From NCBI RefSeq assembly GCF_964275005.1, contig NC_092698.1, positions 32,543,162 to 32,607,161 on the forward strand: a stretch of 64,000 nt of DNA, in the 5' to 3' direction. The first letter of the stretch is position 1, and each line of letters begins with the position of its first letter. A model generated the notes under the pieces. That model searched no databases and was not told the DNA's origin. It saw nothing but the letters and a program-made list of their open reading frames with translations. The DNA is from Diadema setosum. Lineage: Eukaryota > Echinodermata > Echinoidea > Diadematoida > Diadematidae. The position numbers were made by a program, and so were the translations under genes. Shown here piece by piece: positions 1 through 64,000 of the stretch.

Positions 1-86
1 TGTAGCTTATGCATGGACTCATCTTGTGTATAAATGATAAATCCTAATTACCCCCGGAAGTGCCTGAAATAAATGAGTTAAATCTT

Positions 87-405
87 ATATGAATGTAAGA
101 ATGAAGGACTTGGGTCATTCTTACATTCATATTATAGCGCCCTCTCTCGTCCTTCTCTCATCTCTATAGCAGAATATCATGTATATGAATCAAAGAACGA
201 CCCAAGTCCATCACACAAAATGGCCTCTCCACAATTAATGTTAATGTTAATTGTCATGATAATATATGTTCTAATTTGTTTATACCATGTTGCCTTCCCA
301 TCACAGTTAAATAGAATATTATTGGACAAACAAAAAAAATATGAAGTTTTTTTTAGTTTACTCGAAATGGTCTTCCATGGACTTGGTCGTTCTTATATTC
401 ATATA
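87..405. repeat. Small nested inverted repeats
   Basis: A hairpin at 87-133 has arms ATATGAATGTAAGAATGA / TCATTCTTACATTCATAT. A related motif (ATATGAAT...AGAACGACC...AAGTCCAT) at 183-210 is inverted at 376-405 with about 165 bp between. This looks like short MITE copies built from one terminal sequence. A TA repeat follows immediately. Confidence 0.5.
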
Positions 406-408
406 CTC

Positions 409-440
409 ATATACATATATATATATATATATATATATGT
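409..440. repeat. TA microsatellite
   Basis: A run of alternating TA next to the inverted repeat. Confidence 0.9.
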
Positions 441-1252
441 ATAATTATATTTATATATATACCAGTATGTAATATTATATGTTGGATCTAAAAATAAGAT
501 ATGTGCATAGTATGATATGTATATGTTAGTGTGTAGTATCATCATCATTTCATTATTCAAGTATATCTTAGTCAAAAGCAGATGCTCTTGGGAAATAATA
601 TTAAAGCAAATTTTAATACACTTCCTGTACAGCTGCTGTATTTCAGCTCACTCTATGTGTATGATAATGTTAACACATGTTTATTCATGGTAACTATTCC
701 ATTTGGAAAAAATTCAGTATTATTTTTTGATCATTTCATTTATTGGTTTCTGCAACTTTCCATAAACAAAATCAGATAACAAAGAATATAATCCATATTC
801 ACGATAATAATGACTCAAACGGTACATTTTAACATCGTGATATTATAACAAAACGCAGAATATTAAAAATCAATGAGCAATACAGATTGTATTTTCTATT
901 GAGGAATTTTTGATGGGGTTGTAGGGGTCGAGACAAGAACCCTAACATGCCTGAGAGAAATCCATCTGTATTTACGTATCAGACTCAGCACGGAAGTCTT
1001 GGAAAATTAAGATACTCGCTTTTTTGAAAGTTCCTTGTAATATAACGCCCACAACTCCCTTTATGTCACTCTAAAATATATTATTCTGAAAATGGTTTTA
1101 AGATTATAATTATGTTATAAAAATAGACATCATAGTACGAGTATCATTGTCATTGAATTATTTTTTTCCCTACTTTTTCGGAGTTATCAGCATTACATTC
1201 ATGTGCAGAGATTTACACATTCCTTTGAGTGGTGATAGAAGATTTTTTTTTT
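441..1252. other. AT-rich stretch, no gene seen
   Basis: Only short open frames without family resemblance are present. It lies upstream of the FReD exons and may be intronic or intergenic. Confidence 0.6.
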
Positions 1253-1278
1253 TGTGTGTGTGTGTGTGTGTGTGTGTG
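1253..1278. repeat. GT microsatellite
   Basis: An uninterrupted GT run follows a T run. Confidence 0.9.
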
Positions 1279-1429
1279 ACACCTGTTTCCCCCTGTCCCA
1301 TGTGCATTGGATGAATGTTGGGTCCTGCATTCAGGCGCTACAGACTTGATACGAGACAAGACATCGTCTTGTACACGCGGCTCTCTTTTCATTAATATCA
1401 TCTCATTCCAACTTATATGTACTCCTAAT

Positions 1430-1640
1430 CCTAATCAGAGGACCCGAGTTCGATTCCAGCCCAGTGCTTACGTCCTTGGACCAGATGATTTTACCCACCT
1501 TGTCCCTCTCGACATAGGTGTATAAACGGGTACCTGCATCTGGCAATGCTAGGGTAATAATAATGGCAAGGCCCTCTGGTAGAGCAGTGGCAACACTAAA
1601 GAGCCAATACCCTGGATGAAGAAGACCTTGTTATTCTGTA
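1430..1640 (+). mobile_element. tRNA-derived SINE-like copy
   Basis: GAGTTCGATTCCAGCCC resembles a pol III B box (GGTTCGANTCC). The tail, with AATAATAATGGCAAGG and CCTCTGGTAGAGCAGTGG, reappears inverted near 57410-57482, which shows a dispersed family. The A-box end is not clear. Confidence 0.6.
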
Positions 1641-1948
1641 ATTGTAATGTGATATTCATCCGACCCCATCTAGGAGTACCTTCTTACGATAATGTGACAC
1701 AAGTAATTATGTATTTTTTTTTCTTTTGTCTGTGCCTGTTTCTCCTGCTTATTCCAGGGGACAGCCCATAGGCGTTACTGCGACATTGTTTGTTGACATG
1801 ATGAAGAATGTTAAACAACAAGAATGTTTGACAACATAAGCTAGCTCGAGTTCGCGTCCACGTCCCTATTTACCTCTACTCGAGTAATCGATTATTATTT
1901 TTATAGTTGATAATACATGTACTGTCATCTATTTTCACTGGCTAACAG

Positions 1949-3611
1949 CCGTCCATTACGATGGCATCGCCTCAAACTGCAAGGATTACTACAACGCCGG
2001 ACACACCACCAGCGGAGTGCTGCAGATCAACCCTGGCGGCTCGGGGGCGTTCGACGTCTACTGCGATATGGACACGGACGGGGGCGGCTGGACCATATTT
2101 CAGGTCGAGTTCACTGTCAACAACCTTAGCGACATTCCTTGTTCTTGTCTTGTTTGCATCACTGTATTCCTCAGATTTGATGATCAAACATTAACGAGGA
2201 CGTGATGATATACCTTAAGATGACGAAATATGCCTGTTACACGTGTAATTATGGATGCTACTTTCCTACTCATTTTCGTTTCTCATTCCATGATTCACAC
2301 AATATGTTGCCTTCTTTAAATCGAAATAATCCCTCTTCTAAAGGAGAATCAATGTCATGTCGAGAGTATGTCTTTGGCGTTTTTTTTTTCAAGTAAAAGA
2401 AGAGAGACTTGTGCCTGCTTTTTTTCCTACGCATGCTAAGAGGAACTGAAAGGATAAAAAATCAAAGAAAAGGACCATATTAATGTAAAGCTGTGATGAT
2501 GCTTAATTATGAAGTAATTCATTTCCTATAGTACTCATGGGAGGAATCAATAATCGTACCGTATCCTCGCCGCATGTGATTATGCAACGTGTGTCAGAGC
2601 CTGTCAGAGCAGACCAGTCAACCTCTAACATTCACAAGTTTTGTCATTTCGAGGAGAATGTGGGGAATTAAATCAAATCGTTAAGCAGGTTTCTTAAAAT
2701 CATTAAAAATCATCATTAAAATCATTGAAATACAGAAACGGCAAGACGGTTCCCAAGATTTCTATTTGGGATGGTCAGATTACGTGAATGGCTTCGGGAC
2801 TGTAAGCGGCGAATACTGGCTCGGACTCGAAAGGCTCTATCGCCTGGCGTCTAGTACTGTGGTCCTACGGGTAGATCTACAGGACTGGAACTACAACTGG
2901 TACTACGCTCAGTACTACTTCTACATACACGCCAGCAATGACCAGTAAGTTACCATCTTCTTATATATTATTCTTGTAACCAACAATCAAAGATGATTAA
3001 ATCTATTCAAGCCATCTGCCAATGATACCCTTTAGCAGTCCGAGTGTCAGACCTGAATAGGCATAAGGAAACAAAAAGGCGAAAGCAAATCCAAACAACA
3101 AGGGAAATCATTTCGGTCTTCGAATGATTATTGAAGTTGTTGGATGTTTGTTTTCTGTCATGGCCCACGCATAAATTTATTCTTAAACTACATTGACGAC
3201 GAATAATGCATAATTCACTTACGTTCATGAACTCCTAAAAACCTATAAAAATGTAATTAATTTCTCTGTTTTTTTCCCACCCCCCCCCCCCCACACACAC
3301 ACACAAATGTAAATCAATGAAACAGCTACAGGGGCTATTTCTGGAGTTATTCGGGCACCGCTGGCGACTCGCTGTCGTACCATAATGGCTATCAGTTCAG
3401 TACTTACGACGCCGACCACGACGGATGGGGTGGCAACTGTGCCTACACTTACCGCGGTGCCTGGTGGCATAATTCCTGTCACCATAGCAACTTGAACGCC
3501 GATTACGTTAATGGAGGATACACCAGCGGTTCGGCGAATTCAGCGGTCTGGTACCACTTACACGGGCACAACTACGCCCTCATGCGAACGGAAATGAAAA
3601 TTCGCGGATAG
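1949..3611 (+). CDS. Fibrinogen-related domain (FReD) protein, 5' end missing
   Basis: Three exons splice in frame: 1949-2103 (phase-2 acceptor after CTAACAG, donor CAG|GTCGAG), 2736-2944 (donor CCA|GTAAGT) and 3326-3611 (stop TAG at 3609). They encode about 216 residues, the size of one complete fibrinogen C-terminal globe. Visible hallmarks are the Cys pair SNCKDYYNAG / DVYCDMDTDGGGWTIFQ, then QDFYLGWSDYVNGFG, EYWLGLE, YFWSYSGTAGDSLSYHNG, the calcium-site-like DADHDGWGGNCA, the second Cys pair NCAYTYRGAWWHNSCH and the terminal EMKIRG. Family knowledge: ficolins, tachylectins and other FReD proteins are secreted lectin-like recognition proteins, so secretion and glycan binding are likely but inferred. 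No signal-peptide exon was found upstream, so the start may lie outside the window or in an unrecognised small exon. Intron 2 holds a 12-C run and a CA repeat. Confidence 0.9.
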
Positions 3612-4655
3612 TTACTGTTGTCAACCAAAAGAGTGTTACAGTTGTAAATATGTATTAGCAAGAAAGTGTAAAATCAATTCAAATGGTTATCTATATATTG
3701 ATCAGTAAAAACAAAGAGAGCCTTTTCTCTTTCGTAAAATTTCCAATTTTTAGACCACATCATGTCTCTTGTCTGTAAACGTTGGCAAAGTTTTTTTGTT
3801 CCGTAATTAGTATGAAATGTCAGGGTAAAAGAGGGACTACATGCATCACTCTTCCTGATATTCGTTATTTCAGTTTTTATTTGTTTTCATTTCTCTTTGT
3901 TCCTTGCTCTGTTTGCATATTTGCATTTTGTGTGGACATATTACTTTGTATAAAATCTTATTTTCACGTTGTAAAAATCTGTAAATGTCTATTACCATAG
4001 CATTACTTGAATCGCTGAATCACATTATCCTAATTCAATACCACAATGTATGCTAACGCCATGCTAATGCAGTGTAGCTATTTTCACTCATATCTTAAAG
4101 TATACAGAGAGTCGTGCCATCCAAAAGGCATAACGAGCTAGTTGAGAACAGTGACATCGTCCTCATTACATGTATTACAAAATGAATGGAATCTCGCATT
4201 AAAGGTAGTTGTTCAAATCGGTATTGCGTAATAGCATTACGTTATCGTCCATTAGTCGTAACGTATAGTCTGTCCATAGAGGTGTCGGCAAACTCACTTT
4301 AGCTACTGTGGAATGGGTAAATGTTGCGATGTTCGCTGGATGAAAGGACTGCCACCGTTCGTGCATCACTGCAGGAGAAGGATATAAAGAAAATACAAAG
4401 AGATTGTCTCAAATGTGGTGTTTTTAATAAAAAGTAGGCCTACATTCCATCAACTTAAAAATGTTCAAAATATCACTTTTGATGCATAGGTGTAGGTCAG
4501 TTGTATCACAGAACATCCCACCATATAAATTTTTGCAATAAAGCCTAAAGTATAAGGAGATATATCACCATTTTTCACATTAAACCATGATTGTATATGG
4601 TTTAATCTGGAAACATTTTTATTAAATCGTTCACATTTGGTATATTTAACAATAC
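3612..4655. other. Downstream of FReD gene, no gene seen
   Basis: Probably 3' untranslated and intergenic DNA. An AATAAA-like hexamer lies near 4427. No coding family is recognised. Confidence 0.55.
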
Positions 4656-5023
4656 TTAAAGGGGATGGCTAGTAACTGATCAGTAGGAATCAGTGGGAAT
4701 GCTGGGGGATGATTGTTCCAATCCATGTGGGATTCATTTCAGAGTACATTATATAATATCTATTGTTGTGTGAAAATTATTTACTTCAGAATGGTCTCAT
4801 ATTCAAGTAATGTGCAGTTTAGGGCCCCGTCACTGTACAGGCATGCTAACCTGGAAACATTAAACTGCACATTACTTGAATATGAGACCATTCTTAAACC
4901 AATAATTTTCACACAACAATAGATACATAATGTACTCTTAAATGAATCCCACAAGGATTGGAACAATCATCCCCCAGCAGTCCCACTAATTCCTACTGAT
5001 CATTTACTAGCCATCCCCTTTAA
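4656..5023. mobile_element. Foldback MITE with TTAA ends
   Basis: Arms of about 170 bp are inverted around a short centre. The left arm starts TTAAAGGGGATGGCTAGTAA and the right arm ends with its complement, TTACTAGCCATCCCCTTTAA. Inner arms also match (AATGGTCTCATATTCAAGTA and its complement). TTAA at both edges suggests a piggyBac-type target site. No transposase is present. Confidence 0.88.
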
Positions 5024-5882
5024 CGCTGATTATACTGGTTCAAATTTTTACACTTGCTGTTTCTATCCCTAACTTACATTTAAGAACTATTTTGAAGCAC
5101 TAAAGCTGGTTTTTTGTCTCATCTGCAAATGGTAAATGATGCCTTTAAGGGTAATATCATTCCTCCTGCGTTCTGAAAGAGATAGGCCTATACGGTGCTC
5201 TTTAGCGTTCTCATATTCTAACGAAAGGAAGATGTTTTGAATTTAAAGGACACCACTAAAAGATATCCATCCATCCACAAATCAAACCATTGCAGGGTTT
5301 GTGTCAGGGTGATTTGCATAAAATAAGTCTGAAAAATTGTGCACATTAAAATGAACGCTTGTAGTTACAAACTTTTATTATCTAACCCTTGTTCTCGCTT
5401 TATGTTCTTCTGTATCGTAACAGCGTGCACACGTAATGCCATATGTCTTTATGTGTGTTTGTGTTTGTACGTTTTAATTTACCTGTTTTATATTGCGTGT
5501 GTGTTCTGAGATAGAGATGGTTTATGTGTGAGTGTATGAGTATGTGAAACAAGCTGAGATAGCAAAATGGTTTTCAAGCAATTCAGCAATATTCTCCACA
5601 CATTCAATTTCATCACATGCTTACATTCGTGGATGAGAGATAGCAAAAATACGTTGTACCGAAAATAAGAAAACTTGTCTGAAACTTTTCCATGTTCCAA
5701 CATCCCAAACCGACATACTGCAAAGCCTTATCTCCGTCTTTGTGTTCCCATTTTTAATACGTAGGCTTATATAATAGATACCTCCAAGCATGTATTACAA
5801 CACACGCTATGTATCCATAATGTATATATAGCTGACTGATTGGGGTTTTTTGTTCAGAATGATGTACGCAGTCACATTTATA
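5024..5882. other. Intergenic, no gene seen
   Basis: AT-rich with T-rich and GT-rich patches and no recognisable coding sequence. Confidence 0.55.
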
Positions 5883-6962
5883 AAGGTGTGATTTCACGGA
5901 GCACGCGAACGATTTGTGAAGGACGCGAATGGCAAAATCCAGCATTCGTATTTTAGTCTGCAAAAGCTCGCCAAACCAACGCGGGGGTTCGGAAGCGTCG
6001 TCAATTGTTCGCGAATGTCGTTTTTACTTCGGCGAGAATTTCAAAAAATTTTGACATTTTTTGCGAACCTTTTCCGCACATTTGGTCGTGATTTGCTCGT
6101 GATTTGTTCTCGAAAGTGCCTTTAAAGCCTTGCCATATGCGCAGGACTTTCTCAAGACACGCGCGATGTTCGCAAAAATTTCGTGAAACCCCAAACAGAC
6201 CCCGAAACTTTGGAGAATGTCGCGCGTATGTTTCGCGAAATCTGCGAAGTTTTTCCGATCATTTTACGTTTAACCGCAAACTGTTCGCGTACCTTTGGAG
6301 ACATTCTCACGAACGTTTAGGGCATGTTTGAGGGATGTATGTGACCTACGTTTTTTACAAATCAAAATCGTAGCATACATCTAAACATCAAACAATTATT
6401 AACAGCTATATAGTAACAAAAGAAATTAAAGACTAGCAAAGAAAAAGAAATGTTTGATGTACAAAAAATCGCAGAATACACTTAAAATGAATCTAAAGTA
6501 TGCCAAAATTACATTTGAAACTAGAGATTATGTGTTGGAGAAACTGCAAAAAAAAAATCAAATGCTTTACTAGTGGAGATAGGTCTTAAGAATAAACCTA
6601 GGCATGCGCGCAATAGAGAAATGAGAGAAAAAGAAAGGAGAAATATAGGAAATAAATTTTAAAAAAAATTCAACTCAAGACAGCTCCCACCTATCCTTGG
6701 ATACATTTTCTCCCGTGATTATTGGAAAATTTACTTTGTTCGCATTTCCGACGCTTGTTCTTCGTGTACGTAACATGCTGTAGTTTAGCAATGATACAGA
6801 CGACATTCGCACATACGTCGTGAGAACCTCGCACAAATTGCGCAAGAATGGTTTTCGGGTTCATTGTCGGAACACATTCGGAGAAAAACTTTTCCAAATG
6901 TTGGATGTTGTCATTCCGCGTCCTTCGCAAATCGTTCGCGTGCTCCGTGAAATCACACCTTA
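5883..6962. mobile_element. 1.1 kb non-autonomous element with CpG-rich foldback arms
   Basis: The left end AAGGTGTGATTTCACGGAGC and the right end GCTCCGTGAAATCACACCTT are exact complements. The match continues (GCGAACGATTTGTGAAGGAC against GTCCTTCGCAAATCGTTCGC). The arms are full of variants of TTCGCGAA and GTTCGCG, giving a CpG-rich patch in AT-rich DNA. The middle is A-rich. No transposase reading frame is seen. Confidence 0.85.
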
Positions 6963-7969
6963 AATGGCCATTTCTGAGCAACTCTTTGTGCCAGTAGACT
7001 GAAAGAAGACATCAAGGTGCGTTAAAACTAAGAGTATTCTTCCTTGACGAACCAGAAACAAGTTAGTAAGTAAAATAATTCACCTGCATTCTATTACGTG
7101 GAGTGCTGCAACGTTCGTGAAAACTCCTGCATACTTTCGGGATGTAGGGATTAACAGTCCTCGTGAAGAAATGCAAAAACGTCAGTCATACAAACTAGAC
7201 AGTAAGAAATTTCATTTCCGTCATTCGTACAGAAACCCAGTCTCACGTTAAAAAAGTGATACATCGTCGGCAAATTGCTACATGTGCTGATAATCATTTT
7301 GCCACGAGCTTTCTTCAGTTAAGCGACAGAGAGTTGTTCACGGTAACGCAATGAAGGAGCTCATCCTCACACCAACCTAGCTGTACGTGATGACACAAGC
7401 TTGCTGAAATAATACGTCAGATATTCATCAGTATTGCTATAAACTGTGAGGGAAAATGCATTAGGAGCACCACATGTTGCTGTATGTATCCTTGTTCAGT
7501 GGGATAAAGTTCACAAGATCGCTGTCTTTGGTTATCACTTGTATAGTCCACACTTTATCCACACAATATCATATTCACCTTCTTTCTACCCCAGTTTTTC
7601 TACCTTTCTTGTTTTTCTCCCCCCCCCCCCTGTCTTTCACTTTTCCTCTTGTTAAAAAAATTGTAGTTACTATTATCAAAATCTGTATGTATGCAAAACT
7701 TGAACGTCGCAACAGTCTTTTTTTTTGTGACAATGGCGCCGGAATGAAGTTAATCTTTCGAATCAGAGGATTATCACTGAGTCAATACCCTGCACATCTT
7801 ACAGCCCACGGTATCAGATTAGAAGAGATAAGAATGAATTCCGGCGGAATTCCAAACCATCAGCTATCTTATTGATTACGGCCACAGCGATATAACTGGT
7901 AATGGCGAACAGGGAGACGCCCACAAAAGAAGCAACATCTTGAGCACAAATACGAATTTTCTTTTGACG
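6963..7969. other. Intergenic, no gene seen
   Basis: Contains a 12-C run at 7619-7630. The 133-codon open frame at 7474-7875 crosses low-complexity T and C runs and has no family resemblance. Confidence 0.5.
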
Positions 7970-8388
7970 TTAAAGAGATGATATAGTTTTAGTTGAGATG
8001 AGGATTCAGCTTTTAACTTTTTGCGAGATATTTTGAAGCCATATAAGAAATTTTAAAGAGTATACAATTCTAAGAGGAATTCAGAGTTTGTTTGTTTGGT
8101 TGGTTTTTGGTTTTTTTTTGATGAAAATTTGTTTTGAAATGGCTTAGATACCCAAGAAAAAAGTAAAACAAAGGGATCCTAATAAAAAGTGGGTCCACCT
8201 TTTATTAGGTTCGCCCTGTTTTGAATATCTCAGCCATTTCAAAACCAATTTTCATCAAATAAAATTTGAACTTCTTTAGGAATTATTTGCTCTTTCATAT
8301 TCCATTGGAGTGAGGTTTCTCGTTATCTCACATAAAGAGTTGGACACTTAAAGCTCCATCTCAACCAAAAACTATATCATCCCTTTAA
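7970..8388. mobile_element. Foldback MITE, family shared with 48141-48459
   Basis: It begins TTAAAGAGATGATATAG and ends CTATATCATCCCTTTAA. Inner arms match in inverted orientation (GATGAAAATTTGTTTTGAAATGGC against GCCATTTCAAAACC...TTCATC). The centre, with GTGGGTCCACCTTTTATTAG, is shared with the second copy. TTAA lies at both edges. Confidence 0.87.
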
Positions 8389-8875
8389 GACATCAATGCA
8401 CAATGGTCAAGTCATAGGTTTCCCATTTGCTAAATGGTTTCCCGCTAACAACCTTTCATCAATGACCTTAATACCTGAACTTTTTACCATTTATCACCTC
8501 TTTTAGAATTGGTTTCCATTATTATAGTTTCCATTATAGTTTCCATCATCATAACTTTGCTCTCGTGCCAATTAAAACATTTGTATTCTTATTAAGCAAC
8601 CATTATAATACATAGATAGCTGCGATTATATTATATATTTGCATGTTATATAACTTTTGTAGCCATTTCATCGTGAGTATTACTACGTGGGTATCATAGT
8701 AGTAACTGAAATCAACTTGCCCGAGTCTAGAGCAAATGGCCCTACTTAAGGGGTCTTTAATTGCCATAGGCTCATTTAATTCATTAAAACAAACTTTAAA
8801 CATGGAGTATACCAACGACAAAATATGTTTCATTTCCATCTTATTCATTTGGCTGGGAAGAATCGCTCTTAACAT
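8389..8875. other. Intergenic, no gene seen
   Basis: AT-rich DNA between a MITE and the 3' end of a LINE copy. Confidence 0.5.
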
Positions 8876-9830
8876 TTTTTTTTTTTGATTGTTTGTATTG
8901 AATTTATTTCCACTGTTTGTTCACAAGAACAAAACACAAACACAATTGATTTACAATGATTATCCAATAGCATTTTGTCTTTTTGAAAAATTCTTTTTGA
9001 AATGATGGAAGCACATTTTCTATAAATAACACAAACATTTGCAACAAATGGTAAATAAGTGGAAGTCTCATAAGAACAAAAGTGGGGGAGCCCGAATAAA
9101 TCAAAAGCACAGCTTGTATTACTTAGTCATCCCCCCCCCCCAAAAAAAAAAAAAAATCACATAATGATAAAACGGTGAATTGAACACATAACAACAATAC
9201 AGTATTTACCAGAATGGTATAACGAACTACAACAACTATAACTGAAACTGAAGTTCTACATAATGACAAATAGATATGGGATGAGAGGAGTTGAGACAAG
9301 CTGAGATGGGGGGGGGGGGGGGATGGAGAGAGGAGGGGATATCGAGCAGGACGATTGCTGACTTTGAATAGAATATCTTTGTAATACTTTATTCCTAAGT
9401 TGTCTCTCAAAATCAATCAAAGCATATCATTTCTTTTAAATTTGTATCTAATGAATTCCAGAGTTTAGGCCCGGTGTAGGTAAAAAACTTTGTTAGTAGA
9501 TATCTGTTCAAAGGTAAATGCAGTGAGTTAGACTGTGTTGGGTACTTATGAACATGACTATTTTTGATAAACATTTCAGATAATATCATCAGAAGATAAT
9601 TATGACTGAATTTATGCATGGGTTGTCCTGGTTGTAAATCATATAAATCATACATTTTGATAATATTATGTTCGTGAAAGAAATGATTGGTGTGTGGATA
9701 AAAGTTGGTGTCACGAATAATACAAAAAAAAAAACCAACTTCTTTTTGTAAAAAAAGAAATTCTATCAACCAAGAGTTTACCCGAGTTGCCCAAAGCTGA
9801 AAATCCATAATAGTAATGGAAGAGTAAGAA
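8876..9830 (-). mobile_element. 5'-truncated LINE, minus strand
   Basis: On the minus strand, 9413-9808 encodes a degenerate reverse-transcriptase C-terminus (SLHLPLNRYLLTKFFTYTGP, KLWNSLDTNLKEM). This aligns by eye with the end of the LINE at 16935-17864 (AGPSLWNALPNDLKC). Its frame shifts near 9413, and the next frame continues RDNLGIKYYKDILF, so the copy is dead. The 3' end at about 8880 carries an A-rich tail. C and G homopolymer runs lie inside (9131-9141, 9308-9322). Confidence 0.75.
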
Positions 9831-11370
9831 TCACAACAAAATACAGTTTAAATAAAAACGGAAGGAGGAAAAGTACCCTTTAATTTACTTGTGACTCCAG
9901 AATTCTATATGCAATTTTACTGATACGACCGATATATTCTTTTTATGATAACTTAGCATTAATTCTAGGAATTTGGGAGAGTTCACATGATGGATGACTT
10001 AATAATTGTCAAAGTAAATGTTATCAGAAGCACAAACAAAGGAAATTGATGTGTTTACAACCGAGTCGCTAAATATTTAAATAATTCATCACTCGTTATC
10101 TGATCTAACTGACGAGGACCTAAATGAGATGAGAAGAGATTAGAATCATCAGTGAACAAAATAACATTCTATTGCTAGCTCTGTACGGAGAATACGGAAC
10201 GTATTGAAGATTTCCCAGATTTTCTGTATCTGTGATTAAAGCGATTATGCGAAGTAAACCTGCAATTTTTACTTTACAACAAATTAACATTTTTTGTTAC
10301 TCCTACTTTACTCAATGTTATTACATGTTCTTTTAACAGCTTACTATTATGGTTTGCATTCGCTGGATACAATACGTATGTATAGATAAGTAAAAAAACA
10401 AACAAACAAAAAACAAACAAACAAACAAAACTCCTGGCCCTTAGAAAGAAATGTGAGATAATGTATCTCTTAAACGCTGTGACGGTGTGCTAAAAATGCA
10501 AATGTAAATCTACAAATCATATCTATAGAGAAAACTACAAAATCAAACCAATAATTATAATTTCCGTTTCGTACACGATTAACCTTCATTTTGCATGACA
10601 ACCATTCTAAAAATGGGAAGTTAGAGGATTGAAAACTACCGACATCAAAGCGGTGATGTCATTGCTACCCCAGTTTCTGTGACATTATAATTACTGTCTG
10701 CTGCTAGAAGAAGGTGTCCGCCCTCACCTGTTCAATGAATAAATATTTGCCCTTTAGGATGGTTAAAACCGCATTACTGCTGTTTTCATAAAAACAGGAA
10801 TTGAAAACACGATACCACTAGATAATTATCAAGCCATGCAGAAGCAAAGATGACTGAAGACGAGCTGATAAAAAAAGTTCGAGCCATGGTTAAGGTTTGG
10901 TATAAACCAAGTACATGTATGATGTATCCCTCTTTATAGTCTATTGTACGAGGAAATAATGTGAATTGTTAGCAATATCATTTATTTACGCAAACATCCC
11001 ACAATGCCATTGACATTTGGCATTAAATCGGCGTCTTTTTCGATAATGAGCTAAAATCTGATTGGAGACCTTGAGCAAATATGGACGACAAATCATGGTC
11101 CATCGTTTATTCGGGCAAACTCGGGTTCAGTGTCTTGTAAACAGATTTATGCATTGCTTACAACCAGTCGGGGAGGTATTATGTAATGTCGGACCATCAC
11201 AAGAACAGATGTGATATTGAAAACGACAGGATGAAAACATCAAAATTTGGGAAGGCTACCATGTGATCAATACTTCCAACAAAAAACCTTCATTTTACCT
11301 CAGAATATAGTATCGTAAACATATTTTCATCGTGTGCGTGGCGGCTTTATCACCGAGAGAAATTTTCATC
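9831..11370. promoter_or_regulatory. Upstream region of the DSL-type gene
   Basis: About 1.5 kb precede the signal-peptide exon with no recognised coding family. An AAAC repeat lies at 10387-10431. The 5' UTR and promoter should be here or further upstream, but no clear TATA box or initiator was picked out. The regulatory call rests on position only. Confidence 0.3.
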
Positions 11371-14300
11371 ATGTTGAACAAAAATCGCTGGATCATCTTT
11401 CATGTGTTCATTTTCTTCGTCATAACTACGGTAAGCATTTTTCTACTCTTAGTTTTTCCATCATCTTTTATAACCTTCATCCTTTCACTTTTTTTGTCCT
11501 TATCGCCTGGGTGTCTTGTTGTTACAGCGCCATTAGCCCGTTATGTATTGACAGACCTAGTGGGCGATCATAACTTTCCGAAGCACTTATTGACGCACTC
11601 TGTACCGGAGCAAAGTTTCAAAAGACAAAACGAGAATCCAGTATACCAACATGGGGATCATGCGTACATAATTCCACGTTGCTACAAGTTCTATCAAATC
11701 TATCATCAAGAATTCAATTTTGTTTTGAATTAAATTGTTCACTTAGCCATTGAGATGTACACAATTTCAGTTCAATTTTCAAATCAGTTATACTTTATTT
11801 CCATTAAACAGAATGTAATACAGCATCCAGTGCAAGCCATGAAGTGCAAGAAGCAATGTACGTCCTGACAAGTATTCAATGAGATAACAGTGCACACTTT
11901 GCAATGGTAACAAAAATATACGGCATTGGTCAAGTGATGTACACAAAATTATTAGATGTACTGGCTGAAAAGTTCTGCAGACTTGTTGCTCTTTTAATGA
12001 TTATCCCAAAACAAACGAACAAACGTGTGAAGAAATGTTTCATGTCGCACACTTCTACGTCTGTATTTCGTTATTGCGATCGAAAGTTGTTATTCGAAAA
12101 ATTCGTTAACCCGAAATAAGGTTTGTTATTGTAGTCCGAAGATTGAAAAAAAAAGAAAGGTTCGTTAAACGGAAAATGAAAACATGGTTCGAACTGCGAA
12201 AATGAAGCAAACATCATTTGGTCAAAAAATATGATATTGCAATTCCAATTAATAGGATATAACGCACTGAAGATTGGGTGTAGTCTCACTATGACGCTCA
12301 CACGAGTAAATTACTCCCCATAGAGACGTGTGTTAAATTCAAAATTAAAAAAATTCAGTAAAATAGCTGGGAGAAATGAGGTGTTTCTTCTTCACTAACC
12401 GGAAAAAGTGAGATATATCCTTTCATCCATCAGATTGCCAAGGGGGGTTCTTCAGCTCAAACTCTGTCCAAGGGTTCGCAAAGCCAGACTACGAGTCCTT
12501 GTCACTCAAAAAATTACCTTTTTTTCTGTATATGCACCCAATCAAATATAGTCCCTTCAAATTCCATGAGAAAAGCTTTCATCTTCTAACCAAAATGCAG
12601 TTTGTAGAGAAATTCATACTCAATATCTGCAGCTATTCAGTGTTTTGCCAAACTGCATTTCTAATTTTTAATTAATTTTTCTTCATTTATTTTAGTATCT
12701 TTGGTACGATTTTGTGATGCGGTCAGAGACATTCCATTCCATTTACAGGTGTGAGCCCTATAGTATAGAGGTCAAATTTCTTTAAATTATTTTTTTTTAA
12801 TCATATATGTGTTTTTGAAGACATTTACCCCTACATCATATGAGACATTGCACATTGAAGGGTTGTGAAGCTGCTCAAAGGGACACTTTTGAAAATGATG
12901 CACATTGAAGGTTTTCAAAAAATAAATCTTGCAGTGTTGATATAGTTCTATGTAAAAATGAATTTAAATACATACAGTTATCCTTGCATAAGGGGGTATC
13001 ATCATCACCTTGTTGTCTATACAAAGTACTGTAAAAGACTTTCCTATCAAACAGATTAATTTTTATGTATTTTGAAATGTTTCAGTGGTACCCTAAACAA
13101 AGAAATACATTATACCACAATTATTGAAACTTAAGTGATAATGACTACTTTATTATCCATGAATTCAACTACTAAGATCTATACCACAAGAACATAAGAA
13201 AACAAAGTGTAGTTACGCAGAATTAGAGAGAGGGGAGGAAAGAGGAAAGGGGGGGGGGACGGATTTACTTGACAGAAATGACCATCATAAACCAGCAGAG
13301 CATGTATGGCATGAATACTTTCCATTGACTTGTGTGCATTACATGCATACTCTATTGGGCTCACACGGGTAAATAATTCCCCGAGGGCATAGAGACGTAT
13401 ATTAAAATTCAAAGTTCAAAAAATTCAGTAAAATAGCTGGGAGAAATGAGGTGTTTCTTCTTCACTAACCTGAAAAAGCGAGATATATCCTTTCATCCAT
13501 CAGATTTCCAAGGGGGTTCTTCAGCTCAAACTCTGTCGAAGGGTTCGCAAAGCCTGACTACGAGTCCTTGTCACTCAAAAAAATACATATTTTCTGTACA
13601 TGCACCCATCAAATATAGTCCCTTCAAATTTCATGAGAAAAGCTTTCATCTTCCAACCAAAATGCAGTTTGTAGAGAAATTCATACTGAATATCTACAGC
13701 TATTCATTTTTTTTTTGCCAAACTGCATTTCTAATTTTTAATTTATTTTTATTTTTTTTATTTTAGTATCTTTGGAACGATTTTGTGATGCGGTCAGGGA
13801 CATTCCATTTTATTAACAGGTGTAAGCCCTACAGGGTATAGTGATGGGTACAGTTCGTTACTCCAAAATTTTGTTAGAGCTAAGGTTCGTTATTCCGAGG
13901 GATCGTTAATCCGAAGACATAAAGTTAGTAAAAAGGTTCACTAATACGCACCTTTTTTTTCGTGTTCGGCTTAATGAACTTTCAGAATAATGATCTTTAT
14001 TTTGTTTTCGGATAAAGGAATCATCGGTATAATGAACCTTATTTAATTTTCCGACTAATCAGAACCTTCGGAATAACCTTTGCCATACTGCCACGAATGT
14101 TCGAATGAACGAGCTCTATTTCATTTTCGGGTTTATGAACATCGAAGTATGTGGAAATTATGTGTTTCGGAATAACGGACCATCAGAACAACGAACATCA
14201 CCCCTCCTACCTTTCCCCTCCCCAATTCATCCGTTAAAACATGATCTCTTACAAACCCTTGTCTTTTGCAGGTCAATTCTTTACTTCCTTTAAGCAATAA

Positions 14301-17300
14301 TTAATTCAGATATCGTCGAATCGTAAGGAATGACTTATAGAGATAGGATTGCTTTCTCCAGTTTGCCTATTTTTCTTGTGCCACTTCGTCTTTTGACCGT
14401 CAGTAATATTGTCTCCGCAGTTAAAACCTTACTTGACAATGCTTGTAATACCAGGGAGGTCACCTCCCTGGTAATACGTGCAACACGATTATACCCCCAT
14501 TCCACAATGATTTTTCTCATCCGTCACTCGTCGGAAGCAATGTTTGGTGCTTCCGGCCACCAATCGAAGTGTATCGGATCGCATGTCTGATGAATCCGAT
14601 CTGTGTTGATGGACTATCAGACATGTTGTGCGTGATACTCATCGGACGCTCTTGCCTCATCGGATCACCGCCTGACATGTCTGAGACTGAACAGATAGTC
14701 GACAACACAAGTCGGATTCATCGGACTGCGATTCGGTAAAACTACTTCGATTGGTGGCAGGAAGCAGCAAACTTTGCTTCCGACGAGTGACCAATGAGAA
14801 AACATCTCTGTACAACGGGAAATGCAATATTGTTGGATGAAGGAAATCTGATGATTTTTTTGAAAGTCAGTACACATAACAAAATGTCCTCTTTTGTGCT
14901 GCTTGTTTTTCATCAAAGACAACTTGAATGTAGTGAAGAATTTCACCTCCAATCGTTGTTTACGGAAATAACTTGTTTTTTTTTTCTTATCAGACATCAC
15001 CAATTTCTACCACATTGGCAACATCGGTCTTTGAACTTCAATTTGTATCGTACAGCGGGGACTCCCAGAAAGAGAACGGAGACTGTTGCGATTTTCGGGT
15101 GTCTAGGAATTGTAGGATTCGTGGCTGCGACCCCGGATTCGACATCTGCGTCGACGACGAGTGAGCAGCCACGTGCTTTAGTTGAACGTTGCAATTCTTA
15201 TTTAAGTCCTTGAAGTAATTTGATTGCTTACAGCTACAGGAAGTTCACTACTTTGCCAATTCTTCTCTGACGGCATTGTATTAATGTAATTCATCGGATT
15301 AAAGGGACACTTTTACTCTTTTATGCTAAAATATATAATGGTATAGGATATTTACACTTTAATCAAAATTCACAGCAAATCAATTCATTACACGAATTAT
15401 TATTTTTGCTTAGTAACATGTCACGCCATGGCGCATTTTTACGTTTTGAGTAATTTCGTCGAAATAAGTGTATGGTCAGCAGCTTGCTTGTTAGTTTATA
15501 AACGTTGGTATCACTACTTCTCAATCTTTAACGAGTAAATTTCTTGTCAAGAGCAGATTGCTTGTTCCCGCAAAAGATTCCAGACATGAAATCAAATTTA
15601 CGCAAGTGACAGTTACAGTTATGATGCTACATGCAGTCTGCTCCGTGCATTTTAGCCAATTTGTGGTACACTGTCAGCTGAACTTCATATTACTAATAGG
15701 ATGTTGATAATAGTTTTCAAACATGAGGTGCCGCCGTTATCTGTTTATTTAGGGAGTCGTTGTTGTTGTAAGGAGAATCAAATTAGACAATTATACTGAT
15801 AATTGTATAGCAATTATTGGAAGAAGAGGGCAAGTGTTTGCCTTTGACGACCCATCCTCTTAGACGGGTTTATTGTACGTGTCACTGAAAAACGATTTAT
15901 ACCCACTTGCCTTCTGTTTTGCAGCGCTTCATCTTGTAAATATTTTAACAACTATACTGGAGAAGTACAGCAAGACACAGATGAGATAGTATTTGGAGAG
16001 ACAATCGGTTCATTACGAAACCCAATGCTCATAATCTTGGATCAATGGCCTGTAAGTACAGTTTAATTTTGATTTGATTTGATTTGATTTATTTCTGCTT
16101 AATTCCGTTACATCACATATGATTATGTACATGTCATTTATGACAAACAGTATATCGACACATAATAGTTTTTAGTACAATTATACAAGACAAATACAAA
16201 CAGCTTATGGAACTTAAACAGAACGGTCTCCAAAATAAGCCGAGGCTTGACGGTATGGAGTCTATATGCTTACCTACTCTGGATAGAATAGGGAATAGGG
16301 AATAGGGAATTTTTTCTCCAATACTTTTAGCAAAGTTTTGATGCTAACTTCTATAGCGTCATCTCTACACTATCTATCTGCATCATTTATATTATTCTCT
16401 TTTTCATAATAATGGTCGTGAGATGGAGAGATGGTGATATTAGTTGTGGTCAGATTGATTAAATATAAGGTATGACGGTTCAATAAGCTCTTCTCAGATG
16501 CAGTTGATGAGAGTGATTTTCTTTCCAAAACGAACTTCATTTGTTGGCTGGAAGCGTTCGTTTCACGCTGTTGAATAATGACCATGAGACAAACCCTGGC
16601 TAAACGATATTATTCACAAAACATAATTTTTGGCTCAGTCTGCATGCCTTAGCACATGTCAAAGTGGAGATTTAGCTGCTTTTTACATTTCTTGGTGAAC
16701 GTTCAGATTCATCCTCCAATGGCAACATCCGCAATCACCGACAACAAATTGCACAAGAACAACAAGTAACAGCAAAAAAAAAACAAACAAACAAACAAAC
16801 AAAAACAAACAAACAAACAAACAAAGTAACTGAAAACCACCTACTGCAATTGACTGACAAATTCCCTACATCGACTTAAATAAGCACAGAAATAATCAAT
16901 GTTGATAGTAGTATATAGGAGGTCGTAGGTTTGAAACAATGTTGGTGTTCCTCAGGGATCTGTTTTAGGCCCTTTGCTTTTTATATTGTACATTAATGAT
17001 TTGCAATATGCTAGTAACATTTTAGAAGCCATTTTATATGCTGATGATAGCAATTTATTTATTTCTGGGAAAGATTTCAGGGACACATGTGCAATATTAA
17101 ACACTGAATTGAATAAAGTAAACGAATGGTTTTTAGCTAACAAGCTGAAATTGAATGTTGATAAGACTGTATGTATGATTTTTAGAACCAAAAATAGAAT
17201 AATTGATACGGAACATGTAAATATATGTATTGCAGGCACTACTATTCCCATTGTACATTCAGCTAGATTCTTAGGAGTAATACTAGATGATCATTTGACT

Positions 17301-20300
17301 TGGAAGAATCACGTAGATGAAGTTTGCTGTAAGATATCTAGAGCTGTTGGTGCAATCAATAGAATAAGTGGAATAGTACCTTCAAATGTTCTTTTAAATT
17401 TGTATTATACTATGATTTTACCTCATATTTTGTATTGTAACATTATTTGGGGAAATTGTGCCAATTATCTACTTAAACGTATTTATGTTCTTCAAAAACG
17501 TGCAATCAGAATTATTACAAAATCTCAACCCTTAACTCATACACAGCCCATTTTTAAAAAGTTTAGGTTATTAACAGTGTATGATATTAATAAATTTGCT
17601 GTTTGTATTTTTATGTACTCTTATCTTAATAATATTTTCCCCAAATTTCTCGGTAATTATTTTACTTTTACTCAGGCTAGAAATACATACAATACTCGGC
17701 AATTTTATCATTTGTATATCCCAAATTATAGATATAATCACTCCAGACGAACAATATGTTATGCTGGTCCTTCTTTATGGAATGCTTTGCCAAATGACTT
17801 AAAGTGTATCCACAGTTTGAATTTATTTAAGAAAAGATATAAAATACATTTATTAAGTCAATAATTTTTCTGCTTTTGTATGATTTTTAATCAAATTATT
17901 ATGTATAAGGATTAACATATTATGCTAACTTGCCTTGTTGTTTTGTTTCTTGTCAGTTTTGTACTTTGTAATGTCTTCTGTTTAAGTTTTTATGATGTGT
18001 GTTTTTTCTTGTCAATGTATCATTGAATGTATATTTCTTGGGGATTGACCTTGAAAGGCTGGTTTAAGCCTATGTTGATTCCTCCACTTCTCTTGATATA
18101 ACGCCTATGTTTTTTATGTTTTTGTTGTTGTTTTTTTTTTGCCTTTATGATGTCCTTTGTATGCTGTCATGTACAATGTAATTGCCTCTTTTATCAGATT
18201 TGTGGAAATAAATTGAATTGAATTGAAAAAAAACCTGCCCAAGTATGTGTGTCCATGATTTCTTTATCATGGCTACTACTAAACACTGATTAATTCCGCA
18301 CTCATTTACGTCAATGTAGGGCAAATTGTTAATCAGTTGCATAGAATATCATCTCGACGCAAGAATTTCATTAATTTGAAACCAACTGTTTGATTCATAT
18401 TACTTTTCCCTTATCGTTTTCGTTATCATTATGTGCACTATGCACACAACATACTCAGTGCTATCTTTTCAAAAATATCTTAAATAGTTGCGGATGTATT
18501 CTTACTGAAGCAGATGAAAGGTGTTGTTTTGAACGAAATGATAGGTTGATGGGACGTTTGGAAATCTTTAGTCATTCACAAGAAGATTTTTGTATTGATA
18601 ATTCTTCCATTGATGTAGACATCCGGTATTAGACTTGACATCCAGGTTGTTGACAGTGACGACGCCCTGATCGACTCGGAATTGATAGATACATATGATC
18701 ACTTAATATCTGAGAAGCCAAGTGTCCCGACCGCTGAAATCCTGCAAGGCTTGAGGACTGGTGGTCAATTCTTGTCTCCCACCACGTGAGTTCCACGCAA
18801 TCTATTACACCAAGCCTAGCTCTTTATGGAGATACAGATAGAAGTTTGAAGGAAAAAAAAAAGAACAGCTACAGGAGGTTTGCTAAGTTGTGAATGAGGG
18901 TGCTTCGTGTCCATGTTTGTACATCTGATGCTGCGTTCACACGATGTTCCCGGCGGCCACGGCAGTCACGTTTCAGGCCACCGTGGACAAAACGGGATGG
19001 ACGTGAGACAACGCGGTGAGACGGGATAGGCAAACGTAACAGGCCGTGATCGCCGTTGGTATCGTGTCAGATTCTTAAACTGTCAAAAAATGCCCCAATG
19101 CTAATGAGGAACCTTGTATACCGTAATAAAACGGGGTGAGCGCAACAATACACGACGGCACGACGGCATGAAAATATTGATACTGACCAGACGCCATGAG
19201 AACAGCGCCTGATAGCTTTATGTTCACCGGGGAGAGAACTGGAACGAGTAAGACTATAATACGAAAAGGGGAAAACAGGAGAATGCCTCATCTATACCCA
19301 CGGCGCACTACGTTTCGGGTAAACGTATAGGGCTGCCGTTGCCGCCGGGAACACGCTGTAAACGCAGCTTTTATCCTTTAGTTTTTGCTCAGTTTTTAAT
19401 GTAACCTCGTCATGCGCCACATGTGCTTTGAACACCGTCGAAACTAAGGCGCGCATTTCGGGTTAAGATCGAGTCAATACGATCATTCCTCCTCTTAGCA
19501 TGAGTCATCTTCAATACCTATACTACGTTAATTAGTCCAGAAGATAGAAAGTGTCCTAAAAAATGGAACCAAACGCCCGCGTAGTATACAGCAGATCATG
19601 TAAAAAAGATTGATCGTCACTGTGCTAAGAACGGTGCTCTATAATAGTCAAGATGAATTTGAGAGCGATGTCACGAAAATTATCTGATTACACGTAATTT
19701 GATGCATAAACAATACATATCGCTTTCTCTTTCCTTTTCGCGTCATGTCGAAACAATTAAGCCTGAACATTTTGTACACCGTGTACTGCAGCCAACATTT
19801 TTATGGTGAGGAATGTCTAGTCTTCTGTCAATCAAGGAACGATGAATCAGGACATTACTACTGCAACGAGACTACGGGCGGAAAGATCTGCTATCCAGAA
19901 TACGAAGGGAATGACTGTAACATTCTAATAGATAACTGTGATGGCGTGGTGTGTCAAAATGGCGGTGCCTGTCAGGACCTCTTCGACGATTTTCTATGCA
20001 ATTGCAGTAACGGCTACAATGGAACTTACTGCGAAGTAGAGATTGATGAATGTTTGAGTTCACCCTGTCGAAATGGGGCTACTTGCACTGACCTGATTAA
20101 CTCATATTCTTGTGTGTGTTTGCCAGGTTACGAAGGAGTAAACTGTGAAAATGAGACTTTGGAATGCAGTAGTAATCCTTGTCAAAATGGGGCTACTTGC
20201 ATTGATCTTGTCGACTCATATTCTTGTGTCTGTTCACCAGGGTATGAAGGAGTAAATTGTGAAAATGAGACTTTGGAATGCAGTAGTAATCCTTGTCAAA

Positions 20301-23300
20301 ATGGGGCTACTTGCATTGATCTTGTCTATTCATATTCTTGTGTCTGTTCGGGCGGGTATGGAGGAGTAAACTGTGAAAATGATACTTTGGAATGCAGTAG
20401 TAATCCTTGTCAAAATGGGGCCACCTGTATTGACCTGATTAACTCATATTCCTGTGTCTGTTCAGCTGGGTATGAAGGAGTAAATTGTGAAAACGAGACT
20501 TTGGAATGCAGTAGTAATCCTTGTCAAAATGGTGCTACTTGCATTGATCTTGTCGACTCATATTCTTGTGTCTGTTCACCAGGATTTGACGGAGTTAATT
20601 GTGAAAATGAGACTTTGGAATGCAGTAGTAATCCTTGTCAAAATGGGGCTACTTGCATTGATCTTGTCGATTCATATTCTTGTGTCTGTCCGGCAGGGTA
20701 CGAAGGAGTAAATTGTGAAAATGAGACTTTGGAATGCAGTAGCAATCCTTGTCAAAATGGGGCTACTTGCATCGATCTTGTCGACTCCTATTTTTGTGTC
20801 TGCTCACCAGGATTTGAAGGAGTTAATTGTCAAAATGAGACTTTGGAATGCAGTAGTAATCCTTGTCAAAATGGGGCTACTTGCATTGATCTTGTCGATT
20901 CATATTCTTGTGTCTGTTCGGCAGGGTACGAAGGAGTAAATTGTGACAATGAGACTTTGGAATGCAGTAGTAATCCTTGTCAAAATGGGGCTACTTGCAT
21001 CGATCTTATCGACTCCTATTCTTGTGTCTGTTCACCAGGATTTGACGGAGTTAATTGTCAAAATGAGACTTTGGAATGCAGTAGTAATCCTTGTCAAAAT
21101 GGGGCTACTTGCATCGATCTTGTCGACTCCTATTTTTGTGTCTGTTCACCAGGATTTGAAGGAGTTGATTGTCAAAATGAGACTTTAGAATGCAGTAGTA
21201 ATCCTTGTCAAAATGGGGCTACTTGCATCGATCTTGTCGACTCCTATTTTTGTGTCTGTTCACCAGGATTTGAAGGAGTTAATTGTCAAAATGAGACTTT
21301 GGAATGCAGTAGTAATCCTTGTCAAAATGGGGCTACTTGCATCGATCTTGTCGACTCCTATTTTTGTGTCTGTTCACCAGGATTTGAAGGAGTTAATTGT
21401 CAAAATGAGACTTTGGAATGCAGTAGTAATCCTTGTCAAAATGGGGCTACTTGCATTGATCTTGTCGATTCATATTCTTGTGTCTGTCCGGCAGGGTACG
21501 AAGGAGTAAATTGTGACAATGAGACTTTGGAATGCAGTAGTAATCCTTGTCAAAATGGGGCTACTTGCATCGATCTTATCGACTCCTATTCTTGTGTCTG
21601 TTCACCAGGATTTGACGGACTTAATTGTCAAAATGAGACTTTGGAATGCAAGAGTAATCCTTGTCAAAATGGGGCTAGTTGCATTGATCTTGTCGATTCA
21701 TATTCTTGTGTCTGTCCGGCAGGATACGAAGGAGTAAATTGTGAAAACGAGACATTGGAATGCAGTAGTAATCCTTGTCAAAATGGGGCTACTTGCATGG
21801 ATCTTGTGGATTCTTTTTCTTGTGTCTGTTCACCAGGATATGAAGGGGTAAACTGTGAAAATGAGACGTTGGAATGCAGTAGTAATCCTTGTCAAAATGG
21901 GGCTACCTGCGATGACCTGATTAACTCATATTCTTGTGTCTGTTCACCAGGGTATGAAGGAGTAAATTGTGAAAATGAGACTTTGGAATGCAGTAGTAAT
22001 CCTTGTCAAAATGGGGCTACTTGCATTGATCTTGTCGACTCATATTCTTGTGTCTGTTCACCGGGGTATGAAGGAGTAAATTGTGAAAATGAGACTTTGG
22101 AATGCAGTAGTAATCCTTGTCAAAATGGTGCTACTTGCATCGATCTTGTGGATTCTTTTTCTTGTGTGTGTTTGCCAGGGTATGAAGGAGTCAATTGTGA
22201 AAATGTGACTTTGGAATGCAGTAGTAATCCGTGTCAAAATGGGGCTACATGCATCGATCTTGTCGACTCCTATTCTTGTGACTGTCCGGCAGGATATGAA
22301 GGGGTTAACTGTGAAAATGAGACTTTGGAATGCAATAGTGATCCTTGTCAAAATGGGGCTACTTGCATCGATCTTTTCGACTCATATTCTTGTGTCTGTT
22401 CACCAGGGTATGAAGGAGTAAACTGTGAAAATGAGACTTTGGAATGCAGTAGTAATCCTTGCCAAAATGGAGCTACTTGCATCGATCTTGTGGATTCTTT
22501 TTCTTGTGTCTGTTTGCCAGGGTATGAAGGAGTAAACTGTGAAAACGAGACTTTGAAATGCAGTAGTAATCCTTGTCAAAATGGGGCTACTTGCATCGAT
22601 CTTGTGGATTCTTTTTCTTGTGTGTGTTTGCCAGGGTATGAAGGAGTAAACTGTGAAAACGAGACTTTGGAATGCAGTAGTAATCCTTGTCAAAATGGGG
22701 CTACATGCATCGATCTTGTCAACTCATATTCTTGTGTCTGTTCATCAGGTTACGAAGGAGTAAACTGTGAAAATGAGACTTTGCAATGCAATAGTAATCC
22801 TTGTCAAAATGGGGCCACTTGCACTGACCTGATTAACTCATATTCTTGTGTGTGTTTGGCAGGGTATGAAGGGGTAAACTGTGAAAATGAGACGTTGGAA
22901 TGCAATAGTAACCCTTGTCAAAATGGGGCTACTTGCATGGATCTCGTGGATTCTTTTTCTTGTGTCTGTTCACCAGGATATGAAGGAGTAAACTGTGAAA
23001 ATGAGACTTTGCAATGCAATAGTAATCCTTGTCAAAATGGGGCCACTTGCACTGACCTGATTAACTCATATTCTTGTGTGTGTTTGGCAGGGTATGAAGG
23101 GGTAAACTGTGAAAATGAGACGTTGGAATGCAATAGTAACCCTTGTCAAAATGGGGCCACTTGCATGGATCTTGTGGATTCTTTTTCTTGTGTCTGTTCA
23201 CCAGGGTATGAAGGGGTAAATTGTGAAAACGAGACTTTTGAATGCAGTAGTGATCCTTGTCAAAATGGGGCTAATTGCATTGATCTTGTCGACTCATATT

Positions 23301-26300
23301 CTTGTGTCTGTTCCCCAGGATATGAAGGAGTAAATTGTGAAAATGAGACTTTGGAATGCAGTAGTGATCCTTGTCAAAATGGGGCTACTTGCATTGATCT
23401 GATTAACTCATATTATTGTGTCTGTTCGGCAGGGTATGAAGGAGTAAACTGTGAAAATGAGACTTTGGAATGCAGTAGTAATCCTCGTCAAAATGGGGCT
23501 ACTTGCGTGGATCTTGTGGATTCTTATTCTTGTGTCTGTTTACCTGGGTATGAAGGAGCAAATTGTGAAAATGAGACTTTGGAATGCAGTAGTAATCCTT
23601 GTCAAAATGGGGCTACCTGCAATGACTTGATTAACTCTTATTCTTGTGTCTGTTCACCAGGGTATGAAGGAGTAAACTGTGAAAATGAAACTTTCGAATG
23701 CAGTAGTAATCCTTGCCAAAATGGAGCTACTTGCGTGGATCTTGTGGATTCTTATTCTTGTGTCTGTTTACCTGGGTATGAAGGAGTAAATTGTGAAAAT
23801 GAGACTTTGGAATGCAGTAGTAATCCTTGTCAAAATAGGGCTACCTGCAATGACCTGATTAACTCTTATTCTTGTGTCTGTCCAGCTGGGTATGAAGGAG
23901 TAAATTGTGAAAATGAGACTTTCGAATGCAGTAGTAATCCTTGTCAAAATGGGGCTACCTGCATGGATCATGTGGATTCTTATTCTTGTGTCTGTTCACC
24001 AGGATATGAAGGGGTAAACTGTGAAAATGAGATGTTGGAATGCATCAGTGATCCTTGTCAAAATGGGGCTACTTGCATTGACCTGATTAACTCATATTCT
24101 TGTGTCTGCTCGACCGGGTATGAAGGGGGAAACTGTGAAAACGAGACTTTGGAATGCAGTAGTAATCCTTGTCAAAATGGGGCTACTTGCATCGATCTTG
24201 TCGACTTTTATTCTTGTGTTTGTTCGCCTGGGTATGAAGGAGTAAACTGTGAAAATGAGATTTTCGAATGCATTAGTAATCCTTGTCAAAATGGGGCTAC
24301 CTGTATTGACTTGATTGGATACTATATTTGCAACTGCTCGATCGGGTTCGAAGGAAGTACTTGTGAACTTGAAATCTTAGAATGTGCAAGTGTGCCTTGC
24401 TTGAACGGTGCTACCTGTGTCGATTCTATAGGCTTGTTCTCTTGTGTTTGTGCTGATGGTTTCGAGGGTACCGTTTGCGAAAACAAAGTTTCGTATTGTT
24501 TGAGCAATCCCTGTTTTAATGGAGCAACGTGTCTTGATGCAACTGATGGGTATTTTTGCGAATGTCCTGTGGGATTTGAAGGAGAACGCTGCAAGGTCGA
24601 CATCGACGAGTGTTTGAGCAGTCCCTGTACCAATGGCGGAACTTGCATCGATTTGCCGGATGAGTACAGGTGCAGTTGTCCCCCTGGGCGCTCTGGAATT
24701 GACTGTTCGAATGACATCGACGAGTGCGAACTGGAAGAGTCCTGTCCAGCTAATGCAGTCTGCTCAAACACCGACGGGTCGTACGAATGTACCTGTCTTG
24801 ATGGGTTTGCTGGGACTAACTGCGAGGTCGTTACAAATCCCTGCATTTCGTCACCATGTGAAAACGGGGATTGTGATACCATCGGAACAGATGCATTCAG
24901 GTGTGTTGAATGAAGTCAATCAATATAAACATGTAATCAGTAGACGTAATCTCACAAACGTTTGTATGACACACTGTGCAACTTTTTTTTTTCTTGGATG
25001 GTTCATTTTTAGGGCCTTCCTCATTGAATAGAATGACATCCTTAATTCTTATACAGCAAGTCATTAATCATGGACGAAGGTAATGAAAAATATAACAATT
25101 AGAGTAAGGATGCAATTGAATGGTTAAGTAAAAATCGATGATATCGAAAGTAGAAGGTAATAGCATTTAACGGTTGTAATTGTTTCATGTCACCTCATAG
25201 TTTCCATAGTGTGTGACTAATGCACATTGTTGCACGAGTAAATAGGTATGACCTCCAGGTTATGTAAACTCTTTTGTTGTTGTTGTTGTTGTTGAAAAGA
25301 CGGAATTCTACTTGATTCTGTGCTATGTGTCAGTTACACGGCTATTACATTTTTTTTTTTAATAAGACATCAAGATGAGACGTACACATCACATTGTAGC
25401 AAGTTGCCAAGCAGTTTAAAAGGATTGTGTGTGGGTTGGTACAAAATACACTCTTGTGGTACCCATGACATGCGTAGCTAGAGGGTATTATTGTGTACTT
25501 CCATTTATGCTATTCCCTCTGTTTCTATTGTAAACTTGTATATACACATACAGATATGTATTATTATATCATATTGGTGTATGCATGTGTGAGTTTGTGT
25601 GTATTGTGTGTGAGTTCATAGACATTTTCACAACTTTTTACACCTTTGAACAATCTTAGATGCCAATGCATCGCCGGATATATTGGAGAGACTTGCGCAG
25701 TAGCCGATCCCTGCTTGTCTAACCCATGCCAGAATGGCGGGGAGTGCGAAAGCGACCTCTCCGGAACTTGGCAGTGCCGCTGCATCGACAACTATGGCGG
25801 TTTTCTGTGTGAACTGGGTAAGCACGTTGCTGGCATGAATATATTATACCGTATGTCAAAAAAAAAAATACATTGGCAACCTTTGCAATGATAACTTTAA
25901 GAATAGAAAATCAATCCAAATACAATTTCAGGGTATGAAACAATAACTCATTACACACATCTTACAGAAAACCCGATTTGATTTGCTTCAGTGGTAAAAA
26001 AAAAAAAAAAAAAAAAAAATGAGGAATTTTGTAGAGCATGTCAGGAATCCCTTCCCTCCAAGTTCCGTTAATTGTCTTCACACATTATGCAGTCCCAAGA
26101 GCATCCAAGTGTAAACTTGGAAGAATCTGACCCATGACATGCTTTACAACAATCCTCATTTCTCTGTAACCACTTAACCAAATTGAATTGAGTTTTCTGT
26201 AATATATAGCTAAAATGTTATATTTCAAGACCCTGAAGTGGCATTTAGACAGTTTGATCATATTGATAGTTATCAATGCAAAAATCTGATTGTAATTTTT

Positions 26301-27572
26301 TATCTATTTTTTTTTTTGGGGGGGGGGGAAGGGACATACTGTAGAGTGCCGGAAGACAGTTTGAACATATAGTTATAGAAACAATAATGTGGTTTTAACT
26401 TATGACGGATTTTCCCATCGTTGTGCATACGTCGAAAAGGATCACTGCGTCCTCCCCCCTTCCCCCATTGTCGTTAGCATCACTTTGCAATATTACAATG
26501 AATATCGACCACGTCGAATATACTATTGTGAAAGAAAATAAATTGAATGTATATTGGCACTGTCCATCAGTCGTGATCTATTTCTTGTTGTTACATTGTC
26601 AATGTTTATTTTCAGAATACAGCATGAAACTCTGAGCTTATGCTCATCTACCTTGATATCAATAGGGCTCACATCTCCTAAATAAGGTCATGGTAAACAA
26701 AAATCCAGGTAAATAACGAATGCTGGACGGACAGTATTGGAGTAATTTTCTCAAAGTGAATCAAACCACACTTCTGACTTGTCATCATATCTGAATCCAA
26801 TCACAGATCTTGAAGGAAATTCCGTAAGTATGTTTGTGTTTGGCTCCGACATCGATCACGACAAATTTGAGGAGGAAATGGAAGATGCTTTAGCTGAGGT
26901 GTATGGGGAGGACGTCGAAGTTATGGTTGCTCAGACATCGGATTATTTCACGCCAGATACAGGGTAAGCTATTATTGACTTACCCCCCCCCCCCATTTCT
27001 AATTTCAGGTGAAATCTATAGACATATACATAACACTATAGAGAAATAATATTACATACGAATTAAAGTGAATATTCCCTTCATTGCACTTAGAAAAAAA
27101 AATAGTGATATTACATTAACAATCTAACTTTATTTACAACGCGATATTGCCAATTTAGATACGAGAACTACATATCTTATGTATGACAGAAAATTGTTGT
27201 CTTGTCTTTGCAATTCTGCAAATTGCAAGTGGTTACAAAACATGATAGAATCTGAAGCAATTGTTTTCAGAATGTGCAGTAGAAGTGATGTTTTAGACTA
27301 AAACAGTTATACCAACAGGACATTGCTCTTCAAACCAGCTAGTATCTATTTTAGGTATTGACTGTAATAACTTTGATTTGTTAGAGTAAAGAAATTATGA
27401 AAGAACTAGTAGTGTCCCAGCGGGCAAGAACACAGTGTGAAACACGGGGTAAATTGGAACGTTTTAGCAGAGTGAACACAGTGGCTCACTTCTTTCTCAT
27501 ATATCAGAGCTTGCTTCTAAAACTCGCTAAATCCATCATTTTTCAATGGATTTAGCGCCTTTTGGAAGTATA

Positions 27573-27624
<52 letters not shown>

Positions 27625-30600
27625 CTGGTGACGAAGAAATGGCTGCTGGCAGACGTTGCAGTATGTTCACTTTGCCTTTTAATTTACATTAAATTGTAAT
27701 TAAAGTGAACATAACACTACAACGTCTACCAGCAGCCATTCTTCCTCAGTCACAACTACCTAAAATGCAGCACCAATCACGTACGAGGCCGAGCCCACTT
27801 TATCTTATTAATATATATATAGGGGTCCCCCCCCCCCCCTCCCCCAACAAGATCTCGGCCATGGAAAGTCCGATTGTCGCCTAATTCGGCATGCACCTAG
27901 TTTATGACGTACATGTACATTACAAGAACGGATAGTTATTTTTTTTTTAATATCATAATTTTCTAATTAAGGCTTATTAATATTCATCATTATGTGTGGA
28001 CAAATCCAAAACAGCATAAAATTATCTTAAAAAAAACACCAAAATAGATTGCTTATACTGACCACAGATATTCCGTATTATCATACACACTACAATCGTG
28101 CCAAGATCCATCCGGTATAACACTAACAAAAAAAACAAACAAACAAACAAACAAACAACAACAACAACAAACATGATAATACTGGCAGTAAACATTTCCG
28201 CCGATGATACAAATAAAAGGGCATACCTCAATACAAAGCCGTTGACAGAGATCTAATTTACTTTGCAATTATATTATTGTCATTATTAGTGAAGAAGTAA
28301 GTGGCGTCACCTTCGTCGTCTACGTCAATGGAACAGCCCTGTCGTCGGAGGATCTTAACGAAGTGCCCAGCGCCATACAGGACGATTTGGCGGACGAGAC
28401 CACGTTTGAGTTTTACTATGGAGAGGTCGTTGAGCAAAACCCAGCTGGGGCCGAGGTATTTCAGGGTTCATGTCCTGTCCCTGCATAAGTTATGAAACTG
28501 ACATAACTGGCGAACGGAATATTTGGTGCATATCATAATTTAACGCACTCAATATTTTAACAACTAGAAAGTTTGCCTTGTATTTGCCTGAGCTTTGCCT
28601 GACATAGCACCAACCAACATGCATTTAATGCATACCACCTGGATGAAACATGTCCGTAAATGTGAGTTCACCAGTGTTAGACAGGTTGTAAGACTCAACG
28701 GACTGATCTATCTAAATGGAATCAATTATGAATTTAAGGGGAACAATGCATCATTGAATAGTTTGTGCAGTGTCCTCTCTACTCGACATTTTTGTCCTTT
28801 CACAGTACATGTAGGTAGGCCTACTATGGATGTAATGAATGTAATAAGGAGGGCCTAGATCGTGCCATGTTGTATCGACAAAAATCAATGTGTGAATAAA
28901 TGACAGAGTTATTAATCTGCTTACTGTGTTTAGAATGCCTGAAGAATGAAGAATGTTACGTTTTCGATCTGCTGTATTTCATATTGCTTTCTCTCGTATT
29001 TACATTATTCCATTGAACAGATAAGAATTACATCTAGACAGAAACTCAGACGAGATTGTACATGGCATGATCGTTCAGCATTATGAGAATGTAATGATAT
29101 GCGTTCGTGTTATTTTCTTTTTCTTCTGTACCTCCAGACATGGTTAGAGCAGTACTGGTACGTGGCCGTCATCGCCGGACTGGTCAGCATCTGCCTTCTG
29201 ATGGCGCTCACACTGGCTGTGGCCCAGGCCTGCGCTAATCACAGGTAGGTGGTCCCTTGTCAACCGAGGTGTGTGTGTTTTACGCTGAACACTTTATAGC
29301 ATGCCATTACAAGAGGCAAACAGCTCTCGAGGCATATCTTCGACCACTAGAAGGTAAATTGGAAATTGAAATAATAATAGAGAGACTCTTATAGAGCGCT
29401 CATTCTACCTTTCAAAGATAGTCATGGCGCTGTGGAACAGATTTCGTTACAACTGCAGAATATCATAGAAGGTACAAGAATAATTAGCAATCAAACAATA
29501 TACGTACATAATATAGATACGTGAAAACAATAACATTGTCAATTTAAATAAAAGATACGTTTTGAGGTTCTTTTTGAAAGCATTAATAGAGGATATACTT
29601 GTCGTAGAGATATTGGAAGGTCGTTCCAAAGTTTTGGGTCCATGACACCGAGAAAGCATAACCCTCAACTATGCCTAATTCGAGGTATCTGTAATTTTTG
29701 GGGAGTTCGATGAGATTTCGTGGTGGTTCGTGAAGATGAAGAGTATCTTGAAGGCAGGCAGGGGCAAATTTGTGCAATGTACGGTAGACAAGAAGAAGAA
29801 TCTTGAAGTTAATGCGTTTTTCTTACAGGGAGCCAGTGTAGGGACCGACGTATTGGCGTAATATGTGTTGTTTTCTCCGTGAAGGTAAAGTATTCTCGTG
29901 GCACAGCTCTGAAGACGTTGCAGTTTACTGAGTTCTTGTTGTGGAAGACTGCAAAACAAAATGACTATAATCCAACGGCTCCTGTAATGGGTACACCCCC
30001 ATGCTTACCACAAAGCATGGTGCATACACACCTGGAGATTTCATGAAGCATTTTGTCAGATTTTTTCCTGGAAAACCGTTATTAGCTACCGAAATCCTTG
30101 CATCTGATTGGGTGACAGCAAGTTTGTCAGACAAATTTGTCGGACAAAATCCTTCATGAAAATGTCCCCCAGGACTCCCGTTGTCAATGGTTGTGTTGCA
30201 CTCTTCGAGATAGCAGAATTTTCCAATGACGTGACAAAGCGTTCACAGCCTATGTTTTGCAGCAAAATCTCAGCGATATAAAAAATGGACCCATCCATTT
30301 CTGGATATATTCATGGAGGATGATAAAAGCATGCTGAATTATGCAGAAACTACCACAAAATCTAATACAACCACAGTTTTATAGTTCTACCCAACATTTC
30401 CAATAAGTACACTGCTCAGTAAACACGCATCTGCCGGGTCACTGCAATGATGACGGAGATTCCAACTTAGGGGGCGCTGTGATCAATTATTGTGATCAAT
30501 TATTGATTTTTGCTATGTCAGATACTGTTCAAGCTCTTTGCCCCATCATTTTAATTGGGTCACGGCTACCAATAACGCGTACAAGCGTGCCAAAGCACTA

Positions 30601-31165
30601 TAGCAGAGTAAAGTCGTTATAGAGTTGGCTATGTTAAAAGAAAATGGTAGAAGGTACCAATGTTAAAATTGACAAATGGTTATGATAATTACGATAGTCA
30701 AACGAAAACGAACAAAAGTCTTTCTCTTTTCTATATTTCCTTCATTTACAGAACGTTTCTGTAGTTGAATCGTCTGAATCTTACACACTCCGTCTCAAGA
30801 AGTTTATCTTGTTACACTTGCTTCATTACAACATTTTGTCTTCACTGTCCTACATTGACCTAGATCCACGAAGGGAGACTGATAATCTGTACTTTTGTGA
30901 GTTATCAATCTGTCTTTATATTCTCACCATGATTAGCCTCGAGAAGAGCAAGACGGAAGCATCGCAGCGGCGTCTGAAGGGCCCCCAGCCAGAAGAACTC
31001 GTAGGAGACTCATTCCAAAGGACACTGAAGCTAGCTTGGTACGCCCAGGAAGACGACTTAAATCAGGCATACGTCATCAATGGGTCGAAACGAAACCCTG
31101 TCTTCATGTTAGAAGATGACGAAAGTGACTATGTCAGAGATTCATATACTGATCGCTATGTCTGA
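11371..31165 (+). CDS. DSL-domain Notch-ligand-like protein with about 45 EGF repeats
   Basis: Ten exons join in frame: 11371-11430, 14994-15160, 15925-16051, 18619-18785, 19762-24900, 25660-25817, 26807-26963, 28290-28455, 29138-29244, 30937-31165 (TGA at 31163), giving 2158 residues. Domains: signal peptide 1-20 (MLNKNRWIIFHVFIFFVITT); MNNL-like region from 33 with FELQFVSYSG, NGDCCD and CDPGFDIC; a WPTSGIRLDIQVVDSDD strand; DSL domain 183-226 with CSQHFYGEECLVFC, SRNDESGHYYC and CYPEYEGNDC; EGF repeats from about 229 to 1938, including 37 near-identical 38-residue units at 304-1709; an EGF-free juxtamembrane region 1940-2047; transmembrane helix about 2055-2077; cytoplasmic tail of about 80 residues with five lysines, ending TDRYV. 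Domain order and all DSL cysteines match Delta/Jagged ligands. Odd points: EGF count far above the usual 6-16, no DOS-type EGFs after DSL, and Tyr in place of the usual DSL Trp. The ATG is the only in-frame start before the signal peptide. Notch binding is inferred. Confidence 0.88.
12295..12758. mobile_element. Non-autonomous DNA element, copy 1
   Basis: Terminal inverted repeats run GCTCACACGAGTAAAT to TTTACAGGTGTGAGCCC. The body matches 13357-13830 along its length (for example AAATAGCTGGGAGAAATGAG and TTGTGATGCGGTCAG). Both copies lie in intron 1 of the DSL-type gene in the same orientation. No transposase is present. Confidence 0.85.
13357..13830. mobile_element. Non-autonomous DNA element, copy 2
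   Basis: Ends are GGGCTCACACGGGTAAAT and ACAGGTGTAAGCCCT, inverted relative to each other. It is closely similar to copy 1 (12295-12758), with scattered substitutions and small indels. The 106-codon open frame at 13446-13766 is part of the repeat and is disrupted in copy 1, so it is unlikely to be a gene. Confidence 0.85.
13850..14200. repeat. Degenerate GTTCGTTATTCCGA foldback repeat
   Basis: The left half repeats GGTTCGTTATTCCGA-like words. The right half carries the complements (CTTCGGAATAACCTT, CGGTATAATGAACCTT, TTTCGGAATAACGGACC). Related words occur at about 12065-12200, just before the element at 12295. This is a minisatellite arranged as an inverted repeat. Confidence 0.6.
14448..14479. 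repeat. Short perfect palindrome
   Basis: TACCAGGGAGGT is followed directly by its complement region ACCTCCCTGGTA. This could form a cruciform or hairpin in intron 1 of the DSL-type gene. Confidence 0.75.
14524..14790. mobile_element. Foldback MITE
   Basis: The left end TCACTCGTCGGAAGCAATG and the right end TTTGCTTCCGACGAGTGA are complementary. Inner parts also pair (CCACCAATCGAAGT with ACTTCGATTGGTGG; GATGAATCCGA with TCGGATTCATC). It lies about 200 bp before exon 2 of the DSL-type gene. Confidence 0.85.
16060..16320 (-). mobile_element. LINE or SINE 3' tail fragment, minus strand
   Basis: The stretch opens with repeated GATTT words, the complement of an AAATC tail, followed by unique sequence ending in triple AATAGGG words. 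Element 3' ends in this window share such tails. No coding part remains. Confidence 0.4.
16777..16825. repeat. AAAC microsatellite
   Basis: Repeated CAAA words run up to the left end of the inverted-repeat element at 16845. Similar AAAC tracts lie at 10387, 28135, 52932 (complement) and 56403. Confidence 0.85.
16845..18341. mobile_element. Inverted-repeat element split by a LINE
   Basis: The left end (TGCAATTGACTGACAAATTC ... CATCGACTTAAATAAGCAC) is repeated in reverse complement at 18286-18341 (TGCAACTGATTAACAATTTG ... CATTGACGTAAATGAGTGC). The match extends to about 75 bp with AATCA and AGTAGTA words. A LINE occupies nearly all the space between. A compact relative lies at 52166-52250. Confidence 0.6.
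16935..18233 (+). mobile_element. 5'-truncated LINE with reverse-transcriptase C-terminus
   Basis: The open frame from 16935 to 17864 (about 309 codons) encodes the C-terminal part of a non-LTR reverse transcriptase: VGVPQGSVLGPLLFILYIND, the catalytic box LYADDSNLF, LNVDKTVCMIF, the thumb region (LKRIYVLQKRAIRIITK) and AGPSLWNALPNDLKC. The endonuclease and N-terminal half are missing by 5' truncation. A 3' UTR follows, ending in ATTG words plus an A run at about 18210-18233. The clean frame suggests a fairly young insertion. It sits in intron 3 of the DSL-type gene, in sense orientation. The family resembles CR1/Jockey-type LINEs, by motif only. Confidence 0.9.
18930..19368. mobile_element. 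Non-autonomous DNA transposon with GCTGCGTT ends
   Basis: The left end GCTGCGTTCACACGATGTTC and the right end (complement GCTGCGTTTACAGCGTGTTC) match for about 45 bp, including CCCGGCGGC. The interior is GC-richer than its surroundings and has no transposase. It lies in intron 4 of the DSL-type gene. Confidence 0.85.
20150..24367 (+). repeat. 114-bp tandem repeat array coding 37 EGF units
   Basis: Thirty-seven head-to-tail units of exactly 114 bp (38 codons) with no intron lie inside exon 5 of the DSL-type gene. The consensus unit reads NETLECSSNPCQNGATC, then IDLVDSYSCVC, then SPGYEGVNCE. Units 1-36 are nearly identical at DNA level and unit 37 starts to diverge. Six older, diverged EGFs follow, the fifth of them split between exons 5 and 6. 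Larger blocks also repeat: units 24-25 are copied as 26-27, and units 9-11 are almost the same. Unit 30 has Arg in place of its second Cys (CGT at 23486-23488), so it should lack a disulphide. Unit 33 has NRATC for NGATC. The near-identity suggests recent expansion or ongoing homogenisation. Confidence 0.97.
25270..25296. repeat. TTG microsatellite
   Basis: Repeated GTT in intron 5 of the DSL-type gene. Confidence 0.8.
27574..27614. repeat. TA microsatellite
   Basis: A TA run next to the foldback at 27628. Confidence 0.85.
27628..27753. mobile_element. Small foldback MITE
   Basis: Arms of about 55 bp: ATGGCTGCTGGCAGACGTTG on the left pairs with CAACGTCTACCAGCAGCCAT on the right, and TGTTCACTTT pairs with AAAGTGAACA. 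It lies in intron 7 of the DSL-type gene. Confidence 0.8.
29365..29970 (-). mobile_element. Degenerate 5'-truncated LINE, minus strand
   Basis: Minus-strand frames give ELSKLQRLQSCATRIL, then LHKFAPACLQDTLHLHEPP, then CHGPKTLERPSNISTT and FKKNLKTYLLFKL, in the order of a CR1/L2-type reverse-transcriptase C-terminus. They are spread over several frames, so the copy is dead. The 3' end carries the common GCGCTC...CTATAAGAG sequence and a TTATTATT tail on the minus strand. It lies in intron 9 of the DSL-type gene. Confidence 0.8.
30031..30173. mobile_element. Small foldback MITE
   Basis: The left segment CCTGGAGATTTCATGAAGCA and the right segment (complement CCTGGGGGACATTTTCATGAAG) are inverted, continuing ATTTTGTCAGA against ATTTTGTCCGA. 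The centre has repeated TTTGTCAGACAAATTTGTC words. It lies in intron 9 of the DSL-type gene. Confidence 0.7.
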
Positions 31166-32180
31166 CATAATTTCACAAGTCCCCCCCCCCCCCCAACATA
31201 GTTCTAACGCTTGGAAAAGCAGAATTTATGTAACTCCCATTGTACCAAATTTCGGTATCTTTGAACCTAAAGATGTATAAAACGTCAATAGATCACACTG
31301 CTTTCATACTGTACTGTAACACTTATCCTTACTGTCCACTGATGTTATTCAAAATGTCGTGCCCTAATCCATTGCTGCGGGCTTAAAAATCTTTATCATC
31401 ATTATGCGTGTAATGTTGGATCCTATATTGCATTTTGCAGAGAAAATAGTTTCTAACATTAAGATTTCGTAATGGATGCAGTAACTATTTAACATGACCC
31501 TGTACCAGAAAACGACAAGGGAGGAAATCTAAATTTCCGAACATCACTGTTATAGAGCAAATACACACAATCTATTCACGTGAAATAGTTTTACTATTAC
31601 TTGTATTTCAACGAAGGACACATCGATGATAACAGATTTGAAAAGAACTTGAAGACGAGCCCAAAATGACGTTATAAACTATCATGTTTACAAAGATTAT
31701 GGTGCTCATTCTTCGGCCTCCCTGTTGAAGCCGTTATTCGATATCTTTACTGCTGACATAGATGTACTTAGCGGGCATTATTGACAGGATCAAATCAATT
31801 TATATGTTTGTTTTTTTTTTTTGTTTGTTGTTTGTCACTTTAAACTCATTATCGAAGATAAGGGAAAAAAGAAATAAGGCTGAGAAAGAGACGACAAAGA
31901 GAGATATGGTCAGAAGGTGTTTTGAAAACGTGAAATTATAATTGAAATTGAATCATATTGAAACGAGCTTAAATTTGCGGCTGGTCATTTCACATGATAA
32001 TATCGGTGTATCATTGTTTTGTTGTAATATCGTGCATCCTTTATTAAATCATGAACTGTGAATACTAGTTTAATGTTGTGAAAGAATACACTTGAGCGAT
32101 GATGAACAACTTTCTTGGACACTAATGAGATTACGTTACTAGATTATATACTGAATAAAGGTCAACGGTAATTATGATAA
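31166..32180 (+). other. Likely 3' UTR of the DSL-type gene
   Basis: A non-coding stretch follows the TGA and includes a 14-C run at 31181-31194. AATAAA at 32154 is a candidate polyadenylation signal. The UTR end is inferred, not shown. Confidence 0.4.
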
Positions 32181-32260
32181 TAACCATGATGATAATTATA
32201 TCGATAAGGTGATACAAAATGTAGTATAGGTAAGTAAGTAAATAAGTAAGTAGTAGTATA

Positions 32261-32348
32261 CACTTGTAGTAGTAGTAGTAGTGGTAGTAGTAGTAGTTGT
32301 AGTGTTACTATGGCCATAATGACGACAATTATAGGAAACAGCAGAAGA

Positions 32349-32382
<34 letters not shown>
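32261..32382. repeat. TAG and GA microsatellites
   Basis: GTA/TAG triplets run at about 32261-32301 and a GA run at 32350-32382. Confidence 0.85.
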
Positions 32383-32384
<2 letters not shown>

Positions 32385-32389
32385 AGAAG

Positions 32390-34300
32390 CGAGAAGATAA
32401 GAAAGAAGAGGGTTGATTATATATCAAGACTGTTTACAAAATTTCAATTTCAGTTTCTTTTGTTCAGTTTGTTTTATTTCTTCACCAATATAAAATCATT
32501 GTGACAAAAACAATATGAAATGCCAAAGAATGAAATAATGTGAAAGAGTGCCAGAGTGATCCGAGTTTTGAGTTTTAATGATATAATAAGTCGTTTTTCC
32601 ACACCGTACAACAGAGATACTCGAGTGACATTTCTTATTTCGACTGTTGGTGTTGATGTTGCTTCTTGCGATATGCTCCACTTTTTTTCGATGGATTTTG
32701 ATTATGAAATTCCAACCCCAAATGTTTCATATCCCTATTTTTTTTACCAGTCACGTTATTAGTATCCTTACGGTTAAATCAAATCATAATGGTGTAAGAT
32801 ACGTTAGACAAGAACCCTTCTATTAACAAATAGAGGTTCAGAAGTAACAATGCAAATAAGGGGTAGCTTTAATAGCATAATTCTTATGTACTATCAAGTT
32901 AATGTGCATGTATGTAGATGCAATAGCATAGCGGTAACTAATTCTCACACGCTACGCATGGTAAGGAATGGAAGAAATCTTACCAGAAGTTAAATGTGAT
33001 TATATAGATGCCAATTGTTTCAAGAGCTTTAGGGCAATTTCACACTTTTTTGTTCATTGGCGTTCAGGAACCCAAAATAAAATGTTTGCATGTATAAACT
33101 GTTTGCGTGTATAAGCGTGCATGTGTGCGCATCTCTGTACAAACATTGACAAAGATCAATATATTTTGAATCAATCCTACTCTTTACACCAAATAACGTC
33201 ATTGTTTGCCTTATACCTCGTCCTACTTACATGACTTAGTTGAGGAAAAGAAATATACAAAACTAAATTTGAGCAACCTTCTTACCTTGCGATTTTTCAG
33301 CCTTGCCGTTTCAGTAATATATTTATTTAATTTTATCCTCTCTTACTACCCCACAATACAAAAATGTTTCCTTGCCAAATTTCTGATGACATTTTCCTTT
33401 AAACTTGGCTTATGACGTCAAAAACAGGTAAATGAAAACTGACGTAAGATTAATTGAAGTACAATCATTAATCATGATATCCCATGATAGAAAAAAAAAA
33501 CATTTCTAAAGCATGAAATCAACGATGAAAGTAATGATATAATATGTCCCGGCAAAATCCTTCCCATCATCTCCTTCAGCTAATGGACATAGATCAGCTT
33601 TAATCAATTTTCAATTCGATCTCATTCAACACAATTTGCAATGAAATAAATCATAAGCCTTGACCTAATTGTATATAAGGCAGGCAAATGAAAGCTTTGA
33701 GCACAACCACCGATCGTTCTAAAACAAATTTACATACCTCCTCATACAAGAATTATTCGTAAAGAATGAAATTAATATTCAAGATAAAGTCTGTCCTTCA
33801 CCGTCAAATTCCATCCCATCATCCACCCATCCACACACACGTGAACGCGAGCGCTCACATTTACCAGAGAGATTTGTACAGGTGCCTGTAGATCTCTTTG
33901 ATATAAAAATACAAAGACACACGCACGCAATAACATCCTTGCCCTTGCCCCTGCTCATGTGAAGTATGGCATGTGTGTATCTCTTAGTCTGTTTGTATGC
34001 GTAAGGCCTACGTGGCTTTGCATCATATTGTGTGTTAAGAGATAGAAGATATACAGTAGCTGAAGCATTATAATTATAATTTCGCAAGTTGGTACAAATT
34101 TATTCAATCACATGAAATCACATCTCTGAATTCGTTATATTCGGATGACATCAGTCTAAACACGACTTTTAACGTACAACGTCACTGGTGTAATTCTGCG
34201 ATGAAAAACAAGATGCATGTTTACTCTGAATTTTCTGGGCTAAAACGTTCATAAATTTATTTCATATACCAGTCTCTTGGATGAATTTTTCAATTAATGT
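32390..34300. other. Intergenic, no gene seen
   Basis: AT-rich. The open frames are short and have no family resemblance. Confidence 0.5.
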
Positions 34301-34572
34301 GAAAATACAGTACTAACCTCCTTTGTCTTACAAATCCAAGTGTATCTAAGAACTACCTTTTCGCACTTAAAGCATCGGTATGCATGTACCTCACTTTGAT
34401 CACTTCTGTTTCTTTTTTACTATACAATGTATGATTACTTTAGGTCCTCAGTTGTTATTGTCTTTTCATTTCACTATGTTCTACTTAAGTTATTCTCTGT
34501 TATTAAATGAAGTGAAACATATGTTTTGTCGAAAAATGAAATAAACTTTGAATTGAATTGAATTGAATTGAG
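34300..34572 (+). mobile_element. LINE-type 3' end with ATTG tail
   Basis: Non-coding sequence ends AATAAACTTTGAATTGAATT and continues in TGAAT words, the same kind of tail as the LINE ending at 18233. The left limit is uncertain. Confidence 0.45.
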
Positions 34573-35459
34573 TATTAAATGGGTTAACATGCTGTGCCCA
34601 ACGATGGGAACTGTCCTTTATCAGTAGCATGGTTTATACGGACGCTTTCGAATTCAGGAATATTTCCCCATGACTATCTGGAAACGAGTCATCCAAGTCA
34701 CATTATTCCCACTAAATCAATACATTTTACATACTAAATGAATCAGCTTTCATGCATCAGTTGTCACTGTGTTGGACTAGTTGCGGGCGGACCTGGTGAG
34801 GATGCTTGGAGCAACGGTTTTTCTACAAGATTGTATTCAAGAATGAATGTTTGAAAACATAAATATATTGATCCAGTCAGTCACAGTACCAAAAGCTCGA
34901 AACTCAACTCTCTCTTTTCTCTCTTTTTTGAAGGGGGGAGGGGATGTTTTTTTAGTGGTCTCACACACCTGCGTTCTATTTTTGTTCCCGGTTTTCAAAC
35001 ATTTGCCGCAAATGCATAAATGCATATTTGCTAAATCAATCGTTGAAAGGGCTATTTGGAATTTTGACTCTGAGTCTTGCGTTTGGCTGCAACTTCTTTT
35101 TTTTTTCTCCATTTCATTTATTGATTCCGCACCAGGTCATAAAAAAAGAACCACACAATACCTATGGATTACTGGCATTTGCTGGACAACATACTCTCAT
35201 TCTTTTTTTCGTGAGAATTTGTCTATTATTGATATTTCGCCTCGAGACTGTTGACAGATTACATATGAGCAGCAGTGCAGTTTCTGCAGTCTTAAAGATT
35301 TATCATACATCCCGACTATGTCAACGTTAAATCTTAAACAACGGCAATTTATGAGGTGCATACTAGTGCACTTAAAACATAACTTCGTTTTCGTCTGGAT
35401 GATTTCATAACAAACTTTATGCTTTATAATGATTTTACCTTCTATCAACAATACAATGA

Positions 35460-35930
35460 AATAGAGAGGTACTTATGCCGCTTTTACAACGAGTAAAATG
35501 TATCACAGCGCTTCACAAAATAAGGGTGCTAAATCAAATTTGAATTAAGGAGGAGGAGAAATTACAAATGGAAAGGAACAAAATTGTATATCAAATATGA
35601 TTGATAGATTAATGATTAAAGAGAGAAGTCTCCAAGGACCTTTGGAAAACTGCCAGAGATTGGTGATTCCCAGATACTCTAGGGGAGCTGATTCTAAAGG
35701 CGTGAGGCAGCAGTTGAGTAGGATTTTGTCTCCTATACGAGTATGAGTCCTTGGGACAGATAGCAGGGTTGTTTCTTGGTCAGACTGCATTTCTTGTCTT
35801 TCAGGCTGATGGCGTGAGATAAGTTTCTGAAGGTAAGTTGGTGCACAATTCTGGAGACATCGGTGACTGATATAATTTTGTAATTGATTCGCTTTTGCAC
35901 TGGGAGAGTGTAATTGACGAAGGCGAGGAA
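35460..35930 (-). mobile_element. Degenerate LINE fragment, minus strand
   Basis: The minus-strand frame within 35545-36144 contains CAPTYLQKLISRHQPERQ, then LLSVPRTHTRIGDKILL, matching in order the reverse-transcriptase C-terminus of CR1/L2-type LINEs (APxYLxxLL, then vPrt, then GDrxF). The 3' end holds GAAGCGCTGTGATACATTTT on the minus strand. The upstream residues in this frame look unrelated. Confidence 0.65.
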
Positions 35931-37448
35931 AGAAAAAAAAATGAAACAACTTTACTGGACGGTCTTCAGCACGTTGAAGGCTCTGGGCATTATTTGTGAC
36001 AGGGAGTGTCACATAGCATGGGGGTTGCATGCTAATGCTCGACACCATTATGTTACATTCATAGGGCTGAGAGATATACACCATCCAGGTATCTGGCTGT
36101 GAGTCTAACATGACACCCTCATTGGCAGAATGTGGTCTTTTCACATTATGGATTTAAATTTCTGCTGATCATTATGCTGACAACTGAAACCTGGACAACA
36201 AGATAAGACACAATCACTGGTTCTATACCAGTTTTGAGGTTGTTTTTTGTGTGTATGTGTGTAAATGGGGGGGGGGGGATACACCGCATAAAGATCACAC
36301 TTTGATAATTTCTGTAAAGTGTTTATAACGATGGGTGAAGAATGGATATATTGTCGTTCTGGTAACTATAACATGGCTTATCACAGTCCACTGATATATG
36401 GCTTAAAAAAGTGAAAAATGTTGCCAACCCCTTCCTGTCCGCTCAATCCTTCAATTCCCATGCAGGGTAAGGCATATCTTTCTTTTTTTTTTAATACGAC
36501 GATTATATCCGTATCAATAGCCGATTAATCTTTAGAAACTCTTAACGTTTAACTTAACTAAAAATTGCCTAATGCAAACACTTCTGTTTATTATGCGTAC
36601 GCAGTATCAGAATAGTGCTGTGTACATTGTTGTATTTCATCGTAATTCCATAACTTGACGTCAAAAATGATGCCATGGTGCGTGGCTGTGGATATGCAAG
36701 CGGATTATGCTACTTAGTGTACAGAAGACGGTTGACAGTTTTCTTAATGGAAATTTCCAAGGCAACGATTTGTCGTAATCTCGATTTCAACCAGGTTTGA
36801 TATAGTTGTTATTATTGTTATTGAATTCGTCGTTGTTATTACGATAGATCTTAACGTTTTTGTCGAGCACTTAGAATCGTTTTGCTTTTGTTCAACTTAT
36901 CGTGTGTTGCGTTTGTCGTGACTTGAAAGCTGCTCAGAAGAAGTGTATTTTATTGGTGCTGTGCTATCTCTAGCACCCCCCCCCCCCATGTCATGCTGGT
37001 GCCTACTGAATTTGAAGTGCTTATATGCACTTTAGTAAAACATTTGTGAGTTTGTATGAAGCCAAACAGTTATCAAAAGTCAAAGTCTTGTGTTGAGCAG
37101 TAGAGGATGAAGAGGAAGACGGAAAGGACCATTTGTGGTTGTTTACATAATCCATCTTCTCCAGTGAGTGCATTGGCAGAATATATATATATATGTTGAG
37201 TTACTCATAGTTGTTTGATGATTACAAAATTTGGAAAATATTTGCACAACAAGAAATTGGAAATTACATATCACGTAACTTGGTTGGAAAGTGTCGTAGC
37301 GCCTTCCGTCGAGACCTTCCCGCGCAGTCTAGTGCCAGCCATGCAACGTACACTCTACATCTATACTAGAACGATTTTCCTCGTGAACTCCGCACACAAT
37401 GCCTCCAAGAATCCCAAGTGCATGCTAGGAGCTCAACAACCTGTAGTC
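35931..37448. other. Intergenic, no gene seen
   Basis: Contains a 12-G run at 36267-36278 and a 12-C run at 36976-36987. No coding family is recognised. Confidence 0.5.
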
Positions 37449-37842
37449 ATAGAGCCCACGAGCTAGTGAACAAGGCTCACGAACTCGACATCAACTAAAT
37501 TAGGCCCACGAGCTGTACGGTCTACGAGTTAGATATTAGGTTAATAAGGTCCATGTGCTCGACACCAGGCAAATAAGGCCAACGAGCTCAACACTAAGCT
37601 AATAAGACCCACGAGATTGGCAGTACACTACGAGGCATAATATACTTGGTGTCAAGCTCGTGGATCTTTCTTCTTTTTTTTTGCCTAATGTCGATTTCGT
37701 GGGCCTTATTTGCCTCGTGTTTAGCTCGTAGGTCAATTTCACTTGGTGTCTAGTTCATACGCTCGTGGGCTGTATGACTCATGGACATTTTTCTCAATGT
37801 ATAGCTCGGCCGTGTAATGAGTCTTGGGTGTATAGAGCTCGT
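37449..37842. mobile_element. Foldback element with minisatellite arms
   Basis: The left half has about five imperfect units around AATAAGGCCCACGAGCTCGA followed by CACYARGCA. The right half has the complements (GCTCGTGGGCCTTATTTGCC-like). The outer edges TCATAGAGCCCACGAGCT and AGAGCTCGTGGGATGA are also complementary. No coding sequence is present. The plan resembles the TU foldback elements known from sea urchin. Confidence 0.75.
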
Positions 37843-38398
37843 GGGATGACCATGAATCCCTAGGAGCAAAGGAGGGAGATTATTCTGAAGTTGAAAGTAC
37901 CAACCTGATCAGTCGTGGCCGAGAAATCATATTTCACACCATGATCACATTGAGTTAAACAAATAGAGTTCTGTCAGAAGAACAATACTGGTATAAGTTT
38001 GGGTTATAATCACATCTAAAAAGTAGTGGAATTTGAATATACTTTATGTTTTCACACTTCGGTAATAATTTATTAGTCACAATTATATCATGTGTAAATA
38101 CTTCCTAAAAGTAGTAGAGGTAACTATGTTATTGTCTCGCAAACTCCCACTGAATTGTCCACAATACTATATTTTTTGTTTTAAGATGAAAACAATAGGA
38201 ATGAGATATATCCTTCCTTTCAAATTATCGTATGAAAGTATTAGCAGTAAGCTATAAAATACTGCGTTTCAGTCGGAAAGGATGCAGTCTTTAAATCACT
38301 AAAACATTATTTCAGCAATGATGACGGTTATACTAATGATGATCACAATAATGATAATGATAATAATAACAATGATTATGATATAACACATATTCAAT

Positions 38399-38400
38399 AC

Positions 38401-38447
<47 letters not shown>

Positions 38448-38470
38448 AGAAGAAGAAGAAGAAGAAGAAA
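38399..38470. repeat. Compound TA-GA-GAA microsatellite
   Basis: TA, GA and GAA runs follow each other without a gap. Confidence 0.9.
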
Positions 38471-38752
38471 AATGCACAGGTTTGGGAAGAGCTGTGAGGT
38501 AATGATATTAGTTTGCAAGTATATCAAGTGACAAAAATATGAAATTTGATATTCCCTAACACCATGACAGACTTTGAAGAAACATATCATTCTGTGCGAC
38601 TGCTTTTACTCATTGTATAACTTTAATATGGAATGGAATTGCACTATAAATCATGCCGCATATAGTGTGAAGGACTCACTAAATGAATAAAAATGAAAAT
38701 AATGAGCAAAGGAAATAAACAGGATTATGTGTGTGTATTATGTACATGTATA

Positions 38753-38755
<3 letters not shown>

Positions 38756-38799
<44 letters not shown>
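38756..38799. repeat. TA microsatellite
   Basis: A TA run of over 40 bp followed by GA-rich DNA. Confidence 0.9.
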
Positions 38800-38803
<4 letters not shown>

Positions 38804-39486
38804 AGTACGGGAGAGATAGAGAGAGAATGAGAGAGATAGATAGAGAGAGAGGGTTATCATACATAGGACGTTAAGGAGGAAATCCGACCACAGGAAACTG
38901 TGAGTATACACAGCGAGCTGAACGATAAACAACAGTAACAGCCAACAGATTGGATATTTCATGACTAGACACAAACGTCCTTGGAGAGTTAACTTTTTAT
39001 TTACAAATGTATTTCTTTCAATATATTTTGGCAGGGAAACAAGATTAACAGATGAATGCTGTTTTACATCAAGGCCCTTTACAATCTAACTTTATAAAAT
39101 AACATTTCATAAATATTACAGAAAAAAAAAAGATGAAGAAGCAACTTCGTTTCCGGTGGTTTGTCATTGTTTGAGAGGAACATGATATGAGATAGAGCCG
39201 ATGTGGACAGCTTATGGTTGCACACATGTTTGCGGAACGATCTGCACGGGGTTTACATCCACAACAGCGGAGTGTAAATATGACTGCTATCACGAGTGTC
39301 AATACCTTTACCAATGAGAATACGCCATATGTTTCCAAAGATTATCATTCGGAAAAGCGCATCTTTATCTACCATCGCTGGCCTATGCTGGGTCAGAAAA
39401 GAATCTTTCTACTGCCGGGTTTGGACGTACTCTGAGGCATCCTGTTCCAGTCCTGACTGCTTCAGAGACCAACATTGTCTACAAAA

Positions 39487-42400
39487 ATGGCAAGGATCCT
39501 TCTGGTTATGGTCCTCCTGGGGACGGTGTGCTGGTCAACGGCATCTACCTTGAAGATTTCTGCCTTCAACGTCAAAACCATGGGAAAGGCTAAGATGGAC
39601 AAACCTGCAGTGGTCACTATCCTGACGGACGTAATTCACCTTCAGCTACTTTCGTAAAAATATATCTGTTCATGCTCCATTTAATTGGAATCACTACAAA
39701 GGCCCTGAAGATATACTTTTTAAAATCTCGTAGGAAACTTTTTTTTTTCATGGTTTTTAACTTATTGTTCTAAAAATTAGATTAGGTTTAAGTCTAAACA
39801 CCTTTAACGACTTTCGTGACACAAATTATCATAATGACGTCTTCTCATATGAAGTAGGGCTACGGGTCAAAAACAGTGAGGCTTCCGCTCCATCACATAA
39901 ATTACATAGGCGATATTACTGTTTTGATTTGATATAGACGATATAGGAGGAAAGCTTTATACTTCTTGTAGACGCATGTCGAAGATTTTCTTTCCCTGGC
40001 ACTCCCTGCATGGGGCTGATCCATTGTGACATTTCCAACACAAGTCTGCGTCACATTTACGAGTTCCTTACAATCATTTGATATGCCATTTCTTTGCCAC
40101 CGTTTCTCGTGACTTCATTATGATGCAGATAATCCTCAAATACGACATGGTTCTCATCCAAGAGATACGAGATAGTTCCCAAGAAGCTATCTACGAACTG
40201 CTGGACGAGGTTAACAGGTAAAATGCAATGTCATCAAACTATGTCAAACATGTTTTGTTGTTGTTATTCTTGATGTCATCCTTGTTGCTCCTCTTACAAG
40301 CATTTCTAGTATTGCTGTCACGTCGGTGTTCTTCAGCACATGATAAAATAATACTGTTATTGCTGGAATCATGCAAAGTGAACACATTGAAGAATTTGTT
40401 GTGAATACAAGTCTTTCTTATTGCTATAGTTCATGATTCCGCGTCACCAGCAAACTTGCTATCTTTTCAAGTAAATGCGTTGTGCTTTTAAGATACAAAT
40501 TATTAATTATTTATATTGGATCAAACTTTGAATGTATTTTTTGGTATATTTTGGAAAGGTCCCTTGCTCAAACATACATCCTTGTTTCTTTTTTTTTTCT
40601 TTATCTTCATTTATCTTATCTAAACACGGGCCCTATCAATGACTTGTGATGATAATGATATCATATGCATGTCATTTTACCGCCTTCCAAGACATCTGTT
40701 TGTAGTAATACCTCGCATTGTTCTTTTCATTTCTCTATCTTTGTTTCCTGTAATTCGTGAATACATAGGCCCAGTATTTAGAAGTAGTAAATAATTGAAT
40801 GAACATTTTGTTCTTTGCACATGTTTATCAAGAATAGATCACCTTCAGCAACTCAAATACTAGAAGGTATCATACACTTATTTATAATTGGTCTGTCTCT
40901 TACATATTGACTTCATGAAATTATTTCAAAGAATATACCTTCCATGATTGAAGTGACACAACATGAATGTCGCCCTTTATATCAGTTTACTCAGTGGTCG
41001 GGATAAGTTCGGTCTTCTCCATGCACGATATTGAAGATTTGCCGAGCTTTGCGTTCAATGCAACTTCGCAGGAGAACATCAAGTTCTTGGTTCTATAAAG
41101 TCGATCTCTAACTCTACTATTGGAAGACAGACCTCTAGTGATATGTGATGAGCATTTCTGAATTCATATACAAATTATGTCATTAAGATGTCTCTGTCAG
41201 TGCTATAATATAGACTGTAAAATTATCCACCATTCTATGATCTCAGAAATGTTCATTTAACTATTGCTCTTGTTGATGTGAATATCTTTAAAATTGCTGC
41301 GTAATATCTCATCGACTTTGCTTAATACACAGTGTTTCATCCCAGCAATATGACATAAGGCTGTCCACGCGAGCCGGTCGAAGCTCTTACAAGGAGCAAT
41401 ATGCATTTTTCTTCAAGTAAGTACCGCAGTCCTTTACTTTGCAAGAAAACCACCTCTTTTATGAGAAACTCATATGACCACTAGGCACATTTTTAACTGA
41501 TAATAATTCCATTACCGATTTAATTAATCACAAGACGCGATGTAAACACAGCAATTGACATTGATGGAAAGGTACAATTTCAAACGACGAGGATATTTCC
41601 CTGAAAAATACATCTGAAATGCGAAGTTTTTGTCCAACAGTTTGGTACCATCACTCTCCTTTTCTCTTGAATTTGATATATTCATATGGTAAATGGGGAA
41701 GATATCATGAAAAATGTGTCCTGACAGTTCATTATGTCACCAAGATCTAGGCGATGTTTGTGCTGTCGGTGAAAAATTGCAAGGAAACATTATTACTCTG
41801 TCTGTCGCTCTCGCAGAATAGACAAGATGACTGTCGTAAACTCGTTCGAATACCCAGACGACGGGGATAAGTTTGAGCGGGAACCATTCGTGGTGTTGTT
41901 CGATGCGCCTTCCACAGGTAAGCACGTTTCATGTTTTTCTTTCTGATTACTGACTACATAGGCAAGCTATATTATTTTCCACCCACAATCACACCCCAAT
42001 ATGATGCCATGAGCACCTGCGAAATTTCTCGCTCTGTCCCAGGCTCTCTATTCTTATTATGAAATGACATTTAGTAGCAACACGACCGCGTGAAGCGAAA
42101 TTAAGTACACAAATAAACTGATCTTTCATATCCGTACAGCTTGTTTGCCATTGACGTTTTATGATTCTGATTCTGATTTTTATTTTCCATGAGTAACTAT
42201 ACAGATTGCAAACCATAATTGAATAGGAGGCGACAAATCTTAACTCGGATATAGAAAAACAAAATTGTTTCCCAGCTCTCGTTTGTTACAAAGAAATAAT
42301 GAACGGTTCTAACAACACCATGGCGAAGAATAACATCCTCGCAAGCGACCCTACATCCATAATCCAGTGGTTGATACCCTTTTATCATTGTTTCTCTTTC

Positions 42401-45400
42401 AATACCAATTGTTATACGCAGCTGATATCAATATAATTTGGAATTGGTGATTGTACCACTGCAATAGCAACAAAGAATATCCAATGAAATAGTAATGAAA
42501 CAGAGTAACACTGATTAGATAATATTGAATAAATTCATAAAATAACCTTGATTGTATTGATAAATATGAAAACACGATGTTCTTACCAATCACTTTGGTG
42601 TTCTACTAATATAATGATAATAGTAAGTACTGTAAGAACAATAGAGTAAATACAATAGAGTAAAAACTATTATATGCGCCTAACAGGCAGCAGCAGCAGT
42701 GTCTCCAGAGCTCCTGAAATTTCGGATATTTCGTCGTTACTATATATTGTATCTGTGATATCTGATTTTGTTTTGTATTATAGGTTAATCTAACTGTGCA
42801 ATGGTTCTGATGAATAAGATTGACCCTTTGTTATTTTTATGCTTTTTTTTTCATCGCTACATTGTATTATGTGAGTATTTTTAATGTATACATGGCCATT
42901 TGTTAACAATGTCTGTAATTCAGCCTCCGGGCTGCGAAAGATACTGATTAATAAAACACCCCTTTCAATTCAATTCAATTCAATTCAATTCAATTCAATT
43001 TCAATTCAAATATGAATATCAGTAACAATAGAAACAAATATGAGTTCATTGTTTAGTGTCACACCTGTGAGACGAATGTGTGACAAAATGCTTTTTCAAG
43101 ACACACATGAAACTCACCATGCACAATTCTAGAGTACGCAATGCATTCCGCACCCGTCTCTTTGCACACAGTTTATCGTATACACATGATTTTTTTAATT
43201 TGAAATGACATATCAATATACACTGTAATGTCAACAACCATGGCTTGGATGACAGTTACACACCTTTCTCAACAACTTTTTGCACTCGGTTATTATCGCC
43301 AGTATACAAAAATCCATGTATACTGCAAGCAATAATAAGCATTTTATAACAGACAGTTATACCAGAATTATTGTGCCTCTTTTTCAATATATGACTACAA
43401 TAAACAAAAAACAAACAAAACAAAATAAAAACGAAGAACAAAACAAAACAAATGCAACCCGCCTTCTTTGGTAAGTAAGTAAGAAACAACTTTTCACATA
43501 AATTATCAATTTGATGTTCAATCTATAACAAACGTATATGCAAGCTATTTGCTTTTATGTTTTTAGTGAAATCTACATCTGTCATTTTTCGCTCACTTTC
43601 ACTTATTTCATGCATGCTGACTTTCACCCTATCACGTTCAATTTGTGTCTTTCCCAGCCGTTGGTCAGTTCGCAGCGATGGCTCTGCACGCAAAGCCAGA
43701 TGACGCCGTGGCTGAAATCGACTTAACCACTGACGTGTACGACTACACTGTCAGTCAGTGGGGTATAAACGTAAGATTTTGAATCTATGTATCCCTATGG
43801 TTTCGTGCGATTTGTGTTTCACGCCTTTTCAATAGAACCATGGTTTCCTTACTTTTTTACTCGCTATTGTCAATATTTTACTAAATATCATTATTCATTT
43901 ATTTATTTTTCACTAAAATTCTTAAGGTAATTTTGTCACCCATTGAACACTTTGTTTGTGTCTGGGAACATTGTATACACAAGAGAACAAGGAGTGTTCT
44001 ACAATAGACCTTATACGCTGAAAATAGTCTCCAGTATAATTTCAGGTTCCGAATATTGAGTTCTCACCTGTTGACAACTAAAAGTATCTGGTTTCGTATT
44101 TTTGTGATTAAAGGCTCACTCGCCAGACCCTGTAAGTAGGACAAGTCATTTTACCCATAACGTTGCCCTCATGACTGACCGGTTTGTTTTACAGACTGTT
44201 AAAATTCACAGGACGACTGAAAGAAGGCTTATAACACCAAATTCTATAACTAGGGATGGGAAAAAGTAACTGAACTTCATATCAACCTTGTGTCATTTGC
44301 TTTGTTTGTGTTCGTTTGACCTTTTTTTTCAGGATGTTGTCATTATGGGAGACCTGAACGCTGATTGCGATTACGTCAGAGCCGATGACTGGGAAAACAT
44401 CCGATTGCGAAGCGAGAGTCGCTTTGAGTGGGTTATACCGGACAGCGCTGATACCACAGTCTCTGGGAACACCGACTGTGCGTATGACAGGTCAGTTATG
44501 CACTGTTTCTTGTCTTTCATGTACATGTTGCCTTTTGATGTTATGAAGCGATATGTATATATCATTATTCTTGCATTTCGGGGTGTTTTTATTTTGTTGA
44601 TTTTTGTGTTGTTGTTGTTGTTGTTGTTTTGGTGTTGTTGTTGTTTTTGGACATATAGAATAAACACTGATTCACTCTCGCGGTATTCCATTTCACAGGG
44701 TGACATATACTAACCATGACAAAGATTATCTCTCTCCCTCTCTCATTTTCTCGGCCTCCCATTATCAATATATCTCTTATTCTCATTAACGAGCAGTGCG
44801 CCGACTTATATCGCATAACACAGTTTGCAGTAACCGGTCATTAATTCTTACTGAACTAATATGTTTATTTCATTGCTGTTAGTGATCACTTTGCTAGCTG
44901 TTCTTCTGCACTTCCTTTCTATCTTTATCCCCCCCCCCCCCCCCCCCCGTTTGAGATTGTTCGTCTTGATCGATTGAATTTCTAAGTTTATCATTATCAT
45001 TTTTGTTGTTCATGAACCAGGTTCGTGTTAGCGGGAACCCAACTTTGTAACTCCTATTCCCAACCTGCCGTCTTCAAGTTCGACGACTTCTATAATCTTA
45101 ACTACGACGCGGTGAGTTCTTTGTCCTTTGACTGATAACACGAATGAGTTTTCACTACCCTAATCGGCTGTTATATGCTTGTCATTCTTTTCTGCTCTCC
45201 TGCATTAAATTTGGGAACATTTAATCTTGGAAGCACAGATGTTTGAATTTTCTTTTCTTCATGTCTGCTCAATAAGCCAGTTCGGGGTTAACTCATGGGC
45301 ACATGGATACAAGTGACCTTTCTTCCTTTTTCAGTTGGTTGAAATAGGCACTCAACTAGTTTCAAGCGACAGAAGGCATAAGCTTGCCCAACGTAACAAT

Positions 45401-46505
45401 ATGGAATTCGTCAGTCATGTTCAAACAAAGGATGAAATTGCGTAGACCAGGTGACCAAAATGATCCTTCCATTGGCATTTTGGAAAGCATCCATTTCATT
45501 ATTTTGCATTGAATGTATTAACAATCTCCTTCTATTGATATTGTCAGATACCGTTTTTGTTGTCAGGTGGATGTGTTGGCAAGCACCACTTATAAGGATC
45601 ACTTGAATAATCATTACGTCACACATGCTTATCTTAGTGACCTTAAAAACCGCCATGCTCTGCTGATACGGATGACCTTTTTCTGCTCGTGATCAAAGTG
45701 GAACCCCGAACTGTCTTATTGTTTTGAGCTGTATAAGCAGTTATCTTACAACAAACCGAACTGGTTATCTGTAGAAAGGAATCATTGGCTGTGCACATAT
45801 TTTACTTAGGTTAGAGAAAACATATAATTCCCCAGTCTGACCCCTTCTTATATTGCCCAGTCTCGTACAGAATACGCAGGGGGGGGGGGGGGGGAATACG
45901 TTTCAACGTGCTTCTTTTCCACTGAGTAATATAAAGTTTAGTATTTTTTATGGCGCTACGTCTAAAATGACAAGGCTTTTTCTATCGACTAAAAAGTTAT
46001 GGCAAGTAAGGTATGTTTTCTTATGGTGTTGTTCTTGTTGTATATGACACACATTAGGCCTACATATCATATTATCAACGATCTAAAGACAAAATCGATG
46101 AAAGTATTGTGAGTGCAAAAACTTGTTAAGTCCTACATCTTGCAGGCGCAGTGTACAGCGTTAGAGATAAAGATCAATGTGCATTATCTTTCTTGATTCT
46201 CCATAACAACAGCCATTTTTCATTTAGCAAGACGAACCACATCTTGCTCATTTTTACGAGGGCATTCAAAGGAGAATGGTACACCGGTCACTCAAGGAAG
46301 CATGAACTGTAGCAAATTAATCACACTCAGCTAACTAGCTGTCAGAAACAGAGAAATGGGCACGTTCGCTAATCAACACGCCTAGTTATCCTTAATCCTA
46401 TTTTGTTTGTCGTTATTTGTCTGTGTGACCCATATTTTCTTTTCTTTTTTATTACAGGCAAAGGATGTCAGCGACCACTATCCAGTGGAATTGAACCTAG
46501 ATTAA
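39487..46505 (+). CDS. Secreted DNase I-like endonuclease, copy A
   Basis: Eight exons join in frame: 39487-39630, 40129-40217, 41333-41416, 41817-41917, 43658-43770, 44333-44490, 45021-45111, 46458-46505, giving 275 residues. It starts with a signal peptide (MARILLVMVLLGTVCWSTAS) and continues LKISAFNVKTMG, as mature DNase I does. Active-site motifs of the family are all present: LIQEIRD (Glu and Arg), SYKEQYAFFF (Glu), ALHAKPDDAV (first catalytic His), VIMGDLNADCDYV (metal Asp and Asn), NTDCAYDR (Asp) and VSDHYPVEL (second His). The structural disulphide between NADC and TDCAYD is conserved. The small disulphide loop of mammalian DNase I (CEPC) is absent, replaced by PDDGDKFERE. Family function: divalent-metal-dependent cleavage of double-stranded DNA outside the cell. 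Exon phases match copy B. AATAAA at 46563 is a possible polyadenylation signal. Confidence 0.95.
42780..43012 (+). mobile_element. LINE-type 3' end with CAATT tail
   Basis: GGCTGCGAAAGATACTGATT AATAAAACACC is followed by eight CAATT words. This looks like a non-LTR element 3' UTR with its terminal repeat. It lies in intron 4 of DNase copy A. The left limit is uncertain. Confidence 0.55.
44929..44948. repeat. 20-base C run
   Basis: The longest of many C or G runs in the window, located in intron 6 of DNase copy A. Confidence 0.9.
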
Positions 46506-48140
46506 AGATATCTACGTGAAGTATCGTGAGCAAATATGAATCAATCAGTAAATCAGTGGGTGAATAAATGCATTAGTCGATTTATAGGGCCTAATTGAAT
46601 CACACCTTATAGATTAAACTACTGCCATTGAAAATCAACAGACACCTTAGATAGGTGTGGTCAATAGAATTACATAATTATACCCAGTAAAGCTATCCAC
46701 AAAATCGAGAAAGCATCGGTTCAAAGCCATGCATAAGCAGTGAACGGTATGTGCATTCTTGATATGAAATCTGTATTCAGTCCGTAACTATACCGGCTTG
46801 AACTCTGCTAGCCAGTTATAGACTACGTTTCTACGGACAATGTAGATTGACATCGTGTTATCTTTCACCATGAGTTTCAAAATGGTGTTTACTGGTAGCG
46901 TCAAGATGATATCAAGAAATTGACTATATTGACTGTTATAATGATGCACACAAAATCTGCCATGACAAAATCTTGAGGATTTGCGATCATAATGTCATAT
47001 CATGCTGAATAAAATCTATAAGACAAATACAAACAGTTAAACTGCTCCCTTATACCAGGAAGGTGAAACAAAAATCTTCTCACCTCTTTGCTTATACACA
47101 CACCAACATGTCTTGATAGTTTGAAACGGACAAAACAAATAATACTGACTAATGGCAAAGTGTGACGGCTTCATTATAGTATGACATTTTGATGAACTAA
47201 TTCTACAATGGAACATTAAATAAAAGTCTGTTTAAAGAATAAATGCGTTTCGAGTCTTTTCATGCGCATTGCTTCCCGTTTCGAATAACCGCATATTGTC
47301 GATTCAGTAATTCGGCTGCTGTTATTCAATGAACATTTTACGTCGGTGTTTGGGAATGTATGCGAGTTTGTATGTGGTTTTGTTTGTGCTGCCGTGTGTG
47401 CTAGTAACATGTAAGCGCAGACCTCCCGACAGAGTAAGTGGATTGATGAATGTTTATTATAAAGAAAACCAATACCCAGTGTCAGAGTTCTGTTATATTG
47501 GTTTGAATCAACTTCGAGACTAACGATAAATCACTCATACAGAATGAAATGTCACTATCAACACGATACAAGCCAATGTTGAAAAGATAATACACACTTT
47601 GGTTTGTACTTATTTTTCTAAACAACCAAATCAATTGATGAATTAACAAATACTTAAATCGATGAATCATTCCCTCAATCAATTAACACTCAAAAATAAA
47701 TTCAAAGACATTCGCAAAACGATATGATGCTATAATTTCATATAGTTATGATTACATAATACCGTATAGGCCCTATCTAAAGAAGATACATGTACTTTGT
47801 CCTGTATTTCAGATGAGTCCGCATAGCAGTTTAATAATCTCAGGTGAAATCTTTACGATTTTAGCACCAACTTCACATTAATAATCTGCATAGTTGTCTT
47901 ACACAACCAAGACCACGCAGGTAATATGACTTCATTATGACGGTACAAGGCTTCCGTTCATTCATTAATATCATGGATATCTGACTTTCTTCCAATGGAA
48001 CTCCAGTTTTAGTGTTGTGAAGGATCTCATCAGAACTTAACGAGTTGTTCTGTGACGGAGAAATGAAATTCTTCTATATCCTTATAGACCTTGGGTCGAG
48101 AAATTTGAAACTTGAAAGGAGGAAGATTCACGCGTAGGAG
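46506..48140. other. Downstream of DNase copy A, no gene seen
   Basis: Possible polyadenylation hexamers AATAAA lie at 46563 and 47008. The rest is AT-rich with no recognised gene. Confidence 0.5.
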
Positions 48141-48459
48141 TTAAAGGGATGTAATTTTGGTTGTAATGGGGATTAAGGTTTTAACATACGATTCTAAGAG
48201 GAATTCAAAGTTTATTTGATGAAAATCGGTTTTGAAATGGCTGAGATATCCAAAAACAAAGAGGTCCTTAAAAAGGTGGGACCCACCTTTTATTAGGACC
48301 GTTTTGATTTGCTTGTATCTGCGCCATTTCAAAACAGTGTTCATCAAATAAACTTTGAATTCCTCTTAATCGTATGCTCTTTACTATTATACGTGGTTTC
48401 TTATTATCTTAGTTCAAACCTGAATCCCCATCACGACCAAAACTATATCATCCCTTTAA
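48141..48459. mobile_element. Foldback MITE, second copy
   Basis: It begins TTAAAGGGATGTAATTTTGG and ends ACTATATCATCCCTTTAA. It shares with 7970-8388 the segments TTCTAAGAGGAATTCA, GTTTTGAAATGGCT and ACCACCTTTTATTAGG (approximately). TTAA flanks both ends. It is shorter and diverged. Confidence 0.87.
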
Positions 48460-48897
48460 CCCGTGCACCTTAGTACGGAAGACCGTTCTCCTTTCTAATT
48501 CATCGTCACTTCCACTGACACAGACAGATTTTGTTTTTCTGCCTTTTTTTCCTCGAAAAAATATAAACACAAATGTGACAATGAAATGCCATACGTATAG
48601 ACGGCGTAAATATAGTTATAGAGCAAAATATATCTAAAATTAGAACTAGTAACCTAACATCGTTCGAATTGCAATATAGGCGTTATAATCCTTCAGACAC
48701 GTTACCTTTCATTGTTGAAGTCTCGGAACCTGACTGTCTCGGTTTAATCAATTTCTTCCACTTTTTTTCTTCCACGTAAATATAACATAATTATACCAAC
48801 AACAACAACAACAAAACTCCGAAAATTACAAATGCTCTTTGGTACGCAAAAGTTGACTGTACGATGAAAAATTAAAGATAATTAACGAATTAAAAGC

Positions 48898-49359
48898 ATG
48901 TATGCATTTTGTTTCAAACCTAACTCGTTACATTATCCATGCTCTCAGGCGGCACGGATAATGCAGGCCTTTGATCTTCTGTCAAATGTGATGAAACATG
49001 CGAAAGTTGAAAAGACACACCTTTTCACTACCAGAGAGACACAACCTGACACCCGACTAAAAAGAAAAATGATCCAAGCGATAATCTTGGCTGTGTGGTC
49101 GACATACTTTTTTTTCACACCATACATCCTAACAGCAAAATGTGATCGTAATATAAATTATGTCAAATACGTAATGCATGATAAGGATGATCATAATGAT
49201 ACTATTCTTAATAATAATGATTACATGATTCATGATTGTCATGAAGAGATGGGGCCTCTTGATGCAAATGTAAAATGTAAATCAGCTTCGCCATCTTTTG
49301 CTGGAGGAGTTGCCGTGAACGTTGCATTGCTAGGAAATCCCCCTAAAACTCGGTTTTAA
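48898..49359 (+). other. Unassigned 153-codon ORF, possible exon or chance
   Basis: An open frame with an AG acceptor-like site (TGCTCTCAG at 48942-48950) precedes AARIMQAFDLLSNVM. A basic stretch (DTRLKRKM) leads into a hydrophobic segment, IILAVWSTYFFFTPYIL, which loosely recalls a receptor third loop and sixth helix. No seventh helix or partner exon is visible, and the last residues (SFAGGVAVNVALLG) lie in a local tandem duplication. It could be one exon of an unrecognised gene, a relic, or chance. I do not assign a function. Confidence 0.2.
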
Positions 49360-49769
49360 GTCACGACAGTCGACAATTAATGATATTGACTTTTTTTCGA
49401 AATCCAACGGAATTAATTTTTTTTTTTATTACGGTTTAGTGCTACTCCATACTCAATGAATATTGGCTGACAGTTCTTTCTAAAGAAGGACCAGTCATTA
49501 GGCAAAGGTGCCACACACTTAATCTGTGCTATCTGGCAATATTCTTGTTGTCTTTTATGGCGGGGTGGGGGGGGGGGGAGGGTAATCTTTTGCTGGAGGA
49601 GTTGCCGTGAACGTTGCATTGCTAGGAATTCCTCCTAAAACTACTCCATACTCAACGAATATTGGCTGACAGCTCTTTCTAAAGAAGGATCAGTCATTAG
49701 GCAAAGGTGCCATAAACTTAATCTGTATTATCTCGCAATATTCTTGTCTTTCATGGGGGGGGGGGGTAA
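49294..49769. repeat. Local tandem duplication ending in G runs
   Basis: TTTTGCTGGAGGAGTTGCCG opens both copies (about 49296 and 49588). Both continue through CTCCATACTCAA and AGGCAAAGGTGCC to a 12-G run. Copy 1 has about 100 bp that copy 2 lacks. Confidence 0.85.
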
Positions 49770-50527
49770 GAAGCAAATAGCACTAAGACCTCGGTAAAGG
49801 AAATTCATTGTAGTAATTAATAAGAAGTGGCCTTAACCTTACAATGATTAGATAGTAAGTAAGACCCTTCGAACATGAGAATCCAGCAGAATCTAATCAG
49901 ACAGAGATATTGTTCTCTTTCGTTTAGCTCAAGATGTGGCTATTCCAAGTTCACGTGATACATCTGGTATTATAATAATTTTGACTTGAAATACATTCTG
50001 CTTTTTTATACTTGGGATACAAACTATTCAATGCTGGAGAGGAGAGGAACGGGCAGATATTAATTTTGTAGAAGATTTTCACCCTTTAGCTGACCATTTT
50101 CTGGCCATCAATTTATACAGACAATTATTTAATACAGATCTTACTATCATCCTTTCTGATAATACAGTGAAGTCATTTATAACTGTACTAATAAAAAGGC
50201 AAAGAAAAGAGGTATATGATTAGTCTTTTCACTCATGTACCTTATTAATTGTTTCTGTGGAATAGGGGTGATAATGACGATTGCTTCAGGCTGGAAATTG
50301 TCATGCCATTTGAGATATGAAATAAAGATTAGATACTCATATGATAATGCAACGTACAGTCCACTATTATGCGTAGGACTCAAGTTTGATAGTGAAGTAT
50401 AGTAGAGATAAAGTATAGATAAACAGACATTTTATTCCATCTATCTTTACACATAATAATGTATGTATCGATATATGCTTTATACACTAGGTAGACATTG
50501 CACACACACACACACATATATATATAA

Positions 50528-50574
<47 letters not shown>

Positions 50575-51500
50575 CAATATATCTATATATTATACATCTA
50601 TATACAGTCAAATCTACCTTTAGCTTCCACTTGTATATATGCACAATATATTATATGTACATTCTACCATATTACTATCAATGAACGTAATGTAACAGAA
50701 CACGTTTTACTGTGACGTAGAAAAAAAAATCAAAGGTGAGATTAAGAAATCATATGAAAACATTCACGAAATATCCAGCGATGATCCATCATAAACAACG
50801 CAACTCACGCAAGGATATATTAGATATACAAAGGGAGGTGCATTATTCAGACTTTTTTTTTACAGGCCAGGTCCTGTCAGGTTGGGGTAAGATGCTGTGG
50901 CGGGACATGTGATGCAGTGTTAGCTGCCCATGTGACGGGAGCAGATACGACTTAACTAGGCCGATGCCAGCCTGTGCTAGTACGATTGCAATCAAGGACA
51001 AATAGTGGTACTTAACCAGATATGGATATAGCGCTATTATTTCCACCTGTTATCAGAAGGTTATATCTCAAACTATGAGAAATGTTGATGTTTGGCACAG
51101 GTGTGCTTTCGATACAAGCCAAGTAAAAAATCAATACTACAATGTCGGAGTATCGGCTCCTTCAGTGCGTCATCAACCTTGCCAACTTATCTTCTTCTTT
51201 TTTTTTTTTTCCTTTTTTTTTGTTGCCAATGAGCAGGATGAATCGGGAGGCTTTTACCATGCGTTTAGCATGCTTGGTCCTATGACGGTCACAATAACAA
51301 AGATTTTTCCAGGATATTTGATGGATTTAGTCAGATATAGATGGATTTAATACCGGTAGTCAATTTTGCAAAATGCCAGCATGATTTCATTTAACTTTCT
51401 AAAAGTCCGTCTTAATGTTGCCAATATTACTCAGCATTACCATTAAAAAGCACAAGTAGCTACATATTTGTAGAGATTTCATTGATGTTTTTGCATATTG
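49770..51500. other. Intergenic, no gene seen
   Basis: Holds a CA/TA microsatellite at 50501-50570. The remainder has no recognised coding sequence. Confidence 0.5.
50501..50570. repeat. CA and TA microsatellite
   Basis: A CA run passes into a TA run. Confidence 0.9.
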
Positions 51501-51506
51501 AGAGAG

Positions 51507-51508
<2 letters not shown>

Positions 51509-51551
<43 letters not shown>
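51509..51551. repeat. TA microsatellite
   Basis: A TA run of over 40 bp. Confidence 0.9.
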
Positions 51552-51559
<8 letters not shown>

Positions 51560-51633
51560 TACATACATACATATACAAATGAGAACGTGTAGGTTGGTAT
51601 TGTTTCATTCTTATTAAGTTGAGACATTCTAGA

Positions 51634-51720
51634 TCAAGCGCCATGAGAGCCCTTCAAAGGCGGATACCGGCCGTATACAAGAAGCCATCATCATCATCAT
51701 TATCATCATCATCAATCATC
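51634..51720 (+). mobile_element. LINE 3'-end relic
   Basis: AAGCGCCATGAGAGCCCTTC, then GGCGGATACCGGCCGTATAC and a run of ATC triplets. This is the common 3' end of CR1/L2-type LINEs (AAGCGCTTTGAGA...TATA...short triplet tail). Confidence 0.6.
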
Positions 51721-52165
51721 CAAATATAACTCAAGATTGCATTTCCTATTCTGAGAGAATTGGTGATATATTACATATAATCATAGAAAGAGATAGAGTG
51801 TGAAATAGATATATAGATAGATGGAGAGATAGGTATAGATAGAGAGAAATAGAGAGAGGTGGAGTGTCCGTGGTGCACGTGATTTCTTCCTGTTTGTTGT
51901 GGTTTCTTCATAGCCATAAATTTCATTGCCTACACACTTCAAAGATCAGTAATGTTCGATTCATGCAGGTTCCATATCATCTCAGTTTATTTCAGTCCTG
52001 ATGAATCATGATACGGTTATTTTGGCAACAAAGATATCAGCAAACAAACAAACAAAGAAGTAAATCGCTAATTTTCGAGGGGTCCTCAGTGTTAATGACA
52101 CGTGTACGAGCAGAAACATAGTATCTTATTCAAATTCATAAATTACTGCGTCGAGTCATTTTTAT

Positions 52166-52250
52166 TGCAACTGACTGACAAATTACCTTTCATCGACGTA
52201 AGTAAGCACTGATCATTCAGCGTTACTCTTTAATTGGTTAATCTGTTGCA
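52166..52250. mobile_element. Short relative of the 16845-18341 ends
   Basis: TGCAACTGACTGACAAATTA and CATCGACGTAAGTAAGCACT match the left end at 16845. The other edge, complement TGCAACAGATTAACC, is an approximate inverted match. Confidence 0.5.
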
Positions 52251-52499
52251 ACAGAGAATATTTATTCACACCATGACTTAATTTTCTTTCGGCATTTGCG
52301 TCAGAGAAAGGACAAAAAAACACACAAACAAACAAACAAAGACACTACATAGAACTGCTAGTACTTTACACTTTTCTTCCATAAGTACCATAATCTCTAG
52401 CTTGTGTTGCTCATGCAGATGATTATGTTTGCATATTAAGTTTTTTTTTTCTTTCAAAACGATACCCGGTATTCATATGCAGGATGTATGAACATTTTT

Positions 52500-52800
52500 T
52501 TTTTCAAATTCAAATGAATTTATTAGAAATTTCTGCATCAAATATATATTACAAACGAAACACAGTCATTTTTTTTTTTACAAGAGAATGGAACATACAG
52601 TGTGTACATCCGAATATAAAACTGAGATATACGTGTACAGATTAAAGAAAAGAGTAAGAGAACACGTCAATTGGGAACCACTCGGGATAAAGAAGATCAA
52701 ATGATCTGACTGAATTAAGGCACATGTATTGGGAGTATAAATGCAGAAGACTGTCGTCAAATAAGCATATACCTTCAAGATACGACAGCCTTTAGCTTGA
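52500..52800 (-). mobile_element. LINE-type 3' end, minus strand
   Basis: TTCAAATTCAAATGAATTTA at the left edge is the complement of an A-rich 3' tail like those of other elements here. No coding part is visible. Confidence 0.4.
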
Positions 52801-52931
52801 AGATGCGACATCTTTAATACGACATTTTTAAAAAGTCTTTCCCAGCATTACACAATATGTTCGTATCCAATGCCATCTCGCGTGTTACCTTGAATGACAT
52901 CTTCTGATCTGAAATCCGTTTTTTAAATTTC

Positions 52932-52960
52932 TGTTTGTTTGTTTGTTTGTTTGTTTGTTT
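52932..52960. repeat. TTTG microsatellite
   Basis: Seven TTTG words. Confidence 0.9.
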
Positions 52961-54580
52961 ATTTGTGTTTTCAAAAATGGGTGATTGTCGTCCAATAACT
53001 TATGAAAGAGGCAGCCGATACATTTAAGGTTTTTCCTGGATGCAGTATATGATTTGGCAATAATAGATTGTATGGTCATGTAACAATAATTGAGGAAGAA
53101 AGAGTTAACCTAACAGACTTTGCTCAGGGTGAGTGCCCTGTCTGCTATCAAACGCCTTGGTTAATCTATAAACTATATTGAGAGATATAAGCAAAGTATA
53201 GACGAGCTATCAAAAGTGTATGTGACACGTTGCAGGCGTCAGATCCTGTCATTTCAATCGAACGAAGCTGTCTCCTCTTCTACAGCTCTTGGTGAGTATG
53301 ATTACTCCCTGAATCAGGGCTTAGCTTTCCTTTTCTTTGCTTCTAGGACACCTGAGCCAAAGACCCAAGTGAGCTACTGCGACCATTCATTAGGGGAGGG
53401 GGAGCCAACGTTCCCAAATTAGGGAATCTCTGCAAATTCTAGAAACAGAAGTGAGAGATGTAAATGTGATGTTACGAGTAAGAAGATCGGTTACTGTAGT
53501 TTAAAGCTTGTTCATGGCAGATCTGGGGGTACCCCCACCCCCACCCCCGTCTTGATGGGCTCTCTGGAAAACCAAACAATAAGGCCTAATCATCACATGT
53601 TCATGTGCTTTTTTTAAAAATGCATGGTCAAATTTTCACTAAACCTGACGGTTGCAGCAGCCCTGGGATGATAGGATCTTAATCTATTCAAATGGGCACC
53701 GGGGACTCTAAGTCATCGAATGATGGAACTTTTCAGAATCTTCTTCTCTAGAACCAGACGTAATAGAGTTAATGTTATGAGTAAGCATAGATAGGTGACT
53801 GTAGTTTCAAGTTTGTTCATTGTAAATTTAGGGTGCACCCGGGGGACGGGGGTGGCAAATTAGAGCCATATTTTCCAATTTTTGTCTTCTCGAAAAAGAC
53901 ATATAGTTCCATTTAGACAGTACTTGGCAGGCATTTATGGTATAGGATGATAGAATACATATTGGTTTGAATGGGGACCATATTATGACCCCCTCCTTGC
54001 TGTCAATGTTTATCGTAGTTATTAGGTGACAAGAACATGTTGAAGGCGAACTTGCCGAACTCAAGTAAGCGCTAAACCTCCTGATCTAATGTTACTCAGT
54101 TTGAATCAAAACAGAATTAATTTTCCCGACGTGCAGTATGTCAACATCTTCATTAGACTTGTTTCTATCACTGCCCTATTGATATTGTTTGTTGTGTCAT
54201 TTTCTTTCATGAATACGAGAATTGGTGTGTTACCCGTCTCTATGTGGAAAGATATAGATGCTTTATGCAGCTTAACTCTTTGAAATACATAAATGATGAA
54301 ATGGTGAGTTTAAAGGCAGTTCGTAGAGCAGATTGGCAATAAACATTAATTGTGTATTCTTCTTCATCAGACATAAACATATTATACACTTTGCAATCCC
54401 AAGATTATACATCGAAGCATGCAAGACTCTTAAGCTTTTGTTAGCCAGTGTGACTGCGTCATACATGAGTTTTATTTTGACAACAGTACTATTCCTAGCA
54501 GAAAGATACAAAAAGGCATCTTTGATATTACCAATTCAGGAAACGTCACACATCTGATACCCCTAATTGCTTATATTAGC

Positions 54581-54611
<31 letters not shown>

Positions 54612-56125
54612 TGTAAATTTTGCAGATGATTGGGAATTCATGAGAACCTGTGGATCGCTAGAAGACAATAGCATACTTAAAGATTAGTGCTGTATTCTGA
54701 AGAATTTTTTTTCGAATACAAAGCAATAACAAAACACTTAGCTTTTAAGAACGTCATTGGGTCTTTGAAACAACAGCATTTTTGGAGGGATTAAATTCAC
54801 ATAATATGCGTTTATGCAGTGTATCGAAATTTATTGTTCAGCATGGATAAGATGTTGAAATCAGAATACTAATATACTGATCTACAATTCACGACAAAAT
54901 TAGTACTCAAAAGAAAATCAAAATCTCTCCAATAATCAGAATTATTCATTTTGGGGGATAGGGGTGGGGGAGGTGGGTGGATGAAGAACAATATCACCAT
55001 CTGACAACAATCAGAAAATCATCGGTGTATTCGCAACCGTTAATATATCAAAGTCCGAATTACTTCAACGAAGCACCTGTTGCTATCCCTTATCGTTCTG
55101 GTTGATACTACTCGCTCTGTCACAATTATTTTCCAGAGCATAGTTCTAGATGATTTTGCTGGCTGATGGGCATTAGATAGTTGTACATACAGATATGTTC
55201 TTTCCGAAAAATGTCAAGGTATTCCATCAGATCGTTTTCCCCCGATGTAATGCATGCAGGATTCTTTATAAGCTTACTTGTATATTGGAAAAGCTATTAA
55301 GTTGGGGAAATATATTTCAAATCCAACACTGTTATTGGCGCAAAATTTACAGCGACTTGCACTTCACCCGCTCCCCCTTACCATGAGATTTGATATTTCC
55401 AATACAAAATTCGCTTCGTGGCACACTCGGCTTCAGAAAACACTGCGTTATTGACTTTTGAAAAGAGAAAAACAACCTCATGTTTTGATGTAAAGTTCAC
55501 ACAATGCAGCTTGGTTCAGATAGTGAATGAGGACTGTCTAGACGCTTAACCCTTTGTTTGCTTGAGTGCCAATAACCATGAGGTACGGAATACCCTATAG
55601 CCTTTAACACACCGTCCAAATTCTTGGCATGGAAAGGATTTAAACAGTGTGTGTGTTCGAATCCTGCCAGGCGCGTTTATTTATCATTTTCCAACATCAC
55701 AGCGTTTACTCAAAATGCATCTATTGAACAATTAGGCATCGTGTGCCTGGCAATACAGGTTCTTAGAAATAAACTCTAACACTGGAGAGGTTATATCTTA
55801 ATTTTGTAAATAAGACTGCACAAGTTTGTTATTTAAAAAAAAAAAAAAAACCCTCACGTTTGATGGATCCGCATAGATATCACGTATTGTAAATCGTTGC
55901 AAGCACTACGTCATGTCCGACTATAATGCAATTTCTATGACAATCATTTTTCTTAAGCTATAACAACTGTATTGGTATTAAATTTCAATCTACCATATAT
56001 CTATTCGATCACTTACCTCTTGCTTCAGAACACTCTTTTCCCAGTTGGGATGCAATCAAATTTAATGCAAGATTAAAAAAAACTGCATAAATTTAAAAAT
56101 AAAATCAATAATCTTCATGAACAGG
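52961..56125. other. Intergenic, no gene seen
   Basis: AT-rich. A CT run lies at 54583-54611. A GTTCGAATCCTGCC word near 55658 looks like a pol III B box but no full element or tRNA was made out. Confidence 0.5.
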
Positions 56126-56438
56126 TACGTCGATCCATTTACGTGTCACACAGACCTCTTGCAAGAGGCAAAACACTCTGTCCCTCTCATAGGACATAAA
56201 ATGGAGGTCCCATAGTTATGTGCAAGAGTCGCAACTCATGCATGTAAGAGATCCCGCTTCATTCATTCATCGCAAAGAGCAGGGTGTTTAACCGGGTGAA
56301 ATGGTCCCGCCTCACATCTACCTGGACCCCATGGAAGACCAGAAATAAAGCTGAATATGAGCTATCCAGCCATCTTCTCAGATGGAAAATGAACAAAAAA
56401 TCAAACAAACAAACAAACAAACAAACAAACAAACAAAC
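56126..56438 (+). mobile_element. Dispersed repeat with AAAC tail (SINE or LINE 3' end)
   Basis: Contains CACACAGACCTCTTGCAAGA, GGACCCCATGGAAGACCAG and a CAAA tail at 56403-56438. GGACCCCATGCAAGACCA recurs at about 57743, again followed by short tandem words, which shows a repeated family. Confidence 0.55.
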
Positions 56439-56960
56439 TTCATGTTTTAAAAGACCATTTTTAGAATAAACTAACATCGTGGTAGCAAGTATGATACAAC
56501 AGCGTTACACATCGCATTTCCAATTAGATCTACGAGTAGCTACATGTAGATTCATTAGGGGAAAATACAATATACATTTTCATGTCTTCAGAGCGGTTGC
56601 TACATTAGGGCCATCCCGCCTCTTCTTGCACAGTGTAAGTCTAATTCCGCAAGTTGAGAAGACTCGAAGTACATTTACAAATTATTATCATGTATATTCA
56701 TAATAAAAAAATCTCTGTTTGCTACATACACGTATCTAATCTAAAAACATTCAATACGGGTGGGATAGTCCTCAAACAATAAACAAAAAATTGAAATTCA
56801 ATGTTGATTTTGAATTGGTATTTGATGATGATTAAATAAAAAAGGACAAAGAGAGTGATACTCAAAGATCACGATACTCCCTTCCATTGCAACTGAAATA
56901 TTCTCTTTCTCTGCTTATTATAGTCATCTTCGAGAGTCACAACGTCCTCAACACATCGTC

Positions 56961-59402
56961 ATGGCAACAGGAAGCTCCGTACTTCTCGCATTTCTCGTTA
57001 CTCTGGGAATGGTGTCGTCTGTCGTTGGTGTGGCTAACATTGCGGCCTTCAACATCCAGGTCTTCGGCCAGAGCAAAATCGGCAAGCCCGACGTCGTCGA
57101 CGAGCTGGAAAAGGTTCGATATTGCCTGAGATGGTCTACAGGGACAACTTCATTTCATTCATTTCAATTCCAACATACGAAAATACAATTGCAGTAAGAT
57201 ATCTAAATATATGTAATTACACAAAATCAATATGTAATATTAAAGAGAAACTAATCGTACAATTTTGATTTGTATTGGCATCAAAGTTACATTTATTGTA
57301 CTTCAGTTCATTGGAGTTTCTCCGGTTACAATGTTGTATTGATTTTCTATAAGTACGTATAATAATGATACTACTACTACTACTACTACTAAAAATAATA
57401 ATAGTAATCAGGTCTTATTTATCCACGGTAGCCTCCTCAGTGTTTCCACTGCTCTACCAGAGGTCACTGCCATTATTATATTCAAATATCCTACTGCAAA
57501 TGCACTTTTGTTCATTGAAAATTAAATAAATGAAATGAAATGAAATGAATTTACTACATGAATGCATATTCAACTGATATGGAAGTGTATCAATACAACG
57601 CGATGAAAACAGGGGCAGTAGATCAATATATAAATGATCTTTTTTTAATGTTACTTTGCCATGTACAGTAGATATCTCTTAATTTTCTTCTGTATTGACG
57701 TTTTGCTATTTAATGTACATACGTTTATCGATATCATTCCGGACCCCATGCAAGACCACTGCTTATTGGTGAATGGCTACCCTGACAAAAGATTAGAAAT
57801 CAACCAACCAATAAATGAATGAATCAATCAATGAATCAATCAATCAAGCAAGCAATGAATGAATGAATGAATCAATCATTCAATCAATATGGTACTCTTT
57901 ACATACAAACGTTCTCACTTATTAAGTACAATCAGACACAAAAGTGCTTTTACGTATATCATATCCATGACTTCATTTCATTATTCCCTTTAACACCAGC
58001 AAAACATAGACACATGTTGACAGAGTATATAAGTAAAAGACATTTAGGATTGTATTCCTTACTTTTGGGTTAAGTGGAATCAGATCACAATCAGCACTTA
58101 TCGCCTCTCGTTTTTATTACTCTCTATATACAAAACAATGGTTCACTGTACGTTAGTGATTACATAAGAAGTAGGCCTACTCTTTTCTCAACAAGCGTGT
58201 TCTTCTTTTACGTGTTGATGACTTTTAGCGACGTTTTTGCACTAAACATTGACATTTTTTTCTTTTTCTCTTTCTTTAACCAGATTATCTCAAGATATGA
58301 TATGGTTTTGATTCAAGAGATTCGCGACAGTGCGGGAACCGCCATCGTAGAACTTCTGGATAAAGTAAATGAGTAAGTTTATCCAATATACTAAATCACA
58401 TCAAGAAAGAAGCTATGAAACGACATTAAAAGAAATTACACATATGTATTTGTATTTATGTGTAGTCATGTGTGAGAGAGGGAGAGACAAGTGAGAGAGA
58501 GAGAGAGAGAGAGAAATAGCTTCTTCAGGTATGTTGAGTTATCATTCCCTTGTTACTTTTAATGCTGCTCTCAAAGAACTAAAGAACAAAGTGCTACACA
58601 ATCCATTTCATTCAAGAATTAATGATTACAAAAATATTTTGTTTGAAATGATATTATATCCTCTCCTCTTTCCATCTCTTCTTTCTCCTCTCATCTCACT
58701 TGCCTTATCTATTTCCTCTACTTCTTACCCTCTCTTCCTATCTCTTTCTCGTAAAGTGGAGCTTCAGCTACAGTTGTTTTTAGTCAGTTTGGTATAAACT
58801 TTGTAATGAGTTTAATTTGCGGTGGCCTAGTACAATCTTTGCTTTTATTGCGGGCCTAGCCACCCCCCCCCCCTCACAAACAATGTGGTCAATATGACTA
58901 TTTCGCATTAATAGAATACGTTAAGTGTACGTTCGATTATCTTTTTATGTTAAAAAAAACCCAAAATGTTATTGTGAAATGATAATCATTGTTACTCAAT
59001 TATGTTTGAAAATAAATTCAAACCAATCAATCGATTTCTATAATTGTACAACCTGTTCTTGAGTTATACATTGACCACTCTTTTGTACACTGAAAACCGA
59101 TAGCCACTCAAGTCATACTTACGCAATGGACATCGGCCCCCGGGTTGGGCGAACATCGAGCAAAGAGCAGTATGCCTATTTCTACAGGTGAGCATTTTCG
59201 ATACATTTGATTTAATTTTCAACTTTGAATTAGCCTCTCTCTATTTCTTTGTACTCTTCCTTCATGACTACTTATTCAAGTGAATGACTGCAACACATAA
59301 CATGAAGTTCAAAATACGTGTAACCATCATGCATATATCCATATGTTATTTATTTATGTTAAAGATAGATAGATAGATATATAAATAAATAGATAGATAT
59401 AA

Positions 59403-59447
<45 letters not shown>

Positions 59448-62400
59448 CAGATAGATAGATACGGCACTTGCTTCCCTTTTCAACAGTTATTAAGGTTCTG
59501 CAGAAATTACCTTTTCAGCTTACGAGCTTTTCCGTCTTGCTACTGTCTCGTCGGGTGGTGAAATATATAGCAAACATATAGACTTGCATGGGAATTCATG
59601 ACAAGCTGTGTTTCTTATACGTCTTGTCTTCATTACGACAGAACGGACATGTTCTGGGTAAAAGATTCGTTCACCTACTCAGACCCAGGAGATCTCTTTG
59701 AGAGAGAGCCATACGTCGTGCATTTCGGTATCAAGACATCAGCTGTCACAGGTGATTGAAAAGGGAGAAGAGGAAAAAATCAAAGAATGCAGTATAGTTC
59801 ACACATTGTATCAATTCTTAAACGTCATCTTTACATATTCTGCAAGCCTAGACTTGCAATGAATGAAATAGCGTGAAGGGATCATTCTTTCTTTCTTTTT
59901 TGTATTCTTTATTGATTTTAGTGCTGCTTCAACAGCAATGTCAAGAAATAACATTCTGTTGACTTCAAACAATTAATTTCCTAACCATTTATAAGAATAC
60001 CTTAATTCCGCGATGATGATACTTCTTGCATGTGTTATTAGAAACAATGTAATTAGCTGGTTATATCATAATCTTATCATCAATTTCATCAATTCACCCA
60101 TAAACTCCTCATTTTTTATACGCCGTTCAAGCAGAGCTGAGATGGCTACTCAACACCATGGTGATCTAACGTGTCTCACGATTTTGTAAAGATAGGAGAT
60201 TTACGTTATACGTATATGTACAGCTCCACGTTTTAACTAAAAATATCTGTCTTTAGGAGTTGATGACTTTTCCGTGATCGGTCTTCACTCAAAACCTGAC
60301 GATGCCGTCAACGAGCTCGACGAGATGAATAACGTATATAAGGCTGCCAAGTCCAAATTCGGCAACGAGGTGCGTTAAAAAATAAATTGAAGTCCACTTT
60401 CCAATTGAGTTTGAGTTTGAGTTTGTTTGATTTCACCACAGTTTACCCACTGCAGCCAATGGCTGTTCTTCTGTGAGATTAAAAGTTATACATTATACAT
60501 TGACTAGGAAGTGTCTAGGGCAATTACCCCCGGGGAAATTACCCCAGACTTTTCCCCTGATCCTAATTCTAATCCTAATCCTGAACTTATATCAACCGTA
60601 ACCCAAACTCTAACTCTAAACTTAACATTAACTCTAATTTTTACTCTAACCTTATCACTAACCAGTATTTAGCCGGGGGTTATTGTCCTGATTTGTATAG
60701 GAAACGAGAAAAAAACCCAAAAACAAACAAACAAACACACAACAGCAAAACAAAGGAAATCATGTTCCCCCCCAAAACCCACAAATTAATATACTGAAAA
60801 AAAAAATGACATTCAATGTTATACAGTTCAATGCAAACGATTAGGTCAACTATATAACAATAATTCGTCTAAATTCTTCTCAGAAATGATAGAGGCTCGG
60901 TTGGAAGTTATTCATAGGACTAAGATTGTTATAACTCAAGCAAAAACAAAAACAAACAAACAAAAACAAAAACACGTATTTGGGAGAAATGATACTAAAG
61001 TTTCTCTTTTTGACAATAGTCTCGTGTAATTCTTAAGTCCATGAGAAAGAAACATGTTTCTAAAAGTATTAAGACAATTAATTTAGCATGTTCTTTAATG
61101 TGACAGTCTCAAAGATATATCAGGGCAACGACAAAGTCACGTGAACAAGCATGCTCACGAACTATTTCTCTCTCCATTAATCATGTTTCCTCATGCATAT
61201 TAAGAATACATGTATAACAATGTTCTAACATTTGACAGTTTCTTAACCGTTTTTTTTCTTTCGTGGTTATTGTCAGGCATGCTACATTTGCCATGTGTTA
61301 TGTAACGCTATAAGTTCTTGCTAAGATTACGTCAATGAACAGTGTAAATCGAATGAACACCGAGGCTTTCTATGATTTTTATTTCTCTTACCAAACTTAG
61401 GACTGGAAACTCTTTTGTTTTACTCTCTTCCCCATCTGCGCACTCTCTTTTTGGTCCTTACCTCCTCCACACAGAACTCCATACTGATGGGGGACTTTAA
61501 CGCCGATTGTAACTACGTGAGGTCCAGTGACTGGTCAAGTATCAGCATTAGGACGGACTCAAGCTTTGAGTGGCTCATCTCCGACTATGCTGACACCACA
61601 GTAAAATCCACCAACTGTGCCTACGATAGGTGATTCTTCCGCTGCTTGGTCTTTCTGTTCCAAAGCGAATAGAATAATCTTGGCTTGCGTAAAACCTCGC
61701 CTACGACTTCTTTTTAAAGTGATACCGATTCCACCTCTCCATTTTAATCCGAAATAGATACACTTGTAGTTTTGTTAAAAATTAGTCGGCTTGCCTAGCA
61801 ACGAAGCTTTTGAATCTAGTCAATGATGACTCACTTCCTCTGTTACCATAATATAGCAAGATTATCCACGCTGTTTAAATTTTGCTTGAAACAGGATCGT
61901 GCTTGCTGGTAGTGCTATGAAGTCTGCTGGCTATGGAGGCGGTGTCTTCGATTATCAAACAGCGTACGGGCTCAGTGACGATCTGGTAAGTTATAGAGGG
62001 TCATGTACCTATATAACTAAAGACCCAACGTTAAAACACATTGCAGAGACTGCATGCTTGTCATATACGACATAATAGTAAAAGCGGCAAGTGAGTGACA
62101 AAGTCGCTGGTTTTTATCAATAATATAATGCGTCTGTGCCAACGACATCTGTTTTATTATCAAGTCTTGACGTAGATATATTTCTAAAGTAGGATGAGCG
62201 TTTTCATTTAAAGCTTGGCATCCAAGTATAATAGATAAGTAAACTCTCAAAACCTAGCTGCCTGCTCTCCTTAACTATCGTAACCCTTTCCGCTATACTC
62301 TTTAATCACCCTTCGATGATGCCCCTGCCTACTAGGCTAGTACTAACCATACAGGCCGATAAGATCTTATAGGCGCCAATCCCCCGGAAAGACCAAAACT

Positions 62401-63815
62401 TCAATGGCGTCGACGGGAGGGTCTTCAATCCGCCCGCCGACATAAACGGCGTAACCCTGTACTCCGGTACAGGAGTAATCAGATGACATCTGTTTCTCCT
62501 TAAACCTATCAACTTTACTTCCTGTAATCACTCGTGGTTGTTGTTTTTTTTTTTACATTAAAGTCAAAATATAACTAAAAGTGAGTTAATATATAAGATA
62601 TTTTGTAGGTTTTGTTAACCTGAGTTATTGAAGTAATCATTGACTTGTATTATTTTCTGGAGTAAATTGCCAACTTGGCAGACCTCCAATAAAATCAAGA
62701 CAACAACAACAATAATGCCAAAACACTCATACCCTGATTTACATTATTTGTCATTTTCTGCCTCCCTATGAACACACAAAAGAAGGGCAGTATAAATGAT
62801 CTGTGTGGAATCGAATTAAGCTTTAAAAAAAAAAACATGATTAGGTTAGCAAAGCTCCGATTGACAATACAAATATTATACGAAGCCAAATTTGCGACAC
62901 TTTTTCATCCAAACGATACCGGTGCTCACCATGGTCTTACTGATTACAAGAGTGCAGGTGCATAGGAACTAATTTTACATATTTTTGCACCATTTGCAAC
63001 GCTCATGATCTTACCTGGGTGGAGATAAAATCCCTTGCCAGTCGTTATCATTTCTTTCCGTTCAGGAGACTATTTCTATGTGACTTATAAATAATGAGTG
63101 TAACTCACACAATGCTAGACATTTCGTAGGCCGACTTTAAAGCCAGGTAACTACGGAAATCCTACTGTATATTCAATATATTGTGGCACATCCTTAAAAC
63201 TTTGCCTCTTTTATCAGGTGATTGACACTAACTCACATGGCAACAATTTTAGGCATGAATTTTATGTACAGTGTATGCGGCATTCGAAATTGTCAAAACC
63301 TCAGTGCTCTACATCCACAGTTTGAAACCGTCTACCACCTGTCACCGAACCTGAATGTAACAGTTATTTCATGTTCGTCATTTCCCTTATATACGCTATA
63401 TCTGCTTTTCCGGACCTTTAATTTCATATTTTGAGCTTTCACTTTATGATCTTTCGCTTCACATGAAATATGGCATTCATTTGAAAGCTTAACATGTGTT
63501 TTTGATGGGTTTGATGTGATTTCCTAAAAGATCCGTTGCTTTTCATTTCTCTTATTTCAAAACTAAAAGTAGGGAAGTAGGCCCTTGAATAATGAGATCA
63601 CTAACAAAAGAAGAATGATGGTAATGATGATGACTAATAATGGTGGTGATAATAACAAGATGATAACAATCATCATAACAAGAAAAATAACAATAGTTAC
63701 AATGATAATGATATATTAACTATTACCCACTTTCTCGTTGGATTGCATATTTCGATTTCCAATACAGGCTGAAGATGTCAGCGATCACTACCCGGTCTAC
63801 TTCAAGTTGAATTAA
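56961..63815 (+). CDS. Secreted DNase I-like endonuclease, copy B
   Basis: Eight exons join in frame: 56961-57113, 58284-58372, 59104-59187, 59642-59751, 60257-60369, 61475-61629, 61895-61985, 63768-63815, giving 280 residues. Signal peptide MATGSSVLLAFLVTLGMVSS is followed by ANIAAFNIQVFGQ. Catalytic motifs are complete: LIQEIRD, SSKEQYAYFYR, IGLHSKPDDAV, LMGDFNADCNYV, TNCAYDR and VSDHYPVYF. DPGDLFERE replaces the CEPC loop of mammals. Exons 2, 3, 5, 7 and 8 have the same lengths as in copy A (89, 84, 113, 91 and 48 bp), and 1, 4 and 6 differ by whole codons, so the pair arose by tandem duplication. The exon 1 donor (AAG|GTTCGA) is weak. Intron 5 carries the repeat at 60517-60690. The copies have clearly diverged in sequence, so the duplication is not recent. 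Confidence 0.95.
57410..57482 (-). mobile_element. SINE tail fragment, same family as 1430-1640
   Basis: The reverse complement reads ATAATAATGGCAGTGACC, then TCTGGTAGAGCAGTGGAAAC and GTGGATAAATAAGACCTG, matching the 3' part of the copy near 1540-1640. It lies in intron 1 of DNase copy B. Confidence 0.65.
57735..57892 (+). mobile_element. Dispersed repeat 3' end with AATGAATC tail
   Basis: Shares GGACCCCATG-AAGACCA with 56330 and ends in tandem AATC/AATG words. It lies in intron 1 of DNase copy B. Confidence 0.5.
59364..59460. repeat. GATA microsatellite
   Basis: About 100 bp of GATA words with a few changes, in intron 3 of DNase copy B. Confidence 0.92.
60517..60690. mobile_element. MITE with telomere-like core
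   Basis: The left end GGGCAATTACCCCCGG and the right end (complement CAGGACAATAACCCCCGGC) form short inverted repeats. The core repeats words like CCTAATCCTAATCCTGAAC and CTCTAACTCTAAAC. It lies in intron 5 of DNase copy B. Confidence 0.7.
61986..63767 (+). other. Intron 7 of DNase copy B
   Basis: About 1.8 kb without recognised coding sequence, with an ATG/ATA-rich patch near 63615-63720. Confidence 0.7.
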
Positions 63816-64000
63816 CTTTACCACACATGGGTGACCTGTCAAAAGGTAAGAACTAGCCATTTTGAAGCAAATTAAACATTAAAGGCATTCACCATTTGCA
63901 GATGAAACAAGTGCTTCAAAACAGTTCTAAAATGTGAGTTAGGGATAGAAACAACCAACATGACAATTTTAATCAGTATAATCAATGTAAAGTATTGTTA

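Follow-up and report, generated by a model that had tools for sequence, protein, structure and literature searches.

A ten-exon gene of Diadema setosum predicted to encode a divergent DSL-domain protein with 45 EGF repeats, most of them with a sequon in the linker

A stretch of 64,000 nucleotides of Diadema setosum DNA, hereafter the window (C14:32543162-32607161 in a genome of 912.7 Mb and 102 contigs), was analyzed. At window positions 11371-31165, a ten-exon gene was modelled on the plus strand, with AG/GT borders, matching phases and a frame of 2,158 amino acids (aa) without stop. The encoded domains follow in the order hydrophobic leader, MNNL/C2, DSL, 45 EGF repeats, juxtamembrane region, one transmembrane helix and a tail of 80 aa. 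The exons and the features located in them, all in window positions, are the following.

11371..11430, plus strand: exon 1, start codon and hydrophobic leader (aa 1-20); GT donor, phase 0
14994..15160, plus strand: exon 2, start of MNNL/C2 with the cysteines CC...C...C...C; by itself 18.7 bits for Pfam MNNL
15925..16051, plus strand: exon 3, middle of MNNL with the sixth cysteine and an NP...W motif; phase fits
18619..18785, plus strand: exon 4, last part of MNNL with a DSDD loop
19762..24900, plus strand: exon 5, a single exon open over 5.1 kb; DSL, then the repeats from EGF1 into EGF44, most of which it encodes
19787..19921, plus strand: DSL domain, aa 183-227; Pfam PF01414, 6.8e-14 on exon 5
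19847..19849, plus strand: Ser203, aligned with Jagged-1 Phe207 of the Notch-binding face
20066..24313, plus strand: tandem repeat of 114 bp (38 aa), 37.3 copies, 87% matches, no indels
20150..24250, plus strand: EGF3-EGF38, 36 repeats; a linker sequon (N-x-[ST]) in 35, absent from EGF37
23471..23566, plus strand: EGF32, Arg at the second cysteine, which leaves an odd cysteine in the array
25660..25817, plus strand: exon 6, end of EGF44 and EGF45; Pfam EGF 2.3e-7, in phase
26807..26963, plus strand: exon 7, putative first half of the juxtamembrane region, from open frame and phase only
28290..28455, plus strand: exon 8, putative second half of the juxtamembrane region, from open frame, phase and weak paralog likeness
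29138..29244, plus strand: exon 9, transmembrane helix at about aa 2056-2076; hydropathy peak 2.65
30937..31165, plus strand: exon 10, cytoplasmic tail with 5 lysines and stop codon
31094..31105, plus strand: NPVF, an NPx[FY] motif in the tail, found by motif scan and common by chance

The earlier note on this DNA had proposed ten exons, an MNNL-DSL-EGF-transmembrane plan and about 45 EGF repeats. The exon model agrees with the borders and phases (for exons 7-10 with frames and phases only), the plan is borne out by the Pfam DSL and MNNL matches, the EGF count and the hydropathy peak, and the repeats counted were 45. The leader, a putative signal peptide by hydropathy alone, gave a weaker hydrophobic peak (hydropathy window 1.73 at aa 8).

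The exon joins were compared with those of six DSL paralogs (P1-P6), which were read from two stretches of C14, the chromosome of the window. Profiles were built from these six paralogs with the window sequence left out and ranked against 1,258 window ORFs, among which exon 2 (E 1.3e-6), exon 3 (E 3.8e-4) and exon 4 (E 0.0057) each came first with their own profile. Matches to exons 2, 3 and 4 and to the DSL domain are collinear on one strand in 6/6 paralogs, the exon 4 match of P1 being weak (E 0.29). Since all six keep this order and the paralog-only profiles pick these exons first, the MNNL exons do not belong to another gene, and the earlier joining of exons 1-4 to exon 5 is upheld as far as DNA goes. 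In the Jagged-like gene on C1, read by eye, an exon starts at the position corresponding to that just after the W-P of exon 3. Further downstream, exon 7 fell outside the top 6 window ORFs for the paralog juxtamembrane profile, and exon 8 ranked third (E 0.33; tblastn against the paralogs E 0.065). Exons 9-10 gave nothing under E 0.08 against the paralogs by tblastn. Judged from its DNA, the gene is real. Exons 1-6 and their domains can be read from the sequence, and the last four exons are less certain, their joining being deduced from open frames and phases.

Other coding remnants were observed in the window. A fibrinogen C-terminal domain exon lies upstream at 1888-2205 (Pfam 1.6e-11) and probably belongs to a separate gene. 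The intron between exons 3 and 4 holds a reverse transcriptase fragment (16935-17861; RVT_1 4.7e-12). An endonuclease/exonuclease/phosphatase-like frame at 44270-44710, read as DNase I-like, scored 0.0013, under the Pfam cut-off, and 56859-57194 was also read as DNase I-like by eye, with no Pfam match.

The identity of the DSL domain is certain (52.3 bits against a Pfam cut-off of 24.2), and its PDB matches are Notch ligands. The MNNL call is weaker and just passes the Pfam cut-off of 22.5. Exon 2 alone stayed below it and the joined N terminus of 233 aa gave no Pfam MNNL match as a query; aa 31-182, from the joined exons 2-4, reached 22.7 bits (E 7.6e-5). The MNNL and DSL domains read earlier from motifs thus both reach their Pfam cut-offs. 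With aa 21-182 alone as query, no Notch ligand was among the PDB matches, and aa 1-233 were aligned to Jagged-1 (PDB 5uk5) over aa 32-230. Of the 8 PDB hits (E up to 10) of an MNNL profile built from seven family members, window included, 7 were Notch ligands and the eighth was a C2-domain protein. Two of the ligands scored under 0.001, fly Delta being the best (3.4e-7). With an E limit of 1, Pfam MNNL was matched by all seven family rows (7/7). In our reading by eye, the DSDD loop of exon 4 may be equivalent to the calcium/lipid loop of Jagged-1.

The EGF count of 45 comprises 44 repeats found by pattern and EGF32, in which a cysteine is replaced by Arg. Linker sequons (N-x-[ST]) are present in 35/45 repeats. 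The EGF linker calcium motif, [DN]x[DN][EQ]C, is present in 2/45, so the array is not one of calcium-binding EGFs by this motif. For comparison between genes, one common pattern was used. It skips EGF44, which is split, and EGF32, which is broken, and hence finds 43 window repeats, with sequons in 34/43 and calcium motifs in 2/43. With the same pattern, 187 repeats were counted in nine DSL paralog loci out of eleven, some of them only partly read; sequons are present in 1/187 and calcium motifs in 141/187. Since repeats share descent, these sequon and calcium counts are descriptive and not a test. Loss of the calcium motif alone is not special, because a 43-EGF array on C8 without a DSL match has neither calcium motifs (0/43) nor sequons (0/43). 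The latter array, an open frame on the minus strand (L040, C8:10486000-10491200), has linkers such as TETLE and METLE, which resemble NETLE of the window. By consensus pattern, O-glucose sites were counted in 42/45 window repeats, O-fucose sites in 39/45, Asp/Asn hydroxylation sites in 42/45 and O-GlcNAc sites in 0/45. Among open-licence literature, judged by titles and the starts of abstracts, no DSL protein with linker sequons was found.

The DNA of EGF3-EGF38 is on average 87.7% alike (a difference of about 12%) versus 57.6% for the 71-EGF paralog described below, which argues for an array that is young or homogenised; identical repeats are present as well (EGF12 and EGF13, EGF26 and EGF28). 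Over the 36 repeats, pS was 0.345 and pN 0.067, giving a dN/dS of about 0.15 (pairs non-independent; computed without gene conversion). A decaying minisatellite was ruled out on these values, pS exceeding pN across the repeats. The dN/dS value indicates that the repeats are held by selection on the protein, and they are under purifying selection as judged from sequence. Notch EGF11-13 with calcium forms a rod of about 10 nm, as reported for that fragment (PMC3415683). By analogy, 45 EGFs of equal stiffness would span roughly 150 nm, which for an array short of calcium motifs would be an upper bound. A four-EGF AlphaFold model had a pLDDT of 58.1 and was uninformative on stalk geometry.

One strong hydrophobic peak was found in the protein, at about aa 2056-2076. 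Before the helix, paralogs P3-P6 have a two-exon domain in common. In P1, the first half of this domain was chosen by eye and is doubtful and the second half matched at E 0.013; in P2 the domain was looked for and not found. Exons 7-8 of the window occupy the same place, end at a comparable Gly and show 14-22% identity in the alignment. The likeness is not significant, and a common origin with the paralog domain would be a guess. Pfam and PDB searches with the exons 7-8 region, SEA included, gave no match. Strand-helix-strand is the order of SEA domains, and in our reading the region may follow this pattern twice. SEA domains are hard to detect by sequence, as illustrated by a sensitivity control in which the SEA of mucin-1 matched no chain but those of mucin-1 at any E below 0.02. 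The juxtamembrane single-exon structure model had a mean pLDDT of 53.3.

Motifs of the NPx[FY] type are known as endocytosis signals. The plain motif was found in 34/50 control tiles, and the first aromatic of [FY]xNPx[FY] is absent from the window tail, so uptake through this tail would be weakly supported and the motif gives only a hint of it. Frames with [FY]xNPx[FY] after the helix and on the right strand were present in 4/4 paralogs scanned versus 9/50 control tiles, where the tiles include the paralog genes themselves and the tails of P1, P4 and P5 were chosen by the motif itself.

The genome holds at least 14 DSL matches: two on C1, ten on C14 (window included), one on C11 and one on C19. 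Twelve of the 14 are non-canonical, ten of these on C14. The C1 pair looks canonical, L001 with DOS/Jagged-type EGFs and L002 Delta-like by tree and reading. By sequence, the window gene is a member of a divergent DSL family expanded beside these Delta-like and Jagged-like genes. A cluster of five DSL genes within 160 kb was observed at C14:36765001-36925000 (L009-L024). Pattern counts of EGFs in P1-P6, which are lower bounds because split EGFs are missed, were 20, 8, 17, 1, 31 and 31, respectively. The longest array is the following.

C14:23648800-23657600 (23.65 Mb): DSL paralog L030/L039, 71 EGFs in one open frame of 2,736 codons beside the DSL domain

Its EGFs (L039) carry the calcium motif in 62/71 and no sequons. 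Between P4 and P5, likeness is 89-91% for MNNL exons 2-3 and for the first juxtamembrane exon, and 75% for the second juxtamembrane exon; only a few EGFs were seen in P4, whose surroundings were read in part so that its short array is uncertain, versus at least 31 in P5. Because these near-copies differ greatly in EGF number, array length appears to be labile. The earlier note had considered the length exceptional and given 6-16 EGFs for known DSL ligands. Both statements were incorrect: the survey of Gazave et al. 2009 reports 0-75 EGFs for Delta proteins (PMC2770060), and 71 are present in the paralog. A record length is ruled out on the same grounds. The size is thus not new; attention is better given to the large family of non-canonical DSL genes in which this one is placed and to its calcium sites having been exchanged for sites that are likely to carry glycans.

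Residues of the DSL domain were compared with those of Jagged-1, in which F207 lies in the Notch-binding face (PMC3415683) and F207A is reported to reduce Notch1 binding to background (PMC3888931). In the alignment, Phe stands at the F207 position in 2/2 canonical genes and in 0/12 non-canonical DSLs. Ser203 takes the place in the window, and the other eleven have Gly, Val, Leu (four times), Arg, Ile or a shortened loop without Phe (three times). The window DSL retains counterparts of Phe199 and Arg203, and the R201 position is Gln in the Jagged-like gene of D. setosum. Canonical Notch activation is unlikely as the main job because the key phenylalanine is gone across the entire branch. Some residual Notch binding would be possible, since F207 is one residue of a larger interface, the Phe199- and Arg203-like residues have been retained, and even the Jagged-like gene has Gln for R201. 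The first EGF is not DOS-type (EGF_DL_JAG 12.4 bits, cut-off 27), versus 45.2 bits for Jagged-like L001; DLL4 is also reported to be without the DOS motif (PMC6986876).

In a DSL-only tree, five canonical rows grouped at 95/98 with the window outside. In an MNNL+DSL tree, which holds no canonical gene of D. setosum, JAG1 and DLL4 were separated at 100/100 from a set made up of the window and five paralogs. The window forms a long branch in the trees, to which no exact sister could be assigned. Given the lost F207, the first EGF that is not DOS-type and trees in which the window stands apart from the canonical rows, the protein is filed, from its sequence, as a divergent DSL protein, neither Delta nor Jagged. 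Of the Notch-ligand-like reading in the earlier note, the domain plan stands; a plain Notch ligand does not, since the F207 position is Ser and the first EGF is of another type, nor did the phylogeny place the window among canonical DSLs.

The reading that we prefer, and hold with as much belief as doubt, is that of a glycan-shielded type I protein of the cell surface, which belongs to a divergent DSL family and is not a canonical activating ligand. Its C2/MNNL-DSL head would be carried on 45 EGFs, followed by the juxtamembrane region, the helix and a tail with NPx[FY]. The partner of the head might not be the canonical Notch EGF11-12 site, or binding there might be weak, and the protein might serve adhesion or uptake, or dampen Notch, rather than activate it. 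Adhesion, uptake and Notch dampening are the leading candidates, among which the data do not discriminate, and partner, effect and uptake through the tail are suggestions from sequence. A recent, selected expansion of one EGF type would have built the stalk, which is probably both O- and N-glycosylated. With linker sequons in place of the calcium motif, it would be a glycan-shielded and more flexible stalk and not a calcium-stiffened rod; occupancy and flexibility are both presumed here, and the sequons may be unoccupied.

A bolder version, which we put forward tentatively and consider rather improbable, holds that a giant DSL family gave up canonical Notch binding and that selection swapped the calcium clamp for an N-glycan at 35 joints, giving a glycan-sheathed, calcium-independent stalk. 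If true, the sequon swap would tune the mechanics and shielding of an EGF array in a novel manner. The change from calcium motif to sequon in one member, near absent in nine relatives, is a natural experiment on EGF-array stiffness, and paralogs with few to 71 EGFs allow tests of the importance of stalk length. DSL proteins are usually taken as Notch ligands by default. With two canonical genes and at least 12 DSLs without an F207-like Phe in D. setosum, DSL gene counts may overstate the number of Notch ligands.

Dampening as the main function, through binding of Notch in cis or blocked access to it, seems unlikely. The analogy is with large EGF proteins when overexpressed, such as Uninflatable (Uif) of the fly, which has 18 EGFs and one helix and is described as antagonising Notch at a step dependent on the Notch extracellular domain (PMC3340373). 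A weakened DSL face would suit such a non-activating ligand; a meeting with Notch is, however, a supposition, and the effects of Uif came from overexpression. Of similarly low probability is a lineage-specific family of recognition or uptake receptors that has nothing to do with Notch and owes its diversity to local duplication and turnover of repeats. The presence of ten DSL loci on a single chromosome, the very different EGF numbers of the sister genes P4 and P5 and the [FY]xNPx[FY] frames of the paralogs would fit this, although the short array of P4 is uncertain and three of the four tails were chosen by motif.

We doubt more strongly that the protein is a true activating Notch ligand with a long stalk for extra reach, as the earlier note had proposed. 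Ligand ubiquitination uses lysines, of which the tail has five, MNNL and DSL are present in the domain order of Delta, and the Phe199- and Arg203-like residues are kept. This reading is opposed by the loss of the F207-like residue from all 12 non-canonical DSLs found, the window included, while the canonical genes keep it, by the type of the first EGF, and by paralog EGF numbers from few to 71, which speak against a fixed reach. An artefact of wrong exon joins, or of a repeat number altered by assembly, is very unlikely: a 114-bp tandem array with identical repeats is easily mis-sized and exons 7-10 lack significant paralog matches, but the phases agree across nine junctions, the paralog profiles single out exons 2-4, and 5.1 kb run without frameshift or stop through repeats that differ from one another.

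Set beside known systems, the glycan-shielded DSL protein that we favor resembles Jagged-1 and Serrate in having MNNL/C2, DSL, EGFs and one helix. It differs from them by the absence of a VWC match (Pfam, exons 6-10), of a DOS-type first EGF and of F207, and by 45 EGFs versus the 12-18 given for Jagged/Serrate in the survey (PMC2770060). With Delta, DLL1, DLL4 and fly Delta it has MNNL and DSL in common, fly Delta being the best PDB hit of the family MNNL profile, whereas it lacks the F207-like residue and lies outside the group of five canonical rows in the DSL tree. A DSL domain with a very long EGF array is also found in the long Delta proteins of the survey, for which the comparison is by EGF number alone (PMC2770060). 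The 71-EGF paralog lies on the same chromosome and likewise has DSL followed by a single-exon EGF array; it differs by its calcium motifs, its lack of sequons and units 58% alike, versus 88% in the window. Notch itself has EGFs similarly rich in O-fucose and O-glucose consensus sites and differs from the window protein, which has DSL and MNNL; neither LNR nor ankyrin gave a Pfam match in the pieces scanned, which covered exon 5 up to position 20200. Uninflatable of Drosophila, finally, is a large one-helix EGF protein with 18 EGFs (PMC3340373) versus 45 and offers a possible functional analogy.
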